A stretch of DNA of 64,000 nt. It comes from Palleronia pelagia. Its GTDB lineage: Bacteria; Pseudomonadota; Alphaproteobacteria; Rhodobacterales; Rhodobacteraceae. This document shows, piece by piece, positions 1-64,000 of this stretch; position 1 is the stretch's first letter, and each line of letters opens with the position of its first letter. The DNA is taken from positions 310,001 to 374,000 of the forward strand of contig NZ_FOCM01000001.1 of NCBI RefSeq assembly GCF_900110115.1, written 5' to 3'. A program made the position numbers and the translations under genes. The notes beneath the pieces are model-generated. The model searched no databases, had not been told where the DNA came from, and was given only the letters and a program-made list of their open reading frames with translations.

Positions 1-81
1 CGCGATCAGAGCGCAGGTGATGGGGGGCCGGGACGCTGATCGTTCCGCGCCACAGCCACAAAGCATCGAAAGAGACACCCC

Positions 82-336
82 ATGTTCACGAAAACCCTCA
101 CCACCCTTCTTCTGGCCGGCACCATGGCCGGGGCGGCCTTCGCCAGCTCCGACGTCAAGTTGAGCGACGAAACGACCGCCCAGATCCGCCAGATCCTGAC
201 CGAGCAAGGCTATGAGGTCGCGAAGATAAAGATCGAGGACGGCCTGTACGAGGCCTACGCCCGCAAGGACGGCCATAAATACGAGGTCTTCCTCGACGCC
301 GATCTCGCGGTGGTCCGCACCGAGAACGACGACTGA
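82..336 (+). CDS. PepSY-domain periplasmic protein
   Basis: An 84-residue protein with a clear signal peptide (basic start, hydrophobic run, AFA cleavage site near residue 21), so the mature protein is about 63 residues and periplasmic. The mature part has the PepSY pattern: a helix (AQIRQILTEQGYEVAKI) followed by strands ending in YEVFLDADLAVV. PepSY modules are small inhibitory or binding domains; the target here is unknown. An AAAGAG Shine-Dalgarno lies just upstream. It precedes a cytochrome b561 by 64 bases, and PepSY proteins are often found beside such cytochromes, so a redox accessory role is a guess from context. Confidence 0.85.
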   Translation: MFTKTLTTLLLAGTMAGAAFASSDVKLSDETTAQIRQILTEQGYEVAKIKIEDGLYEAYARKDGHKYEVFLDADLAVVRTENDD

Positions 337-400
337 GAGCCAGGCCGCCGGGGTCCGCCCCGGCGGCCAGCTTCATTTCGGTCAAATTGGAGACGACACC

Positions 401-925
401 ATGAACCGTATTCAGGTCTGGGACCCGGCGGTCCGCGTCTTTCACTGGTCCGTTGTCCTCGCCTTTGCCGCCAACGCGCTGGTCATCGACGACGACAGCA
501 AGCTGCATCAATGGGTGGGCTATTTTGTCGTGGGGCTGGTGTTGCTGCGCATCCTCTGGGGCTTCGTCGGCAGCCGCTACGCACGCTTCGCCAGCTTTCC
601 GCCCAGCGTGTCCGGCGCGCGGCAGCAGGCGGCGGACATGCTGTCGGGGCGGCGCGACGCCCATGCGGGTCACACGCCGCTGGGCGCCTTGATGATCTAC
701 AACCTGCTGCTGGCGCTGCTGGTGGTGGGCGTCTCGGGCTGGCTGATGACCACCGATGCCTTCTGGGGCGTCGAATGGCCCGAGGAGCTGCACGAGATCG
801 CCGTGAGCTGGACCGAGATCTCGGTGCTGGTTCACATCCTGGCGGTGCTTTACGAAAGCCACCGCACGGGCGTGAACCTGCCGGGCGCCATGGTCCGGGG
901 TTACAAGGACATGCCGCCGGGATAA
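401..925 (+). CDS. Cytochrome b561-family membrane protein
   Basis: A 174-residue integral membrane protein with about four hydrophobic segments. It opens with VWDPAVRVFHW, the hallmark of bacterial di-haem cytochrome b561 proteins. Candidate haem-ligand histidines are H15, H36, H91, H131 and H145, placed in or next to the membrane helices. Family members pass electrons between the quinone pool and periplasmic or soluble partners. It lies between the PepSY protein and a membrane-bound LuxR-type regulator on the same strand, 10 bases before the latter, so the three may form one transcript. The electron partner cannot be read from the sequence. Confidence 0.88.
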   Translation: MNRIQVWDPAVRVFHWSVVLAFAANALVIDDDSKLHQWVGYFVVGLVLLRILWGFVGSRYARFASFPPSVSGARQQAADMLSGRRDAHAGHTPLGALMIYNLLLALLVVGVSGWLMTTDAFWGVEWPEELHEIAVSWTEISVLVHILAVLYESHRTGVNLPGAMVRGYKDMPPG

Positions 926-935
926 TCTGGCACCC

Positions 936-1478
936 ATGATCCGCCTTGTCCCCGACACGCGATTGCCGGCCGGTCTGACCGCCCTGATGGCGGTGCAGGC
1001 CGGCTGTGTCGTGTTCTTCCTCGGCGATCTGGTGGCAGACGCGCGCGCGCAGATGGGAACGGAAGGGGCCAGCTTTCACCTGAGCATCGAGGCGGTCGCC
1101 ACCTTTGCCCTGCTGGCGGCCATCGGTTTCGAGGCCCGGTATCTGCGCGACCTGATGCGCAGCAAGGCGCGGCTGGAGCGGAACCTGCAAATCGCCAGCG
1201 CCGCCGTGCACGAGGTGATCGAGGCGCATTTCACCCGCTGGAAGCTGTCACCGTCCGAGACGGACGTTGCGACCTTCCTGGTCAAGGGTTTCGAGATCGC
1301 GGAAATTGCCCGGATCCGCGGCTGCGCCGAGGGCACCGTCAAGGCGCATCTGAACGCGATCTACCGCAAGTCCGGCACCCAAAATCGCGGGCAGTTGCTG
1401 AGCCTTTTGATCGACAGCCTCATGGCGGGCCCGACCGATGGCGCGCCGCATATGAAAACTCACGTCGCCGCGCAGTAG
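936..1478 (+). CDS. Membrane-anchored LuxR-type transcriptional regulator
   Basis: A 180-residue protein with two hydrophobic segments (about residues 10-30 and 48-67), a charged helical linker (68-98) that could form a coiled coil, and a C-terminal LuxR/GerE helix-turn-helix (104-160: LSPSETDVATFLVKGF, then the recognition helix around GTVKAHLNAIYRKSG). DNA binding by a protein held in the inner membrane is implied. No receiver or autoinducer domain is present. It starts 10 bases after the cytochrome b561 gene and is probably cotranscribed; it may sense membrane or redox state, but that is inference from position only. Confidence 0.85.
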   Translation: MIRLVPDTRLPAGLTALMAVQAGCVVFFLGDLVADARAQMGTEGASFHLSIEAVATFALLAAIGFEARYLRDLMRSKARLERNLQIASAAVHEVIEAHFTRWKLSPSETDVATFLVKGFEIAEIARIRGCAEGTVKAHLNAIYRKSGTQNRGQLLSLLIDSLMAGPTDGAPHMKTHVAAQ

Positions 1479-1491
1479 CGGCCCATCGCCC

Positions 1492-2244
1492 TCAGCTTTG
1501 CAGGTAGCGGAACATGGCCGAGGCGCCCCAGCCCGCGGCGATGGCGATGGCGAGAGACATCAGCCCGTAGATCAGGGCATTTTCTTGGGCGAGGGTATAA
1601 AGAAACCGCTCCAGCCCCACCTTGGCCACGTCGATCGTGGCGGCGTATTCGGCGACCACGGCGCCCTCACGCGTCAGGAAAATGCGCGAGGTATAGTCGC
1701 CCTCGACCAGGTTCGCGGGCAGCTCGACCCGGGTGTTGAACAGCGTCTGGTCGCTGACTTCGACCGCGCCGATGTTCAGCTGGTAAAGTTCCTGCCGCTC
1801 GCGGATGCGCACCAGCGCGTCGGTGAAGGCGGACGCGTCCTGCACGTCCATGGGCGCGCCCACGGACCGGATCGCCTGTCGCACGGTGATCCGGTGGCGC
1901 AGGTCGGACGTGTTGCTCAGCACGTCGTCCAGGGGCCCCGAGGTGTTCACGGCATAGAAGCTGGGCGCGTGGTCGATCTCGACCGCGGCGGAGTTCACCC
2001 AGATGATCGCCTGCTTGGCCTTGCGGCGCACGGTGAGCGGCCTTTGCGGCCCCTCCACCGTGACGATCAAGCCCAGCTGTCCCTCGGGGATGGGGGCCTG
2101 CCGTTTCACCGCGCCGAAGATCAGGATCTCGGAGCCGTCGAAGCTGGACGAGATGGCGATGCGGTTCTGCGACAGGCCCGCCACCAGGTCTTCGGCCTTG
2201 GCGGGCAGGGCGAGCGCCAGCAGGAGGATCAGCGCCCGGATCAA
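1492..2244 (-). CDS. TIGR02186 family membrane-anchored periplasmic protein
   Basis: 250 residues: an N-terminal signal peptide (AKA cleavage near residue 17), a beta-rich periplasmic body, and one C-terminal hydrophobic helix (about 225-245) that would anchor it in the inner membrane. Sequence features such as LSQNRIAISSSFDGSEILIFG fit the alphaproteobacterial TIGR02186 family, whose function is unknown. Its start codon overlaps the stop of the upstream TauE/SafE gene by four bases (ATGA), and this pairing is common in the family, so it is likely an accessory subunit of that exporter. The start chosen gives the complete signal peptide. Confidence 0.85.
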   Translation of the reverse strand: MIRALILLLALALPAKAEDLVAGLSQNRIAISSSFDGSEILIFGAVKRQAPIPEGQLGLIVTVEGPQRPLTVRRKAKQAIIWVNSAAVEIDHAPSFYAVNTSGPLDDVLSNTSDLRHRITVRQAIRSVGAPMDVQDASAFTDALVRIRERQELYQLNIGAVEVSDQTLFNTRVELPANLVEGDYTSRIFLTREGAVVAEYAATIDVAKVGLERFLYTLAQENALIYGLMSLAIAIAAGWGASAMFRYLQS

Positions 2245-3152
2245 TGTCCCGCCGTCCCGATGGAATACAGCTCGGCCGGTTCGATCAGCAGGTCCAGCGC
2301 CAGCTTGCCGCAGACCAGCAGGACCATCACCGCCAGCAGGATGCGCAATTGCTCGGCCTTCAGGTACACGCCGATACGCGCCCCCACCTGCGCGCCCACG
2401 ACGCCGCCCACCAAGAGCAGCACCGCCAGGATCATGTCGACGGTGTAGTTCGTGGTGGCGTGCAGAAGCGTGGTGAAGGCCGTGACGAAGATGATCTGGA
2501 ACAGCGACGTGCCGACCACGACCTTGGTGGGCATCCCCAGCAGGTAGATCATCGCCGGCACCATGATGAACCCGCCGCCCACGCCCATGATCGCGCTCAG
2601 CACGCCAACGAAGACACCGACCAGCGCGGGCGGGATGACCGAGATATACAGCCCCGAGGTGCGGAACTTCATCTTGAAGGGCAGGGCGTGAATCCAGGTG
2701 TGGTGCTTGCGCTTGGGCGCCTTGCCCTTGCGGGTGTTGCGGATGGTGTTCAGCGACTCGATGAACATCAGCCCGCCGATCGCGCCCAGGAAGATCACGT
2801 AGCTGAGCTTCACCAGCAGGTCGACCTGGCCCATGGACCGCAGGATGTTGAACACCCAGACCCCCAGGGCCGATCCTATGAGACCGCCCACCAAAAGGAC
2901 CGTGCCCATCCTCAGGTCCACGGTCTTGCGTCGCAGATGCGCGAGGACAGCCGAGAAGGACGAGGCCACGATCTGGTTCGCCTCGGTCGCCACGGCCACG
3001 GCGGGGGGAATGCCGATGAAGAACAGCAGCGGCGTCATCAGGAACCCGCCGCCCACACCGAACATGCCCGACAGAACGCCCACCAAGCCGCCCAGCCCGA
3101 GGAGCAGGAAGGCATTGACCGACACCTCGGCGATGGGAAGGTAGATCTGCAT
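2241..3152 (-). CDS. TauE/SafE family sulfite/organosulfur exporter
   Basis: A 303-residue polytopic membrane protein with the two repeated TauE motifs: GLVGVLSGMFGVGGGFLMTP near residue 25 and VGVLSAIMGVGGGFIMVP near residue 190, i.e. the internal duplication expected of the family. A basic cytoplasmic loop (RNTRKGKAPKRKHH, about 140) separates the halves. Family members export sulfite, sulfoacetate or related anions. It is translationally coupled to the downstream TIGR02186 protein. A second TauE-type gene lies at 50964-51800; the two differ in length and loop content and are not a recent duplication. Confidence 0.9.
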   Translation of the reverse strand: MQIYLPIAEVSVNAFLLLGLGGLVGVLSGMFGVGGGFLMTPLLFFIGIPPAVAVATEANQIVASSFSAVLAHLRRKTVDLRMGTVLLVGGLIGSALGVWVFNILRSMGQVDLLVKLSYVIFLGAIGGLMFIESLNTIRNTRKGKAPKRKHHTWIHALPFKMKFRTSGLYISVIPPALVGVFVGVLSAIMGVGGGFIMVPAMIYLLGMPTKVVVGTSLFQIIFVTAFTTLLHATTNYTVDMILAVLLLVGGVVGAQVGARIGVYLKAEQLRILLAVMVLLVCGKLALDLLIEPAELYSIGTAGH

Positions 3153-3227
3153 GGAAAGCCTCGGTGGGGCCGTTACCCCTTCAAAGCATTGCCGATGCGA
3201 AAAATCCAGAGCGTCGGACGCGATAAA

Positions 3228-4031
3228 TCACAGGCGCGACAGGAAGCTGCGCAGGATTTTCTCCAGTTTCGCGGCGCCGAGGGGGGCCATTTCCTTGGTG
3301 TGTTCGTGGCCGATCTTCTCGGCCGACAGGCCCGCCGCCATGTTCGTGATCGCGCTGATCGCAGCGACTCGTAACCCCAGGAAGCGTGCGAGGATCACCT
3401 CGGGCACCGTGGACATGCCCACCGCATCCGCTCCGAGGATCCGCAGGGCCCGGATCTCCGCGGGCGTCTCGAAGCTGGGACCGGAGTACCAGGCATAGAC
3501 GCCTTCGTGCAGATGCGTGTCGGTATCCTTGGCCGCGTCGCGCAGCGCCGCGCGCCAGTCGGGATCGTGGGCATCGGTCATCGGTACGAACCGTGCGTCG
3601 GTCGGCTCGCCGATCAGCGGGTTCAGGCCCGAGAAATTGATGTGGTCGCTCAGCAGCATGGCGCTGCCCGTGGGCATTTCCGGGTCGAGCGACCCGGCCG
3701 CGTTGGTGGCGATCAGCCCCTCGGCCCCCAGCGCCTTCAAAACCTCAAGCGGCAGGCGCATGGCCGACGGGTCGCCCTTCTCGTAGTAATGCGCGCGCCC
3801 GCCCAGCACCGCGATGCGCTGGCCCTCCAACTCGCCCACCACCAGCTTGGGGTTGTGGCCCGACACGCCTGCGTGCGGAAAGCCCGGCAGCTGGTCGTAG
3901 GGGATGGCGACGCCGTCCACCTGCTCGGCCAGGTGACCCAGCCCCGAGCCCAGGATCAGGCCCAGCCGCACGGGCGCGTCGCCCGCCCGGTCGCGGATGA
4001 AACGGGCGAGGTCGTCTGCGGCGCGGGACAT
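3228..4031 (-). CDS. punA: Purine nucleoside phosphorylase
   Basis: A 267-residue PNP of the trimeric (PNP-I, mammalian-like) type. Visible motifs are GSGLG near residue 28, GRAHYYEKG in the phosphate-binding region, TNAAGSL, FETPAEIR, GMSTVPE and ITNMAAG near the end. It phosphorolyses purine ribo- and deoxyribonucleosides to base plus pentose 1-phosphate in the cytoplasm. It begins one base after the stop of the last permease gene of the nucleoside ABC importer, so import and cleavage of nucleosides look like one operon (binding protein, ATPase, two permeases, PNP). The Asn in TNMAAG suggests preference for 6-oxopurines (guanosine, inosine). Confidence 0.93.
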   Translation of the reverse strand: MSRAADDLARFIRDRAGDAPVRLGLILGSGLGHLAEQVDGVAIPYDQLPGFPHAGVSGHNPKLVVGELEGQRIAVLGGRAHYYEKGDPSAMRLPLEVLKALGAEGLIATNAAGSLDPEMPTGSAMLLSDHINFSGLNPLIGEPTDARFVPMTDAHDPDWRAALRDAAKDTDTHLHEGVYAWYSGPSFETPAEIRALRILGADAVGMSTVPEVILARFLGLRVAAISAITNMAAGLSAEKIGHEHTKEMAPLGAAKLEKILRSFLSRL

Positions 4032-4032
4032 T

Positions 4033-4998
4033 TCAGCGCTCCTTCACGTAGGGTTGCCCACCGGCGCGGGGCGGGACGGCCTTTCCGACGAAGCCCGCCA
4101 GGATCACCACGGTGAGGATGTAGGGCAGGGCCAGGACGAAGGCGTTGGGGATCTCGAACAGCACGAGGTCGATCGACGAATAGCGGTTGGAAATGGCCTG
4201 AAGCAGACCGAAGAGCAGGCACGCCCCCAGCGCGTACCACGGCCGCCATTTGGCGAAGATCAGCGCGGCCAGCGCGATGTAGCCGCGCCCGGCGCTCATG
4301 TTCTGGGTGAAGCTCGCAGCCAGCCCGGTGGCGAGGAAGCTGCCCGACAGCCCGCATAGCACGCCGCAGATCGCCACGGCGGCGTAGCGCAGCCGCACGA
4401 CGCTGACGCCGGCCGTGTCCACCGCGCCGGGGTTCTCGCCCACCGCGCGAAGGCGCAATCCAAACCGGGTGCGGAACAGGACGTACCAGGTCAGCGGCAC
4501 GGTCAGCAGGCCCACATAGACGAGGATCGTGTGACCCGACAGCGCATCGGCATAAAGCGGACCGATGAAGGGCACGCCCGACAGCGCCTCGGCGAAGGGG
4601 AGTTCGATCGGCGAGAAGCGCGCGCCCCCCGACAGCTGCGGCGTGCGCCCGCCCTGCGAGAACCAGTCCTGCGCGATCAGCACCGTCATGCCCGCCGCGA
4701 GAAAGTTGATCGCCACGCCCGATATCAGCTGGTCGCCCCGGAAGGTGATCGAGGCCAGCCCGTGGATCATCGAGAACACCATCGAGGACGCGATGCCGGC
4801 CAGGAGCCCCAGCCAGACCGACCCGGTCAGCGCGGCGACGGCGGCCGAGAAGAAGGCCGAGATCAGGATCTTGCCCTCGAGCCCGATGTCGAACACGCCC
4901 GCCCGCTCGGAGAACAGCCCGGCCAGGCAGGCGAACAGCAGCGGCGTCGCCAGCCGGATCGACGAATCGAGGATCTGGATCAGGTCGAGATAGTTCAT
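4033..4998 (-). CDS. Nucleoside-type ABC transporter permease (YufQ/NupQ-like)
   Basis: 321 residues, about eight or nine membrane segments, with the conserved features of the second BMP-associated permease: LFSERAGVFDIGLEGKILIS near residue 28, ITFRGDQLISGVAINFLAAG and the cytoplasmic coupling region FGLRLRAVGENPGAVDTAGV. The reading frame stays open far upstream, but the start at 4998 overlaps the stop of the first permease gene by four bases (ATGA) and begins exactly where homologues do. With the other permease, ATPase and lipoprotein-like binding protein it forms an importer of the Bacillus NupNOPQ / Treponema PnrA class. Confidence 0.92.
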   Translation of the reverse strand: MNYLDLIQILDSSIRLATPLLFACLAGLFSERAGVFDIGLEGKILISAFFSAAVAALTGSVWLGLLAGIASSMVFSMIHGLASITFRGDQLISGVAINFLAAGMTVLIAQDWFSQGGRTPQLSGGARFSPIELPFAEALSGVPFIGPLYADALSGHTILVYVGLLTVPLTWYVLFRTRFGLRLRAVGENPGAVDTAGVSVVRLRYAAVAICGVLCGLSGSFLATGLAASFTQNMSAGRGYIALAALIFAKWRPWYALGACLLFGLLQAISNRYSSIDLVLFEIPNAFVLALPYILTVVILAGFVGKAVPPRAGGQPYVKER

Positions 4999-6103
4999 TC
5001 CGCGGGCACTCCGGGTTTGTCGGGTTGGCGCCGGAAGCGCAGGAAGGCCTTCTCGAGAGGGCTGCGCACCATGCCGTCCAGCGCGCCGGTGAACAGGATG
5101 ACCAGCGCCTGGATCACCACGATCATCTCGCGCGGGATCGAGGTTTCGAACTCCAGCTCGGCGCCGCCCTGGTACAGCGCGCCGAACAGGACCGCTGCGA
5201 TGAACACGCCCACCGGGTGCGAGCGCCCCATGAGCGCCACGGCGATGCCCACGAAGCCCGCGCCCAGCACGTTGTCCTGCAACAGCCGCTCCTGCTCGCC
5301 CATCACGGCATTGATGGCCATGAGGCCGGCCAGGGCGCCCGAGATCAGCATCGTGATCATGGTGATCCGCACCGGGTTGATGCCGGCATAGACGGCGGCC
5401 TTGTCGGAGTGGCCGAAGGCGCGGATCTCGTATCCCAGCCTGGTGCGCCACAGCAGAAGCCACAGGCCCCAGCAGGCCAGCAGGGCCACGATGAAGCTGA
5501 CATTCATCGGCGTGCGGGCGAAGTCGATGCCGATGGCCCCCAACACCTCGCGCGCCGTCGGCAGGTGCGAACCCTCGACGAAACGGGCGGATTCGGGCGC
5601 CATTCCGGGGGCCTTCAGCGCGCTCACCAGCAGGTAGACCAGCAGCGCCGAGGCGATGAAGTTGAACATGATCGTGGTGATGACGATATGGCTGCCCCGC
5701 GTCGCCTGCAGGTAGGCGGGGATGGCGGCCCAGGCCGCGCCGAAAAGGCCACCGCCAAGGATCGCCACCGGCAGCGCGATCAGCCAGTGCGGCCACGGCA
5801 CCATCAGGCAGACCAGCGCGACGCCCAGGCTGCCCAGCTGCGCCTGGCCTTCACCGCCGATGTTGAACAGCCGTGCGTGGAAGGCGATGGCGACGGCCAG
5901 GCCCGTGAAGATGAAGTTGGTGGCGTAGAACAGCGTGTAGCCCCAGCCATAGGTCGAGCCCACGGCGCCGTTCACCATGATCGCCAGCGCCTCGAACGGG
6001 TCCTGGCCGATCAGCGCGACCACGAGGCCCGAGACGATCAGGGCGAGGATCAGGTTGATCAACGGGATCAGGGCCACGTCGGCCCACTTGGGAAGCTTGT
6101 CCA

Positions 6104-6104
<1 letters not shown>
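4995..6104 (-). CDS. Nucleoside-type ABC transporter permease (YufP/NupP-like)
   Basis: A 369-residue integral membrane protein. It contains GLAVAIAFHARLFNIGGEGQ (about residue 72), a hallmark of the permease partners of BMP-family binding proteins, and the coupling motif TRLGYEIRAFGHSDKAAVYAG. It forms a heterodimer with the following permease. Its start overlaps the stop of the ATPase gene by one base (TGATG), and its end overlaps the next gene by four, so the transporter genes are translationally coupled. Substrates of the class are purine and pyrimidine nucleosides, which fits the adjacent PNP. Confidence 0.92.
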
Positions 6105-7690
<1,586 letters not shown>

Positions 7691-7720
7691 GGAGCCCACC
7701 CTTCGGGGATTTAGTAAAAC

Positions 7721-7748
7721 GGCCCCCGCGCGGGGTCGCGCGGGGGCC
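7721..7748 (-). terminator. Hairpin between binding-protein and ATPase genes
   Basis: A perfect 12-bp stem (7721-7732 with 7737-7748, GGCCCCCGCGCG and its complement) with a four-base loop. On the minus strand it follows the BMP-type binding protein gene by about 18 bases and is trailed by GTTTTAC, so it looks like a partially read-through intrinsic terminator or a 3' mRNA-stabilising stem. Such elements usually set binding protein above membrane components. Confidence 0.7.
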
Positions 7749-7766
7749 GGTGTCGTCAGGTCGCGA

Positions 7767-8771
<1,005 letters not shown>

Positions 8772-8954
8772 TGGGGGTGTCTCCCTTGTGTTGTTCTTTG
8801 GCCAAGGGCTTTGGCGCCCATGGCCCGGGGTCGCCCGAGGGCGCCCGCGACAGCCGCGATTAAGGGCCGTGCGGACCCGAGAATCAAGACGGGATTGTGG
8901 ATGAATCGCCGCGCGACGGGGCACCTGCCGTGGATTGAGGCAGATGACGTTTCG

Positions 8955-9371
8955 TCATGGGACCAGATCCCGGCCCAGCACCAGCGCATCCACCGACCCC
9001 GCTGCAGGATCGCGGTAGTAGCCACGGCGCAGGCCCAGTTGCTCATAGCCCATGGCGTCGTAAAGCGCCCGGGCCGCCGCGTTGGTCTCGGCCACCTCGA
9101 GAAAGACGCGCGTTGCACCGTATGCGCGCACGTCATCGTGAAACGCGTCGAGACAGGCGCGGCCCAGGCCCTTGCGGCGGTGGTCGGGATCGGTGGCGAT
9201 GGTCAGCAGCTCGGCCTCGTCCAGCACGACACGCCCCAGGGCGAAAGCATGGTCCCGTGTGACCAGGACGGCGCCCGGCTGGGCCAGCAGGTCGCGGAAG
9301 CCCTCGGCCGGGAACGGCGGCGGCACGGTGATGGCGCGGGCGTGGAGCCGGGCCAGGTCCTCGGGCGTCAT
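8955..9371 (-). CDS. rimI: Ribosomal protein-type N-acetyltransferase RimI
   Basis: A 138-residue GNAT acetyltransferase. The acetyl-CoA pyrophosphate loop is visible as DPDHRRKGLGRACLDAF, followed by VFLEVAETNAAARALYDAMGYEQLGLRRGYY, the typical RimI end. The family acetylates the N-terminal alanine of ribosomal protein S18 and probably other proteins. The start codon overlaps the stop of tsaB by four bases, and the tsaB-rimI pair is widespread in bacteria, which supports the assignment. Confidence 0.9.
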   Translation of the reverse strand: MTPEDLARLHARAITVPPPFPAEGFRDLLAQPGAVLVTRDHAFALGRVVLDEAELLTIATDPDHRRKGLGRACLDAFHDDVRAYGATRVFLEVAETNAAARALYDAMGYEQLGLRRGYYRDPAAGSVDALVLGRDLVP

Positions 9372-10036
9372 GCGACCGGGGGCTGGGCGCGGGCGGGGGC
9401 GGCGTCGGGCGGGCGCAGGTAAAGCGGCGCGGGCCGGTCGGGCGCGGTGTCGCCGCCCATGTGCCGCCGCTCGGCGATCTCGCAGATACGCGGCGCGATG
9501 GCGTCGAGGTCGGTTTCCAGCGCGGGCAGGCCCAGTGTGGGGCCGACTTGCAGCGCCAGGGGGCCGACCGCCTGCATCCCGGCGCCCGCCGCCAGGTCGC
9601 CCGGCGGATCGGAAGGGTCGATAAGGCGGGCAGGGCCGTCCGGCGCGCCGTCGCGATAGGCGCGCACATGGGCCATGTCGCGCGGCGCGGGCAGGCAGAC
9701 CAGCGCGTCGCCCGAGGTGGCCGACAGCGCGACGTCGAAGCTCGACACACCATGGCAGGGGCGGTCGAGGCCCAGGGCAAGCCCGCGCGCCGCCGCGACC
9801 CCCACGCGCAGGCCGGTGAAGTTGCCGGGACCGATGCCCACCGCCAGCGCATCAAGGTCGCCCCAGCAAAGGCCCGCCTGCGACAGCAGCTCTTCCAGCA
9901 TCGGGATCAGCCGTTCGGCCTGTCCCCGCGCCATGTCCTCCTGTGCCAGCGCCACGAGCGACCCGCCCGAACGCAAAGCGGCCGCGCAGTGCGCGGCCGA
10001 TGTGTCGAAGGCAAGAAGCGTCGGTGCGTCAGGCAA
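9368..10036 (-). CDS. tsaB: tRNA threonylcarbamoyladenosine biosynthesis protein TsaB
   Basis: 222 residues of the ASKHA fold: LLAFDTSAAHCAAAL at the start, and LDALAVGIGPGNFTGLRVGVAAARGLALGLDRP (about 58-90), the TsaB signature. With TsaD, TsaE and TsaC it makes the t6A37 modification on ANN-decoding tRNAs; TsaB is the non-catalytic partner of TsaD. It overlaps the upstream Nfu gene by eight bases and the downstream rimI by four, so these three are one translational unit. Confidence 0.92.
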   Translation of the reverse strand: MPDAPTLLAFDTSAAHCAAALRSGGSLVALAQEDMARGQAERLIPMLEELLSQAGLCWGDLDALAVGIGPGNFTGLRVGVAAARGLALGLDRPCHGVSSFDVALSATSGDALVCLPAPRDMAHVRAYRDGAPDGPARLIDPSDPPGDLAAGAGMQAVGPLALQVGPTLGLPALETDLDAIAPRICEIAERRHMGGDTAPDRPAPLYLRPPDAAPARAQPPVA

Positions 10037-10589
10037 CCGGCCGCACCTCGATAACCTCGGGGATGTAATGGCGCAGCAGGTTCTCGATCCCCATCTTCAG
10101 CGTCAGGGTCGAGGACGGGCAGCCGGCGCAGGCGCCCTGCATGTGCAGGTAGACAACGCCACGCTCGAACCCGTGGAAGGTGATGTCGCCGCCGTCCTGC
10201 GCCACGGCCGGGCGCACGCGGGTGTCCAGCAGTTCCTTGATCTGGACGACGATCTCACCGTCGGGGCCTTCGTGGTCGGCATGGCCGCCCGACTGGTCGG
10301 CGCCGCCCGCCATGACCGGCTGGCCGGACTGGAAGTGCTCCATGATCGCACCCAGGATCGCGGGCTTGATATGGTCCCATTCGGTCCCATCCTGCTTGGT
10401 CACGGTGACGAAGTCGTTGCCCAGGAACACGCCCGTGGTGCCGTCGACGGCGAAGATGCGCGTCGCCAGCGGCGAGGTGTCGGCGGTTTCGGCCGAGGGA
10501 AAGTCGGCCGTGCCGGTCTCGAGCACGGTCTGGCCGGGCAGGAACTTCAGCGTGGCGGGGTTGGGCGTGGATTCGGTCTGGATGAACAT
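10029..10589 (-). CDS. Nfu-type iron-sulfur cluster scaffold/carrier
   Basis: 186 residues: an Nfu N-terminal domain (FIQTESTPNPATLKFLPG at the start, as in mitochondrial NFU1 and alphaproteobacterial NifU-like proteins), then the C-terminal NifU domain with the cluster-binding CAGC motif (Cys154 and Cys157). It carries [4Fe-4S] clusters to apo-proteins. The ATG at 10589 has an ideal AAGGAAG Shine-Dalgarno and begins at the conserved N-terminus, although the frame is open 17 codons further upstream. It overlaps tsaB by eight bases. Confidence 0.93.
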   Translation of the reverse strand: MFIQTESTPNPATLKFLPGQTVLETGTADFPSAETADTSPLATRIFAVDGTTGVFLGNDFVTVTKQDGTEWDHIKPAILGAIMEHFQSGQPVMAGGADQSGGHADHEGPDGEIVVQIKELLDTRVRPAVAQDGGDITFHGFERGVVYLHMQGACAGCPSSTLTLKMGIENLLRHYIPEVIEVRPVA

Positions 10590-10661
10590 TGCGGCGTCTT
10601 CCTTACTGCTGCACCCGATATGCGGAATGGCGCCCGCCATGTCAAGGACTCTAGAACCGTT

Positions 10662-11402
10662 CTAAAGTAGCCCCAGCTGCCGCGCGCCCATCAGGATGGC
10701 CAGCAAAATGGGCTGGTGCAACAGGTAGATCACCAGCGAATGGCGCCCCATGCGGGCCAGCAGGTCCGAGGCGACCGGGCCGCGGGGCAGGGGGGCGATC
10801 CGCGCCACCAAGAGCCCCGCCAGCGTGGCGGCGAACCAGGGGAAGACCGGCTCGTAATCCAGCGCGAACCAGCGGGTCGGCGACAGCCCGAGCGGGTAGA
10901 GCGCGGGGTGCGAGAAGAGATCCGAGGTCAGGACATGCGGCGCGGCCAGCGTCAGCAGGGCGGCCAGCGCCACCAGCCAGCCGGGCGCGAACAGGAACGG
11001 CAGCGCCAGCACCGAGAAGACGGCGATGGCGTGCAGGATGCCGAACCACACCGCCGCGCCCATGGCGTAATGCGTGGCGAGCGTGACCGCGGCGGCGGCC
11101 AGCACCAGTTGCCCCAGCCGCCGCAGAAACCCGCGCCAGCGGACACCGCGCCCATGGGCCAGTTGCAGCGACACGCCCGCCAGCGCGATGAAGCTCCCGG
11201 CGATGGACATGGCGAACAGCCGCCAGCCCGGCGCGCCGCCCACGTCCCATTGCGTGACGCCCAGCATGTCCAGGTCATAGCTGAAGTGGAAGACGATCAT
11301 CGCCACCAGCGCGATGCCCCGCGCCCGGTCGATCCAGGCCACGCGTGCGGCCGGACAGGCGCCGGCCTTGGCCGCGCCTTGCGGGCGGTCACCTGCGCTC
11401 AT
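10662..11402 (-). CDS. DUF1624 (heparan-alpha-glucosaminide N-acetyltransferase-like) membrane protein
   Basis: A 246-residue polytopic membrane protein of about seven segments. After a basic N-terminus, VAWIDRARGIALVAMIVFHF is the family signature, where the H of FHF is the putative catalytic position. DUF1624/YeiB-type proteins are thought to transfer acyl groups across the membrane, but the bacterial substrate is unknown. It starts one base after the stop of the universal stress protein gene, so both are probably cotranscribed, with the Nfu-tsaB-rimI group following after a 72-base gap. Confidence 0.85.
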   Translation of the reverse strand: MSAGDRPQGAAKAGACPAARVAWIDRARGIALVAMIVFHFSYDLDMLGVTQWDVGGAPGWRLFAMSIAGSFIALAGVSLQLAHGRGVRWRGFLRRLGQLVLAAAAVTLATHYAMGAAVWFGILHAIAVFSVLALPFLFAPGWLVALAALLTLAAPHVLTSDLFSHPALYPLGLSPTRWFALDYEPVFPWFAATLAGLLVARIAPLPRGPVASDLLARMGRHSLVIYLLHQPILLAILMGARQLGLL

Positions 11403-11403
11403 G

Positions 11404-11859
11404 TCAGGTGATCGCCTCGAGCTGTTCCTTGCTCAGGTTGCCCGGCACCACGGTCAGCGGCACGGGCAGCGACCCGGCGATCTTCGACAGGTGCTGGACC
11501 AGCGGCCCCGGCCCGCCCTTTTCGCTGCTGGCGCCGAGAACCAGCACGCCGATCTCGCCGTCTTCCTCGATCTGCGCCATGAGCTGCGGCACCGCCTCGC
11601 CCTCGCGGATGACCAGTTCGGGGTCGACGCCCTGCCGGTCGCGCATCCACTTGGCGAAGACCTCGTAATGGGCGCGGATCCGCTCGCGCGCCTCTTCGCG
11701 CATGATCTCGCCCACGCCGACCCAGTGGTTGAACTCGTCGGGGGCGATGATGGACAGGATCTGCACGCCGCCGCCCGTCCGCGCGGCGCGCATGGCCGCG
11801 AAGCGCATGGCGTTCAGGCATTCGCGGCTGTCGTCGAGGATGACGAGGAACTTTCGCAT
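11404..11859 (-). CDS. Universal stress protein (UspA family)
   Basis: 151 residues with the Usp fold: MRKFLVILDDSRECLNAMRFA at the start and the ATP-binding-type loop GASSEKGGPGPLV near residue 113, followed by VPLTVVPGNL. Usp proteins bind ATP or respond to starvation and stress by unclear means. The ATG at 11859 has AGGGG seven bases upstream; the frame stays open for 46 more codons upstream, but these do not resemble the family. It is the first gene of a minus-strand series down to rimI. Confidence 0.9.
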   Translation of the reverse strand: MRKFLVILDDSRECLNAMRFAAMRAARTGGGVQILSIIAPDEFNHWVGVGEIMREEARERIRAHYEVFAKWMRDRQGVDPELVIREGEAVPQLMAQIEEDGEIGVLVLGASSEKGGPGPLVQHLSKIAGSLPVPLTVVPGNLSKEQLEAIT

Positions 11860-12234
11860 GGATACCCCTGGGGTGTCTTCGACGCGGATGATGCATGCCG
11901 CCCGACGGCCTGTCCAGCCGAGCGGGGCTGTCCGACGCATACGAAAGACGCCTGCGCATTGTGCTGACGCAGGGTCATATGCCTCAAAATCCGGCAATCG
12001 AGGCGGGCCTTGCGGGTCTCAACCGCTGAGTCCTGTGCGAATCCGCCTCCGAACGCTCCATTCGACCCGCCGGGTGATCAAACCGGCATCAGATGTGCGA
12101 CGGCGCCACCAGTCTGCGAAACCGAACCGCGCCGCCGCACGCGCAACCGAAATTGCGTGGGCAGGGATATGTTGCGGTGACGGCCCGTGTCGAGCCGGAA
12201 TCCCCCCGTTCCGCGCGCCTGATGAGGGGTCATC
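11860..12234. other. Divergent intergenic region, usp / urtA
   Basis: 375 bases without a convincing gene. It must hold the promoters for the stress-protein operon (minus) and the urea importer operon (plus). urtA has a GAGGGG Shine-Dalgarno at its right edge. I looked for a sigma-54 element, expected for a nitrogen-regulated operon, and found only a badly spaced TGG/TTGC pair at 12158-12175. No strong palindrome was seen. Confidence 0.6.
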
Positions 12235-13518
12235 ATGTCTATCCGTTCCGTTCTTCTTTCCTCCGCCGTTGTTCTGGGGGCGCTTCCCGCCGCCGCCCAG
12301 GACGTCTCGTGCCCGATCAAGGTCGGCGTGCTGCACTCGCTGTCGGGCACCATGGCCATCTCCGAGACCACGCTGAAAGACGCCATGCTGATGCTGGTCG
12401 AACAGCAGAACGAGGCGGGTGGCGTGCTGGGCTGCGAGCTCGAGGCCGTGGTCGTCGACCCGGCGTCGGACTGGCCGCTCTTCGCCGAGAAGGCGCGCGA
12501 ACTGCTGAGCGTGCACGAGGTCGACGTGATCTTCGGCAACTGGACCAGCGTGAGCCGCAAATCCGTTCTTCCGGTCATCGAAGAGCTGAACGGCCTGCTG
12601 TTCTACCCGGTGCAATACGAGGGCGAGGAGTCGTCGAAGAACGTCTTCTACACCGGCGCGGCGCCGAACCAGCAGGCCATCCCGGCCGTGGATTACTTCC
12701 TCGAGGAACTGGGCGTCGAGAAATTCGCGCTGCTGGGCACCGACTATGTCTATCCGCGCACCACGAACAACATCCTCGAAAGCTACCTGAAGGATGCGGG
12801 CATCGCGGACGAGGACATCTTCGTAAACTACACCCCCTTCGGCCATTCGGATTGGTCGACCATCGTGTCGGACGTGATCGAACTGGGCTCGGACGGCAGC
12901 CAGGTGGGCGTGATCTCGACCATCAACGGCGACGCCAACGTGGGCTTCTACAAGGAACTGGCCGCCCAGAACGTGAGCGCGGATGACATCCCCGTCGTCG
13001 CCTTCTCGGTCGGCGAGGAAGAGCTTTCGGGTCTCGACACCTCGAATCTCGAAGGGCACCTGGCCGCGTGGAACTACTTCATGTCCGCCGACACCGAGGC
13101 CAATGCCGAGTTCATCGCCGCCTGGCAGGACTTCATCGGCAGCGAGGACCGCGTGACCAACGACCCGATGGAGGCCCACTATATCGGCTTCAACATGTGG
13201 GTGAACGCGGTCGAAGAGGCCGGGACCACCGACGTCGACGCCGTGCGTCAGGCCATGTGGGGCCAGGAATTTCCCAACCTCACCGGCGGCACCGCGGTGA
13301 TGGGCACCAACCACCACCTGGCCAAGCCCGTGCTGATCGGCGAAATCCGCGCCGACGGCCAGTTCGACATCATCACCCAGACCGATCCGGTGCCGGGCGA
13401 CGCCTGGACCGACTTCCTGCCCGAGTCGGCCGTGCTCGAGTCCGATTGGCAGGAGCTGGAATGCGGGATGTACAACACCGAGACCGACACCTGCGTGCAG
13501 ATCAAGTCGAACTACTGA
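12235..13518 (+). CDS. urtA: Urea ABC transporter substrate-binding protein
   Basis: 427 residues with a signal peptide (AAAQ cleavage near residue 22) and the UrtA/AmiC-type periplasmic binding sequence: IKVGVLHSLSGTMAISE, DVIFGNWTSVSRKSVLPV, GLLFYPVQYEGEESS, LLGTDYVYPRTTNNI and NHHLAKPVLIGE. These match the urea-binding subset of branched-chain-amino-acid-type binding proteins. First gene of urtABCDE; normally induced on nitrogen limitation. Urease genes are not in the window. A GC hairpin follows the stop codon before urtB. Confidence 0.95.
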   Translation: MSIRSVLLSSAVVLGALPAAAQDVSCPIKVGVLHSLSGTMAISETTLKDAMLMLVEQQNEAGGVLGCELEAVVVDPASDWPLFAEKARELLSVHEVDVIFGNWTSVSRKSVLPVIEELNGLLFYPVQYEGEESSKNVFYTGAAPNQQAIPAVDYFLEELGVEKFALLGTDYVYPRTTNNILESYLKDAGIADEDIFVNYTPFGHSDWSTIVSDVIELGSDGSQVGVISTINGDANVGFYKELAAQNVSADDIPVVAFSVGEEELSGLDTSNLEGHLAAWNYFMSADTEANAEFIAAWQDFIGSEDRVTNDPMEAHYIGFNMWVNAVEEAGTTDVDAVRQAMWGQEFPNLTGGTAVMGTNHHLAKPVLIGEIRADGQFDIITQTDPVPGDAWTDFLPESAVLESDWQELECGMYNTETDTCVQIKSNY

Positions 13519-13530
13519 CCTGAGCCTCTG

Positions 13531-13556
13531 GGGCGCGCCGGCCGACCGGCGCGCCC
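13531..13556 (+). terminator. Hairpin between urtA and urtB
   Basis: A perfect 11-bp stem (13531-13541 with 13546-13556, GGGCGCGCCGG and its complement) and a CCGA loop, 12 bases after the urtA stop. No U-run follows, so an mRNA-stabilising or partially terminating stem that raises UrtA over UrtBCDE is more likely than a full terminator. Confidence 0.65.
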
Positions 13557-13578
13557 ATTGCCCTGACCGGGACGATCC

Positions 13579-15519
13579 ATGCGCCGCCTTTTCCTCGCCC
13601 TTGCCCTGTGCCTGTTCGCCCCCACCGCGGTGGTCGCGCAGGACCTGCAATCGATCCTCCAGACCCACGCCGACGAGGTCGCCGACCCCGGCCGCCGCAG
13701 CGTGGGCGTCGTGATCGACGACCTGCTGGCCGCCGGTTTGCCCAACGCGCCGGATTTCCTGGCCGCGTGGCAGGACCGCGACATCGTCCGTGACACCGCC
13801 GATGGCCGCTTCTACCGCGCCGGGCGCACGTCGGACGGGCAGATCACCCTGATCGACCTGGACACCGGCGCGGAGACAATGGTGCCCGAGGACCGCGTGG
13901 AAGAGGTTCGGCCCAATGGCGGCGTGCGCCGGGTGCTGGGCGGCGCGCTGGTCCGCTTCCGCCTGTCCGACCCCGCGCCCGAGGTGCGGCGCGAGGCGCT
14001 GACCTCCATCGCCCGGCGGCCCGATGCCGACCAGATCGAACCGCTGACCCAGTCCATTCCCGACGAGCCCGTCGCCGCCATCCGCGCCGAGAAGGAGCGT
14101 CTGCGCAACATCCTGATCGCCCGTTTCGGCGAGACCACCGAGGCCCGCGTCGAGGCGATCGAAGGGCTGGGCGGCACCGTGTCCTCCGACGCCCGCGCGG
14201 CGCTGAGCCAGATCCTCGAGACCGAGGAGCGCGTGGCGGCGACCTTGCCGGATGACGTCAACGTCGCGCGCATCCTCACCCCGGGCGAGGATATCAGCCG
14301 GGTCGAGGCCTATGGCCGGCTGGTCGACGAAGGCCTGGCTCCCGCCCGCGTGTCGGACGCGGCGCTGCGCGACGCGTTGATCGCGGCGATCGAGGACGGC
14401 ACCGTCGCCGGCGTGCCGGTCGAGACGCTGGACACCGACGCCGCCCGCCGCGACGCCTATGTCACCCTGGCCGAAGCGGGCGAGGTTCCGCCCTTCGTCA
14501 CCGAGGAAGAGGTCGACGCCGCGCTGGCCGATCACGTGTTTTTCGCCGCCTACGACGAGGACGACCCCGCCATCACCGATGCCGCGCGCGAAACGCTCGA
14601 GGCGGTGGATCTGCGCGTCGGCGCCGCCCAGACCGCCGACTTGGCGCTGGACGCGCTGTCGCTGGCCTCGATCTACTTCCTGGCGGCCATCGGGCTCGCC
14701 ATCACCTTCGGCGTCATGGGGGTCATCAACATGGCCCATGGCGAATTCATCATGATGGGCGCCTACACCGGCTATGTCGTCCAGCAATTCGTGCCCGACT
14801 ACACCCTGTCGCTGGTGATCGCGCTGCCGCTGGCCTTCCTGGTCGCGGGCGCCGCCGGGATCGCGATGGAGCGGCTGGTGATCCGGCACCTCTATCACCG
14901 CCCGCTGGAGACGCTGCTGGCGACCTTCGGTATCTCGATCGCGCTGCAGCAGCTGGCCAAGAACATCTTCGGCACGCAGGCGCGACCGCTCACCGCGCCG
15001 GGCTGGCTGGACGGGCAGTGGGTCCTGAACGAGCTGGTGGGCATCAGCTATATCCGCATCGCCATCTTCGTGCTGGCGGCGCTGTTCCTCGGGCTGCTGC
15101 TGTTCATCCTGAACCGCACGCGGCTGGGGCTCGAGGTGCGGGCGGTCACGCAGAACCCGGGCATGGCGGCCAGCATGGGGATCGACCCCGACCGCATCAA
15201 CATGGCGACCTTCGGCATCGGTTCGGGCATCGCGGGGATCGCGGGCGTGGCCATCGGCCTCTACGCGCAGGTCACGTCCGAGATGGGGGCGAACTACATC
15301 GTGCAAAGCTTCATGACCGTGGTCGTGGGCGGCGTCGGCAATGTCTGGGGCACGCTGGCGGGGGCGGGGCTGATCGGCGTGCTGCAGAAGCTGATCGAGT
15401 CGCTGAACCCGTCCAACACGCTGGCGGCGCAGACCTACATGATCCTCTTCATCATCGTGTTCATCCAGTTCCGGCCGCGCGGCATCGTCGCGCTGCGCGG
15501 ACGTGCGGCGGGGGACTGA
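13579..15519 (+). CDS. urtB: Urea ABC transporter permease UrtB
   Basis: 646 residues. Residues 1-22 are a signal peptide; about 25-345 are a helical, repeat-like periplasmic region (DQIEPLTQSIPDEPVAAIRAEKERLRN and similar); the LivH-type membrane domain begins near residue 354 (LASIYFLAAIGLAITFGVMGVINMAHGEFIMMG). The long exported N-terminal part is a family trait of UrtB and absent from LivH, though here it is at the long end. The last membrane part has VVVGGVGNVWGTLAGAGLIG. With UrtC it forms the urea channel through the inner membrane. It ends three bases before urtC. Confidence 0.94.
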   Translation: MRRLFLALALCLFAPTAVVAQDLQSILQTHADEVADPGRRSVGVVIDDLLAAGLPNAPDFLAAWQDRDIVRDTADGRFYRAGRTSDGQITLIDLDTGAETMVPEDRVEEVRPNGGVRRVLGGALVRFRLSDPAPEVRREALTSIARRPDADQIEPLTQSIPDEPVAAIRAEKERLRNILIARFGETTEARVEAIEGLGGTVSSDARAALSQILETEERVAATLPDDVNVARILTPGEDISRVEAYGRLVDEGLAPARVSDAALRDALIAAIEDGTVAGVPVETLDTDAARRDAYVTLAEAGEVPPFVTEEEVDAALADHVFFAAYDEDDPAITDAARETLEAVDLRVGAAQTADLALDALSLASIYFLAAIGLAITFGVMGVINMAHGEFIMMGAYTGYVVQQFVPDYTLSLVIALPLAFLVAGAAGIAMERLVIRHLYHRPLETLLATFGISIALQQLAKNIFGTQARPLTAPGWLDGQWVLNELVGISYIRIAIFVLAALFLGLLLFILNRTRLGLEVRAVTQNPGMAASMGIDPDRINMATFGIGSGIAGIAGVAIGLYAQVTSEMGANYIVQSFMTVVVGGVGNVWGTLAGAGLIGVLQKLIESLNPSNTLAAQTYMILFIIVFIQFRPRGIVALRGRAAGD

Positions 15520-15522
15520 GCC

Positions 15523-16770
15523 ATGGCCGTCAGCGAAAGCCTGCCCCTGCGCCCCACGCCGCGTCCCGCCACGGCGCCGTCCACCTGGGTGTTCCTCGGG
15601 GCGCTGGCCGTCTTCACGCTGGTCGTCACGGTGATGGCCAGCCAAGGCATGATCTCGACCGCCTTCGTCAAGACGCTGGGCAAGACCTTGTGCCTGATGC
15701 TGGCTGCCGTCGCCATGGACGTGGTCTGGGGCTATACCGGCATCCTCAGCCTCGGGCACATGGCGTTCTTCGGGCTGGGCGGTTACATGATCGGGATGTG
15801 GCTGATGTACGCGCGGACCGAGAACATCGTCGCGCCCGCGCTGGCCCAGCAGCCCCTGCCGCCCACCCAGGACGAGATCCGGGATGCCATCGGGTCGCAG
15901 ATCTTCGGCGTCGTGGGGGCGTCCGACTTTCCGCTGGTCTGGATGTTCTCGCATTCGCTGGTCGCGCAGCTTGCCCTTGTCGTGCTGGTGCCGGGTCTGC
16001 TGGCGCTGGTCTTCGGCTGGCTGGCCTTCCGCAGCCGGGTCACGGGCGTCTACCTGTCGATCCTGACGCAGGCGATGACGCTCGCGCTGGCGCTTTACCT
16101 CTTCCAGAACGACAGCGGCCTGCGCGGCAACAACGGGCTGTCGGGGCTGCAGAACATTCCCGGCTACGAGCAGGTTCCGCAGGCGACGATCTCCCTGTGG
16201 TTCCTGTGGGCGTCGGCGCTGGCACTGGCGCTGGGCTACCTGCTGTTCGCCTGGGTGGTGTCGGGCAAGATGGGCAGCGTGCTGCGTGCCGTTCGCGACG
16301 ACGAGGCGCGGGTGCGGTTCCTGGGCTATCACGTGGAGGGCTTCAAGCTGTTCGCCTTCACCCTCACCGCGGTGGTCACGGGGATCGCCGGCGCGCTTTA
16401 TTACCCGCAGGCGGGCATCATCAACCCGGCCGAGATCGCGCCCATCGCCTCGATCTACCTGGCGGTCTGGGTCGCGATCGGCGGGCGCGGGCGGCTCTAC
16501 GGCGCGGCCATCGGCGCGGCGCTGGTGTCGCTCCTGTCCAGCTGGTTCACCGGCGGCGGCGCGCCCGACATCAACCTGGGCGTCTACACCGTGCAATGGA
16601 CCGACTGGTGGCTGGTGCTGCTGGGCCTCAGCTTCGTCTGCGTCACGCTGTTCGCGCCCAAGGGGATCGGCGGGCTGGTGGACCTGGTGCAGGCGCGGCG
16701 CGTGCCCGACCGGCAGGGGGACTACGGCCCCGACAAGGGCGCCAAGCGGCAGGAGGAGGGCCGCGAATGA
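15523..16770 (+). CDS. urtC: Urea ABC transporter permease UrtC
   Basis: 415 residues, LivM-type permease. Diagnostic stretches are VAMDVVWGYTGILSLGHMAFFGLGGY (about 64-90), FRSRVTGVYLSILTQAMTLAL and the coupling-helix region GKMGSVLRAVRDDEARVRFLGYHVEGFKLFAF. A charged tail (GDYGPDKGAKRQEEGRE) ends the protein. Its stop overlaps the start of urtD by four bases (ATGA). Forms the membrane pore with UrtB. Confidence 0.94.
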   Translation: MAVSESLPLRPTPRPATAPSTWVFLGALAVFTLVVTVMASQGMISTAFVKTLGKTLCLMLAAVAMDVVWGYTGILSLGHMAFFGLGGYMIGMWLMYARTENIVAPALAQQPLPPTQDEIRDAIGSQIFGVVGASDFPLVWMFSHSLVAQLALVVLVPGLLALVFGWLAFRSRVTGVYLSILTQAMTLALALYLFQNDSGLRGNNGLSGLQNIPGYEQVPQATISLWFLWASALALALGYLLFAWVVSGKMGSVLRAVRDDEARVRFLGYHVEGFKLFAFTLTAVVTGIAGALYYPQAGIINPAEIAPIASIYLAVWVAIGGRGRLYGAAIGAALVSLLSSWFTGGGAPDINLGVYTVQWTDWWLVLLGLSFVCVTLFAPKGIGGLVDLVQARRVPDRQGDYGPDKGAKRQEEGRE

Positions 16771-17498
16771 CCCTGCTGGAAGTTTCGGGCGTGTCGGTCA
16801 GCTTCGATGGCTTCCAGGCCATCGACAACCTGTCCTTCTCCATCGGCGAGCCCGAGCTGCGCGCCGTGATCGGCCCCAATGGCGCGGGTAAGACCACCTT
16901 CATGGACATCGTGACCGGCAAGACCCGGCCGGATTCGGGCCACGTGCTGTGGGGCGAGGAAAACCGCAACCTGGTGGGGCTGAGCGAGCAGGCCATCGCG
17001 CGGCTGGGCGTGGGGCGCAAGTTCCAGAAGCCCACCGTGTTCGAAGCGCAATCGGTGCGCGACAACCTGGCCATGGCGCTGAAGGCGCCGCGCGGGCCGT
17101 TCGACGTGCTGCTGCGCCGAAATATCGACGAGGGCCGCCTGCATGAGGTCGCGGCCGAGATCGGGCTGGAAGATCACCTCGACCGTCCCGCCGGTGCGCT
17201 GAGCCATGGGCAGAAGCAGTGGCTCGAAATCGGGATGCTGCTGGCGCAGGAGCCGCGGCTTCTGCTGGTGGACGAACCCGCGGCGGGCATGACCACCGCC
17301 GAGCGCGAGCATACCACCGACCTTCTGAACCGGCTGGCCCAGCGGCACGCCATCGTCGTGGTCGAGCACGACATGGCCTTCGTCCGCCGCCTGGGCTGCA
17401 AGGTCACCGTGCTGCACGAGGGGCGCGTGCTGGCCGAGGGATCGCTGGACCACGTGACGCAGAACAAGGACGTGATCGATGTCTACCTGGGGCGCTGA
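16767..17498 (+). CDS. urtD: Urea ABC transporter ATP-binding protein UrtD
   Basis: 243 residues, LivG-type ATPase. Walker A GPNGAGKTT (about residue 38), signature LSHGQKQWLEIGMLL, Walker B LLLVDEPA, switch histidine in VVEHDMAF. The start at 16767 overlaps the urtC stop (ATGA); the frame is open far upstream but MTLLEVSGVSVSFDGFQAID is the family start. Pairs with UrtE to power urea uptake; urtE follows after three bases. Confidence 0.94.
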   Translation: MTLLEVSGVSVSFDGFQAIDNLSFSIGEPELRAVIGPNGAGKTTFMDIVTGKTRPDSGHVLWGEENRNLVGLSEQAIARLGVGRKFQKPTVFEAQSVRDNLAMALKAPRGPFDVLLRRNIDEGRLHEVAAEIGLEDHLDRPAGALSHGQKQWLEIGMLLAQEPRLLLVDEPAAGMTTAEREHTTDLLNRLAQRHAIVVVEHDMAFVRRLGCKVTVLHEGRVLAEGSLDHVTQNKDVIDVYLGR

Positions 17499-17501
17499 GC
17501 G

Positions 17502-18197
17502 ATGCTGGACGTAACCGGTCTGACCCTGCGCTATGGCCAGAGCCAGGTGCTCCACGGTGTGGACCTCGTGGCGCGGCCGGGGCAGGTGACCGCGCTCATG
17601 GGCGTGAACGGGGTCGGGAAGACCTCGCTGATGAAGGCCATCGCCGGGCGGCATCCCTTCACCGAGGGGCGGATCACGCTGGACGGCCGCGACCTGGGCC
17701 ATCCCAACGCCGTGACGGCGGCGCGGGCCGGCATCGCCTATGTCCCCCAGGGACGCGAGGTGTTCCCGCTGCTGAGCGTGGCCGAGAATCTGGAAACCGG
17801 CTTTGCCTGCCTGCCGCGCGGCGGTCGGGACGTGCCCGACCGGATCTTCGAGCTGTTCCCGGTGCTGGCCAAGATGCGCCACCGGCGCGGCGGGGACCTG
17901 TCGGGCGGGCAGCAGCAACAGCTGGCCATTGCGCGGGCGCTGATCGCACGGCCGCGGGTGCTGCTGCTGGACGAGCCCACCGAGGGCATCCAGCCGTCGA
18001 TCATCAAGGATATCGGCCGCGTCATCGAGGTGCTGCGCGACGAGGGCGAGATCGCCATCGTGCTGGTCGAGCAATATTTCGACTTCGCGCTGGGCCTTGC
18101 CGACCGGGTGACCGTGCTGCAGGGCGGACAGGTCAGTTTCCGGACCGAGGATGTCGCCGCCGACCGCGACAAGCTGGCCGACGCCATGGCGCTGTAA
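17502..18197 (+). CDS. urtE: Urea ABC transporter ATP-binding protein UrtE
   Basis: 231 residues, LivF-type ATPase: Walker A GVNGVGKTS (here N-G-V in place of the usual N-G-A), signature LSGGQQQQLAIARAL, Walker B VLLLDEPTEGIQPSI, switch histidine region IVLVEQYFDFA with Gln in the usual LivF/UrtE pattern. Last gene of urtABCDE. It converges on the FG-GAP protein gene with a 63-base gap that holds a weak hairpin. Confidence 0.94.
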   Translation: MLDVTGLTLRYGQSQVLHGVDLVARPGQVTALMGVNGVGKTSLMKAIAGRHPFTEGRITLDGRDLGHPNAVTAARAGIAYVPQGREVFPLLSVAENLETGFACLPRGGRDVPDRIFELFPVLAKMRHRRGGDLSGGQQQQLAIARALIARPRVLLLDEPTEGIQPSIIKDIGRVIEVLRDEGEIAIVLVEQYFDFALGLADRVTVLQGGQVSFRTEDVAADRDKLADAMAL

Positions 18198-18228
18198 CCC
18201 GGATTATCTGAAGAATTCCCGGATCTTC

Positions 18229-18253
18229 CGCACACTATCGCGGAGCGTGTGCG
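18229..18253. terminator. Possible hairpin between convergent urtE and FG-GAP gene
   Basis: Inverted repeat CGCACAC (18229-18235) / GTGTGCG (18247-18253) with an 11-base loop in the gap between two convergent genes. No T-run flanks it, so it is only a weak terminator candidate. Confidence 0.35.
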
Positions 18254-18260
18254 CCCGCTT

Positions 18261-19760
18261 TCACTCGCGCCGCAGGGTGATCGCGGTGTCCGCCGCGACC
18301 GGCTGCCAGTCGCCCACCGTGCCGTCGGGCCACGTGACGCGCAGTTCGGCAATGTCCGCGTCGCCCAGCCCGAAATGCACCGGCCCCGCCTGTCCCCCGG
18401 CATGGCCGCCGCCCACCGTCACCTCGCGCGATTGTGGTCCGGCGGCCCCGCGCAGGTCGATCCACGCGCCCACGGCATTGCGGTTCGGCCCCGGCTGCTC
18501 GAGCGTCACCGACAGCCGGTGACCGGAATCGGGGGTCGCGTTCTGCCAGATCTCGAGCGGCGCGCGGCGGTTCACCACCACCAGGTCCAGCCGCCCGTCG
18601 CCGTTCAGATCGGCAAGGCCGCCGCCGCGCGACCGGGCCACCGTGGCGACACCGGCATCGGCCGCGGCCTCGACGAAGGTGCCATCCGCGCCCTGCATCA
18701 GCAGGTTGTTGGGATCCTCCATCGCGAGGCCGGGCATCTGGTCGACATTGCCCTTGGCGATGAACAGGTCCAGCCGCCCGTCGTTGTCGACATCGCCGAA
18801 CTCGGCGTGCCAGCCGGTCGAGGGGCGTCCGTCGTCCCCGGTATGCGGGCGCTGGGCGTAGGCGCCGATGGCGAAGGGGAAGGCGGTGAACCCGCCGCCG
18901 GTGTTCTCCATGATCATCTGGTCGCCCATGGAGGTCAGGACCACCTCGGGCCGCCCGTCGCCGGTGATGTCGCCGCTGGCGATGCCCATGCCCCACAGGC
19001 GCATGGTGTCCCAGCCCTCGGCCGCGCCCCATTCGCGCAGGGGCGACAGGCCCCACATCTGCTCGTACCCGTCGCTGAGGTAGTAATGGCGGTCGTTCGA
19101 CACGCGCAGCAGCGGATCGCCCTCGCGCCGCCAGTCCGAGATCAGCATGGACAGCGGGCAGAAGGACGGCGCCAGCGGGATCGGCGCGCCATAGCGGTCC
19201 CCCTCGGGGCGGAGCAGGTAGCTTTCGTCGCAGGTGCCGAAGGGGCCGTCCGGGTCGTCGCGGTCCACGTAGTTGCCGATGGCAAGGGTGGGACGGTCCG
19301 CGCCGTCCTCCCACGTGGCGCTGAAGGCCGTGGTCCAGCGCGCGTCCTCGGGCAGGCCCATCGCGGCAGTGGCATCGGTGAAGCCGCAATCGCCATCGCC
19401 GCGCAGAAGGCGGTTCACGCCGTCACGCAGCACGAACAGGTCCATGTGCCCGTCGCCGTCCACGTCCAGCGGGTAGGCGCCGATGACGCCCGTTTCCTGC
19501 GCGGGACCCGCGCGGAAGGTGATGTCGCCGCCGGGGGTGGTTTCGTTCACCAGCAGGCTGGCGGGCGCCGCGCCACCGGCGGCGAAAAGGTCGGGCCGGC
19601 TATCGCCGTTGCAATCGAGGATGGCGACACCACCGCCGACGAAATGCGTCCAGCCGCCTTCGTAGAAATGGGGCGCGGGCAGGGCGCCCGACCGGTCTAT
19701 GAAAGCGGGATCGGCATGGGCGGGCAGGGCGAAGAGCAGGGGCAGGATCAGGCGACGCAT
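18261..19760 (-). CDS. Exported FG-GAP/VCBS repeat protein (CRTAC1 family)
   Basis: 499 residues with a short signal peptide (ALPAHADP, about 1-16). It carries at least five calcium-binding FG-GAP loops: LDCNGDSRPDLF, LDVDGDGHMDLF, GDITGDGRPEVV, GDVDNDGRLDLF and ADLNGDGRLDLV, i.e. a seven-bladed-propeller type protein, and a C-terminal UnbV/ASPIC-like region (NAVGAWIDLRGAAG ... GLGDADIAELRVTWPDG). Role is unknown; such proteins are periplasmic or surface-exposed. Its start lies inside the end of the ROK regulator gene (13-base overlap), so it is translated from the same transcript. The start at 19760 gives the signal peptide. Confidence 0.85.
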   Translation of the reverse strand: MRRLILPLLFALPAHADPAFIDRSGALPAPHFYEGGWTHFVGGGVAILDCNGDSRPDLFAAGGAAPASLLVNETTPGGDITFRAGPAQETGVIGAYPLDVDGDGHMDLFVLRDGVNRLLRGDGDCGFTDATAAMGLPEDARWTTAFSATWEDGADRPTLAIGNYVDRDDPDGPFGTCDESYLLRPEGDRYGAPIPLAPSFCPLSMLISDWRREGDPLLRVSNDRHYYLSDGYEQMWGLSPLREWGAAEGWDTMRLWGMGIASGDITGDGRPEVVLTSMGDQMIMENTGGGFTAFPFAIGAYAQRPHTGDDGRPSTGWHAEFGDVDNDGRLDLFIAKGNVDQMPGLAMEDPNNLLMQGADGTFVEAAADAGVATVARSRGGGLADLNGDGRLDLVVVNRRAPLEIWQNATPDSGHRLSVTLEQPGPNRNAVGAWIDLRGAAGPQSREVTVGGGHAGGQAGPVHFGLGDADIAELRVTWPDGTVGDWQPVAADTAITLRRE

Positions 19761-21067
19761 GAGGCCTCGTCCAATGCGCCGGGGGTGCCCAGCCGCTGGG
19801 CCGTCACGGTCGACAGGGCCAGCGCCGCGGCCCCGCGCGCCCAGATCAGGTCGCCCCACGCGTGGATCTGCACCCGCGGCGCGGGCCGGTCCACCTGGAT
19901 CGCGGCGGCCGCCATGTCGCGCAGCACCTCGTCGGCGTAAAGGTAATCGTATTCCATCCGCTCACCCGACAGGATGATGAGCTCGGGGTCGAACAGGTTC
20001 ACCACGTTGGCCAGCCCTACCGCCAGGTAGCGCCCGGCGCGGCGGAAGATCGAGCGGGCGGCGGTGTTGCCGGCCTTGGCGTGGTCGTAGAGCTCGGACA
20101 GCATCTCGCGCGGGCCCAGCAGGTCCTTGCCCGACCAGTCGAGCGCGGTCGACGCCTCGCGCACCAGGGCATAGTCGGCCACGTAAGCTTCCAGGCAGCC
20201 GCGCTGGCCGCAGCGGCAAAGCGCGCCGTCGAGCTGCACCTTGGTGTGGCCGAGCTCGGTCCCCAGACCCCGCCCGCCGCGATAGAGCCTGTTGTTCAGG
20301 ACCAGCCCCATGCCGACGCCGTGCTCGATGGTGACCACGGCGAAGTTCGACACGTCGCGCCCGTCGCCGAACCACAGCTCGGCCAGGGTCATCAGGTTCG
20401 CGTCGTTGTCGATGATGACAGGGCAGCCCAGGTGGTCGGACAGCAGTTCGGTCAGCGGCAGGTTGGCGTCCGACAGCATCGACGACCACAGGGCCTGGCC
20501 CGTCTCGCCGTCGATGAAGCCCGGCATGCCCAGCCCCACGGCGGCCACCTGGTCGCGGGTGATGCTCGCCTGGCCCAGCAAGCCGTCCAGAAGCTGCGCG
20601 ACGGTCGCCTTGACCTCGGCGCGCGACAGCGGCCGGACCGCGCCGGGCAGCGTCATGTCGGCCAGCGCCCCGCCCGCGAAATCGTAGAGCACGGCGGAAT
20701 GCCCGGCCTCGGAGATCTTGATGCCCGCCACGGTGCCGGCCGCCGGATTGACGGCCAGCCCCACGGGCGGGCGGCCGCGCGTCGTCTCGCCGTCGCGCGG
20801 TGCGGTCTCGACCTCCTGCAGGTAGCCGGCGGCGATCAGGTCGGCGGCGGCCTGGGTGACCGATCCGGGGCTGACGCCGAGCATGCGCGCGATCTCGACC
20901 CGGCTGAGCGCGCCGCCCGCGCGGACCGATTCGAAGACCTGCTGGCGCAGCGGCACCGCCGAATCACCCGAATCCGCGCGGCTGATGCGCAGCGGTCCGC
21001 AGCCGCCATGCTGCGGTGCGGAAAGAGCGGCCGCCGTCACAATCGGCGCATTTCTTTCATTTGCCAT
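19748..21067 (-). CDS. ROK-family transcriptional regulator (XylR/NagC-like)
   Basis: About 439 residues. An N-terminal winged helix-turn-helix (residues about 45-90: RVEIARMLGVSPGSVTQAAADLI) is followed by the ROK sugar-binding domain: VAAVGLGMPGFIDGETG, IDNDANLMTLAELWFG, ELGHTKVQ and the zinc motif CRCGQRGCLEAY. It is divergent from a xylose-type ABC importer, so it probably represses that operon until the sugar binds. The start at 21067 is the best family fit, though an in-frame ATG exists 54 codons upstream; no strong Shine-Dalgarno is visible for either. A 7-bp inverted repeat at 21167-21189 is the likely operator. Confidence 0.88.
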   Translation of the reverse strand: MANERNAPIVTAAALSAPQHGGCGPLRISRADSGDSAVPLRQQVFESVRAGGALSRVEIARMLGVSPGSVTQAAADLIAAGYLQEVETAPRDGETTRGRPPVGLAVNPAAGTVAGIKISEAGHSAVLYDFAGGALADMTLPGAVRPLSRAEVKATVAQLLDGLLGQASITRDQVAAVGLGMPGFIDGETGQALWSSMLSDANLPLTELLSDHLGCPVIIDNDANLMTLAELWFGDGRDVSNFAVVTIEHGVGMGLVLNNRLYRGGRGLGTELGHTKVQLDGALCRCGQRGCLEAYVADYALVREASTALDWSGKDLLGPREMLSELYDHAKAGNTAARSIFRRAGRYLAVGLANVVNLFDPELIILSGERMEYDYLYADEVLRDMAAAAIQVDRPAPRVQIHAWGDLIWARGAAALALSTVTAQRLGTPGALDEASCVA

Positions 21068-21166
21068 AGATAAGGGCGCCCGTTTTGCCGCGGTGCACCG
21101 AGAGTTTCGGCGCTGCAGCGAAGAATATTGCTCCAGATTAGGCGACATGCGGTATCTCGCAACGTT

Positions 21167-21189
21167 TTTATTTTGACAGGTGAAATAAA
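21167..21189. promoter_or_regulatory. Putative ROK-regulator operator overlapping a -35 box
   Basis: Perfect inverted repeat TTTATTT (21167-21173) and AAATAAA (21183-21189) with a nine-base spacer, in the gap between the divergent ROK regulator and xylF genes. TTGACA at 21173-21178 inside it would be a plus-strand -35 box. A/T-rich half-sites in a GC-rich gap fit ROK-type operators; which protein binds is inference. Confidence 0.55.
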
Positions 21190-21264
21190 GAACTCCATGG
21201 TCTTGCCACGCAAAGACCGACCCCGCCGTCACAAGGCAGGGGCGTATCCAAATGGGAGGAAAAC

Positions 21265-22302
21265 ATGCGTCTTTCGCTTCTGGCAGCCGCCGCGCTGTCC
21301 ACGTCGCTCACCACCGTGGCCTTCGCGGCCGAGCACACGTCCGACATGACCGTCGGCGTCAGCTGGTCGAACTTCCAGGAAGAGCGCTGGAAAACCGACG
21401 AAGCCGCCATTATGGGCGCGCTCGAGGAAGCCGGGGCCGAATACGTGTCGGCCGATGCCCAGTCCTCGTCGGCCAAGCAGCTATCGGACGTCGAATCCCT
21501 GATCTCGCAGGGCGTCGACGCGCTGATCATCCTCGCCCAGGATACCCAGGCCATCATCCCCGCCGTGCAGGCCGCGGCCGATGCCGGTATCCCGGTCATC
21601 GCCTATGACCGCCTGATCGAGGACGATCGTGCCTTCTACCTGACCTTCGACAACATCGAGGTCGGCCGGATGCAGGCCCGTGCCGTGCTCGAGGCGCAGC
21701 CGACCGGCAACTACGTGATGATCAAGGGCTCGCCCACCGACCCGAACGCGGACTTCCTGCGTGGCGGCCAGCAGGAAGTCCTGCAGGACGCGATCGACGC
21801 CGGTGACATCACCATCGTCGGCGAAGCCTATACCGACGGCTGGCTGCCCGCCAACGCGCAGCGCAACATGGAGCAGATCCTGACCCAGCAGGGCAACGAC
21901 GTCGACGCCGTGGTCGCGTCGAACGACGGCACCGCCGGTGGCGCCGTGGCCGCGCTGACCGCGCAGGGCCTGGACGGGATCCCGGTTTCCGGCCAGGACG
22001 CCGACTTCGCCGCGCTGAACCGCATCGCGCAGGGCACCCAGACCGTCAGCGTCTGGAAGGACAGCCGTGACCTGGGCGCCGCCGCGGGCCAGTACGCGCT
22101 GGAGCTGGCGTCGGGCACCGAGATGTCCGAGCTGGAAGGCGCGGAAGAGTGGACTTCGCCCGCGGGCACCACGCTCTGGGCCGAGTTCCTCGAGCCCGTG
22201 CCGGTCACCCAGGAGAACCTGTCGGTCGTCGTCGACGCCGGCTGGATCAGCCAGGAAGAGCTGTGCCAGGGCGTCTCGGACGGCCCCGCGCCCTGCAACT
22301 GA
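21265..22302 (+). CDS. xylF: Xylose-type ABC transporter substrate-binding protein
   Basis: 345 residues with a signal peptide (VAFA-AEH, about 1-21) and the XylF pattern: [90 protein letters not shown] and [25 protein letters not shown]. It would bind D-xylose or a similar aldopentose in the periplasm. GGAGGAAAAC precedes the ATG. A hairpin follows the stop. xylA and xylB are not in the window, so the true sugar is not proved. Confidence 0.92.
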
Positions 22303-22311
22303 TCGACACGT

Positions 22312-22337
22312 CCGGGCGGGCCACGGGGCCCGCCCGG
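22312..22337 (+). terminator. Hairpin between xylF and xylH
   Basis: Perfect 11-bp stem (22312-22322 with 22327-22337, CCGGGCGGGCC and complement) and four-base loop, 9 bases after the xylF stop. No U-run follows. It occupies the same place as the hairpins after urtA and after the nucleoside binding-protein gene. Confidence 0.65.
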
Positions 22338-22409
22338 CACCAGATCCGTCACGGCGGAGCCTGAGCGCGCCGTGACTTTCCCCTTTGCAAACATGGCAGG
22401 AGCGCGGAC

Positions 22410-23717
22410 ATGAGCGATTCCACCTCGGGGCAGGCGTCCTCCGCCGGACGCAGCGGCCCCAATCGAAGCTTCTTTTCACAGCTCGAGCTCGATCTGCGCC
22501 TTCTGGGCATGATCGGTGCCTTCCTGCTGATCTGCATCCTGTTCAACATCATGACCGGCGGGCAATTCCTGACGCCGCGCAACCTGTTCAACCTGACGAT
22601 CCAGACCGTGTCGGTCGCGATCATGGCCACCGGGATGGTGTTCATCATCGTCACCCGCCATATCGATCTGGCCGTGGGCTCGCTCCTCGCGACCTGCTCG
22701 GCCGTGATGGCGATGATGCAGACGGCCTGGCTACCCGACATTCTGGGCATCCCGCTGGGCAGCCCGTGGCTGGCCATCCTCGCCATTATTTTCGGCATCC
22801 TTGTCGGCGGCATCATCGGCGGCTTTCAGGGCTACCTGGTGGGCTTTCTCGGCATCCCGGCCTTCATCGTGACCCTGGGCGGCCTGCTGGTGTGGCGCAA
22901 CGTGGCCTGGTACCTGACCAACGGCCAGACCATCGGCCCGCTCAACGAGACCTTTCAGCTGTTTGGCGGGATCAACGGCACGCTGGGCGCGTCGTCGTCC
23001 TGGATCGTGGGCCTGATCGCGGCGGCCGCGGCGGTCCTGGCGCTGGTTTCAGGGCGCCGGTCCAAGCTGCGCCATGATTTCCCGGTGAAGCCGATCTGGG
23101 CCGAATTCGTGGTGGGCGGCATCTTCGTCGCCGCCATCCTGGGCTTCATCGCCATCCTGAACGCCTACGAGGTGCCGTCGCGCGTGCTGGAGCGTCAGTT
23201 CGAGGCGCGGGGCGAAACCGTGCCCGAGGGCTTCACCGCCTCCTACGGCCTGCCGATCTCGGTCCTGCTGCTGATCGCCGTCGCCATCGTGATGACGGTC
23301 GTCGCGCGCAAGACGCGGTTCGGACGCTACATTTTCGCCACCGGGGGCAACCCCGACGCGGCCGAGCTGTCTGGCATCAACACCCGTATGCTCACCGTGA
23401 AGGTCTTCGCGCTGATGGGCGTGCTGGTCGCCATCGCGGGCCTCGTCGCCTCGTCGCGCCTGACCTTTCATTCCAACGATATCGGCACGCTGGACGAGCT
23501 ACGCGTGATCGCCGCCGCCGTCATCGGGGGCACCGCGCTCGCCGGCGGGGTCGGCACGATCTACGGCGCCATCCTCGGCGCGCTGATCATGCAGTCGCTG
23601 CAATCGGGCATGGCGATGGTGGGCGTGGACGCGCCCCTGCAGAACATCGTCGTCGGCAGCGTTCTGGTCGCCGCCGTCCTGATCGACATCATCTATCGCC
23701 GCCGCGTGGAGGGCTGA
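22410..23717 (+). CDS. xylH: Xylose-type ABC transporter permease
   Basis: 435 residues, somewhat longer than E. coli XylH (393). Ten or so membrane segments; typical stretches are VFIIVTRHIDLAVGSLLATCSAVMAM, LGIPAFIVTLGGLLVWRNVAWYLTNGQTI, FGRYIFATGGNPDAAELSGINT and VIGGTALAGGVGTIYGAILG. A hydrophilic N-terminus of about 25 residues precedes the first segment. Works with XylG; gene order F-H-G differs from the enterobacterial F-G-H but is usual in Rhodobacterales. Confidence 0.92.
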   Translation: MSDSTSGQASSAGRSGPNRSFFSQLELDLRLLGMIGAFLLICILFNIMTGGQFLTPRNLFNLTIQTVSVAIMATGMVFIIVTRHIDLAVGSLLATCSAVMAMMQTAWLPDILGIPLGSPWLAILAIIFGILVGGIIGGFQGYLVGFLGIPAFIVTLGGLLVWRNVAWYLTNGQTIGPLNETFQLFGGINGTLGASSSWIVGLIAAAAAVLALVSGRRSKLRHDFPVKPIWAEFVVGGIFVAAILGFIAILNAYEVPSRVLERQFEARGETVPEGFTASYGLPISVLLLIAVAIVMTVVARKTRFGRYIFATGGNPDAAELSGINTRMLTVKVFALMGVLVAIAGLVASSRLTFHSNDIGTLDELRVIAAAVIGGTALAGGVGTIYGAILGALIMQSLQSGMAMVGVDAPLQNIVVGSVLVAAVLIDIIYRRRVEG

Positions 23718-23721
23718 GACC

Positions 23722-24504
23722 ATGGCCGAGACCAAGCAAAAGATCGATCGCAGCGGCACGCCGCTGGTCGCGATGAAGAACATCTCGATCGCCTTCGGCG
23801 GCGTGCAGGCCGTGGATGACGTCAGCATCGACGTCTACCCGGGCGAGGTGGTGGGCCTGCTGGGGCACAACGGCGCGGGCAAGTCCACGCTGATCAAGAT
23901 CCTTGCCGGCGCCTACCGGATGGATTCGGGCGAGATCTGGATCAACGGCGAAAAGGCCGACATCCGCAGCCCGGCCGGCGCGCGCGACTACAACATCGAG
24001 ACGATCTACCAGACGCTGGCCCTGGCCGATAACCTGGACGCCTCGGCCAACCTGTTCCTGGGGCGCGAGATCACCACGTCGCTGGGCCTTGTCGACGACA
24101 GCGCGATGGAGGCCGAGACGCGCAAGATCATGCACCGGCTGAACCCCAACTTCAAAAAGTTCAGCGTCCCGGTGTCGGCCCTGTCGGGCGGGCAGCGGCA
24201 GTCGGTGGCCATTGCCCGGGCGGTCTATTTCGACGCGAAGATCGTCATCATGGACGAGCCGACCGCCGCCTTGGGTGTGCACGAGACCGAGATGGTGGCC
24301 GAGATCATCAAGGAGCTGAAGGCCCAGGGCCTGGGCATCGTCCTGATCAGTCACGACACGCGCGAGATGATGGCCCTGTGCGACCGGGTGTCGGTGATGA
24401 AGAACGGCGCGCTGGTGGGCACCGAGCATGTCGAGGACGTCACCGAGGACGACATCCTGTCGATGATCATCCTGGGCAAGAACCCCAAGCGCGAAGCGGC
24501 GTAA
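23722..24504 (+). CDS. xylG: Xylose-type ABC transporter ATP-binding protein (single domain)
   Basis: 260 residues: Walker A GHNGAGKST (about residue 50), signature LSGGQRQSVAIARA, Walker B IVIMDEPTAAL, switch region VLISHDTREM. Only one nucleotide-binding domain is present, about half the length of E. coli XylG, so the transporter must use a homodimer. This short form is common in alphaproteobacterial sugar importers of this clade. It starts four bases after xylH. Confidence 0.9.
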   Translation: MAETKQKIDRSGTPLVAMKNISIAFGGVQAVDDVSIDVYPGEVVGLLGHNGAGKSTLIKILAGAYRMDSGEIWINGEKADIRSPAGARDYNIETIYQTLALADNLDASANLFLGREITTSLGLVDDSAMEAETRKIMHRLNPNFKKFSVPVSALSGGQRQSVAIARAVYFDAKIVIMDEPTAALGVHETEMVAEIIKELKAQGLGIVLISHDTREMMALCDRVSVMKNGALVGTEHVEDVTEDDILSMIILGKNPKREAA

Positions 24505-24896
24505 GGGGGGCGGGTCGATCCCGGAGAGTCTCCGGCGAGCTACTTAGGCTGGTCGGCTGATACAGGATCGCACCCCTTGCCAGCGGGGTCGCACAGGCAG
24601 GCGCGCCAAGCCGGCGCAGACGGTTTTGATCGGCGGACGCCCCCGCAAAAGAGTGCGGGGGCAGCTTCCGGGTCCGGGATGGCGGCTTCTTCAGCAAGGC
24701 CCCCATCTATCGAATTCGACCTAAAGGCTTGTAATTTAGACCGCATTCGCCAAGCTCAGCGAGCTTCAGGGACCTAATAAACCCCCGCTGTCACACCATG
24801 GCGATGACACTTCGATCCGGGCGTCGATCGTCTGCGTGACTCGTGATAGGCGGTCACCTGGTCCGCCCATCCCCGAGCGAGAAGAGTCGCCGAACC
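24505..24896. other. 392-base gap between xylG and metallophosphoesterase
   Basis: No convincing gene. It contains a short palindrome CCGGAGAGTCTCCGG at 24521-24535 just after xylG and a clear hairpin at 24639-24662. The stretch 24700-24790 is noticeably richer in A+T than its surroundings, which may mark the promoter of the next gene or a degenerate foreign fragment. A 66-codon open frame (24577-24777) has no recognisable product. Confidence 0.5.
24639..24662. terminator. Hairpin downstream of xylG
   Basis: Perfect 9-bp stem GCCCCCGCA (24639-24647) with TGCGGGGGC (24654-24662) and a six-base loop. It is 134 bases beyond the xylG stop and lacks a T-run, so it could be a Rho-assisted terminator or unrelated RNA structure. 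Confidence 0.45.
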
Positions 24897-25844
24897 ATGC
24901 CCGAGCGTCGAATGTTCAGCCGCCGCCGCTTTCTCCAGGCCATCGGTCTCGGGGCGATATCCTCTGCCGCTTTGGGGTCATACGCGTTCGCCATCGAGCC
25001 GCTCTTGCGCCTGCAGACGACACGCCATGCCTTCACGCCCGCCGGCTGGACGCCCGGATTGAAGCTCAAGGTGGCGCTGGTTGCGGATATCCATGCCTGC
25101 AATCCGTGGATGAGCACCGATCGCATCGCGCGCATCGTCGAGCGGACCAATGCGCTCAAGCCCGACGTCATCCTTCTTCTCGGGGACTACTCGGCGGGCA
25201 TCTCCTCGCGGTTCGTGACCTCCTACGTCCATTCGAGCGAATGGGCCCCGATCCTGGCGGGTCTCCAGGCGCCCCTCGGCAGGTATGCGATCCTAGGCAA
25301 TCACGACTGGTGGGAGGACAAGACGGCCCAGCGGCGTGGGCATGGACCGACCTTCGGACAGCTCGCCCTCGAAAAGGCGGGACTGCCGGTCCTGCAGAAC
25401 GAGGCGATCCGCCTGACACAGGGCAACCATCCGTTCTGGATCGCCGGGCTCGGCGACCAGCTCGCTCTCTTGCCGGGGCGCAAATACGGGCGGACGACAT
25501 GGCGCGGCGTGCATGATGTCGGGGCGACCCTGCGCGCGGTCACCGATGACGCGCCCGTCATTCTCATGGCCCACGAACCCGACATCTTTCCGGACATCAA
25601 ATCGGCCGAGCGTCCCGTCGCCCTGACGGTATCGGGACATACCCATGGCGGACAATTCCGGGTTTTCGGACATTCGCCGGTCGTGCCGTCCCGTTACGGC
25701 AATCGATACGCCTATGGACACGTCGTCGAGCCGCGCCCCGACGGAACACCGGCGGACCTTGTCGTCTCGGGGGGGCTGGGATGCTCCATCGCACCCGTCC
25801 GCTTCGGTGTCCCGCCCGAGATCGTGCTGCTCGAGCTGGGGTGA
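24897..25844 (+). CDS. Tat-exported calcineurin-like metallophosphoesterase (YkuE-like)
   Basis: 315 residues from the ATG at 24897. A twin-arginine signal (SRRRFLQAIG, then a mildly hydrophobic run) directs export. The phosphoesterase motifs are in order: DIHACN (D-x-H), LGDYSAG (GD), GNHDWW, HEPD and SGHTHGGQ, so the dimetal site is complete. YkuE-like proteins act on phosphoesters outside the cytoplasm, possibly lipid A-type or nucleotide substrates; the substrate here is unknown. An upstream in-frame GTG (24843) or the inner ATG at 24912 are alternative starts. It converges on the TRAP binding-protein gene across a bidirectional terminator. Confidence 0.88.
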   Translation: MPERRMFSRRRFLQAIGLGAISSAALGSYAFAIEPLLRLQTTRHAFTPAGWTPGLKLKVALVADIHACNPWMSTDRIARIVERTNALKPDVILLLGDYSAGISSRFVTSYVHSSEWAPILAGLQAPLGRYAILGNHDWWEDKTAQRRGHGPTFGQLALEKAGLPVLQNEAIRLTQGNHPFWIAGLGDQLALLPGRKYGRTTWRGVHDVGATLRAVTDDAPVILMAHEPDIFPDIKSAERPVALTVSGHTHGGQFRVFGHSPVVPSRYGNRYAYGHVVEPRPDGTPADLVVSGGLGCSIAPVRFGVPPEIVLLELG

Positions 25845-25932
25845 AGGGGCGGGGCCGGTGCGTGTCGAGCTTTCCCGCAAGATGCTTGCGGCAGGCGAAG
25901 ATCGGGCCGTTCGAGATCATAGCGGATGAAAA

Positions 25933-25957
25933 AAGGGGCGCCCTCGGGGCGCCCCTT
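25933..25957. terminator. Bidirectional intrinsic terminator
   Basis: An 11-bp GC-rich stem (25933-25943 with 25947-25957) with a three-base loop, preceded by an A-run (from 25929) and followed by CGTTTTT. It lies between two convergent genes and has the features of an intrinsic terminator on both strands. Confidence 0.88.
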
Positions 25958-25983
25958 CGTTTTTCTCTCAGGTCAGGTGCGGA

Positions 25984-26997
25984 TCACTCGGAGGTGCCGA
26001 GGCCGATCCGCTCCTGGAAGGCCTTGTGGCTTTCGACCAGGGCCTGGGTTTCGGGCGTCTTCTCGGCCCAGCTGTCCCACTGCTTCACGGCCGCCGCGCG
26101 GAAGGTGGCGCGGTCCTCGTCCGACCAGTCGTAGAGCGTCACGCCCTGCTTGGGCAGCTCGGTCGCGGCCTCGCCGTTGGCCACCAGCGTGTTCAGCATC
26201 AGCTTGAGCGAGATCTGGTCCATCGCGGTTTCCAAAATCGCCTTGTGCTGGTCGCTGAGCGTCTCCCACACGGCGGTCGAGCAGGCCAGGTGGTCCGCCG
26301 ACATCGAGTGGAAGCCCGGATAGGTCGCGTGGCTGACCACGTCGTAGATCCCCAGGCCCACGTTGTTGGCCAGGGTCGAGGCGTCGGCCCCGTCGATGAT
26401 GCCCGTCTCGAGCGCGGTGAAGATCTCGGTGAAGTCCATCACGATGGGCGAGGCGCCGAGCTCGGCGAAGATCTCGGTCTCCATGCCCGGGGGCGAACGG
26501 AACTTCCAGCCTTCCAGGTCGTACGGGCCTGCGATCGGGGTCGACGAGTTCATGGATTCCTGGCCGCCGGTATAGGCGCCGATGAAGTGCATCCCGTTCG
26601 CCTCGTACAGTTCCTGGATGGCGTCTTCGCCGCCGCCGTACTGGACCCATGCGAGGAATTGCAGCGGCGTGTCGTAGCCGCCCATGGGGTCGGACACGAA
26701 CTGAAACGCCGGGTTCAGGCCGGTCTGGTAGCTGCCGTTCGTCATGTCGCAATCCAGGATGCCCTGGGCCGCGGCGGTGAAGGTCTCGGTCGTGGCGACC
26801 ACGGGCGAGCTGTAGAACATCTCGATGGTCAGGTCGCCGCCCGACATCCGCTCCACGTTCTCGACGAATTCGCCGATGAGCTCACCCCAGACGGACTCGG
26901 CCGACTGGTGGGTCTGGATGCGCAGGTTGGTCTGGGCGCTGGCGGCACCGGCGGTCAAAAGCGCGGCGGCACAGGCCGTGACAAGCGTCTTTTTCAT
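25984..26997 (-). CDS. TRAP transporter substrate-binding protein (DctP family), orphan
   Basis: 337 residues with a signal peptide (ASA-QT, about 1-20) and a DctP-type fold sequence: NLRIQTHQSAESVWGELIGEFVENVERMSGG, EGWKFRSPPGMETEIFAELGASPI, DFTEIFTALETGIIDGADASTLANNVGLGIYDV. The conserved arginine of the carboxylate clamp is in KFRSPP. The small and large membrane subunits (DctQ, DctM) are not adjacent, so the partner lies elsewhere. The ATG at 26997 has GGGAGAGAG upstream. A GntR-like palindrome sits in the leader. Confidence 0.9.
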   Translation of the reverse strand: MKKTLVTACAAALLTAGAASAQTNLRIQTHQSAESVWGELIGEFVENVERMSGGDLTIEMFYSSPVVATTETFTAAAQGILDCDMTNGSYQTGLNPAFQFVSDPMGGYDTPLQFLAWVQYGGGEDAIQELYEANGMHFIGAYTGGQESMNSSTPIAGPYDLEGWKFRSPPGMETEIFAELGASPIVMDFTEIFTALETGIIDGADASTLANNVGLGIYDVVSHATYPGFHSMSADHLACSTAVWETLSDQHKAILETAMDQISLKLMLNTLVANGEAATELPKQGVTLYDWSDEDRATFRAAAVKQWDSWAEKTPETQALVESHKAFQERIGLGTSE

Positions 26998-27019
26998 CTC
27001 TCTCTCCCTGTTGGCAATT

Positions 27020-27029
27020 TGGTATACCA
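27020..27029. promoter_or_regulatory. GntR-type operator in the dctP leader
   Basis: The perfect palindrome TGGTATACCA lies 23 bases upstream of the TRAP binding-protein start, between its Shine-Dalgarno and a possible -10 (TATTTT on the minus strand, with TTGCTG 16 bases further up). T-G-G-T-A-T-A-C-C-A is the usual operator core of FCD-class GntR repressors, which often control TRAP systems. No GntR gene is in the window. Confidence 0.6.
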
Positions 27030-27166
27030 TTCTAGAAAATAGAGAGAGACGCTGCGACAGCAACCCCGCCCCGGCGGATTTAGCGATCACAAGCGGGCAA
27101 TTTTTCGTCCACTTTGTTTAGGAAAGGCGGCTATCGCGGGCCCGGCCCGGCCCGCGAGGTGCGGTC

Positions 27167-27337
27167 TCAGTCCGAGGGCAGGGCCGCGCAATGGGCGCCT
27201 GACGCGGCCGCGCCGGACCCCAGCGCGATCAGCGGGGGCGCGCGATATATGTTGGGCGGCTCGCTTGCGGCGAGATCCCACGCCATGAAGGCGGTGAGCC
27301 CCAGAAGGGCGATCCCGGCGGTGACCCAGCGGCTCAT
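27167..27337 (-). CDS. Small membrane or exported protein, 56 residues
   Basis: A 56-residue protein with a hydrophobic N-terminal helix (WVTAGIALLGLTAFMAWDLA, about 4-22) and a short tail (YRAPPLIALGSGAAASGAHCAALPSD) holding one cysteine. Its start overlaps the stop of the YeeE-type transporter gene by four bases (ATGA), strong evidence that it is translated. The function is unknown; co-occurrence with a sulfur transporter and rhodanese suggests an accessory that might carry or sense sulfur through the lone cysteine. It is easily missed because a long unrelated frame runs into it. Confidence 0.72.
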   Translation of the reverse strand: MSRWVTAGIALLGLTAFMAWDLAASEPPNIYRAPPLIALGSGAAASGAHCAALPSD

Positions 27338-28467
27338 TTCCGGCCCTCCAGACCCAGGACGGGCCGCAGCTTGATCCCGTAATACGTCCCGGCGAAGGCG
27401 CTTGCAAACCAGACCCAGCCATGCAGCGACCCGGTCGAGATCCCCGAGAAGAACGCGCCCACGTTGCAGCCGAAGGCCAGCCGCGAACTGTAGCCCAGCA
27501 GGAAGCCCGCCACGATGGTGGCGACCCAGGCGCGCGCGGGCAGGTCGGGCATGCCCGCCGACAGCCCGCCGCGCCACGCCGCCACAAGGAAGGCGCCCGC
27601 GATGATGCCGAGATTGGTCAGCGAGGTCACATCGGTGAGCGCCGAATTGTTGAGCCGGTCGATATTGCCGGGCGTGCCCCAGAAGGGCGATGCCGTCACG
27701 TCCGCGCCCAGTGCGGCGGCGCCCTTCGCGGCCCAGAGGCCCAGGCCGTAGACCACGCCCCAGGGCTGCCCCGCCACGGCGAAATTGGCCAGCGCCAGGG
27801 CGGCCAGCAGCACGGCGGCCACGATGTAGCGGCGCGGGATCGCCCGCTTGCCCGGCGCGCCGATGGCCAGCAGGAACACCGCGACCACGGCCAGCGCCAC
27901 CAGCGTCAGGAGCGTGCCGGTCGTGCCTTCCAGCGCGATCACGGGGAGCGCGCCGAGATTCGTCCACCACAGCAGGTGGTAGGCGCCCGCGAAGCTGCCG
28001 ATGGCGAAGAAGGGCAGCGCAACAAGGCTGACCGGGTTGCCGCTGCCCGCGTTGACCAGCGTGCCCGAGCCGCAGCCCATGACCAGCTGCATGCACAGCC
28101 CGAAGACGAAGGCGCCGGCGATCATGGCGAAACCCACCGGCGCGCGCGCGCCAAGCAGTTCGCCCCCGTTCGAGGCCAGGAGCGGGATGGCGAAGATCGC
28201 CACGATCCCGATGGACAGCAGGTGCGCCAGGACGCCGCCGGGATCGCGGTCGGTGATCATGCGGCGCCACGGGCCGGCAAAGCCGAAGCGATAGCCCTCC
28301 AGCACGATGCCGAAGCCCAGCCCGATCAGCAGCAGCAGGCCATAGCGCGCGCCAACGAACAGGGCGACGGCCAGCGAAACAGCCAAGGCCGCCCCGATCA
28401 GGGCGGCCTTTCCGAAGGTCGAGGCACCGGCGGGGGCCGCCGATGCGTTTGCGGTGGTGGTGGCCAT
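27334..28467 (-). CDS. YeeE/YedE (TsuA-like) sulfur-compound transporter
   Basis: 377 residues, about nine or ten membrane segments. Conserved cysteine motifs of the YeeE/YedE family are present in both halves: LCMQLVMGCGSGTLVNAG (about 150) and RLAFGCNVGAFFSGISTGS (about 330). In the thiosulfate transporter TsuA these cysteines relay the substrate through the membrane, so thiosulfate or a related sulfane compound is the likely cargo. It follows a periplasmic rhodanese gene by 12 bases and overlaps a 56-residue protein gene, giving a three-gene sulfur operon. Confidence 0.9.
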   Translation of the reverse strand: MATTTANASAAPAGASTFGKAALIGAALAVSLAVALFVGARYGLLLLIGLGFGIVLEGYRFGFAGPWRRMITDRDPGGVLAHLLSIGIVAIFAIPLLASNGGELLGARAPVGFAMIAGAFVFGLCMQLVMGCGSGTLVNAGSGNPVSLVALPFFAIGSFAGAYHLLWWTNLGALPVIALEGTTGTLLTLVALAVVAVFLLAIGAPGKRAIPRRYIVAAVLLAALALANFAVAGQPWGVVYGLGLWAAKGAAALGADVTASPFWGTPGNIDRLNNSALTDVTSLTNLGIIAGAFLVAAWRGGLSAGMPDLPARAWVATIVAGFLLGYSSRLAFGCNVGAFFSGISTGSLHGWVWFASAFAGTYYGIKLRPVLGLEGRK

Positions 28468-28479
28468 GCTGACCCCTTC

Positions 28480-29418
28480 TTAGAAGACGTTCTTGATCTG
28501 GTTCCAAAGCGTCCGGATCGGGCCGGGCACGTTGGCCATGTCATAGCCCGCGTTGGACCAGCCGACCATGCTTTCGGGGAACAGCTTCACGTTGTCGATG
28601 CCCGCCAGCTCGCTCAGCGCGAACCAGTTGGTCGCCGCCCAGTGGCCGGTGTTGCAGAACGAGATCAGCTGGTCGGCCTCGCTGAAGCCCTGCTCGGCGG
28701 CCAGGCTCTGGGCCGCGCTCGCGTCGATGATGGCGGGGCCGTCCGAGAACCAGCCGGCATGTTCGAAATACTCGGACTGGGGCAGGGTGCCGGGGCGCGC
28801 CGCGGCCGGGTGCGACTGCTCGCCCGACCAGAAGCTTTCGGGGCGCGCGTCCAGAAGCAGCGCGTCGTCGTTGCCGTCCAGCACCGCCTGGACGTCCTCG
28901 GCGGTGGCGAGCCATTCGTCCGAGAAGGTCACTTCGATCTGGCTGGGCGAGACCTCGGGCGTGCCGGTGCCCAGCGACTTGCCGGTCTCGGTCCACGCGT
29001 TGATGCCGCCGTTGAGGATGGCGAGCTCGCTCACGCCGCTGGATTTCAGCGTCCAGTAGACCCGGGCCGCGGCGCCGAAATCGGTGATGCTGCCGCCCTG
29101 GTAGGTGATGACCGTGGGCCGGTCGGTGGTGGCGCCGATGTCGCGCAGGATCTCGGTCAGGCGATCCTCGGTGGGCAACTGGCCGGGGTTGTCGGACGGG
29201 CCGCGGAACAGGCCGTAGGGCGCGTTCACCGCGCCGTCCACGTGGCCGGCCTCGAAGGCGTCGCTGTCGCGGATGTCGACGATCAGCAGGTCGTCGACGT
29301 TCGACTGCGCTTGCTCCAGTCCGCCCGGGGTCAGCAGCGGGCCGAAGTCCTCCTGCGCCAGCGCGGGCGCGGCGGTGAGCGTGACGGCGAATGCCGCCGA
29401 GACGATCGCGTGTTTCAT
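28480..29418 (-). CDS. Periplasmic two-domain rhodanese sulfurtransferase
   Basis: 312 residues with a signal peptide (ALA-QE near residue 22). Two rhodanese modules are seen: the first (about 30-160) has YQGGS where a catalytic cysteine would be, hence inactive, and the second (about 175-310) has the active loop FCNTGHWAA with Cys255. That is the usual arrangement of thiosulfate or 3-mercaptopyruvate sulfurtransferases. Exported location and the YeeE-type transporter next door suggest it transfers sulfane sulfur in the periplasm before or after transport. The ATG at 29418 gives the signal peptide, with AAAGG upstream. Confidence 0.9.
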   Translation of the reverse strand: MKHAIVSAAFAVTLTAAPALAQEDFGPLLTPGGLEQAQSNVDDLLIVDIRDSDAFEAGHVDGAVNAPYGLFRGPSDNPGQLPTEDRLTEILRDIGATTDRPTVITYQGGSITDFGAAARVYWTLKSSGVSELAILNGGINAWTETGKSLGTGTPEVSPSQIEVTFSDEWLATAEDVQAVLDGNDDALLLDARPESFWSGEQSHPAAARPGTLPQSEYFEHAGWFSDGPAIIDASAAQSLAAEQGFSEADQLISFCNTGHWAATNWFALSELAGIDNVKLFPESMVGWSNAGYDMANVPGPIRTLWNQIKNVF

Positions 29419-29770
29419 GGCAGGGCCTTTCGTGACGTGGCGTTCAATTCTGACCCTCATTTGGGCCATGGGACGGGGAAAACAACTGCATTAAGCGGCA
29501 AAATGCGGCCTGTGGGCGGAACGCTGTTTCGCGGCCTGCCTGGCTGCCGGAACAGATGTTTTCCGTCGTCGGTGATGGGCGGATAGGCTTGGACGGGCAT
29601 CCGCCTGTCCGGCGCCCCTGGTTCTTATTTCACGCGGGCCGGCCCTGTCGCCAGGCGGGGACCGGATGCGACATTTCGCGCGCGGGCCGTCCGGACCCAC
29701 GCGGCGCGACGGGATTTGAGACTGTGTGTTCACCCGGTCCGACAGGGCCGACCAGACGAGGAGCTTTGCC
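29419..29770. other. 352-base divergent intergenic region
   Basis: Holds the 5' flank of the rhodanese operon (minus) and of the 58-residue protein gene (plus). I see no gene, no strong palindrome and no clear promoter. The open frames crossing it lack family resemblance. Confidence 0.55.
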
Positions 29771-29947
29771 ATGCCCAGCACGGATCGCGACACGGCCCGG
29801 CTCGACCGGCCCAGCGAAAGCATCGACAACAACCGCCTGCAACAGACACCCTGGAGCGTGACCGACCAACGCGGCGCGCTGTACCTGGGTCGGGACGGCG
29901 CGCAGCATCGCCGCTTTCACGGCCTGTTCGAGGACATGTTGAATTGA
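29771..29947 (+). CDS. Hypothetical 58-residue protein
   Basis: A short hydrophilic protein with many Arg and Asp and a compact C-terminus (RGALYLGRDGAQHRRFHGLFEDMLN). A GAGGAG Shine-Dalgarno sits eight bases before the ATG. Its stop codon TGA overlaps a TTG start of the following NAD(P)-binding gene (TTGA), which argues for real translation and coupling. No signal peptide or membrane segment; family not recognised. Confidence 0.6.
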   Translation: MPSTDRDTARLDRPSESIDNNRLQQTPWSVTDQRGALYLGRDGAQHRRFHGLFEDMLN

Positions 29948-30585
29948 GTGTTCACCTGACAATCTTCGGCGCCACCTCGGGCATCGGCAAGATCGCCATG
30001 GAAACGGCGTTGGCCAAGGGGCACCGCGTGCGGGCCTTCGCCCGAAGTGCGGATGATCTGGCGGCCCGCGAAGGATTGGAGACCATGGACGGCGACGCGC
30101 TTGATTCCGGTGACGTGGGCGCGGCGCTCGAAGGGACGGACGCGGTGATCTATGCGCTGGGGATCAAGGAAAGCGTGTCGATGCTCTGGACCCCGGTGAC
30201 GCTGTTCTCGGACAGCACGCGCCTCCTGCTGGACTGCATGGCCGAGCGGGGGCCGCGCCGCCTGGTCGCCGTCACCGGCTTCGGGGCCGGGCGGTCGCGC
30301 AAGGCCATGAGCGCGGTGGAACGGGCGGGTCACTGGGCGTTGCTGGGCCGACCGTACGCCGACAAGGACCGGCAGGAAGAGCTGATCCGTAACACCGCGA
30401 TCGACTGGACCATCGTGCTGCCCGTCATCCTGACCAATGGCGGGGCCAGCGGCCGCTACCGCGTGCTGCGCGAACCGTCCGAGTGGCGCAACGGCCTGAT
30501 CTCGCGGACCGACGTGGCCGACTACCTGGTCGAGGCGGCGACCTCGGATCTCGACATCCGCCGCGACGTGGTGCTGGCGCGCTGA
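29944..30585 (+). CDS. NAD(P)-binding Rossmann-fold protein (NmrA/YwnB-like)
   Basis: 213 residues from a TTG codon at 29944. The glycine motif TIFGATSGIGK at the N-terminus and HRVRAFAR after the second strand mark an atypical short-chain dehydrogenase fold, as in biliverdin-reductase-B-like or NmrA proteins that bind NAD(P)H and act as reductases or redox sensors. No ATG is available near the conserved start; TTG overlaps the stop of the 58-residue gene by four bases, and the family motif begins six codons later. Physiological substrate unknown. Confidence 0.82.
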   Translation: MSVHLTIFGATSGIGKIAMETALAKGHRVRAFARSADDLAAREGLETMDGDALDSGDVGAALEGTDAVIYALGIKESVSMLWTPVTLFSDSTRLLLDCMAERGPRRLVAVTGFGAGRSRKAMSAVERAGHWALLGRPYADKDRQEELIRNTAIDWTIVLPVILTNGGASGRYRVLREPSEWRNGLISRTDVADYLVEAATSDLDIRRDVVLAR

Positions 30586-30631
30586 CACCGGCCGGGGTTG
30601 ACGCCCGCACAACGCGGCACACAATACCAAC

Positions 30632-30716
30632 CACACGCCAGGGGCGCCTTCGGGCTGAGATGTACCCTTCGAACCTGAACCGGGTCATGCCGGCGGAGGA
30701 AGGCGAGCGCCACTGG
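30632..30716 (+). ncRNA. TPP riboswitch (THI element)
   Basis: The conserved THI-box core is present in order: GGGGCGCC, the pyrimidine-sensing CTGAGA (30655-30660), ACCCTT, GAACCTGA, CCGGGTCATGCCGGCG and AGGAAGGCG. The P3 arm is short. It precedes thiM-thiE-thiD and should turn them off when thiamine pyrophosphate is plentiful. GGCGCCCC at 30715-30722, just after the aptamer, is the exact complement of GGGGCGCC (30641-30648) in P2 and could form the competing structure. Confidence 0.93.
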
Positions 30717-30756
30717 CGCCCCATCCCGCATGGCCCGACCCCAAGACGAGGACGCC

Positions 30757-31557
30757 ATGCCGGACGACTTCACCCCACCCGATACCGCCCTGACACGCCT
30801 GCGCGAAAGCGTGCCTCTGGTCCATTGCATCACGAACTACGTGGCCATGGACCTGGCCGCCAACGTGCTGCTGGCCGCCGGCGGCTCGCCCGCCATGGTC
30901 CACGCCGAGGAGGAGGTCGCCGATTTCGCGCCCATCGCCGGGGCGTTGACGATCAATACCGGCACATTGTCCCCCCCATGGCTGCGCGCGATGGAGGCGG
31001 CGGCGGATGCCGCCAACGGCGCGGGCGTGCCCTGGGTGCTGGATCCGGTAGCGAATTTCGCGACGCCCTACCGCCGGGATGCGTCCCAGCGGTTGCTTCA
31101 GCGCAAGCCCGCAATCCTGCGCGGCAACGCGTCCGAGATCCTTGCGCTGGCCGGGCAGTCCGGGGCGGGCAAGGGCGCCGATAGCGGCGACACCGTCGAG
31201 GCGGCCGAGGACGCGGCGCGCGCGCTGGCGCGGCAGACCGGCGCCGTCGTCGCGGTGACCGGGCCGGTGGATTTCGTGACCGATGACACCCGCGCCGCGC
31301 GCGTGGCGGGCGGATCGGACCGGATGCCAAAGGTGACGGCCATGGGCTGTTCGCAGGCCGGGCTGATGGGCGGGTTCGCCGCCGTGGTGCCGCCGCTCGA
31401 CGCGGCGGTCGCGGCGCTCGTGCTGTTCGCCGAGGCGGGCACGCAGGGCGAACGCGCCTCCCAGGGGCCCGGCAGCTTCCGCGTGGCTTTTCTCGATGCG
31501 CTGGCGGGGATCACGCCCGAGGAATTGAGCAACGCCGCGCATCTCACATGGCTGTAA
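30757..31557 (+). CDS. thiM: Hydroxyethylthiazole kinase
   Basis: 266 residues from the ATG at 30757 (GAGGA upstream). Motifs: PLVHCITNYVAMDLAANVLLAAGGSPAM at the start, INTGTLSPPW, VLDPVANFAT, ILRGNASEILAL and the phosphate-binding loop TAMGCSQAGLMGGFAA with the catalytic-type cysteine. It phosphorylates 5-(2-hydroxyethyl)-4-methylthiazole for salvage. First gene after the TPP riboswitch; it overlaps thiE by ten bases. Biosynthetic thiC/thiG are not in the window, so this is a salvage cassette. Confidence 0.94.
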   Translation: MPDDFTPPDTALTRLRESVPLVHCITNYVAMDLAANVLLAAGGSPAMVHAEEEVADFAPIAGALTINTGTLSPPWLRAMEAAADAANGAGVPWVLDPVANFATPYRRDASQRLLQRKPAILRGNASEILALAGQSGAGKGADSGDTVEAAEDAARALARQTGAVVAVTGPVDFVTDDTRAARVAGGSDRMPKVTAMGCSQAGLMGGFAAVVPPLDAAVAALVLFAEAGTQGERASQGPGSFRVAFLDALAGITPEELSNAAHLTWL

Positions 31558-32195
31558 GGGCCGATCAACTGCGGCGATGCCTGCGGCTCTACCTCGTCAC
31601 CGATCCGGGGTTGTGCCCGGCGTCCGAACTGCCCGCCCGGGTGCGTGCGGCGGTGGATGGCGGCGTGACGATGGTGCAGTTGCGCGACAAGGACGCCGAC
31701 ACCGCCAGCCGCGTGCGGACGGCCAGCGCCATACGCGCCGCGCTCAAGGGGACCGGCGTTCCGCTGATCGTCAACGACGATCCTGCGGCGGCGATCGCCG
31801 CCGGGGCGGACGGCGTGCATATCGGGCAGGGGGACGGCGACCCGGTCGCGGTGCGGCGCCGGATCGGCCCGGACCGGCTGCTGGGCCTGTCCTGCGAAAC
31901 GCCCGCACACGTGGCGTCCGTGGCCGATAGCGGTGCCGATCACCTCGGGCTCGGGCCCGTCATGGCAACGTCAACCAAGCCGAAACACGCCGCGCCGCTG
32001 GGCTTCGACGGCCTTGCCGCCATGGCCCGCGCCACGGGCTTGCCCAAGGTCGCCATCGGCGGGTTGAAGGCACCCCATGCGGGCCTTGTGCGCGACGCGG
32101 GATGCGACGGCATGGCGGTTGTGTCCGCCATCCTTGGCGCGCCCGATCCCCGCGCCGCCGCACGCGACATCATCCGAAACTGGAGAGAAGCATGA
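31548..32195 (+). CDS. thiE: Thiamine-phosphate synthase
   Basis: 215 residues, TIM-barrel enzyme joining HMP-pyrophosphate and thiazole phosphate. Motifs: LVTDPGL, VQLRDKDADT (pyrophosphate/Mg site), LIVNDDPAAAIAAGADGVHIGQGD, GLSCETPAHV, GADHLGLGPVMATSTKP and VAIGGL. Starts ten bases inside thiM and ends with an ATGA overlap into thiD, so the three enzymes are produced together. Slightly longer N-terminus than E. coli ThiE is not apparent; length is normal. Confidence 0.94.
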   Translation: MAVRADQLRRCLRLYLVTDPGLCPASELPARVRAAVDGGVTMVQLRDKDADTASRVRTASAIRAALKGTGVPLIVNDDPAAAIAAGADGVHIGQGDGDPVAVRRRIGPDRLLGLSCETPAHVASVADSGADHLGLGPVMATSTKPKHAAPLGFDGLAAMARATGLPKVAIGGLKAPHAGLVRDAGCDGMAVVSAILGAPDPRAAARDIIRNWREA

Positions 32196-33013
32196 CCCGA
32201 AAGATCCCCAACGTCCTGTCCATCGCCGGATCGGACCCGTCCGGGGGGGCCGGGATACAGGCGGACCTGAAGGCGATTTCGGCCAATGGCGCCTATGCCA
32301 TGGCCGCGCTGACAGCGCTGACGGCCCAGAACACCCAAGGGGTCAGCGGCATCCATCCGGTGCCGCCGGAGTTCGTGGCGGCACAGATCGACGCGGTGTT
32401 CGACGATATCGCCGTCGACGCGGTGAAGGTGGGCATGATCTGCAACGCCGGCATCGCCGCGCGGGTGGCCGACCGGCTGCGCGCGCGGGCGGCGGAGCGG
32501 ATCGTGCTCGACCCCGTCATGATCGCCAAGGGAGGCGCCCCGCTGCTCGAACCCGACGCGGTGCGCGTGGTGCGTGACGACCTGTTGCCGCTGGCACTGA
32601 TGCTGACGCCGAACCTGCCCGAGGCGGCGCATCTGCTGGACCGGGGCGTGGCGCGAACCGAGTCCGAGGTCGAGGCGCAGGGTCGCGCGCTGCTGGCGCT
32701 GGGGCCACGATACGTACTGATGAAGGGCGGTCACGGTCAGGGGGCGGACAGCGCCGACTGCCTGGTCTCGGCCGACGGGGCCGTCTGGTCCCGCGCGCCG
32801 CGCATCGACACCGCCAATACCCACGGCACGGGGTGTTCGTTGTCCTCTGCGTTGGCCGCGCAGCTCGCGCGGGGCCTGTCACCCGCCGAGGCCTTTCGCG
32901 CGGCGAAGGATTTCGTGACGGCAGCGATCCGCGCCGCGGACCGGCTGGACGTGGGGCAGGGGCACGGGCCAACCCACCACTTCGCAACGCTCTGGGATGC
33001 GGCGGGAGCTTGA
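32192..33013 (+). CDS. thiD: Hydroxymethylpyrimidine (phosphate) kinase
   Basis: 273 residues, ribokinase fold. Motifs: VLSIAGSDPSGGAGIQADLK at the start, VKVGMICN, VLDPVMIAKGGAPLL, LTPNLPEAAHLL and the anion-hole loop TANTHGTGCSLSSALAA. It phosphorylates HMP twice to give HMP-pyrophosphate for ThiE. The ATG overlaps the thiE stop (ATGA). Last gene of the riboswitch-controlled unit; it converges on the methylthioribose-type ABC operon. Confidence 0.94.
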   Translation: MTRKIPNVLSIAGSDPSGGAGIQADLKAISANGAYAMAALTALTAQNTQGVSGIHPVPPEFVAAQIDAVFDDIAVDAVKVGMICNAGIAARVADRLRARAAERIVLDPVMIAKGGAPLLEPDAVRVVRDDLLPLALMLTPNLPEAAHLLDRGVARTESEVEAQGRALLALGPRYVLMKGGHGQGADSADCLVSADGAVWSRAPRIDTANTHGTGCSLSSALAAQLARGLSPAEAFRAAKDFVTAAIRAADRLDVGQGHGPTHHFATLWDAAGA

Positions 33014-33102
33014 ATGCATTTGCACGCCGCACGGGATGCCGGACGGCGCGCAATTCACTGAAACCGCTAACGAAAGCTTCGCGCAGCGCAACCGGTGTCT
33101 GT

Positions 33103-33122
33103 GGCGCCCGAGGGCTGGCGCC
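33103..33122. terminator. Possible hairpin after the sugar binding-protein gene
   Basis: GGCGCC at 33103-33108 and again at 33117-33122 (self-complementary hexamers) can pair over an eight-base loop, directly next to the stop of the minus-strand binding-protein gene. Short stem and no clear T-run, so weak. Confidence 0.35.
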
Positions 33123-34163
33123 TCAGCGTTGCGGCAGCGGGATCCAGTCCGCCGTGGCCACGTCCGCATGTTGGAACTGGGGCATTTTCGCGCCCAGGTC
33201 CTCCATGTTGCGGATGTCCTCGTCGTTGAGAAAGCTCTGGGTGATCAGGGTCGGCGGCACGATGACCGATGCGCCTGGATCCTCGCCCGCCAGCATCAGG
33301 GCGAGCGCCCGTACCGAAACTTCGCCGACCACGGCCGGGTTGGTCGCCACCGTGGCTTTCCAGGCGCTGCCGGACTCGCGCATGAGCGCGATGTCGGCAG
33401 TCGAGATGTCGGCGGAATAGATGCTCATGTCGCCGCTCAGGCCCAGCTCGTCCGTGGCGATCTTCACGCCCTTCGCGAACTCGTTATAGGGTGCGAAAAA
33501 GACCGTGATGCCGGGATTGGCCTGCAACGCCGCGCGGGCCTGGTTCGCGTTCGAGTTGGCAATGGGGTTGTCCAGCGTGCCGATGCGCGCAGCTTCGGTG
33601 ATGCCGCTATTGGCTTCTTTCACCTCTTCCCACGCGACATGGCGGCGGTCGAGCGGCGCGATCCCCGGAACGTAGACATAGCCGGCGGTGAAGCTGTCGC
33701 CGTTGTCCTCGATGGCCTGTTCCAAGGCCAGCTTGCCCAAAAGGTAATCCGACTGCTCGATCTGCGGGATGGCATCGTTTTCCACGTCCACGTCGAAGGC
33801 CACGACCTTGATGCCGGCGTCGACCGCGCGCTGGGCGGCCTCGCGCATGGATTCGGTGAGGCCGTGCTGGATGATGATACCGTCCACGCCCAGCGCGATG
33901 GCCTGGTCCACCATGTCGGCCTGCAACGCCGCATCCTGGCGGCTGTCCAGCACCCGCAGGTTCACGCCAAGTGCCTCGGCCTGTGTCTCGACGCCCGAAA
34001 GGTATGCCTGGAAGAAATCGCCGGTCGACAGGTATCGCACCAGCGCGATGGTCACGTCCTCCGGGGTGTCGAAGGGTGCGGGCGCGTCCTGTGCCAGGGC
34101 GGTGCCCCCGCCCAGCCCCAGGCTGGCGGCCCCGGCAAGGGCCAGAAGATGACGTCTCAGCAT
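33123..34163 (-). CDS. Ribose-type ABC transporter substrate-binding protein, probably for methylthioribose or 5-deoxyribose
   Basis: 346 residues with a signal peptide (ALA-QD near residue 24). Periplasmic-binding-protein type I sequence: VTIALVRYLSTGDFFQAYLSG, VDQAIALGVDGIIIQHGLTE, AGIKVVAFDVDVEN, ITVFFAPYNEFAKGVKIA and the C-terminal strands. It belongs with the RbsB-like sugar binders. It is the last gene of a minus-strand operon (ATPase, permease, binding protein) divergent from mtnK-mtnA-sorC-aldolase, so the ligand is inferred to be 5-methylthioribose or 5-deoxyribose. AGGGAGG precedes the ATG at 34163. Confidence 0.85.
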   Translation of the reverse strand: MLRRHLLALAGAASLGLGGGTALAQDAPAPFDTPEDVTIALVRYLSTGDFFQAYLSGVETQAEALGVNLRVLDSRQDAALQADMVDQAIALGVDGIIIQHGLTESMREAAQRAVDAGIKVVAFDVDVENDAIPQIEQSDYLLGKLALEQAIEDNGDSFTAGYVYVPGIAPLDRRHVAWEEVKEANSGITEAARIGTLDNPIANSNANQARAALQANPGITVFFAPYNEFAKGVKIATDELGLSGDMSIYSADISTADIALMRESGSAWKATVATNPAVVGEVSVRALALMLAGEDPGASVIVPPTLITQSFLNDEDIRNMEDLGAKMPQFQHADVATADWIPLPQR

Positions 34164-34188
34164 GTTGGTTCCTCCCTGTCGCTGATGG

Positions 34189-35199
34189 TCACTGCCCGGC
34201 ACGCCCCCGGCGCGCGGACAGGTAGAAGGTGAAGACGAGGGCCGCGACCAGCACGGCGCCCTTGACGAAATCCTGCGTATAGTAGGGGGCGTTCATCATC
34301 GTCATGCCCTGCAAGAGGATTCCGACGAAGAGCGCGCCCATGGCCGTCCCGAACGCGTTGGGGCGCGCCGCACCCAGCACGGCAAATCCGATGAGCGCGG
34401 CGGCCACGCTGTCGAGCAGAAGGTTGTTGCCGCTGGCGATGTCGCCTCGTCCCAGCCGCGCGGCAAGAAGAATGCCTCCCACCGATGCGGTGACGCCCGA
34501 GATCATGTAGGCGGCGATCCTGTAGCGCTCGACCGGCGTCCCCACCAGCGCCGCGGCCCGCGCGTTCGACCCGATTGCGTACATGAGCCGACCGTGCCGG
34601 GTGAAACCGAGAAACAGCCAGATCAGCACCGCGATGACCACGAAGACCACCACCGGCATCGGCAGCAGCCGGTCGATGAACAGATCGAAGCGGTGCCGGC
34701 CCAACCACAAGAAAGCGGGCGAGAAGGTGCCTTCGGCTACCCGCCCGTCCGAGAGGGTCATACCCGTGGCGATGGAGTTGCCCTGCGTCGGGATCCGCTG
34801 CAGCCCGATCAACAGGAACATCATGCCCAGCGTGGCGAGCAGGTCCGGGACGCGGCATTTCACGATCAGGATCCCGTTTATGAAGCCCACGCCCGCACCC
34901 ATGAGCAGGCACAGGGCCACGGCGACGATGGCGGGATGTTCGAGGATTACCATCGAATAGGCCGACAGCATCAGCGCCGAGGTTGCGACCGCCCCGATGG
35001 AGAGGTCGAACCCGCCCACTACCAGCGTGCAGGTGACCCCCAGCGCGAGGATGCCGGTTATCGCCACCGATTGCAGCACGAAGGCGGCTGAGAGCGGTCC
35101 GAAGAAGCCGGGGGCCGCCACGCTGAAATAGACGAGCAGCCCGGCCAGCAACGCGAGAAAGCCGTAGCGGATTGCGAGGTCCAGCAGCCGGTCGGTCAT
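34189..35199 (-). CDS. Ribose-type ABC transporter permease
   Basis: 336 residues, RbsC family: ITGILALGVTCTLVVGGFDLSIGAVATSALM near residue 50, KCRVPDLLATLGMMFLLIGLQRI, HGRLMYAIGSNARAAALVGTPVERYRI and the last helices with LQGMTMMNAPYYTQDFVKGAVLV. About ten membrane segments. Start overlaps the ATPase stop by four bases. It should form a homodimeric pore fed by the two-domain ATPase. Substrate inferred from the divergent mtn genes. Confidence 0.9.
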   Translation of the reverse strand: MTDRLLDLAIRYGFLALLAGLLVYFSVAAPGFFGPLSAAFVLQSVAITGILALGVTCTLVVGGFDLSIGAVATSALMLSAYSMVILEHPAIVAVALCLLMGAGVGFINGILIVKCRVPDLLATLGMMFLLIGLQRIPTQGNSIATGMTLSDGRVAEGTFSPAFLWLGRHRFDLFIDRLLPMPVVVFVVIAVLIWLFLGFTRHGRLMYAIGSNARAAALVGTPVERYRIAAYMISGVTASVGGILLAARLGRGDIASGNNLLLDSVAAALIGFAVLGAARPNAFGTAMGALFVGILLQGMTMMNAPYYTQDFVKGAVLVAALVFTFYLSARRGRAGQ

Positions 35200-36695
35200 G
35201 CGCGCACCTCGGCACCCGAGATGTCTGAAACCAGCGCCGATAGGTCGATTTGCCCGGCACGATGCTCGGACACCATTCTGCCCTCGTGCAGCACGACGAC
35301 GCGGTCGGCGATTTCCAGCGCCTCGTCGATCTCGGCCAGAAAGACGAGCGTCGCGCGCCCCTTGGCCGTATCGCGGATATGACGGCCGATATCGCGGCGC
35401 GCGCCGATATCGACGCCCTGGAAAGGCTCGTCCAGCAGCAAAACCCTCGCGTCGCGTAGCAGCCAGCGCGCGATCATCACCTTCTGCTGGTTGCCGCCTG
35501 ACAGGGTATCGATCCCATCGCGCGCGGATTGGCAGACGATGCCCAGCCGGTCGATCATGTCGTCGGCACTGGCGACTTGGGCGCGGCCGCTCAGGAGCGG
35601 CCCGGCTCCGAAAGCGCCAAGGAACGGCAGGGTCATGTTGTCGGCGATGTCGAAGGCCGGGATGACGGCGTTCGATCCGCGATCCTTGGGGGACAGGTGC
35701 ACGCCACGGGCCTTCGCCTCGCCGGCACCGTCCGGGCGGTATGCCGCGCCGTCTATGCGCATGCGACCGGCCACGGGGGTGCGCAGGCCGAACAGAATCT
35801 CGGCCAGACGGCTTTTCCCGCTGCCCAGCAGTCCGACCATCGCCACGACTTCGCCGTCATGTGCGACCAGGTCGAACGCGGGCGCATGGTGCCATAATCG
35901 CAGGCCATTCAGTTCCAGGACCGGCGCACCCGGCGCCGCGGGGGCGATATCCACATCCGTCATGCGGTGACCCAGCATCGCCGTCACGGCCGCCTCGTAA
36001 TCCAGCGGTGTGGTGTCGAACCGGCCCGAGATTGCCCCGTCGCGCATGACCACGATGCGGTCGGCAATGCGGCGGATATCGGACATTCGGTGCGAGATAT
36101 ACAGGATCGCGACGCCTTGGTCGCGCAGCCGGTCGATCAGGGCGAACAGGCGGTCGGCCTCGGTCGCCGACAATGAAGATGTGGGTTCATCGAGGATCAA
36201 GACTTCGGGCGCCCGGGCCATGGCGCGGGCGATCGCGATCATCTGGCGATCGGCCACCGACAGTTCGGAGACGCGCGCGCGCAGGTCGATCTCCAACCCC
36301 ATGCGTGCCGCGACCTCGGCCGCGGCGGCACGAAGACGCCTCTCGCGCACGAACAGGGCGCCCCCACCCACGAGGCGGTCCAGCATCAGGTTATTCGCCA
36401 CATCCAGGTCAGAGATCACACCGTCATCGATGGACTGGTGCACCGTGACAACGCCGCGCTTGATCGCGTCGGCCGCGTCCGCCGGGGCAAAGGGCCGACC
36501 GTCCAGCCGCATTGTGCCGCCGTCCGAACCGTGGTGGCCGCAGATCACTTTGACCAGCGTCGACTTGCCTGCGCCATTGGCGCCCATCAGCACCGTGACG
36601 GTGCCGGGCGCCAGCGCGATGTCGATGCCCCTGAGCACGTGGTTCCTTCCGAACGATTTCTGCAAACCGTTCACGTCCAGTACGTTGGCCTCCAA
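35196..36695 (-). CDS. Ribose-type ABC transporter ATP-binding protein (two-domain), TTG start
   Basis: 499 residues. Domain 1: Walker A GANGAGKST, signature LSVADRQMIAIARA, Walker B VLILDEPTSSLS. Domain 2: GLLGSGKSR (lysine retained), SGGNQQKVMIARWLL, VLLLDEPFQGVD. I place the start at a TTG (36695) because GGGAGGA lies five bases upstream and MEANVLDVNGLQKSFGRNHVL then begins at the family start. The only upstream ATG (36746) has no Shine-Dalgarno and would lie upstream of the transcription start predicted from the TTGACA in the palindrome. First gene of the importer operon. Confidence 0.87.
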   Translation of the reverse strand: MEANVLDVNGLQKSFGRNHVLRGIDIALAPGTVTVLMGANGAGKSTLVKVICGHHGSDGGTMRLDGRPFAPADAADAIKRGVVTVHQSIDDGVISDLDVANNLMLDRLVGGGALFVRERRLRAAAAEVAARMGLEIDLRARVSELSVADRQMIAIARAMARAPEVLILDEPTSSLSATEADRLFALIDRLRDQGVAILYISHRMSDIRRIADRIVVMRDGAISGRFDTTPLDYEAAVTAMLGHRMTDVDIAPAAPGAPVLELNGLRLWHHAPAFDLVAHDGEVVAMVGLLGSGKSRLAEILFGLRTPVAGRMRIDGAAYRPDGAGEAKARGVHLSPKDRGSNAVIPAFDIADNMTLPFLGAFGAGPLLSGRAQVASADDMIDRLGIVCQSARDGIDTLSGGNQQKVMIARWLLRDARVLLLDEPFQGVDIGARRDIGRHIRDTAKGRATLVFLAEIDEALEIADRVVVLHEGRMVSEHRAGQIDLSALVSDISGAEVRA

Positions 36696-36700
36696 ACCGG

Positions 36701-36707
36701 TCCTCCC
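36701..36707 (-). promoter_or_regulatory. Shine-Dalgarno that sets the TTG start of the ABC ATPase
   Basis: On the minus strand GGGAGGA is followed by five bases and TTG at 36695-36693. The spacing is ideal, and no such element precedes the upstream ATG at 36746. This decides the start in favour of the rare TTG. Confidence 0.7.
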
Positions 36708-36747
36708 AACCGAAGCAAGGGCGACGGTAGGCGCAGCCTGATACATC

Positions 36748-36764
36748 TGTCAAATGATTTGACA
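36748..36764. promoter_or_regulatory. Palindromic operator carrying -35 boxes of both divergent operons
   Basis: TGTCAAATGATTTGACA is a perfect inverted repeat around a single centre base. It reads TTGACA at each end on opposite strands. With a 17-base spacer each faces a CTA-beginning hexamer: CTACTC (36782-36787) for the plus-strand mtnK operon and CTACCG for the minus-strand importer, close to the alphaproteobacterial sigma-70 pattern. A repressor here would shut both arms; the SorC-family protein encoded at 39191-40186 is the obvious candidate. Confidence 0.72.
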
Positions 36765-36830
36765 TAAGTATATTTCGGCGGCTACTCCGAAGATGGTGAC
36801 ATTGGTCCGCGCGCATCTTGGGAGGATACG

Positions 36831-38090
36831 ATGACCGCTGACACGGCCTACAAGGCATTGGATGCGAGTAGCCTGCCGTCCCGGCTGGGCACGCTGCCTG
36901 AGCTGTCGGAACGGGTTGGCCCGGACCCCGATGAGTGGGAGGTTGTCGAGGTCGGGGATGGAAACCTGAACCTAGTTTTCATCGTGTCCGGCCCGGCGGG
37001 ACGCGTGATCGTCAAGCAGGCGCTTCCCTATGTCCGGCTGGTGGGCGACAGCTGGCCGCTGCCTCTCTATCGCGCGTATTTCGAGCATCATGCCCTCACG
37101 CGGCAGGCCGGGCGCGATGCCGGCGCGGTGCCGGAGATCTTCCATTTCGACCGCGAACAGGCGCTGATCGTCATGGAGTTCCTGTCGCCCCACGTGATCC
37201 TGCGACACAAGCTGATCGCGGGCGAACGGGTGACGGGGCTCGCGCAGACACTGGGCCGATTCTGCTCGCGCACCGCGTTTCGCGGATCGGAGCTGTCCAT
37301 GGCCAGCAGTGACAAGAAGGCGGACGTGGCGCTCTTCGCGGGCAACGTGGCAATCCCCGCCATCACCGAGGCTCTGGTGTTCACCGATCCCTATTTCGAC
37401 GCGGAGATGAACAATCACACGCCGGGGCTTGAGCCGGTGATCGCCGGCCTGCGGGACGATGTGGCGCTGAAGGTGAGGGTACAACAGGCGCTTCAGCGTT
37501 TCGTGTCAAACACCGAGACGATGCTGCACGGCGATCTGCATTCGGGCTCGATCATGGCAACCGGGGACGAGGCGCGGATCATCGACCCGGAATTCGCGCA
37601 ATACGGCCCCATGGGCTTCGATATCGGCATGCTGTTCGCCAACTTCCTCATGGCCTATTTCAGTCAGCCTGCCCACCGGGGCGAAGATCTCGAGGAATAT
37701 CAGGACTGGATCCTTGACGTGATCGAGACCACGGCGGCGGTTTTCGAGGAAGAGTTCCGCAACCTCTGGAAGACCGAGCGCACCGGAATCCTCTATCCCG
37801 CTTCGCTTTTCGAAGATCAGGGTCAGGACAGCACGCCCGCCTGTGACGCGGTGCTGACCGGGCTTTGGCGAGACGCCTGGGCCGTGTGCGGGATCGAGAT
37901 GCACCGCCGGTGCCTGTCCTTGGCGCATAACGCCGATTTCGAAGGCATCGAGGATCCCGCCCGGCGCGCGCCGCTTGAGGCGCGCAACCTGGCCATGGGC
38001 GCGCGGTTGATCCATACGGCAGAAGATATCGGATCGGTGGCCGAGGTGACGGCCATGGCGCGCGGGTTCAACGGAAAGGATGTCATATGA
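36831..38090 (+). CDS. mtnK: S-methyl-5-thioribose kinase
   Basis: 419 residues, ATP-grasp-like/protein-kinase-fold sugar kinase. The glycine loop [13 protein letters not shown] lies near residue 40. The catalytic loop HGDLHSGS gives Asp235, and [16 protein letters not shown] gives Asp252 and Glu254, the same spacing as Asp233, Asp250 and Glu252 of the Bacillus enzyme. It phosphorylates methylthioribose (and probably 5-deoxyribose) at C1. GGGAGGA precedes the ATG. It overlaps mtnA by four bases and is the first gene of the plus arm of the divergent locus. Confidence 0.94.
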
Positions 38091-39190
38091 AGATCGACGG
38101 CACGCATTACCGATCGCTGTGGTGGGACGCTGACGCCCGGACCCTCAAGATAATCGACCAGCGTTGGCTGCCCCATGATTTCCGCGTCGCCGATGTGACG
38201 ACGATGCAGGATTTCGCCGATGCCATTTACCAGATGCGGGTCCGCGGCGCGCCGTTGATCGGGGCGACGGCGGCCTATGGCATGGCCCGTGCCATGGACG
38301 AGGATCCCGGCGACGCGAACATGGACGCGGCCTGGACGTTCCTGGAAAAGACCCGGCCGACGGCGATCAATCTGCGCTGGGCGCTGGATCGCTGCCGCGC
38401 GGCGCTGCGCCCGCTGGCGCCCGCCGATCGGGCCGCGGCCGCCCTGAGGCTGGCGCACGAGATCGCCGACGAGGATGTGGAGATCAATCGCCGCATCGGT
38501 GCCCACGGGCTCGAAATCATCCGCGAGATCGCGGCGCGCAAGCCTGCGGGCGAGCCGGTGCGCCTGCTGACCCATTGCAACGCCGGCTGGATAGCCACGG
38601 TGGATTGGGGCACGGCCACCAGCCCGATGTATCAGGCCCATGACGCCGGCATCCCGCTGCATGTCTGGGTGGACGAGACCCGGCCCCGCAACCAGGGTGC
38701 GCTGACGGCGTGGGAGCTGGGCAGCCACGGCGTGGCCCACAACTACATCACCGATAACGCCGGTGGTCACCTGATGCAGCACGGAATGGTGGACATGGTC
38801 ATCACCGGCACCGACCGCACCACGCGGCGCGGCGACGTGTGCAACAAGATCGGAACCTACCTCAAGGCGCTCGCGGCCCATGACAACGGGGTGCCGTTCT
38901 ACGTTGCGCTGCCGTCGCCGACCATCGACTGGACGGTCAGCGACGGTGTCGCCGAGATCCCTATCGAGGAGCGCGATGGCGCGGAGGTCAGCGATATCCA
39001 GGGGCGGACCGAGGATGGCGGTATCGGCACGGTCCGTGTCACCCCCGACGGTACCGGGGCGGGCAACCCGGCGTTTGATGTGACGCCCAGCCGGTTGGTG
39101 ACCGGTCTGATCACCGAGCGCGGCGTCTGCGCGGCCACCGAGGAGGGCTTGGCCGAGTTGTTCCCCGATCTCGCGCGGAAAGCGGGCTAG
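38087..39190 (+). CDS. mtnA: S-methyl-5-thioribose-1-phosphate isomerase
   Basis: 367 residues of the eIF2B-alpha-like isomerase family. [16 protein letters not shown] (about 50), [18 protein letters not shown] with catalytic Cys164, and [21 protein letters not shown] with catalytic Asp243 match the Bacillus Cys160/Asp240 pair. It converts methylthioribose 1-phosphate (or 5-deoxyribose 1-phosphate) to the ribulose form. Coupled to mtnK by ATGA and followed directly by the SorC-type regulator gene. Later methionine-salvage genes (mtnB, C, D, E) are not in the window. Confidence 0.95.
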
Positions 39191-40186
39191 GTGGCGCCGG
39201 GGACGACGGCTCGGCCGCGACAGGCGATGTCGGATACCGCCCGCCCCATGCCCCGCGACGATGCCGCGCTGATCGAGGCAGCCTGGCTGTATTACCACGA
39301 CGGACTGAACCAGAACGAAATTGCCGCGCGGCTGGGGATCAGTCGGGCGTCGGTCGTGAACTACCTGGCCGAGGCCCGGTCCCGGGGATGGGTACGTCTG
39401 CACCTGGACAGCGACGTGTTTCGCGGCCACCGGCTGGCGCGGGCGTTGTGCACCGCGTACGGGCTGGCGGACGCGCTGGTGGTTCCGGATGCCGAGAGCT
39501 CCAAGGGTGACACGGCGCGCGTGACGCAGGCGGCGGCCGATTGGTTGCCTCGCCTCCTGGCGCCCGGCGACCGGCTGGGCGTCTCGTGGGGGGCGACGGT
39601 CTACCAGATGGCAAACCGTGTTCCGCAGACCCCGATCCCCGACTTGACGGTGGTTCAACTCCTGGGATCGCGCCCCGCGGCCTTCGGGTTCGCCGCCGAG
39701 GCTTGCACCGCGGTGCTGGCGCAAAGGCTGAGCGGCGACTGCATCAACTTGCACGTGCCCTTGATCCTGTCGAGCAAGGGCCTGCGCGATGCGCTCTGCG
39801 CCGAGCCGGCCGTGAAACGCCAGCTCGACGCGTTGGCCACTTGCAACAAGACGGTTCTCGCTTGCGGGACCTGCGATGCGGACGCCCATGTGGTCCAGAG
39901 CGGCATCCTGGACCCGGCCGGGATGGAGGCGCAGCGCGCCCGAGGCGCCGTGGGCGTGATCTGCGGCCGGCTTATCGACGCGCGAGGGCAGGCCGTCGAA
40001 TGCGAGGTCGAGGAGCGGATGATCGGTGTTTCACTGGAGCAGATGAAAGGGAAGGACATGGCCCTTTTGGTGGCAGCGGGTCCGCGCCGCGCGGCGCCGG
40101 CCGCCGCCGCGCTGAAAGGTGGTTTCGCGACGCACCTTGTCACCGGCACCGCTCTTGCCGAAACCCTTCTTGAGTCCGCCGAATGA
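39191..40186 (+). CDS. SorC-family sugar-phosphate-responsive regulator
   Basis: Up to 331 residues. An N-terminal helix-turn-helix (WLYYHDGLNQNEIAARLGISRASVVNYLAEAR, about residues 35-65) precedes the SorC sugar-binding domain: GDRLGVSWGATVYQMA, TVVQLLGSRPAAFGF and CGTCDADAHVVQSGIL. SorC regulators bind phosphorylated sugars. Its place between mtnA and the aldolase suggests the ligand is a pathway phosphate ester and the target the palindrome at 36748-36764. Start uncertain: the GTG at 39191 has GGAAAG eight bases upstream and follows the mtnA stop at once; ATGs at 39227 and 39248 are alternatives. Overlaps the aldolase gene by four bases. Confidence 0.87.
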   Translation: MAPGTTARPRQAMSDTARPMPRDDAALIEAAWLYYHDGLNQNEIAARLGISRASVVNYLAEARSRGWVRLHLDSDVFRGHRLARALCTAYGLADALVVPDAESSKGDTARVTQAAADWLPRLLAPGDRLGVSWGATVYQMANRVPQTPIPDLTVVQLLGSRPAAFGFAAEACTAVLAQRLSGDCINLHVPLILSSKGLRDALCAEPAVKRQLDALATCNKTVLACGTCDADAHVVQSGILDPAGMEAQRARGAVGVICGRLIDARGQAVECEVEERMIGVSLEQMKGKDMALLVAAGPRRAAPAAAALKGGFATHLVTGTALAETLLESAE

Positions 40187-40860
40187 GCAATGCACCTTTG
40201 CCCGATACCACGGCCACCCGGCAGGCCCTGATCGACGCCTGCCGCGCCATGAACGCGCGTCGCCTGAACCAGGGAACGTCGGGCAACATATCGGCCCGGG
40301 TCGCGGAGGGCGTGCTCATAACGCCATCGGGCGTGGCCTATGACGCCCTGGCGCCCGACATGATGGTGACGATTCCCTTGGCGGGACCACCGGATGAAAC
40401 CGGGCCGAAGCCCTCCTCGGAATGGCCATTCCACCAGGCGCTGCACAACGCACGTCCCGACATGCCAGTGGTTTTGCACGCCCATCCGCCCTATTGCAGT
40501 GTCCTGGCGGCGCAACGGCGGTCGATCCCGGCCTGTCACTACATGGTCGCGGCCTTCGGAGGCGATGACGTGCCCTTGGTCGACTACGCGCTCTTTGGAA
40601 GCCAAGCCTTGTGCGACAACATGGCGGCGGTCATGACCGATCGACATGGCTGCCTCATGGCCAATCACGGCGCGACCGTCTTGGGCGAAACCGTCGATAA
40701 GGCCCTGTGGCGGCTGGAAGAGCTCGAGGCTTTGGCGCGGACCTTCCTGTTCACCAGCATTGGTGGTGCGCCGCAAATCCTGACCGCCGACGAGATGGCC
40801 GAGGTGCATGTCGCCTTCCGAAGCTACGGGCCGCGCACGGACCCTCCTACCGAGGCGTAG
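40183..40860 (+). CDS. Class II aldolase (FucA-like), probable 5-deoxyribulose/methylthioribulose-1-phosphate aldolase
   Basis: 225 residues of the aldolase II/adducin family. NQGTSGNISARV and ITPSGVAYDAL bind phosphate; catalytic Glu80 is in PSSEWPFH; zinc ligands are His99 and His101 (LHAHPPYCS) and His162 (MANHGA). The order and spacing follow fuculose-1-phosphate aldolase rather than the dehydratase MtnB. Next to mtnK and mtnA it fits the aldolase of the DHAP shunt, cleaving methylthioribulose 1-phosphate or 5-deoxyribulose 1-phosphate to DHAP plus an aldehyde. Start overlaps the SorC gene stop (ATGA). Substrate is inferred. Confidence 0.85.
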   Translation: MSNAPLPDTTATRQALIDACRAMNARRLNQGTSGNISARVAEGVLITPSGVAYDALAPDMMVTIPLAGPPDETGPKPSSEWPFHQALHNARPDMPVVLHAHPPYCSVLAAQRRSIPACHYMVAAFGGDDVPLVDYALFGSQALCDNMAAVMTDRHGCLMANHGATVLGETVDKALWRLEELEALARTFLFTSIGGAPQILTADEMAEVHVAFRSYGPRTDPPTEA

Positions 40861-40997
40861 GCAAAAGGCCTCTCGGCCATGGGCAGTTCGGCTCGCCGGG
40901 TCTTTTTCAACCGCCTTTGTCAGTGTTCAACGCGAACCGCGGCAATGACCGCGATTCATCATGATCCATTGTCCTGCGGCCATTGTAGCCAACACGA

Positions 40998-41025
40998 CCG
41001 TCTCACCGTCTCACCGTCTCACCGT
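40998..41025. repeat. Short tandem repeat, 8-base period
   Basis: CCGTCTCA is repeated three times in direct tandem (40998-41021), followed by a partial fourth copy (CCGT). It sits in the 233-base gap between the aldolase gene and the end of the chemotaxis operon, which otherwise holds no gene I can support. Confidence 0.8.
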
Positions 41026-41093
41026 GCCGCTGCTCTCGGCAATGCTCAGGGCCACCGGCGAAAGACTGGAGCAGTGCGCCGCGGGATCGGCCG

Positions 41094-41441
41094 TTAGAAG
41101 AAGCTGGGCTCCGATGACGGGGTGGGCGCCGTCGAGCTGCCGGTCAGCGCAGCGCGCACCTGCTCGAGCCGCAGGTCACGGGTGACCGGGTTGAGCGCGA
41201 CCGGAGGCGCCGCGCCGCACTGCGTGGCCAACCCGGCAACCGCGCGGCGCAGATCGGCCGCGGTCTGGGTCAGGCGATCCAGCTCCTGCCATGATGCTCG
41301 GTCGCCTGTCGTGGCGATTGCATGGCCGAGGATTGCTGCCGCGGCCACGTCTTCCAACCCCCGCGACATGGTTTCCACGCGCGACAATTCGGTTTCGAGC
41401 CGCGACAGGATCTCGACCAGCGGCACGGTGGCATCGCTCAT
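41094..41441 (-). CDS. Unknown 115-residue protein at the end of the chemotaxis operon
   Basis: A soluble, largely helical protein: residues 1-50 (VEILSRLETELSRVETMSRGLEDVAAAAILG) look able to form a coiled coil, a second helix follows (WQELDRLTQTAADLRRAVAGLA), and the tail is disordered. No recognised domain. Its start overlaps the stop of the second cheY by four bases, so it is made with the chemotaxis proteins and may be an adaptor or phosphatase-like helper, which is speculation. Confidence 0.7.
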   Translation of the reverse strand: MSDATVPLVEILSRLETELSRVETMSRGLEDVAAAAILGHAIATTGDRASWQELDRLTQTAADLRRAVAGLATQCGAAPPVALNPVTRDLRLEQVRAALTGSSTAPTPSSEPSFF

Positions 41442-41824
41442 AGCTTGCCCGTCACGGTTTCCAGGCAGGCGCGCATCTTGGCTGTGTCGAAGGGCTTGGG
41501 CAGAAAGTTGTTGAGCCCCAGTTTCTTCGCCTGGGCCAGGATCGACGGCTTCATCGACCCGCTGATCAGGATGAAACCGATGCGCGCGGTGGCCTTCTGC
41601 AGCCGCAGCTTCTCCAGCAGTTGCAGACCGTCCATTCCGGGCATGTTGTAGTCCGATATGACGATGTGAAACCCTTGACGTGTCGCGCGCTCCAGCGCCA
41701 CGTTGCCGGCGTTGCAGCTGTCGACATTCTTGATGCCGATTTCGTCCAGGGCATTGCAGATCAGCCCGCGGCTGACGCTGGTGTCGTCCACGACCAGAAC
41801 CTTGAGCTGTTCGCGTAGGGACAT
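41438..41824 (-). CDS. cheY: Chemotaxis response regulator CheY (second copy)
   Basis: 128-residue single receiver domain: acidic pair DD at 13-14, phospho-acceptor Asp58 in VISDYNMPGMDG, ISGSM (Ser in place of the switch Thr), and lysine in LPKPF. No output domain, so it acts by protein binding, on a flagellar motor or as phosphate sink. It follows cheR, the place held by cheY2 in R. sphaeroides cheOp1. The frame is open upstream but the ATG at 41824 begins the fold. Confidence 0.9.
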   Translation of the reverse strand: MSLREQLKVLVVDDTSVSRGLICNALDEIGIKNVDSCNAGNVALERATRQGFHIVISDYNMPGMDGLQLLEKLRLQKATARIGFILISGSMKPSILAQAKKLGLNNFLPKPFDTAKMRACLETVTGKL

Positions 41825-41855
41825 TTGGGGCGCTCCTTGAGTGTGGGATGGCGGC

Positions 41856-42716
41856 TTACGAGGAAATGGCGGCACCCGGCCGCCGGAACGACGTCGGGCC
41901 GAACAGCTCCAGCCGGTCGGACAGTGGCGGCCCGATCCGTTCGGAATGGCCGATGAACAGGACCCCGTCGCGGTCGAGCACCTGTTCAAGGCCGCTCCAG
42001 ATCCGCATCTGCGTGTCCGGTTCCATGTAGATCGCCACATTGCGACAGAAGATCACGTCGAACGGCCCCGATACGGGCCACGGGTCCATGAAGTTGAGAT
42101 ACCGGACAGTTACCAGATTGCGCAGGGCGGCGCGAACCCGCAGCGTATCGTCCGCGCCCGTTGCCTTTTCGAAAAGCCGCGCGGCGAAATCAGGTCCCGC
42201 GTCGCGCCGTGCGGCAGAGGCGTAACGACCCTCCTCAGCCGCCTTCAGCACCTTGCTGTCGATATCGGTGGCAAGAATTCGAAAGTTGAACTGGGAGACA
42301 TCGGGCATGCACTTCTCGACCACGGCGGCGATGCTGTAGGGTTCCTCGCCGCTGGAACAGGCCGCCGACCAGATGCGCACACGTCCGCCCGCGCGGGCCT
42401 TCTCGGCCAGACGCGGCATGATCTGATCTTCGAGGATGCGAAAATGGCCGGATTCGCGGAAAAATCGCGTGGTATTCGTGGTCAGCGCGTCGATCATGGC
42501 CGCCAGGTCGTCGGTGCCGTTCGGTCCGAGCACATGGTCGAGAAAAGCCTCGAAATTGTTCAGGCCGAGCCGGCGCAGATGCCGCGACAGGCGCGACACG
42601 ACCAGCCGCTGGGTCCCGGGCTCCAATCGGATGCCGGTCCGTTCGGCAAGGATCGCGGCAATCTTTTCGAACGCGTCTTCGCTAAGATCGAGCCGAAGGA
42701 GGTCGGTACCGGTCAT
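41856..42716 (-). CDS. cheR: Chemoreceptor glutamate methyltransferase CheR
   Basis: 286 residues. N-terminal helical domain (about 10-75), then the SAM-dependent fold: LTTNTTRFFRE, IWSAACSSGEEPYSIA (SAM-binding), ILATDIDSKVL, FDVIFCRNVAIYM and LFIGHSERI. It adds methyl groups to receptor glutamates using SAM. Overlaps cheW by four bases. Its partner methylesterase CheB is missing from this operon; the MCP in the operon ends in a docking-type pentapeptide that could recruit this enzyme. Confidence 0.94.
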   Translation of the reverse strand: MTGTDLLRLDLSEDAFEKIAAILAERTGIRLEPGTQRLVVSRLSRHLRRLGLNNFEAFLDHVLGPNGTDDLAAMIDALTTNTTRFFRESGHFRILEDQIMPRLAEKARAGGRVRIWSAACSSGEEPYSIAAVVEKCMPDVSQFNFRILATDIDSKVLKAAEEGRYASAARRDAGPDFAARLFEKATGADDTLRVRAALRNLVTVRYLNFMDPWPVSGPFDVIFCRNVAIYMEPDTQMRIWSGLEQVLDRDGVLFIGHSERIGPPLSDRLELFGPTSFRRPGAAISS

Positions 42717-43186
42717 GCGTCCACCGGTGATGCGATCATCGAGGCCGAAAGTGTCGCGATGTCGAGCACGCGCAGCGTGCGCTCCTGGGACGCAATGATC
42801 CCCTTCACGAAGCTGTCGCTGTCCAGTCCGTCCATGCGCGGCATGGGCTGCACCTCATCCGGGGCGATGCTGACGATGTCTGACACGGCAGACACCAGGA
42901 AACCCACGGTCTGCTCGCCGATGTTTGCCACGATGATCACCGTGCGCCCCGCGTCGCGGCACCGTTCCAGCCCCAGGCGCGCGGCCAAGTCGACGATGGG
43001 CACAACCGCTCCGCGCAGGTTCATCACGCCCATGACGTCGGGCGGCGAATGGGGCAGCATGGTGACGCCGGTCCAGCCGCGAATTTCTCGCACGGCCATG
43101 ATGTCCATGCAGAAATCCTGCTCGCCGATCGAGAAGGTGATCAGCTCGGACTTCACGTGCTGGTGATCGGATCTGTCGTCTGTCAT
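42713..43186 (-). CDS. cheW: Chemotaxis coupling protein CheW
   Basis: 157 residues, one CheW/SH3-like module: ELITFSIGEQDFCMDIMAVREIRGW, VMGVMNLRGAVVPIVDLAARLGL and VGFLVSAVSDIVSI, with a C-terminal extension of about 25 residues. It links CheA to the receptors. Overlaps both cheA and cheR by four bases, so production of CheA, CheW and CheR is coupled. Confidence 0.94.
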   Translation of the reverse strand: MTDDRSDHQHVKSELITFSIGEQDFCMDIMAVREIRGWTGVTMLPHSPPDVMGVMNLRGAVVPIVDLAARLGLERCRDAGRTVIIVANIGEQTVGFLVSAVSDIVSIAPDEVQPMPRMDGLDSDSFVKGIIASQERTLRVLDIATLSASMIASPVDA

Positions 43187-45360
43187 GCGGGCACCCTGGC
43201 GTTTGACGGGGTTGCGGAACGGGCTGCGGCGCCCTGATGGGTGATTTCGTCCAAATCGACGATCAACGCGATCTGGCCGTCGCCCAGGATGGTCGCAGCG
43301 GCCACGAAGGGAATGGTCCCGTAATTGGCTTCGAGGCTTTTGATCACCAGCTGCCGTTGATCGCGTATCCGGTCCACGGTCAGCGCGTACTGGTCGCCTC
43401 GGTCATCCTCGACCAGCAGCAGAACCGCGTCGCTGGCTGCACTGCGCTGCGCGTTGAATCCGAATATGTCGGCGATGTCGATGACGGGCACCATGCTTTC
43501 GCGCACGGCAACCATGCGGGTGCGGGGGCCGATGCTGTGGAGCTGCTCGGGGCGGGGGCGGATTGTCTCGACGATGGCCGAGATTGGCACGACCATGGTT
43601 TCGCCAGCGACATCCACCACCATGCCGTCAAGCACCGCGAGCGTCAGCGGGAGACTGATCGAGATCGTTGTGCCGCGGTCCCGGGTCGAGTGGATCGAAA
43701 CCCGTCCGCCAAGGCGCCTGATCTCGCTGTTGACGACGTCCATCCCGACACCGCGGCCCGACAGGTTCGTCACCGCGCTTGCGGTCGAAAACCCGGGTGT
43801 GAACAGCAGCCGGTCAATCTCGGCGTCGGTCAGGTTCGCGTTCTCCGGGACAAGCCCTTTCCGCATGGCCGAGGAGAGCACCTTTTCACGATCGACCCCA
43901 CCGCCATCGTCGCGCACCTCGATCACTACGCGGCCCGAGCGATGCGCCGCCGAGAGGGTGACTGTGCCAGTGGGATCTTTGCCTGCGTCCCTCCGTGCCG
44001 TGCCGGGTTCAAGACCGTGATCGATTGAATTGCGCAGGATATGGGTCAAGGGATCGACAAGACGTTCAATGACGGTCCTGTCGACCTCGGTTTCCTCGCC
44101 CTCGACGACGAAGCGCACGTCCTTTTCGGCGATCTGGGCGGTCTCGCGCACAATGCGACCCATGCGCTGGAAGAGCGGCTTCACCGACTGGGCCCGGATC
44201 GCCATGATCCCTTCCTGTATCTTCCGGGTCAGCGTTTTGAAGTCTTCGAGAGTCGCCGCCATCTCGCGCCCCTCGGCGCCACCTGCGTCGGTCAGGGATT
44301 GGGTCATCACCGATTGGGTAATCACCAGCTCGCCCACCATGTTGATGAGTTCATCCACCACGTCCAGGTCTACCCGCACAGTGGCTTTCGATGCTTTTGG
44401 TCCGCGGGTCTTCTGGGGATCGGCCAGCGCGGATCCGCCGGCCGGGACAGCCGGTTCGGCTCCCTCGGTCAAGGAAGGATCGTCGGACGTGGGCGGAGAG
44501 GCTTCTTCACCCTTACCCGGCGCTCCGGCCTTCGAATCGCGGATATCGGGCGCGGAACCCGTGGCCGAAGGCGGAACGCCGGGATCGGCCCGTTCGATGT
44601 CGATCCGGGCGAAGCCCTTCGCGAACTCGAAAATCTCGTTGATGGCAGTTTCGCTTTGATCGGTGCGCAGGGCCAACCGCCACGTGATCGCGGGCATCGG
44701 GTCATCCCAGGCGAGGGCCTCGTCCACGGTTGCGGTGACAGATAGTGTCCCGAGCGTTTCGAGCTCGCGAAACAGCTGCACGGGTTCGTGGCCGTTGGCA
44801 TAAAGGCCGGCTTCGGGCGAGAAGATGATTACGTAATCATCCGGCGCGATATTCGGCGCTCCGTCCGCTCCGATCCCGAAATCCAGCGCAATCGGCACGA
44901 ATTCGGAGCTGCAGTCCGGTTCGGTTTCACCTGCTTGCGGTGTCGTCACATCGGGCGCCGGCGGAGTGGCCGACAGCGTCATGACCTCGTCGATATGGGT
45001 TTGCAGGTCTGTCGTGCTGACAGGCGCATCCTCGGCGCCCGACGCGACCAGGTCGGCCAGGAAATCCGCGGCACGATAGAAGACATTCACGAGATTACGG
45101 GTCACCGTGATCCGACCGTCGCGGAGTTCATCGAGAACAGTTTCGAACGCATGGGCAAATCGCGTGATCGCGTCCAGCGAGAAGGACGCCGCACCGCCCT
45201 TGATCGAATGAACGGCCCGGAACATCCGGTTTATGGTCTCGGGGTCAGGGGAATCGCCAGACCCGAGATCCTCGATCTCGGCCAACCCGTCCGTCAGCTC
45301 TTCGAGCTGATCCTCGCATTCCTGGAAGAAGACCTGCCGTAGTTCGCTAAGGCTCGCCAT
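43183..45360 (-). CDS. cheA: Chemotaxis histidine kinase CheA
   Basis: 725 residues. Hpt domain with phospho-His51 (FRAVHSIKGGA); a P2-like segment near 155-250 (YVIIFSPEAGLYANGHEPVQ); an Asp/Pro/Ser-rich linker; dimerisation helix pair (VDELINMVGELVITQSVMTQ, about 330-385); ATPase with HILRNSIDHGLE (N box), DDGGGVD and NLSGRGVGMD (G boxes); and a C-terminal CheW-like domain (570-720). A complete class kinase signalling to the two CheY proteins. The gene lies three bases after cheY-1 and overlaps cheW. Confidence 0.95.
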   Translation of the reverse strand: MASLSELRQVFFQECEDQLEELTDGLAEIEDLGSGDSPDPETINRMFRAVHSIKGGAASFSLDAITRFAHAFETVLDELRDGRITVTRNLVNVFYRAADFLADLVASGAEDAPVSTTDLQTHIDEVMTLSATPPAPDVTTPQAGETEPDCSSEFVPIALDFGIGADGAPNIAPDDYVIIFSPEAGLYANGHEPVQLFRELETLGTLSVTATVDEALAWDDPMPAITWRLALRTDQSETAINEIFEFAKGFARIDIERADPGVPPSATGSAPDIRDSKAGAPGKGEEASPPTSDDPSLTEGAEPAVPAGGSALADPQKTRGPKASKATVRVDLDVVDELINMVGELVITQSVMTQSLTDAGGAEGREMAATLEDFKTLTRKIQEGIMAIRAQSVKPLFQRMGRIVRETAQIAEKDVRFVVEGEETEVDRTVIERLVDPLTHILRNSIDHGLEPGTARRDAGKDPTGTVTLSAAHRSGRVVIEVRDDGGGVDREKVLSSAMRKGLVPENANLTDAEIDRLLFTPGFSTASAVTNLSGRGVGMDVVNSEIRRLGGRVSIHSTRDRGTTISISLPLTLAVLDGMVVDVAGETMVVPISAIVETIRPRPEQLHSIGPRTRMVAVRESMVPVIDIADIFGFNAQRSAASDAVLLLVEDDRGDQYALTVDRIRDQRQLVIKSLEANYGTIPFVAAATILGDGQIALIVDLDEITHQGAAARSATPSNARVPA

Positions 45361-45363
45361 CGA

Positions 45364-45732
45364 TCAGACCCGCGCCACGCGACGGATCGCCGAGATCAGC
45401 CGCTGGTCATCAAAGGGCTTCACGATCCAGCCGGTTGCGCCGAGCACACGCGCTCGGTCCTTCAGGTCCTCGCCCGACTCGGTGCTCAGGACCAGGATGG
45501 GAATGGACCCTGCACCGTTTGACCTGCGCACGGCCTCGATGACCCCGAAGCCGTCCATCACCGGCATGTTGATGTCGGTGATGATCACGTCCGGTGCGGC
45601 GCTGTCGAGCTTGCCGACACCATCGGCTCCATTTTCCGCGGTGGTGACGCTGAAGCCGACCTCTTCCAGGGCGCTGCGCAGCAGATCGCGCATGGTGCGA
45701 GAATCGTCGATTGCGAGGATGCTCAAGCTCAT
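45364..45732 (-). CDS. cheY: Chemotaxis response regulator CheY (first copy)
   Basis: 122-residue single receiver: DD at 9-10, phospho-acceptor Asp53 in IITDINMPVMDGF, STES switch region and lysine in WIVKPF. It lies between the STAS-protein gene and cheA, as cheY1 does in R. sphaeroides cheOp1. The ATG at 45732 begins the conserved fold; the frame extends upstream without homology. It overlaps nothing but abuts the STAS gene within two bases. Confidence 0.92.
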   Translation of the reverse strand: MSLSILAIDDSRTMRDLLRSALEEVGFSVTTAENGADGVGKLDSAAPDVIITDINMPVMDGFGVIEAVRRSNGAGSIPILVLSTESGEDLKDRARVLGATGWIVKPFDDQRLISAIRRVARV

Positions 45733-45733
45733 G

Positions 45734-46018
45734 TCAAAGATCCTTTCCAAGCAGCTGGAGATCGAGTCCAAGAATTCGGAGGTCGTCGCACAGATCGGCT
45801 GATGCGGCACAGGTGACCGTGCCCCCCTGTGCCTCGTGACTGAGCTTGAAGCGGCAAAGAAACTCGGCGGCCCGGGCGCCCATGGTTCTGACCTGCAGCC
45901 CGTCGATGTGCACGGTGCCGGGTTTGGTCTGCTTAAGCCGGTCGAGCAGCTGATCGACGGAATGCGACGCCATCCGGGCGTCCAGGGTCACGGTATCTGT
46001 ATTTGTCTCGACGTCCAT
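45734..46018 (-). CDS. STAS-domain protein of the chemotaxis operon
   Basis: 94 residues matching the STAS (anti-sigma-antagonist-like) fold: VTLDARMASHSVDQLLDRLKQ, then HIDGLQVRTMGARAAEFLCRF, the region that holds the phosphorylatable Ser/Thr in SpoIIAA (here Thr), and a final helix. In chemotaxis operons of this type the STAS protein has no proven role; it may tune receptor or CheD function. ATG at 46018 has AGGA upstream; a TTG six codons upstream is possible. Confidence 0.82.
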   Translation of the reverse strand: MDVETNTDTVTLDARMASHSVDQLLDRLKQTKPGTVHIDGLQVRTMGARAAEFLCRFKLSHEAQGGTVTCAASADLCDDLRILGLDLQLLGKDL

Positions 46019-46025
46019 GTGGCGC

Positions 46026-46580
46026 TCAATCCTCAAAAAACTGAATGTCGCTGGCTTTGGGTCGGGGGGCTGGCGTTCCGATCAGGGCTTCGGCGTCTTC
46101 AACCAGTTTCTGGCTCGCGCGACCCGTGGTCGGCAGGAAGCGTAATCGGCGCGCCTGCTGACCGCCCAGGCTGGTGGCCCGAATCGGGATTCCCTCTCGG
46201 GTCAGGAAATCGATGGCGAAGCGGCCGTTTTCCGCGCCGATATGTCCCATGACGCCCGACATCGTGGCACCGCCGAAAAGCTTCGCCTCGAGCCGTGACT
46301 TGCTGGCCCCGAGCTTCAGCAAACCGTTGATCAGGACCTCCATGGCATAGAGGCCATAGCGCTCTGACGCGTCTGGTCGGCCGGGGCGGCTTGCCAACAG
46401 GAAGTGGTTCATCCCACCCACCTGCGCGACAGGGTCGAAGAGACAGGTCGCGACACAGGATCCCAACAGCGTGGACAGAACCGCGGCTGGATCATTGCTG
46501 ACTCGATATTCTCCCTGGACCACCACCTGTTCGGGCGGCGCTGTCTCGAGCCCGTTGGGCTGTATCCGTGAGTCTCTCAT
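46026..46580 (-). CDS. cheD: Chemoreceptor glutamine deamidase CheD
   Basis: 184 residues. Catalytic Cys42 in LLGSCVATCLFDP and His59 in GGMNHFLL keep the 17-residue spacing of Cys27/His44 in Thermotoga CheD; a Thr in ATMSG completes the triad region, and KLFGGA follows. It deamidates receptor glutamines and may bind CheC-type phosphatases. With CheR present and CheB absent, CheD is the only other receptor-modifying enzyme in the operon. ATG at 46580 chosen with GGATCC upstream. Confidence 0.92.
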   Translation of the reverse strand: MRDSRIQPNGLETAPPEQVVVQGEYRVSNDPAAVLSTLLGSCVATCLFDPVAQVGGMNHFLLASRPGRPDASERYGLYAMEVLINGLLKLGASKSRLEAKLFGGATMSGVMGHIGAENGRFAIDFLTREGIPIRATSLGGQQARRLRFLPTTGRASQKLVEDAEALIGTPAPRPKASDIQFFED

Positions 46581-46626
46581 TGGGGATCCCCCGGTTTCGC
46601 TTCGGGCATCACGCGTTGCAACTGGA

Positions 46627-49143
46627 TCAGAAATCCGTCCAAGCGCCATTCGCGGCCTTGGCGGGGGCCTCCGGGTCGACAGGTCGATCAATTTCTCGCT
46701 GCGGGGATTGTGCAGGATCGGAAGGCCCGGTGCCCTTGGTGCGCGAGGTCAGGGGAATGACCCGGTTGGACAACTGGAAATGACCGATCGTGTCCACCAG
46801 TGCGATGGCCTCGCTTTTCAGGGCGTCGGAAGCGGCGGTCGTTTCTTCCAGCCGGGCGGCGTTCTGCTGCGTCGACTGGTCAAGCTGGGTCACGGAAACG
46901 TTGATCTCTTCGAGGGTCGAGGATTGGCTCTGCGCCGAGCCAGCAATTTCCGAGACCTGCCCAGAGATATCGTTGACCGAGCTGGCGATGCGGCGCAGCG
47001 ACTCGCCGGTTTCGCCCACAAGGTCCACGCCCAGCTTCACCTGATTGACCGATTGCGCGATCAGGTCGTTGATCTCGCGCGCTGCGTCCGAGGATCGCTG
47101 GGCCAGCGCGCGCACTTCCGAGGCAACGACGGCGAACCCCCTGCCGGCCTCGCCTGCGCGGGCGGCCTCGACCCCGGCGTTCAGCGCCAGGAGGTTGGTC
47201 TGGAAGGCGATATCGTCGATGACCTTGATGATGGACGCGACTTTTTCCGACGAGGCCGAAATCTCGTCCATGGCGGTTACGGTCCGCAGCACCACCTGGC
47301 CGCTATCCTCGGCGTTCGACTTGGCGACACGCACGATGTCGTTGGCGTCCTTGGCCCGTTCGGCGGTCAGCCGTACGCCTCCGGTCAGATCGTCCAGCGC
47401 CGCGGCCGCCTGTTCCAGCGTGGCAGCGGTGGATTCCGTCCGACGCGACAGAACCTCGGCGGTGCCGCTGATGTCCTGGCTTTCGTTGCGAATGGTCTCG
47501 GCCCGCTCGGAGATGGCGGCCATGGCCTCGCACAGCTGTGCGACCGTGGCGTTGAAATCCTTGCGCAGTTCCTCGTAGCGGCTGGCGAAGGGCTCGGACA
47601 GCGTGGCGCGGAGGTCGCCGGCGCTGAGCCGTTTCAGCCCGACGCGGAGCGCCTCGACCACGGCCGCCTGCTCGGCCTCGATCTCGCGCCGCTCGGCGCG
47701 CTGGGTTTCGCTGGTGCGCTCATGCTCGGTGATGTCGCGACCCAGCAGGAACACGCGATACGGCTTACCGTCGCTGTCACTGACGGGGATCAGGCTGCCA
47801 TCGAGCATGACGGCGCCATCGTTGAGGCCGCGCAGGGCGATCTTCCCGGCGAAGCCGTCACCCGTCGCGATGCCTTCCATCACCGTCTCCTGGCCGGCAG
47901 CCAGGATCTTGTTCAGGGACGGCTGGGCGCGATCCTTGTTGGACAAGCCCACGATGCTGCGGAACAGGTCGTTTTCGGCCACCAGTCGACCGTCGGGTGC
48001 AAACTCGGCCCGGAGCTGGCTGGTGTTGATTTCCGACAGAAGGGCCTTGTTCTTGCGGGTCTCCGTCACATCGGCCCAATTCAGGACGTATCCCGTCAGG
48101 ACGCCGTCGCCGTTGCGGATCGCGACGATGTCGACAGCGATGCGCAGGTCGTCGAGCGCGAGTGTCAGGGACTGCCTCTCGCGATCATCGGTGAGCGAGG
48201 CCCCGGGCAGATACTTCGTGAAATTCTGCCCTTCCAGGGCGGCCGGATCGAAACCGGGATAGGCCGTCCGGAACTGATCGAGCCGATCCGCGCACAGATC
48301 GCGGAATGCCGCGTTCACCGCGAAGACGTCGCCTCCCGCATCGGCGAGCATCATGGAGGACGACGAGGTGTTGAATGCCGCGCTCTTGAAGAAGGCGTCC
48401 TTCGAGGCCTGGAACCCCTTCGAGAGATGGCCGCGCAAGTCATCGACGGCGCGGGCGAGCAAGCCGAATTCGTCCTGGCGGTTGGTGATCTCCAGTTCAG
48501 CGTCGAACTTGCCAGTGCGCAAATCCTCGACCACGGTGGTCAGGCGACGCAGGGGCTTCAGGACAAGCCAACGGAAGGTCATGTAGGACAGGGCTACCGC
48601 CACGATGCCGGCAAGGGATGCGACCAGTAATTCACGCAGGGCCATCTCCGACATCGCGGCATCCATGGCGTGGGTCGACCAGCGCGTGGCCATTGCACCG
48701 ACCATGCGGTCGGTGCCGTGGTACAGGGGAAAGGCCACCAGCTCTGCGTCGGCAACATGCGCATCGGCTGGTTGATCAAGGGACGCGCGTGCAAATTCAA
48801 GCAGCCGTTCATCCACGTCGGCGCCTTCGCGCGCCACTTCGCTGCCATCCGCGTCGACGACCACCACCCCGGTGAACTTGCCCGCACCACCCTCGACGAA
48901 ATCGGCCAACAGCGCGGCCACCATGTCGGGTTTGCCGAAAGCCACGTGCGGCGGCAGGAGGTCGGAGAGCAGGCTGCCTTGTGCCGTCGTTTGGTCCGCC
49001 ACCGCGTTATCGGCGAAGCGATCCAGGCTGGCGTTTTGCAAGATGACGAGACAGGTCATCACCATGGTGATGGACAGGACCACGGCCAAGGCGAACTTGA
49101 CCGCGATCGAACGAAGCAGCGACGGGGCGGCAGGGGAGGTCAC
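46627..49143 (-). CDS. Methyl-accepting chemotaxis protein with PAS domains and C-terminal docking motif
   Basis: 838 residues. Membrane segments at about 13-36 and 172-195 flank a 135-residue periplasmic domain; then HAMP (195-245), two PAS-like domains (about 255-370 and 380-495), a second HAMP-like linker and the signalling domain (about 560-790) with the hairpin tip VIDDIAFQTNLLALNAGVEAARAGEAGRGFAVVASEVR present in full. The last five residues are AWTDF, matching the x-W-x-x-F pattern of the E. coli NWETF docking pentapeptide for CheR/CheB. Transmembrane receptor of this operon; ligand unknown. Confidence 0.94.
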   Translation of the reverse strand: MTSPAAPSLLRSIAVKFALAVVLSITMVMTCLVILQNASLDRFADNAVADQTTAQGSLLSDLLPPHVAFGKPDMVAALLADFVEGGAGKFTGVVVVDADGSEVAREGADVDERLLEFARASLDQPADAHVADAELVAFPLYHGTDRMVGAMATRWSTHAMDAAMSEMALRELLVASLAGIVAVALSYMTFRWLVLKPLRRLTTVVEDLRTGKFDAELEITNRQDEFGLLARAVDDLRGHLSKGFQASKDAFFKSAAFNTSSSSMMLADAGGDVFAVNAAFRDLCADRLDQFRTAYPGFDPAALEGQNFTKYLPGASLTDDRERQSLTLALDDLRIAVDIVAIRNGDGVLTGYVLNWADVTETRKNKALLSEINTSQLRAEFAPDGRLVAENDLFRSIVGLSNKDRAQPSLNKILAAGQETVMEGIATGDGFAGKIALRGLNDGAVMLDGSLIPVSDSDGKPYRVFLLGRDITEHERTSETQRAERREIEAEQAAVVEALRVGLKRLSAGDLRATLSEPFASRYEELRKDFNATVAQLCEAMAAISERAETIRNESQDISGTAEVLSRRTESTAATLEQAAAALDDLTGGVRLTAERAKDANDIVRVAKSNAEDSGQVVLRTVTAMDEISASSEKVASIIKVIDDIAFQTNLLALNAGVEAARAGEAGRGFAVVASEVRALAQRSSDAAREINDLIAQSVNQVKLGVDLVGETGESLRRIASSVNDISGQVSEIAGSAQSQSSTLEEINVSVTQLDQSTQQNAARLEETTAASDALKSEAIALVDTIGHFQLSNRVIPLTSRTKGTGPSDPAQSPQREIDRPVDPEAPAKAANGAWTDF

Positions 49144-49171
49144 TGGGCGGACTCCTTGGCTTGGACGAGGA

Positions 49172-49747
49172 TCAGTTGAAGGCGCTGGCGTCGAGGCCGA
49201 AGGTCACGGCGCCGATAGGCATGCCCGTCGAAGGGTCGGTCAGGGTGCCCGATACCTGCTGCAGGTAGAGATTCGACGATTCATCGAATTCGACCGTATC
49301 TACGAAGACGGCCCCGGCGCCCTTCGGGTAGGTTTCGAGGTATTTCGCCTCGTCGCCCTGCCAGTAGTCCGAGGTGATCGCGCTGATCGCGGCGTTCATG
49401 CCCATCTTGTCCATGACGATGATCTCGACGATCCGGCCGTTCGCCGCCTCGACGATTTTGCGCAGCACATCGCTGGCGTCCGATTCGAGAACCGGGGTGA
49501 TGACGGTGTCGGAAGTGCTGCCGATCTCGGCCCGCCAGGCAGCGTCGAGTTCGAGGATCTGCGCCTCGTCCAGGGCGCCGTGGCGCAGGTTGCCGGCCTT
49601 GACCACGGATGTGATGCCGGGTGTTTCGCCCAGCGTGGCCAGCTGCGCGCGGGCGTAGGCCAGCGCCTCGGCCTCGGCGGCGTGAAGCATGGGCGCCGTA
49701 AACCCGGCGCAGGCGATCGCGAGAACGGTTGGGATCAGGCGCGGCAT
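49172..49747 (-). CDS. Periplasmic Cache/PDC-like sensor protein
   Basis: 191 residues with a signal peptide (MLHA-AE near residue 23) and no membrane anchor. GRIVEIIVMDKMGMNAAISAITSDYWQGDEAKY (about 115-145) and FDESSNLYLQQVSGTLTDPSTGMPIGAVTFGLD are the hallmark of single Cache (PDC) ligand-binding domains normally fused to chemoreceptors or kinases. Here the sensor domain stands alone, 28 bases upstream of the MCP gene in the same operon, so it may bind a ligand and dock on the receptor's periplasmic domain. GGAAGGAA precedes the ATG at 49747. Confidence 0.82.
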   Translation of the reverse strand: MPRLIPTVLAIACAGFTAPMLHAAEAEALAYARAQLATLGETPGITSVVKAGNLRHGALDEAQILELDAAWRAEIGSTSDTVITPVLESDASDVLRKIVEAANGRIVEIIVMDKMGMNAAISAITSDYWQGDEAKYLETYPKGAGAVFVDTVEFDESSNLYLQQVSGTLTDPSTGMPIGAVTFGLDASAFN

Positions 49748-49947
49748 CGGTCGGTTCCTTCCGGAAAAATGGGTGCTGTGGGCCGCACCATCGGGCGCAA
49801 AGCTTGAAAAATGGTGAACCTGGGCGGCGCGATAGGAATTCGTTTGTCGCCCGGGCGGACCCATCCGGGGTCGACGTCCGTTAATATTCGTGTTTTCGAT
49901 TGTGTTGGATGGGGCGGTAGGGCCCCGACATGAAAAGGAGCCGAACC

Positions 49948-50847
49948 ATGAGCATTCTCTGGAAAGACAGCCCGTCGCGCGGGCCGGGCAGCCCGCGGGT
50001 GGTCGGCTTCTACGAGCCCGACACTGGGAGTTGCCAATACATCTGCATCGACCCCGCCACGCGGAAGGCGGCCTTGATCGACGTGGTTCTGAACTTCGAC
50101 CCCAAGGCTGCGCGCACGTCGACCACCCATGCGCAATGGGCGCTGGATTTCATCGCGCGCGAGGGTCTGGAGCTTGAATGGATCCTCGACACCCATCCCC
50201 ACGCGGACCACTTCATGGCCGGGGCCTGGCTGAAGTCGCAGACCGGCGTTCGGCAGGCCATCGGCGTGAAGGTCAAGGAGATCGCCGAGCTTTGGCGCGA
50301 CCTTTACAACATGCCGCAAGCGTTTGATCCTGATAACGATTTCGACCACCTGTTCGCCGATGGCGACAGCTTCACCATCGGAGGGATCGACGTCCGCGTG
50401 ATGCTGTCACCGGGTCACACGCTGGGCTCGATCACCTATGTGGCGGGCGACACGATCTTCGCCCATGACACCTTCATGCAGCCCGATGCCGGCACCTCGC
50501 GCTGCGATTTCCCGGGCGGCTCGGCGCGGGAGCTCTATGGCTCGATGCAGGCGATCCTCGATCATCCCGACGACTACCGCATCTTCATCGGCCACGATTA
50601 CGGCACCGACGATCGCGAAGAGCCCGCGTGGGAAAGCACGGTCGCGGAGCAGCGCGAGACCAACATTCACCTGGGCGGCGGCACGTCGCTGGACGCGTAC
50701 GTGGCGCTGCGCGAAGAGCGCGATGCCACCCTGAGCCTGCCCACCCAGATGCTGCACGCGTTGCAGGTGAACCTGCGGGGCGGACGCCTGCCGCCGGCCG
50801 AGGATGACGGGCACAGCTACTTCAAGATTCCGGCCAACCGGTTCTGA
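49948..50847 (+). CDS. Metallo-beta-lactamase-fold hydrolase, persulfide dioxygenase-like (Blh/ETHE1)
   Basis: 299 residues. Metal-binding motifs THPHADH (about 90), GHT, Asp in FAHDTFMQPDAGTSRCDFPGG and the late His in IGHDYG. The wording SRCDFPGGSA and the absence of a second zinc site fit the ETHE1/Blh group, which oxidises glutathione persulfide to sulfite. The ATG at 49948 has AAGGAG eight bases upstream; an ATG six codons earlier lacks one. A TauE-type exporter follows after 116 bases and could expel the sulfite formed. No rhodanese domain is fused. Confidence 0.88.
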   Translation: MSILWKDSPSRGPGSPRVVGFYEPDTGSCQYICIDPATRKAALIDVVLNFDPKAARTSTTHAQWALDFIAREGLELEWILDTHPHADHFMAGAWLKSQTGVRQAIGVKVKEIAELWRDLYNMPQAFDPDNDFDHLFADGDSFTIGGIDVRVMLSPGHTLGSITYVAGDTIFAHDTFMQPDAGTSRCDFPGGSARELYGSMQAILDHPDDYRIFIGHDYGTDDREEPAWESTVAEQRETNIHLGGGTSLDAYVALREERDATLSLPTQMLHALQVNLRGGRLPPAEDDGHSYFKIPANRF

Positions 50848-50963
50848 CCTGCGGCCCCGGGCGGCCCGGGCGCCATTGACCGGACGGCACCGGGCGGTAT
50901 GTCACGGTGCCGGGGCAGGCGGGTCACGTCGCCCCGGCACGGGGACAGTGGAAAGGGTGCAGC

Positions 50964-51800
50964 ATGGACGGTGCGGTGGCGGAACTCCTGTGGTCGGTCG
51001 CGGGGCCGGCCGTGGCGGCGGGGATCTTCGGCGGGATCCTCGCGGGGCTTCTGGGCGTGGGCGGTGGCATCGTGATCGTGCCCGCGCTGTATTTCGCGCT
51101 CTCCTTGACGCCGATGGACCCCGGCCAGGTGATGCAGCTGTCGGTGGGCACGTCGCTGGCCACCATCGTGTTCACCTCGGTCAGTTCAAGCTGGGGCCAC
51201 TACAAGAAGGGCGCCATCGATTTCGACCTGCTGAAGCTCTGGGGGCCGTCGATCCTGGTCGGCGTGGTGCTGGGCGGAATTCTCGGAGGCGTCGTTTCGG
51301 GCCTGGCGCTGATCGCGGTTTTCGCCACGGTGGCGGCGCTGGTCGCGGCCGACATGGTGCTGCGCAAGGGCCAGGACAGTGACAATCCGCGCAGCTTTCC
51401 CAAGACCGTCTGGGCCGCGCTGGGCGTGGTCGCGGGGGCGATCTCGGCCATGATGGGCATCGGTGGCGGAACCGTCTGCGTGCCGCTGCTGAACTTCCTA
51501 GGCTACGACATCCGCCGGGCGGTAGGCACCTCGGCGGCGATCGGGTTCATCATCGGGGTGCCGGGCGCGATCACCTACGTGCTGACCGGGCTTGGGACGC
51601 CGGATCTGCCGCCCCTGTCGCTGGGTTACGTGAACCTGGTCGCGGCGGCCATCATCATTCCGCTGACCATGACCTTCGCGCGGGTGGGCGTGGCGCTTGC
51701 ACACCGGATCCCGCGCCGGGCGCTGCGGCTGGCCTTCGGCCTGTTCCTGGCAGTGACCTCGGCCCGGATGTTCTGGGACCTGTTCCAGGCGCTGGGCTGA
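50964..51800 (+). CDS. TauE/SafE family anion exporter (second copy)
   Basis: 278 residues, two repeated TauE motifs: GGILAGLLGVGGGIVIVP (about 20) and GAISAMMGIGGGTVCVP (about 157). About eight membrane segments. GAAAGGG lies upstream of the ATG at 50964. Following a persulfide-dioxygenase-like gene, sulfite export is the likely job, in the manner of the bigR operons. It ends before a strong bidirectional terminator. Confidence 0.9.
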   Translation: MDGAVAELLWSVAGPAVAAGIFGGILAGLLGVGGGIVIVPALYFALSLTPMDPGQVMQLSVGTSLATIVFTSVSSSWGHYKKGAIDFDLLKLWGPSILVGVVLGGILGGVVSGLALIAVFATVAALVAADMVLRKGQDSDNPRSFPKTVWAALGVVAGAISAMMGIGGGTVCVPLLNFLGYDIRRAVGTSAAIGFIIGVPGAITYVLTGLGTPDLPPLSLGYVNLVAAAIIIPLTMTFARVGVALAHRIPRRALRLAFGLFLAVTSARMFWDLFQALG

Positions 51801-51816
51801 GGCTGGCGCCAAACGT

Positions 51817-51845
51817 GAAAGAGCCCCCGAAGCGGGGGCCCTTTC
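51817..51845. terminator. Bidirectional intrinsic terminator
   Basis: Core stem GCCCCCG (51823-51829) / CGGGGGC (51833-51839) with a three-base loop, extended by GAAAGA and CCTTTC, and flanked by AAACG and CGTTTG. It lies between the convergent TauE-type and iron-binding-protein genes and works on both strands. Confidence 0.88.
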
Positions 51846-51869
51846 GTTTGCTTCTGGCCGTCCCGGCGA

Positions 51870-52871
51870 TCAGCCGTCGAAATCCACCCGCTCGACCATT
51901 TGCAGGGCCTGGGTGCGGTTTTCGGCGATGGCGTCCAGCGCGGTCAGGTCGGGGTTCAGGTCGCCCCATTCCTGCACCTGCTCGGTGGCCGGGGTGTCGG
52001 GATCGACCGGGTACTCGTAGTTGTCGCGGGCGTAGACCGCCTGCGCCTCGGGCGAGGACAGGAACTCGATGAAGGCGCGCGCATCCTCGGGGTTGGGCGC
52101 GGATTTCGCCATGGCGACGCCCGAGATGTTCACGTGGGTGCCCGAGCCGTCCTCGAATTCAGGCATCTCGATCCGGACCGCGTTGGCCCATTCCTGCTGC
52201 TCTTCGTCCTCGAGCATCTTGCCCATGTAGTAGGTATTGCCCAGCGAGATGTCGCATTCGCCGGCCCAGATCGCGCGGACCTGCGCACGGTCGTTGCCCT
52301 GCGGCGCGCGCGCCAGGTTAGACTTCACGCCTTCCAGCCATTCCTCGGTCGCCTCGGCGCCGTTATGCTCGATCAGGGCCGAGATCAGGCCCAACGTGTA
52401 GACATGCGTGCCCGAGCGGGTGCAGATGCGACCTTCCCATTTCGGGTCGGCCAGGTCCTCGTAAGTGGTGACCTCGTCCTCGCCCACGCGCTCCTTGCTG
52501 GCATAGACGATGCGCGCGCGGGTGGTCAGGCCGAACCAGTGGCCTTCGGAATCGCGCAGGCTTTCGGGAATGTTCTCGTTCAGCACCTCCGACTCGACCG
52601 GCTGGGTCACGCCGGCGTCCTTTGCGTCGGCCAGGCGGCTGATGTCCACGGTCATGATCACGTCGGCGGGCGAGCGGTCGCCCTCGGCCTGCAGACGCTC
52701 GGTCAGGCCCTTGTCGATGAACGCGACGTTCGTTTCGATGCCGGTTTCCTCGGTGAAGGCGTCCAGCAGCGGCTGGATCAGCTCGGGCTGGCGGTAGGAA
52801 TAGATGTTCACCTCGGCCATGGCGGGCAGGGCGGTCGCGGTCATGAGCGCGGCGAGGGTCAGGGAACGCAT
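51870..52871 (-). CDS. Periplasmic Fe(III)-binding protein (FbpA/FutA family)
   Basis: 333 residues with a signal peptide (AMA-EV near residue 19). VNIYSYRQPELIQPLLDAFTEETG at the mature start, SPADVIMTVDISRL, GHWFGLTTRARIVYAS, and NTYYMGKML carry the tyrosines (Y in SYR and the YY pair) that bind ferric ion in FutA/FbpA proteins. The permease and ATPase genes are not adjacent on either side, so the binding protein is separated from its transporter or the transporter is elsewhere. Upstream lies an inverted repeat that may be regulatory. Confidence 0.9.
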   Translation of the reverse strand: MRSLTLAALMTATALPAMAEVNIYSYRQPELIQPLLDAFTEETGIETNVAFIDKGLTERLQAEGDRSPADVIMTVDISRLADAKDAGVTQPVESEVLNENIPESLRDSEGHWFGLTTRARIVYASKERVGEDEVTTYEDLADPKWEGRICTRSGTHVYTLGLISALIEHNGAEATEEWLEGVKSNLARAPQGNDRAQVRAIWAGECDISLGNTYYMGKMLEDEEQQEWANAVRIEMPEFEDGSGTHVNISGVAMAKSAPNPEDARAFIEFLSSPEAQAVYARDNYEYPVDPDTPATEQVQEWGDLNPDLTALDAIAENRTQALQMVERVDFDG

Positions 52872-52904
52872 GGAGTCCTCCGGGTTTGCGTTGGTCTCGA
52901 TACG

Positions 52905-52932
52905 CCCGATAAATCCGACCTTTTCTATCGGG
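52905..52932. promoter_or_regulatory. Inverted repeat upstream of the iron-binding protein gene
   Basis: CCCGATA (52905-52911) and TATCGGG (52926-52932), perfect arms with a 14-base spacer, 34 bases from the start codon. On the minus strand TTGACC overlaps the distal arm and could be a -35. Could be an operator for an iron regulator or a leader hairpin. Confidence 0.4.
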
Positions 52933-52963
52933 TCAATAGCCGATCAAACTTGTCAGAATATTT

Positions 52964-53767
52964 TCATCCCCGCGACTCGGCCCGCTTGGCCGCGACCCAG
53001 AGCGTTTCCATCTCGTCCAGGTCGGCGGCGGCGGGGCTGCTGCCGCGCGCGGCCAGCTCGGATTCGATATGGGCGAAGCGGCGGGTGAACTTGTCGTTGG
53101 TGCCGCGCAAGGCGGACTCGGGGTCGACGCCCAGGTGACGGGCCAGGTTGGCCAGCGCGAACAGCAGGTCGCCCATCTCGTCCGCGATCTTGTCGGGCGA
53201 CAGCGTATCGCGCGCCTCGGCCAACTCGGCGGCCTCCTCGGCGATCTTGGCGGCGACCTGGTCCGTCTCGGGCCAGTCGAACCCCACGCGGGCGGCGCGC
53301 TTCTGCAACTTCTCGGCGCGGGTCAGCGCGGGCAGGCCCAGCGCCACGCCCTCCAGCACGCCGGCGGACCCGCGCTCGCGCGCCTTGGCGGCTTCCCAGT
53401 CGGCGGTCTGCTGGGTCGCGGACTTGTCGCGGCTCTCGTCCCCGAAGACATGGGGATGGCGGTCGATCATCTTGGCGGTGATGCCCGCGATCACGTCGTC
53501 CAGGTCGAAATGCCCGGCCTCCTCGGCCATCTGCGCGTGGTAGACCGACTGGAACAGCAGATCGCCCAGTTCACCCCTGAGGTCGTCCATGGCACCGCGC
53601 TGGATGGCGTCCGCCACCTCGTAGGCTTCCTCGATCGTGTATGGCGCGATGGAGGCGAAATCCTGCTCGAGATCCCAGGGGCATCCACGCTCGGGATCGC
53701 GCAGCCGTGCCATCACCGCGCGCAGGCGGGGCAGGCCGTCGGGCATGTCGTGGATCGGATCGGCCAT
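52964..53767 (-). CDS. mazG: Nucleoside triphosphate pyrophosphohydrolase MazG
   Basis: 267 residues, tandem MazG domains. Domain 1: CPWDLEQDFASIAPYTIEEAYEVADAI and RGELGDLLFQSVYHAQMA with the E-x-x-E and E-x-x-D metal sites; domain 2: AAKIAEEAAELAEA and IADEMGDLLFALANLARHLG. It hydrolyses non-canonical or excess NTPs to NMP plus pyrophosphate. ATG at 53767. It is divergent from the amidohydrolase gene with only 66 bases between. Confidence 0.94.
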   Translation of the reverse strand: MADPIHDMPDGLPRLRAVMARLRDPERGCPWDLEQDFASIAPYTIEEAYEVADAIQRGAMDDLRGELGDLLFQSVYHAQMAEEAGHFDLDDVIAGITAKMIDRHPHVFGDESRDKSATQQTADWEAAKARERGSAGVLEGVALGLPALTRAEKLQKRAARVGFDWPETDQVAAKIAEEAAELAEARDTLSPDKIADEMGDLLFALANLARHLGVDPESALRGTNDKFTRRFAHIESELAARGSSPAAADLDEMETLWVAAKRAESRG

Positions 53768-53833
53768 TGCGAAGCGCCTTCCTTTGGGGGCATTACGGGC
53801 CCGACCGAACCCCATACCCGAAGAAGTGTCCAG

Positions 53834-55021
53834 ATGCCCGTCCTGAACCGGATCGCCGCCTTTGCCGATGACATGGCCAAGTGGCGCCAGCACCTCCACC
53901 GCAACCCCGAGCTGGGGTTCGAGTGCCACCGCACTGGCCATTTCGTGGCCGAGCGGCTGCGAGAGATCGGGGTGGACGAGCTGCACGAAGGCATCGCCCA
54001 GACCGGGGTGGTCGCGATCATCAACGGCCGCGCGCCGGGCCCGACCATCGGCCTGCGGGCGGATATGGACGCGTTGCCCATGCCCGAGGAGTCGGGCGCC
54101 GACTATGCCTCGGTCATCCCGGGCCGCGCCCATGCCTGCGGCCATGACGGCCACACCACCATGCTTCTGGGCGCCGCGCGCTACCTGGCCGAGACGCGCA
54201 ATTTCGCGGGCCGGGTCGCGCTGCTGTTCCAACCCGCAGAAGAGGGCGGCGGCGGCGGCCGGGTCATGGTCGAGGAAGGCGTGATGGAGCGGTTCGAGAT
54301 CGCCGAGGTCTATGCCCTGCACAACGCACCGCAGCACGAATTCGGCCATTTCCACACCTCGCCCGGTCCGATCATGGCCGCGGTGGACGAATTCGCCATC
54401 ACGGTGCGCGGCAACGGCGGTCACGCCGCCTGGCCGCAGACCTGCATCGACCCGATCCCGGCGGCGGTGGCGCTGGCCCAGGGGTTCGACACGATCGTGT
54501 CGCGCAACGCCGACCCGCTGGACCGGCTGGTGGTGTCGGTCACCCAGATCCATGCGGGCACCGCGTTCAACGTCATCCCCGGCACCGCCACCGTCGGCGG
54601 CACCGTGCGCACCTTCACCGACGCCATGCGCGAGCTGGCCGAGCGGCGCATCCGCGAGATCGGCAAGGGGATCGAGGCGATGTTCGGTGTCGGGGTCGAG
54701 GTCGAGTATATCCGCGACTATCCCGCCACGGTGAACCACGCCGACCAGGCGATGCTGGCCGCGGACGTGGCCGCCGACGTGGTGGGCGCCGCGCGGGTCG
54801 AGCGGGACACGCGCCCCTCCATGGGCGCCGAGGACTTCGCCTACATGCTCGAAGCGCGGCCGGGCGCCTACCTGAACCTCGGGATGGGCGGCGGGCCGCT
54901 CTGTCACAACCCCGCCTTCGATTTCAAGGACGAGCTGTCGCCCATCGGCGCCAGTTTCTTCGCCCGGCTGGTCGAGATGCGCCAGCCGCTGGCCGGGACA
55001 GCGAAAGGAGAAGCCGCATGA
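53834..55021 (+). CDS. M20-family amidohydrolase (hippurate hydrolase/HipO-like)
   Basis: 395 residues. Motifs: WRQHLHRNPELGFEC, IGLRADMDALPM, GRAHACGHDGHTTMLLGAA (metal site Cys/His), LFQPAEEGGGGGRVM with the catalytic glutamates, and HNAPQ; the dimerisation domain has GNGGHAAWPQTCIDP. M20D enzymes remove acyl groups from amino acids or aromatic amino acid conjugates; the substrate cannot be told. The start at 53834 begins the family N-terminus although the frame is open far upstream. Overlaps the DUF1499 gene by four bases. Confidence 0.92.
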   Translation: MPVLNRIAAFADDMAKWRQHLHRNPELGFECHRTGHFVAERLREIGVDELHEGIAQTGVVAIINGRAPGPTIGLRADMDALPMPEESGADYASVIPGRAHACGHDGHTTMLLGAARYLAETRNFAGRVALLFQPAEEGGGGGRVMVEEGVMERFEIAEVYALHNAPQHEFGHFHTSPGPIMAAVDEFAITVRGNGGHAAWPQTCIDPIPAAVALAQGFDTIVSRNADPLDRLVVSVTQIHAGTAFNVIPGTATVGGTVRTFTDAMRELAERRIREIGKGIEAMFGVGVEVEYIRDYPATVNHADQAMLAADVAADVVGAARVERDTRPSMGAEDFAYMLEARPGAYLNLGMGGGPLCHNPAFDFKDELSPIGASFFARLVEMRQPLAGTAKGEAA

Positions 55022-55437
55022 AATGGGTATTGATCGTCCTTGTCCTGATCGTGCTCGCGGTGCTGACCGCCGCGATCTTCATCCGGTCGCGCCCGGTGCC
55101 GCAATCCGCGCTGGACTTTCCGCAGGTCACGCAAGGGGCGGGTGACGACACCCGGCAATCGGGCTTCACCGCCGTGCGCACGCCCGATGATCCGGAGGCC
55201 GCCGTGCTGCGCCTGCTGGACGCCGCCCGCGACACCCCGCGCACCGATATCGTGCTGAACGAGCCCTACCGGTTCGTCGCCGTCACCCGGTCGCTGGTCA
55301 TGGGATTTCCCGACGTGGCCCATGTCTGGGCCGATGGTGACCGCGTCATCGCCACGTCGTCGCTGGTCATGGGGAAGTACGATTTCGGCAAGAACCAGGA
55401 GCGTATGCGCGGCTGGCTGGAGGCGGCGCAGCTCTAG
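55018..55437 (+). CDS. DUF1499 family membrane-anchored protein
   Basis: 139 residues: one N-terminal hydrophobic helix (VLIVLVLIVLAVLTAAIFI, about 4-22) and a periplasmic DUF1499-like domain (TDIVLNEPYRFVAVTRSLVMGFPDVAHVWADGDRVIATSSLVMGKYDFGKN). Function unknown. The ATG overlaps the amidohydrolase stop (ATGA). Its TAG stop shares the palindrome CTAG with the stop of the convergent small-protein gene. Confidence 0.82.
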   Translation: MKWVLIVLVLIVLAVLTAAIFIRSRPVPQSALDFPQVTQGAGDDTRQSGFTAVRTPDDPEAAVLRLLDAARDTPRTDIVLNEPYRFVAVTRSLVMGFPDVAHVWADGDRVIATSSLVMGKYDFGKNQERMRGWLEAAQL

Positions 55438-55652
55438 CTGCTGAGGCAGCCGGCGGAAACCTCGCGCCACATGGGCACGTTCAGCGACATCTCGCAGCGG
55501 GCCATGAACTCGCGCCCGCCCACGCTGAGGCAGACGGACTGGCCCATTTCCACCCGCGCGCCGTCCGCATCCGTGCAGTAACAGTCGACGCCTTTCGCGT
55601 CCTGCGCCACGGCCGCCGTCGTCATCGCAAGGGTGAGCCAGATCCATCGCAT
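55434..55652 (-). CDS. Small exported Cys-rich protein, 72 residues
   Basis: 72 residues with a short signal peptide (MRWIWLTLAMTTAAVAQ, about 1-17) and five cysteines in the mature part (DCYC, VCL, RCE and GCL), enough for two disulfides. Family unknown. Its stop codon overlaps the stop of the convergent DUF1499 gene (CTAG at 55434-55437). It lies head-to-head with prfA with 66 bases between. Preserved signal peptide and cysteine pattern argue for a real gene. Confidence 0.68.
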   Translation of the reverse strand: MRWIWLTLAMTTAAVAQDAKGVDCYCTDADGARVEMGQSVCLSVGGREFMARCEMSLNVPMWREVSAGCLSS

Positions 55653-55718
55653 GGGCGGCAGGATACCACGCGTGGGTGGCCTTGACCAAGCGCGGGCTTT
55701 GCGGGATTGATCGCCGCC

Positions 55719-56768
55719 ATGGTGCCCCTCGACCGCCTTGCCCAGATCACCGACAGGTTCGAATATCTCGAAGCCGCCATGTCCGATGGCAGCGGCGATA
55801 TCGCCGCCCTGGGCCGGGAATACGCCGAGCTGCGTCCCGTGGTGTCCGAGATCCGCGAGTATCGCGCAACGCTCGACGCCATCGCCGAGGCCGAGGCGAT
55901 GCTGGACGACCCCGAAATGCGCGAACTGGCCGAGGACGAGCTCCCGCTGCTGCGCGAACGGTTGCCGGAGCTCGAGGAGAACCTGCGCATCGCGCTGTTG
56001 CCGAAGGACGCCGCCGATGCGCGCCCGGCGATCCTGGAAATCCGGCCCGGCACCGGCGGGGAGGAGGCGGCCCTGTTCGCCGCCGATCTCATGCGGATGT
56101 ACCAGCGTTTCGCCGAGGCACAGGGCTGGCGGTTCGAGATCGCCGAGATGGCCGAGACCGAGCTGGGCGGACTGAAGGAACTGGTCGCCAACGTGCAGGG
56201 CGACGGCGTCTTCGCGCGGCTGAAGTTCGAATCGGGCGTGCACCGGGTGCAGCGCGTTCCCGCGACCGAGTCGGGCGGGCGCATCCACACCTCGGCCGCG
56301 ACGGTCGCCGTCCTGCCCGAAGCGCAGGAGGTCGACATCCAGATCGACCCGGCCGACCTGCGCATCGACACCATGCGCGCCTCGGGTGCGGGCGGGCAGC
56401 ACGTCAACACCACCGACAGCGCGGTCCGCATCACCCACCTTCCCACGGGAACCGTGGTGACCAGCAGCGAGAAATCCCAGCACCGCAACCGCGAGATCGC
56501 CCTGCAGGTGCTGCGCGCGCGGCTTTACGATGCCGAACGCCAGCGCGCGGATTCGGAACGGGCGGGCGCGCGCAAGGCGCAGGTGGGCAGCGGCGACCGG
56601 TCCGAGCGGATCCGCACCTACAACTTCCCGCAGGGCAGGCTGACGGATCACCGGATCAACCTGACGCTCTACAAGCTCGACCAGGTGATGCAGGGCGACC
56701 TGGGCGAGGTCGTCGACGCGCTGGTGGCCGAGGATCAGGCCGCGCGGCTGGCCGAACTGGACGCATGA
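55719..56768 (+). CDS. prfA: Peptide chain release factor 1
   Basis: 349 residues. The codon-recognition region around residue 180 and the catalytic GAGGQHVN (Gly225-Gly226-Gln227) identify RF1, which terminates at UAA and [20 protein letters not shown] and [24 protein letters not shown] are further family signatures. I prefer the ATG at 55719 ([10 protein letters not shown]); a TTG four codons upstream is possible. Its stop overlaps the start of prmC by four bases. Confidence 0.95.
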
Positions 56769-57559
56769 GCCGCCACGAGGCGTTCCTGGACAGGCTGCGC
56801 GCTGCCGGCGTTCCGGACCCGGCGGGCGATCTGCGGCGGCTGACCGCCTGGGCTTTCGCGGGCCTCGACGACACCGCGCCTGAGGGGCTGGCGCGGCTGG
56901 AAGAGGCCGTGACCCGCCGCGCCGCGCGTGAACCCGTGTCGAAGATCAAGGGCCTGCGCGCCTTCTGGAAGCACGAGTTCGAGGTGACGCGCGACACGCT
57001 GGACCCGCGCCCGGATACAGAATCGCTGGTGGAACAGGCGCTTGCAGCGCCGTTCTCGCGGGTGCTGGACCTGGGCACCGGGACGGGCTGCATCGCGATT
57101 TCGCTTCTGTCCGAGCGGCCGGACGCTGTCGGCGTTGCTACGGATACCAGCGACGCGGCATTGGCTGTGGCCGCCCGCAACGCGGCGCGCATCGGCGTGG
57201 GCGATCGGCTGAAGCTGGTCCGGGCCGACTGGTTCGAGGGCGTGGACGACCGCTTCGACCTCGTCGTGTCGAATCCGCCCTATATCACGCAGGCCGAGAT
57301 GGCGGAGCTGGACCCCGAGGTGGCGCAGTTCGACCCGGCCGAGGCCCTGACCCCGGGCGGCGACGGCCTGCACGCCTACCGCGCCATCGCGGCGGGCGCG
57401 CCCGGACATCTGGCTGCCGGCGGGCGGCTGTTGTTGGAGATCGGGTGGAAACAATCCGACGCGGTGCGCGAGATCGTTGCCGGCGCGGGGTTCTTGGATA
57501 TCGTCTGTCACCGGGATCTCGGCGGGCGTGACCGTGTCATATCGGCCGTTAGACGCTGA
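56765..57559 (+). CDS. prmC: Release factor glutamine N5-methyltransferase
   Basis: 264 residues. SAM-binding [16 protein letters not shown] (about 100) and catalytic NPPY (170-173) in [14 protein letters not shown], the Gln-methyltransferase motif. [20 protein letters not shown] before the fold is characteristic of PrmC. It methylates the glutamine of the GGQ motif in release factors, and it is translationally coupled to prfA, its substrate. Confidence 0.95.
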
Positions 57560-57771
57560 AATCCTGTCGATTTCGACCCAAATCCCGACTTTCGGCTTGT
57601 CAACGCGGACGTGGCATGGTCTGTCCAAGGTAACAGGCAAGGGATCGGTCGATCGATCCCGCCTGACATTGCCAATACATGAGACGCCCCCCTGCGTTCG
57701 CATCATCCAAGCGAGCGGATCAGCTTGAAGCCGGGGCCGGGCGCGTCACACAAGGCCGGATACATCACTTT

Positions 57772-58449
57772 ATGCGCTCTTCGAACAAACGCTCGCGGTC
57801 CAAGAACAACCGCAACCGTCAGCCCTCGGGCGGCAATATCGTCAACCGGGTCTTCGACAGCTCGGGCCCCGAGGGCAAGGTGCGCGGCACGCCGCAGCAG
57901 ATCATCGACAAGTACAACCAGCTGACCCGCGACGCGCAGCTGTCGGGTGACCGCGTGGCGGCCGAGAACTTCGCCCAGCACGCCGAGCACTATACCCGGA
58001 TGCTGGCCGAGGCGCAGCGCGAGATCGAGGCCAAGCGCGAGCAGCACGAGCAGCGTCAGCAGAACAACAACAACCAGAACAACAACCAGAATCAGTCGTC
58101 GAACAACCAGAACCAGCAGGGCGGTCAGCCCCAGCAGGGCGGCCAGGACGACGGCGGCAAGGGCGACCAGTCCGGCCAGGACAACGGCCAGCAAGCCGAC
58201 CAGTCGGGCGGTCAGCAGGCAGGTGACGGCCAGGACGATGGCCAGCAGCGCAAGCCGCGCAACCGCCGCAAGCCGGTGCAGCGCGACACGGACGTGATCG
58301 ATACCAAGGACGGCGACGACGAGGATAACCTGGTCGAAACCCCCGAGAACGCCCCCAAGCCCAAGCGGACCCGCAAGCCGCGCCAGAAAGCGGCGGACAC
58401 CGCCGCCGAGGGTGGCCAGGGCGACGGCGCCGACACGGCCGCCGAATAG
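57772..58449 (+). CDS. DUF4167 protein with Q/N-rich disordered region
   Basis: 225 residues. Conserved N-terminal basic region and helix (SSNKRSRSKNNRNRQPSGGNIVNRVFDSSGPEGKVRGTPQQIIDKYNQ, within about 2-50, then helices to 95) define DUF4167, an alphaproteobacterial family of unknown role. Residues about 96-165 are almost entirely Q, N, G, D and S (runs such as QQNNNNQNNNQNQ), and the tail is lysine/arginine then acidic. It looks intrinsically disordered, perhaps nucleic-acid or ribosome associated. It converges on rsmA with a three-base gap. Confidence 0.85.
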   Translation: MRSSNKRSRSKNNRNRQPSGGNIVNRVFDSSGPEGKVRGTPQQIIDKYNQLTRDAQLSGDRVAAENFAQHAEHYTRMLAEAQREIEAKREQHEQRQQNNNNQNNNQNQSSNNQNQQGGQPQQGGQDDGGKGDQSGQDNGQQADQSGGQQAGDGQDDGQQRKPRNRRKPVQRDTDVIDTKDGDDEDNLVETPENAPKPKRTRKPRQKAADTAAEGGQGDGADTAAE

Positions 58450-58452
58450 ACC

Positions 58453-59304
58453 TCAGCCGTCGCGCGCCGTGTCGAGCGCGCGGGCCAGGGCGCAGAATTC
58501 TTCCAGCGAAAGCTCCTCGGCCCGGCGGGTCGGGGCGATGCCCACGCCGGTCAGCACGTCCTCGATCGCCGGGTGCATCGGCTTCAGCGACGCGCGCAGC
58601 ATCTTGCGCCGTTGCCCGAACGCGCGGGCCGTCAGGGCAAACAGCGTTGCCGCCCGCGCCGGGCAGCGGGGCGTCTCGCGCGCCGTCAGGTGCACCACGG
58701 CGGACCGGATCTTGGGCGGGGGCGTGAAGGCCTCTGGCGGAAGCTCCATCACGATCCGCGCGTCGCTGCGCCACTGGGCCAGCACCGCGAGACGGCCATA
58801 GGCCTTGCTACCAGGCTGGGCGACGATGCGCTGCGCGACCTCTTTCTGGAACATGAGCGTGAGCGACGTCCAGAAGGGCGGCCAGTCCGGCGGGTCGAGC
58901 CAGCGGGTCAGAAGCTCGGTTCCGACGTTGTAGGGCAGGTTCGCCACGATCCGCACCGGCGGCGCCAGGTGCGTGAGCGGATCGATCTCGAGTGCGTCGG
59001 CATTCAGCACCTCGAGCCGCCCGGGATAGGCCGTGGCGATCTCGGCCAGCGCGGGCAGGCAGCGCGCGTCCTTTTCCACCGCCAGGACCCGGCGCGCGCC
59101 CTCGGCTAGCAGGCCCCGGGTCAGCCCGCCGGGGCCGGGACCGATCTCCAGGACGTCCGATTGGCGCAGGTCGCCCGCCTGCCGCGCGATCTTGGCGGTC
59201 AGGTTCAGGTCCAGCAGGAAGTTCTGGCCAAGCGCCTTCCGGGCCGACAGGCCGTGCGTGGCGATCACCTGCCGCAGTGGGGGAAGGTCGTCGATGCCGC
59301 TCAT
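58453..59304 (-). CDS. rsmA: 16S rRNA dimethyladenosine transferase RsmA (KsgA)
   Basis: 283 residues. [20 protein letters not shown] near the start, [16 protein letters not shown] (SAM site) and [13 protein letters not shown] (catalytic NLPY) identify KsgA, which dimethylates A1518 and A1519 of 16S rRNA. C-terminal helices with [12 protein letters not shown] follow. Last gene of the lptG-lptD-surA-pdxA-rsmA set common in alphaproteobacteria, 76 bases beyond pdxA. Confidence 0.95.
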
Positions 59305-59346
59305 GCCGTCACCCGTCGAGGGGCGCTGCCCCGCGCGGGCAAGCCG

Positions 59347-59376
59347 CGCCCCCGAGGTATTTTAAGAAAGATGAAG
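59347..59376. repeat. Roseobacter-type dispersed intergenic element
   Basis: The gap between pdxA and rsmA contains CCCCCGAGGTATTTT followed by AAGAAAGATGAAG. From memory this resembles a short sequence found again and again between genes of Rhodobacterales. Only one copy is in the window, so its repeat nature cannot be shown here. Confidence 0.4.
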
Positions 59377-59380
59377 CTCA

Positions 59381-60370
59381 TCATGTGGCTGACGCGCGGC
59401 GGGCGGCCATCTGGCCGGCCATGCGCAGCGCCGCGATCAGCGACGTTGGATCGGCGCGTCCCGTTCCGGCGATGTCGAAGGCCGTGCCGTGATCGGGCGA
59501 GGTCCGGATGAAGGGCAGGCCCAGTGTCACGTTCACGCCGCCCGAGAAATCGATGGTCTTGATCGGGATCAGCGCCTGGTCGTGATACATGGCGATGGCT
59601 GCGTCGTAGGTGGCCCGCGCCGCGGCATGGAACATGGTGTCGGCCGAGGCGGGGCCGCGCACGCGCAGACCCTCGCCCGCAAGCTTTTCGATCACCGGGG
59701 CGATCAGCGCCGCATCCTCGTGCCCCATGGCGCCGCCTTCGCCGGCATGGGGGTTCAGCCCGGTGACGGCAATGCGGGGATCTTCGAAGCCGAAATCCCG
59801 CATCAGTGCGGCATGGGTGATGCGGATCGTCGCCTCCAGCCCCTCGGCCGTCAGCGCGCGTGGCACCTGCGACAGCGGGATATGGATGGTCGCGGGCACC
59901 ACGCGCAGCGCGTCGCAGGCCAGCATCATCACCACCCGGTCCACGCCTGCCAGCGCCGCCAGGTACTCCGTGTGGCCGGGATAGGCGAAATTCGCCCCGT
60001 CGATCAGGGCCTTCTTGTGGATGGGGGCAGTGCAGAGCGCGCCGGCCGCGCCCGATTGCACCAGGTCCACACCCCGGGCGATGGCGGCGATGACGCCGGC
60101 GGCGTTGGCGGGATCCGGCGCCCCCGGCGTCGCCCGGCCCGCGAAGGGGTGGGCCAGCACCGGCAGGCCCGTCGCGGCGGCGGCGGCGGCCTGGTCCGGC
60201 GTGTCGATCAGCGAGACGGGCGTGTCCCGGGGCAGGTGCGCAAGATCGCCGATCCAGAAGAAGGGCAGGGCGGTCCCCAGCGCGCGCCACGCGGCCACCG
60301 CGATCTCGGGGCCGACGCCGGCGGGTTCGCCGCAGCTGAGCGCGATGGGCGCCGGGGCGGCCGGGATCAT
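59381..60370 (-). CDS. pdxA: 4-hydroxythreonine-4-phosphate dehydrogenase
   Basis: 329 residues. LSCGEPAGVGPEIAV at the start, FAYPGHTEYLA, VTGLNPHAGEGGAMGHED and MYHDQALIPIKTIDFSGGVN, GLPFIRTSPDHGTAFDIAG cover the metal and substrate sites. It oxidises 4-phosphohydroxy-L-threonine in pyridoxal phosphate synthesis. The start overlaps the end of the surA gene by four bases. The neighbouring rsmA-pdxA-surA order is ancient and conserved. Confidence 0.95.
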   Translation of the reverse strand: MIPAAPAPIALSCGEPAGVGPEIAVAAWRALGTALPFFWIGDLAHLPRDTPVSLIDTPDQAAAAAATGLPVLAHPFAGRATPGAPDPANAAGVIAAIARGVDLVQSGAAGALCTAPIHKKALIDGANFAYPGHTEYLAALAGVDRVVMMLACDALRVVPATIHIPLSQVPRALTAEGLEATIRITHAALMRDFGFEDPRIAVTGLNPHAGEGGAMGHEDAALIAPVIEKLAGEGLRVRGPASADTMFHAAARATYDAAIAMYHDQALIPIKTIDFSGGVNVTLGLPFIRTSPDHGTAFDIAGTGRADPTSLIAALRMAGQMAARRASAT

Positions 60371-61584
60371 GGATAGGTGATGGTGGCGTTGGCGCGCAGC
60401 TCGGCCAGGTAGGCATCGGCCTGCCGGCCCACGCGGCGGTTGACCAGCGCGTCACGCAGGGCGTTCCGGTCGATCTCGGCCAGCTCTTCCTCGGTCTTGT
60501 AAAGCCGTTCGCACAGCATGAGGTAGACGCGCGTCTGCCCGCCCGCACGGCTCAGCGCCACCGACCGTTCCCCAGGGTCAAGCTGCGCGAGCTCGACCGC
60601 CACGTCGCCGGGGATCTGCGCGGGGGGCAGCGTGTCGCGCTGCAGCCGCTCGGCCGGCAGGCCCTGCGCCACGCTGTAGAGATCGTCGCAGGTCTGCACC
60701 TCGGCATCCAGCCGCGCGATGGTCTGGGCCGCCGCGCCGGAGCCGCCGCCGGGGATGTAGAAGGCGGCGTAATCGATGCCGATCACCGGCTGCGCGGGGT
60801 CGGTTTCCTCGATTGCGCGGAGCTGGAACAGCGCGATGGCGTTCGGCACCTCGATCGGCGGGGTGACCTCGCCGGGTTGCAGGCCCTGCACTACGTTGCG
60901 GATCTGCGGCGGCAGTTCGTCCAGGGCCAGCCAGTCAAGCCGCCCGCCCCGGTCGCGCGAGGGCGAGGCCGAGTATTCACGCGCGGCCGAGGCGAAGGCC
61001 GGCAGGGTCGAGATCGACCGCAGCCGGGGCAGCAGCGCCTGCGACCGCTGGGCGTTCTGGGGGGTATTGGCGGGCAGGATGATCTCGCTGAGCAGGACGC
61101 GCAGGCCGGGCTGAGGGGGCGCCTTCGCGGCCTCCTCGACATCCTCGGGCGTAACCGGCTGCGCGGCCTGCGAGCCGAATTGCTGGCGGACGATCGTGCG
61201 CCACGCCTGGCCCGCGCGCACGAAGTCGTCGAAGGTCGTTTCGTCGATCCCCTCGGCCGCGAGCACCTGGATGAACTCCGCGGTTTCGAGCCCGGCGCGG
61301 CCCGCGAACTCGGCCTTGCCCTCGGCAAGCTGCTCGTCGGTGACCGTCACGCCCTGGCGCCGCGCTTCGGCCAGTTGCAGCCGTTCGTCGATCAGCGCGT
61401 CGAGCGCCGCCTCGCGCGGATCACCCGGCGCCTGGAACAGGCGCATCATGCGCGCGCGCTGATCCAGTTCGAAGGCGGTGACAACGCCGCCGTCCACGTC
61501 GACCACCGGGGCGAACATGTTCTGCGCGTGGGCCAGCGGCGCGGCGAGAAGGGCAAGGCAGATGGCGAGGGAACGAAGGATCAT
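60367..61584 (-). CDS. surA: Periplasmic peptidyl-prolyl isomerase, SurA-like
   Basis: 405 residues with a signal peptide (AHA-QN near residue 22). An N-terminal SurA helical domain (ALDALIDERLQLAEARRQGVTVTD, then LAAEGIDETTFDDFVRAG), followed by a parvulin-like region (about 190-290, LSEIILPANTP ... GRLDWLALDELPPQI ... LQPGEVTPPIEVPNAIALFQL) and a C-terminal helix. It chaperones outer-membrane barrels such as LptD, encoded just upstream. ATG at 61584. Only one parvulin module is evident, fewer than in E. coli SurA. Confidence 0.9.
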   Translation of the reverse strand: MILRSLAICLALLAAPLAHAQNMFAPVVDVDGGVVTAFELDQRARMMRLFQAPGDPREAALDALIDERLQLAEARRQGVTVTDEQLAEGKAEFAGRAGLETAEFIQVLAAEGIDETTFDDFVRAGQAWRTIVRQQFGSQAAQPVTPEDVEEAAKAPPQPGLRVLLSEIILPANTPQNAQRSQALLPRLRSISTLPAFASAAREYSASPSRDRGGRLDWLALDELPPQIRNVVQGLQPGEVTPPIEVPNAIALFQLRAIEETDPAQPVIGIDYAAFYIPGGGSGAAAQTIARLDAEVQTCDDLYSVAQGLPAERLQRDTLPPAQIPGDVAVELAQLDPGERSVALSRAGGQTRVYLMLCERLYKTEEELAEIDRNALRDALVNRRVGRQADAYLAELRANATITYP

Positions 61585-61628
61585 CGTGTCACGGGCTTTC
61601 CGGGCTGGTCGTGGTCGCGCAAGCCTTA

Positions 61629-63785
61629 TCATCCATTGCAGGTCTTGCGATAGGTGCTGTCGGCCCGCCCGTTGCCCACACCGGCCAGCGACACGCCGAA
61701 CCCGAACTGGGTCGAGGCACTGACGGCCTGTGTTTCGGTGAACCGGCGCGATACCGACAGGTCGACGGTGATGCATTCGGTGCGGTATTGCAGCCCGACG
61801 CCGGAGCGCTGCGCGCGGTCCTGGTCGAAATCGTACCGGGTGTTGAAGCTGCCGGTCCAGTGGCGCGACAGGCGGTAGGCGGTCTCGAGCGTCAGCTCGT
61901 GGGTGTCGCGGGGGCGGTTCTCGGACGCGTCGCCGTTCAGGAAGACGTAGGATGTCTCGAGGCTCAGCCGGTCGTCGTTATAACCCAGCCGCGCCTCGTT
62001 CTTCGTCATTTCCAGGTCGTCGTCGAACACCGCGCGGGCGGTGAGGGCGAAGCGTGGGCCAATTCGCAGCTGCGCCGCCGCCAGCCAATCGGACTCGGTC
62101 CCGAAAAGACCGCTGGCTGGCGAGAAACCGCCACCCGGACCCTGGGTCGTCAGGGCGCCCAGGTCGTTCACCGCGTCCTCGCGCCAGACGCGGCCCACCA
62201 CGGCGCCCAGCGTCCAGCCCGATGGGGCGGTGCGTGTATAGCGGACGCCAAGATTGGCACGGACACCGGTTTCGACCCGGTCCTGGCCGGGAAAGCGGCT
62301 GAGCGCGAACAGGTTGCCCTCGTCGAATTCCACCAGGATGCTGTCCTCGTTCGGCACGGCGTCGCCGCGGGTGTCGGACCAGGCCAGCTGGACCACCGGC
62401 TCGATCAGGTGGCGCACGCCGCCCGCGCCGTTGCGCTGCAACGGCAGGCGCAGGGTCGCCGCGGCATGGGGCACGAGGCGCGCGTTGTAGTCGGGGAAGT
62501 TGGGATCGTCGAAGGTGCGATAGACATCGGTATCGGCGCCGATGTTCAGATCGGCCAGCAGCCCGACCGGCGCCAGCCAGCTGCGCCGGTATTCCGCCGC
62601 GAATCCGAGCCGCGCCGTGTCGCGCCCGTCCGTCGGCAGGGACGAGCGCCGCGACAGGACCTCGAGATCGCCGCCCAGCACCAACTGTCCGCCCCCCGCG
62701 CGGATGGCCCGTTCGTAGGACACCGTGCCGTAGACGCCGGGCAGCTGGTCGCGGATGGGGATTTCCGAACTGCGCAGCGTCTCGAACCCCGCCAGCGATG
62801 CGTCGAAAAGCGAGTCGCGCCGCGCCCGGAACAGCCGCGCGCCGGTTTCCAGGCGGTCGCGGTCCGAATATCCGTAATCGATCAGGTAGGCCTCGTCCGA
62901 GACCTCCTCGATATCGAGCTCGAGCCGGAAGTCGCGTGGCAGGTCGAAGCGCCCGCGCCCGAACACGTAGTAGCGCGTGTCGTCCGGGAACAGGTCATCC
63001 CGGGTCAGCGCCGCGTCGAACTGAAGCGTGCCGAAGCGGAACGCCTGGCGGTAGCGCGCTTCGAGCGTGGTGGTCGATGTCGACAGGTAGGGCGTCAGCG
63101 TCAGGTCCGCGTGATCGCCCAGCCGAAAGAAATACGGCACTTTCACCCCGGTCCCGAGCTGCGACGTTGTTCGGATCGACGGGATCAGCAGGCCCGAGGT
63201 CCGCGTCAACGTGGGGTCGGGCAGCCGCAGGTAGGGGAAGAACGCGATGGGCAGGCCGAGCACCCGGAACTGTGCGTTCTCGAAATAAAGCTGCCGTTCC
63301 TGCTGGTCGTGAACCACGCGGCGGGCCCGGATCTCCCATGTCGGGATCGGGTTCTCGGCGCAGACCTCGCAGGACGAGGCGACGGTGTTCGACAGCTCGG
63401 TATAGCGGCCCGAGACCCGCGCCAGCTGGGTCGCGGCCAGTTGCAGTTGCTGGTCCAGCACCATCCGGGCCGACCGCAGCACACCGTTCTGAAGATCCGC
63501 GTCCAGCTCGGCCATGTCGGCCAGGACCACGGTATCCTCGCCGTCGCGCAGGGTGATCGGGCCCGTGATGATCAGCCGGTCGGCGGGCTGGTCATAGGTG
63601 ATCCGCGTGGCCTGTAGCCGCACGCCGTCATACAGAACCTCGACCCGGCCCTCGGCCACGAGCTGGTTGCCGGTCTCGACCTCGACCCGGTCGGCCACCA
63701 GCGTCGCCACGGGCGGGGCCGCCGCCTGCGCCAGCGCGGCCAGCGGCAGAAGCGCCGCGATCAGGGCAAGGCACAGCAAACGCAT
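61629..63785 (-). CDS. lptD: LPS-assembly outer-membrane protein LptD
   Basis: 718 residues with a signal peptide (ALA-QA near 19). An OstA/LptA-like jellyroll (about 25-200) containing LQATRITYDQPADRLIITGPITLRDGEDTV, then a large beta-barrel of alternating short strands. Cysteines occur in SSCEVCAENP, TECITVDLS and the last residues KTCNG, the sites expected to make the disulfides that join jellyroll and barrel. It inserts LPS into the outer leaflet together with LptE. Its start touches the lptG stop (TGATG). Confidence 0.93.
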   Translation of the reverse strand: MRLLCLALIAALLPLAALAQAAAPPVATLVADRVEVETGNQLVAEGRVEVLYDGVRLQATRITYDQPADRLIITGPITLRDGEDTVVLADMAELDADLQNGVLRSARMVLDQQLQLAATQLARVSGRYTELSNTVASSCEVCAENPIPTWEIRARRVVHDQQERQLYFENAQFRVLGLPIAFFPYLRLPDPTLTRTSGLLIPSIRTTSQLGTGVKVPYFFRLGDHADLTLTPYLSTSTTTLEARYRQAFRFGTLQFDAALTRDDLFPDDTRYYVFGRGRFDLPRDFRLELDIEEVSDEAYLIDYGYSDRDRLETGARLFRARRDSLFDASLAGFETLRSSEIPIRDQLPGVYGTVSYERAIRAGGGQLVLGGDLEVLSRRSSLPTDGRDTARLGFAAEYRRSWLAPVGLLADLNIGADTDVYRTFDDPNFPDYNARLVPHAAATLRLPLQRNGAGGVRHLIEPVVQLAWSDTRGDAVPNEDSILVEFDEGNLFALSRFPGQDRVETGVRANLGVRYTRTAPSGWTLGAVVGRVWREDAVNDLGALTTQGPGGGFSPASGLFGTESDWLAAAQLRIGPRFALTARAVFDDDLEMTKNEARLGYNDDRLSLETSYVFLNGDASENRPRDTHELTLETAYRLSRHWTGSFNTRYDFDQDRAQRSGVGLQYRTECITVDLSVSRRFTETQAVSASTQFGFGVSLAGVGNGRADSTYRKTCNG

Positions 63786-64000
63786 CAGCCGTCTTCCCAG
63801 TGCAACAGCAGGCCCAGCGGCAGCAGGATGGCGGCCACGGGCGGTCCCCAGGCGGCCAGGAGGATCGGGATCTGGCCGGTCTCTCCCAGGATTTGCGCGA
63901 AATTTCGGATGAAGAAAAGTGCGAAGCCCAATCCGAGTGCCAGGAGAACCATCAGCCCGGTGCGTCCGAACCGCGTGTGGCGCATGGTGAACCCCGCGCC
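63785..64000 (-). CDS. lptG: LptG (LPS export permease), C-terminal fragment at window edge
   Basis: Only the last 71 codons are inside the window; the gene continues beyond the right edge, reading AGFTMRHTRFGRTGLMVLLALG and on to LLLHWEDG. Two membrane segments are visible (GLMVLLALGLGFALFFI and IPILLAAWGPPVAAILLPLGLLL), matching the end of the LptF/LptG permeases that extract LPS from the inner membrane. Its stop overlaps the lptD start by one base. Confidence 0.85.
   Translation of the reverse strand, partial: GAGFTMRHTRFGRTGLMVLLALGLGFALFFIRNFAQILGETGQIPILLAAWGPPVAAILLPLGLLLHWEDG

Follow-up and report, generated by a model that had tools for sequence, protein, structure and literature searches.

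S-adenosylmethionine chemistry yields methylthioribose (MTR) and 5-deoxyribose (5dR) as waste. The locus analyzed here has the same enzyme trio as the DHAP shunt operon of E. coli (mtnK-mtnA-ald2-permease; repressor MtnR/YjhU), and both come with a transporter gene and a regulator of the PF04198 family. However, the E. coli transporter is a GRP/ureide-permease-like protein whereas the one here is an ABC importer, the gene for YjhU is placed downstream in convergent orientation whereas the SorC gene here lies within the mtnK operon, and the E. coli shunt depends on the Pfs nucleosidase (PMC10986504, in excerpt) whereas no MtnN was found in our host genome. The E. coli S88 operon ends in a transporter gene, and MTR transporters are mentioned (PMC6302742, in excerpt). 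The Drd 5-deoxyribose disposal clusters (DrdK-DrdI-DrdA; Beaudoin 2018) likewise encode a kinase, an isomerase and a class II aldolase; in the excerpts of that paper (PMC6079011), four of the clusters drawn carry sugar transporter genes and use of exogenous 5dR is suggested, but the word "regulator" is absent from the main text as available, whereas the locus here has a SorC regulator. A predicted MTR ABC importer, MtrACB/MtnXYZ, co-occurs with mtnK and mtnA in Enterobacteria and Bacillus cereus (PMC3228920 and PMC4239095, both in excerpt), but there it goes with the complete methionine salvage gene set and MetJ or S-box control, in place of the aldolase and SorC regulator that accompany the importer here. 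The MTA-DHAP shunt of R. rubrum and R. palustris (MtnP-MtnA-Ald2) shares the MtnA and class II aldolase steps, and MtnP is also encoded in our host. That shunt begins with endogenous MTA via MtnP, whereas we propose an imported sugar here, and "transport" is absent from the main text of the R. palustris paper as available (PMC5893883). The first-pass annotation had regarded an importer and SorC control as foreign to the shunt, a claim contradicted by the permease and the PF04198 repressor MtnR (YjhU) of the E. coli operon (PMC12632272, in excerpt). Taken singly, the parts of the locus are all of known kinds; what makes it of interest is the completeness and wide conservation of the set.

Gene layout and enzymes of the locus

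The window, the whole 64,000-nucleotide stretch of Palleronia pelagia DNA that was analyzed, contains the locus, whose seven genes form two divergent operons, SBP-permease-ATPase at 33123-36695 on the minus strand and mtnK-mtnA-SorC-class II aldolase at 36831-40860 on the plus strand. All seven were placed as the first-pass annotation had described them, and their families were matched by profile search. The importer is of the CUT2 (ribose-type) ABC class, with a periplasmic substrate-binding protein (SBP; 33123..34202, PF13407), a permease (34189..35199, PF02653, 127.6 bits) that is 71-92% identical to the neighboring permeases of relatives, and an ATPase with two ABC domains (35196..36695, PF00005 (ABC_tran) in two stretches). 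The likely true start of the SBP is the internal ATG at 34163, which leaves a gap to the permease; an overlap of the two genes requires GTG 34202 as the start. The permease and ATPase genes share 4 bp. Judging from the sequence, the probable ATPase start is TTG 36695, preceded by GGGAGGA, and not the ATG 36746 given in the open reading frame list.

On the plus strand, mtnK (36831..38090), encoding 5-methylthioribose (5-deoxyribose) kinase, and mtnA (38087..39190), encoding 5-methylthioribose-1-phosphate isomerase, are followed by a SorC/DeoR-type sugar-sensing regulator (39227..40186), the proposed repressor of both operons, and by a FucA/Ald2-type class II aldolase (40183..40860), proposed to cleave the 1-phosphoketose. 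The earlier claim that these four genes are all coupled stands for mtnK/mtnA and SorC/aldolase, each pair overlapping by ATGA, but mtnA and SorC abut only with the alternative start GTG 39191; with ATG 39227 a 36 bp gap follows mtnA.

MtnK scores 449.6 bits against TIGR01767 (cut-off 275) and is 41% identical to the E. coli DHAP shunt MtnK; MtnA scores 420.1 bits against TIGR00512 (cut-off 279), is 62% identical to E. coli MtnA and is the single TIGR00512 match in the host genome. The aldolase matches PF00596 at 182.3 bits and the FucA equivalog profile at 170.7 bits, under the cut-off of 400.25. Against FucA (1fua) it scores 165.6 bits, with the B. thuringiensis aldolase 6btd more distant (104 bits). 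In the alignment it keeps the FucA-equivalent H92, H94, H155, E73, Y113, Y209, N29, S71 and S72, and has S at T43 as Ald2 does; we take these to be the FucA zinc, phosphate and catalytic positions. The aldolase is nearly equidistant from FucA (38% identity) and E. coli Ald2 (39%), so its sequence does not fix the aldehyde. Similarly, E. coli Ald2 and FucA (58% identical) group together in the tree, separate from the alphaproteobacterial aldolases, and the tree therefore does not tell the substrate.

Importer ligand, linkage and regulation

The closest solved relative of the SBP, by sequence and by structure, is TLET_1677 of Thermotoga lettingae, a 5-methylthioribose transporter SBP (PDB entry 4ry8, for which our literature search found no paper), at 212 bits yet only 36-37% identity. 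E. coli RbsB scores 37 bits, placing the SBP nearer to the solved MTR SBP than to ribose binders, and three RbsB pocket residues are substituted in 40/40 aligned SBPs. On these grounds a plain ribose importer was dropped as a candidate. Import of MTR or 5dR from outside, as claimed in the first pass, is well supported by the closeness to 4ry8, by the linkage to mtnK described below, and by the lack of MtnN beside a present MtnP; among predicted ligands MTR is the likeliest and 5dR the next likeliest.

We then counted these genes in other genomes with tblastn tables and genome searches, using open reading frame picks, some of them antisense frames, only for representative neighbors. In 292 genomes of the order, drawn by the tool, 27 of the 29 MtnK genomes carry the SBP, always divergent and less than 3 kb away, and 27 of the 28 SBP genomes have a linked mtnK; at most seven first-look SBP candidates were scored per genome, so that a miss is possible, and the MtnK count excludes 12 genomes with sub-threshold matches only as well as G083, in which a kinase-like frame under the MtnK cut-off adjoins mtnA. 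The exceptions are G237 and G290 (MtnK without importer) and G192 (importer without MtnK). We also examined an MtnK-seeded set, the best 80 of 107 loci and thus biased to close relatives, leaving loci short of flank out of each count. Among these, a divergent importer ATPase is present in 67 of the 74 loci with enough flank and absent from 7, mtnA is lacking in 4/74, and no recognized aldolase lies nearby in 16 of the 64 loci with 6 kb downstream. One-operon versions with the importer inside also occur, and a Marivita strain also carries this locus. By the 67/74 and 27/29 counts, the arrangement is more than chance.

Over 311 residues the regulator shares 35% identity with YjhU/MtnR, and it matches the MtnR type in its PF04198 domain (183.6 bits) and its linkage to the shunt. 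A SorC gene is within reach in 54/64 MtnK-seeded loci, with none nearby in 10/64 (best 80 of 107). Between the operons lies the palindrome TGTCAAATGATTTGACA (36748..36764), which we propose as an operator and/or back-to-back -35 elements common to both operons. Its form TGTCAA-N5/6-TTGACA, with a spacer of 5 or 6, is exact in 46/71 relatives and has at most one mismatch in 67/71; L024, L029, L031 and L058 differ from it at two or three positions. The exact N5 form, TGTCAANNNNNTTGACA, has a single site in the 3.85 Mb host genome, which is this intergenic stretch. The palindrome is absent in L107, L108 and L110 despite the importer there, and TGTCAA-N5/6-TTGACA is absent from the E. coli DHAP shunt operon stretch. 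Since it holds two divergent TTGACA hexamers, it could be merely the -35 elements of the two promoters.

Proposed pathway and competing explanations

From the genes, layout, conservation, co-occurrence, palindrome and nearest structure observed here, we consider it most likely that the locus forms a complete system of its own for scavenging 5-deoxypentoses shed by other cells, combining import, cleavage and SorC repression at the palindrome. We infer the ligand, each reaction, the direction of regulation and the use as carbon, sulfur or both. The free sugar would be taken up by the SBP-permease-ATPase importer, phosphorylated at C1 by MtnK and isomerized by MtnA to the 1-phosphoketose. The FucA/Ald2-type aldolase would then cleave this ketose phosphate (5-methylthioribulose-1-P or 5-deoxyribulose-1-P), yielding DHAP and (methylthio)acetaldehyde, and the SorC-type regulator, bound to the palindrome, would repress both operons until a phosphorylated intermediate builds up.

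The host also has its own source of MTR-1-P, with MtnP encoded away from the locus and no MtnN found in the genome. MtnN, the nucleosidase family covered by the host search, is found in 0/292 genomes of the order and MtnP in 258/292, which suggests that MtnK is reserved for free sugar brought in from outside; in genomes in which MtnN was not found, this would give MtnK a simple role as the kinase of that sugar. With a single mtnA match and MtnP elsewhere, the cell's own MTA should also pass through MtnA and the aldolase, so that MtnK and the importer would be the import-specific addition and the locus is probably not for imported sugar alone.

A canonical methionine salvage locus was dropped as a candidate. 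The first-pass claim that mtnB-E are absent holds genome-wide for mtnB (the host PF00596 search gave only the locus aldolase and an OtnC) and mtnD (none by PF03079 search); for mtnC and mtnE it holds within the locus. Its further claim that recovering methionine is not the purpose is not supported, because the known shunt can feed methionine and a lack of mtnB-E is no proof against it: in R. palustris, Ald2 feeds methanethiol and supports growth on MTA sulfur (PMC5893883, in excerpt).

These data bring in the strongest competing explanation, to which we give somewhat less than an even chance, namely that the same import and cleavage serve mainly to gain sulfur, with methylthioacetaldehyde going to methanethiol and methionine and DHAP as a bonus. 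In R. palustris, an rlp1 ald2 double mutant for which MTA is the only sulfur source grows poorly unless ald2 is supplied in trans (PMC5893883, in excerpt), and the SBP is nearest an MTR binder. However, the locus has no recognized downstream sulfur gene, the shunt is a carbon pathway in E. coli (PMC10986504, in excerpt), and the regulator is of the SorC sugar type and not a sulfur regulator, which suits carbon use.

The other explanations differ in what is imported or cleaved. It is unlikely that promiscuous MtnK and MtnA homologs act in another kind of 1-phosphoketose pathway for a different 5-modified pentose: promiscuity is described for MtnK and for sugar phosphate aldolases (PMC6079011, in excerpt) and the aldolase specificity is not fixed by sequence, but MtnK and MtnA lie far over their equivalog cut-offs and the SBP again points to MTR. 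We find it still less likely that the locus performs endogenous salvage only, with an importer for another sugar as a mere neighbor. Ribose-type importers are common, and the genome has MtnP and its sole mtnA match in the locus. Against this stand the 27/29 divergent co-occurrence, the one-operon versions that enclose the importer, the MTR binder nearest the SBP, and the lack of MtnN to feed MtnK from inside. Additionally, 42 of the 292 order genomes have MtnA without MtnK, and in the four inspected (L105, L106, L111, L112) neither mtnK nor importer adjoins mtnA. Least likely is import of whole 5'-deoxynucleosides (MTA, 5'-deoxyadenosine) instead of free sugars, since, although 5'-deoxynucleosides support growth of shunt-bearing E. 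coli (PMC10986504, in excerpt) and a deaminase and nucleoside phosphorylase lie near the locus in L050, L052, L054, L057, L060 and L065, imported MTA would go via MtnP with MtnK unneeded, no MtnN was found in the host or the 292 order genomes, the nearest structure is an MTR SBP, and mutarotase-like genes on the importer side (22/66 loci; best 80 of 107) suit a free sugar.

A possible branched system in relatives

The window contains only the aldolase branch, but relatives carry further genes. Among the best 80 of 107 loci, a RuBisCO-like protein and a split transketolase are joined to the importer-MtnK unit in 22 of the 66 with enough upstream sequence, the mutarotase noted above is FucU/RbsD-like, and an aldolase-short-chain-dehydrogenase fusion replaces the aldolase in 24/64. 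Ahrensia (L033) is one carrier of a RuBisCO-like protein and a split transketolase. We tentatively suggest that, in many marine Alphaproteobacteria, importer-MtnK may feed a more extensive MTR/5dR catabolism that branches and includes a second, aldolase-free route. In this route the RuBisCO-like protein could convert the 1-phosphoketose to 1-(methylthio)- or 1-deoxy-xylulose 5-phosphate, which transketolase would then split. Neither the one host RuBisCO-family gene nor the one host FucU/RbsD gene was linked to the system, and both were dropped as parts of it. The former (L092) sits on another contig, next to a gene whose translation looks like a sugar-acid kinase; the latter likewise lies off the locus contig and shares 38% identity with the locus type.

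The importer-pathway-regulator unit, in 28 or 29 of the 292 order genomes, would make MTR/5dR a traded carbon and possibly sulfur source. If the branched system is true, a scavenging trade is plausible in which genomes with MtnP but without MtnA (193/292) may excrete the sugar and about a tenth carry the importer. Excretion of 5dR is reported for a cyanobacterium (PMC8102628, in excerpt) and of MTR for E. coli (PMC3228920, in excerpt).

Gene content of the divergent locus

The locus consists of two gene strings in opposite orientation, in a host assembly of 3.85 Mb (25 contigs, 99.96% complete). The importer genes are on the minus strand: 33123-34202 encodes a substrate-binding protein (SBP), 34189-35199 a permease, and 35196 to about 36695 a double ATPase. 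On the plus strand, mtnK (36831-38090) and mtnA (38087-39190) are followed by genes for a SorC-type regulator at 39227-40186 and for a class II aldolase at 40183-40860. MtnK and MtnA lie well above their NCBIfam equivalog cut-offs. For the regulator, the aldolase, and the subunits of the importer, only general family matches were obtained, and none of them reaches the specific cut-offs in that search's listing. The first-pass annotation was accurate in the coordinates and families of these genes; less firm is the spacing of mtnA/SorC and SBP/permease, which varies with the choice of start codon. Among the matches listed, from which very near genomes are possibly omitted, the nearest MtnK loci are those of Primorskyibacter, Marivita, and Pseudoponticoccus (77% identity), which indicates Rhodobacterales affinity. 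Altogether, the locus is probably a regulated form of the DHAP shunt that scavenges methylthioribose (MTR) or 5-deoxyribose (5dR), and it may serve carbon or sulfur use. Genes resembling thiM-thiE-thiD (30730-33013; thiD by profile match, the other two from translations) reach right to the importer's end.

A D-erythro 1-phosphoketose is suited to FucA-type stereochemistry. Against solved structures, the window aldolase matches FucA (1fua, 165.6 bits) better than Bacillus thuringiensis DrdA (6btd, 103.7 bits). In a joint alignment it is 39% identical to Ald2, the E. coli DHAP-shunt aldolase, and 38% identical to FucA, which share 58% identity with each other. The zinc, phosphate, and catalytic positions are retained; the aldehyde product is beyond what the aldolase sequence can decide.

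Kinase-importer linkage and endogenous methylthioadenosine metabolism

In 292 genomes of the order, MtnK was counted above its cut-off and SBP at E up to 1e-60. MtnK was found in 29 genomes (12 further genomes with only weaker matches were not counted) and SBP in 28. The two occur together in 27 genomes, always on the same contig, on opposite strands, and 2.65-2.96 kb apart (Fisher p about 1e-34, uncorrected for shared ancestry). MtnA is present in 70 genomes, including 28 of the 29 with MtnK and 42 without it, among them both sampled same-genus genomes. MtnP is present in 258 genomes, 65 with MtnA and 193 without (genome lists compared by eye), and the latter may excrete MTR. The nucleosidase MtnN (E up to 1e-20) was found in none of the 292, the identical search being positive in 6 of 14 control genomes. 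From this distribution, MtnA alone therefore accompanies internal salvage, and MtnK accompanies the importer.

The host has three PF01048 matches: an AMP nucleosidase, a purine-nucleoside phosphorylase within the window (3228-4031), and MtnP, which scores 523 bits against a cut-off of 437. No MtnN was found. MtnP makes MTR-1-phosphate directly from methylthioadenosine (MTA), so that MtnK is unnecessary for the cell's own MTA; PMC10986504 likewise describes MtnP as standing in for nucleosidase and kinase. The host genome has zero matches to acireductone dioxygenase, and beyond the aldolase of the locus the class II aldolase family is matched only by an OtnC-type decarboxylase; classical-pathway mtnB and mtnD are therefore absent, bearing out for these two genes the initial observation that classical salvage genes are missing. 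Another ABC importer, which its translations suggest to be of the BMP-like nucleoside type, occupies 3228-8924 with the purine-nucleoside phosphorylase at its end, and may supply 5'-deoxynucleosides or ordinary nucleosides.

When 385 genomes were drawn from across the class, SBP (E up to 1e-60) occurred in only five, the host included. Two of these loci (L107 and L108; 49% SBP identity) have a single mtnK-ATPase-permease-SBP-mtnA-aldolase operon, and two others (L109 and L110) are divergent. The one-operon layout is evidence against adjacency of importer and shunt by chance.

Proposed operon control and relation to known systems

A palindrome, TGTCAAATGATTTGACA, lies between the operons (36748-36764). 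We sought TGTCAA and TTGACA separated by 3 to 7 nt in the ATPase-mtnK gaps of the 71 loci, out of 80 from relatives, with both matches. It is exact in 46 of 71 gaps, always with a spacer of 5 or 6, and has at most one mismatch in 67, as compared to 0 exact and 4 one-mismatch occurrences in 1420 mononucleotide shuffles. A genome search for the exact N5 form found a single site in the host, the one between the operons. The palindrome was not found in four loci with mtnA but no mtnK, in two importer-less mtnK loci examined, or in importer loci L107, L108, and L110, which differ in layout or lineage. It may serve as an operator, as two -35 elements placed back to back, or as both at once. Identity between the window regulator and E. 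coli YjhU, a PF04198 protein, is 35%; PMC12632272 shows that YjhU, there called MtnR, represses the E. coli shunt, and terms it DeoR-family.

PMC6079011 describes kinase-isomerase-aldolase clusters across six phyla and suggests use of exogenous 5dR; of the clusters it draws, four carry sugar transporters and one a homologue of fucose mutarotase. In PMC3228920 and PMC4239095, a predicted ABC transporter for MTR is accompanied by full methionine salvage genes, the former also noting the alphaproteobacterial appearance of E. coli mtnK and mtnA. E. coli with the shunt grows on 5dR and has a putative permease in the operon (PMC10986504 and PMC12632272), and in Rhodopseudomonas palustris the shunt feeds methanethiol formation and growth on MTA sulfur (PMC5893883). 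Every element of the locus is therefore already known; a single system that joins the aldolase shunt to an ABC importer of MTR type and to control by SorC was not found in the open papers searched, most subscription papers lying outside the search.

Variation among relatives

Scanning GTDB genomes with MtnK yielded 107 encoding stretches, and the analysis kept the 80 best loci, including MAGs labelled Granulosicoccaceae, Immundisolibacterales, and Gammaproteobacteria. Among those with enough flank, which are close relatives and non-independent, there is a divergent ATPase in 67/74, SBP in 62/69, mtnA in 70/74, and a SorC-type regulator in 54/64. The aldolase slot (64 loci) holds a FucA-like aldolase in 24, an aldolase-short-chain-dehydrogenase fusion in 24, and neither in 16. 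SBP is better kept than MtnK (70-92% vs 56-77% identity). The fusion, of the RhaD/PRK08324 family in two members scanned, stands beside mtnK-mtnA at L033:12446-14503, L072:12478-14547, and 22 more loci, one of which (L065) has no importer.

The sequence reaches 8.5 kb upstream of mtnK in 66 loci; of these, 22 have a RuBisCO-like protein and split transketolase beyond SBP, and 22 have a FucU/RbsD-like mutarotase on the importer side; L016, one of these loci, has no SBP. At L033:1564-5200 and 21 further loci, the RuBisCO-like and transketolase genes, some with mutarotase, follow or face the SBP gene. Together they may offer the 1-phosphoketose an alternative route. The RuBisCO-like protein best matches 3qfw among solved structures (204 bits), above MtnW enolases (128 bits); Rhodospirillum rubrum DeepYkr, which rearranges 5-methylthioribulose-1-P (PMC5893883), is a possible model for its role. 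A deaminase and nucleoside phosphorylase follow the locus in L050 (14508-16667), L052, L054, and L057, whereas in L060 and L065 the pair is found upstream of it; NCBIfam matches of the deaminase, among them 5'-deoxyadenosine and MTA deaminases, are all below cut-off. None of these neighbours occurs in the window's own locus; in relatives they fit MTR/5dR chemistry.

A few loci depart from importer-mtnK linkage. G237, in the order sample, has MtnK and is missing both SBP and MtnA; a nucleoside hydrolase domain protein (PF01156, 60.9 bits) on the opposite strand, one gene from mtnK (L090, G237:C8:35500-54000), could be an internal source of free sugar. G290 (L091) lacks the importer; its mtnK-mtnA pair faces an aldolase, a RuBisCO-like protein, and genes for transketolase N and C. 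At L089 (G192:C1:4564000-4582000), which may be a relic or put to other use, the importer genes stand alone, with neither mtnK nor mtnA, and the palindrome upstream of the ATPase is retained. In another genome, a kinase-like frame with a weak MtnK match (32 bits) adjoins mtnA (G083:C33, near 8647-10155).
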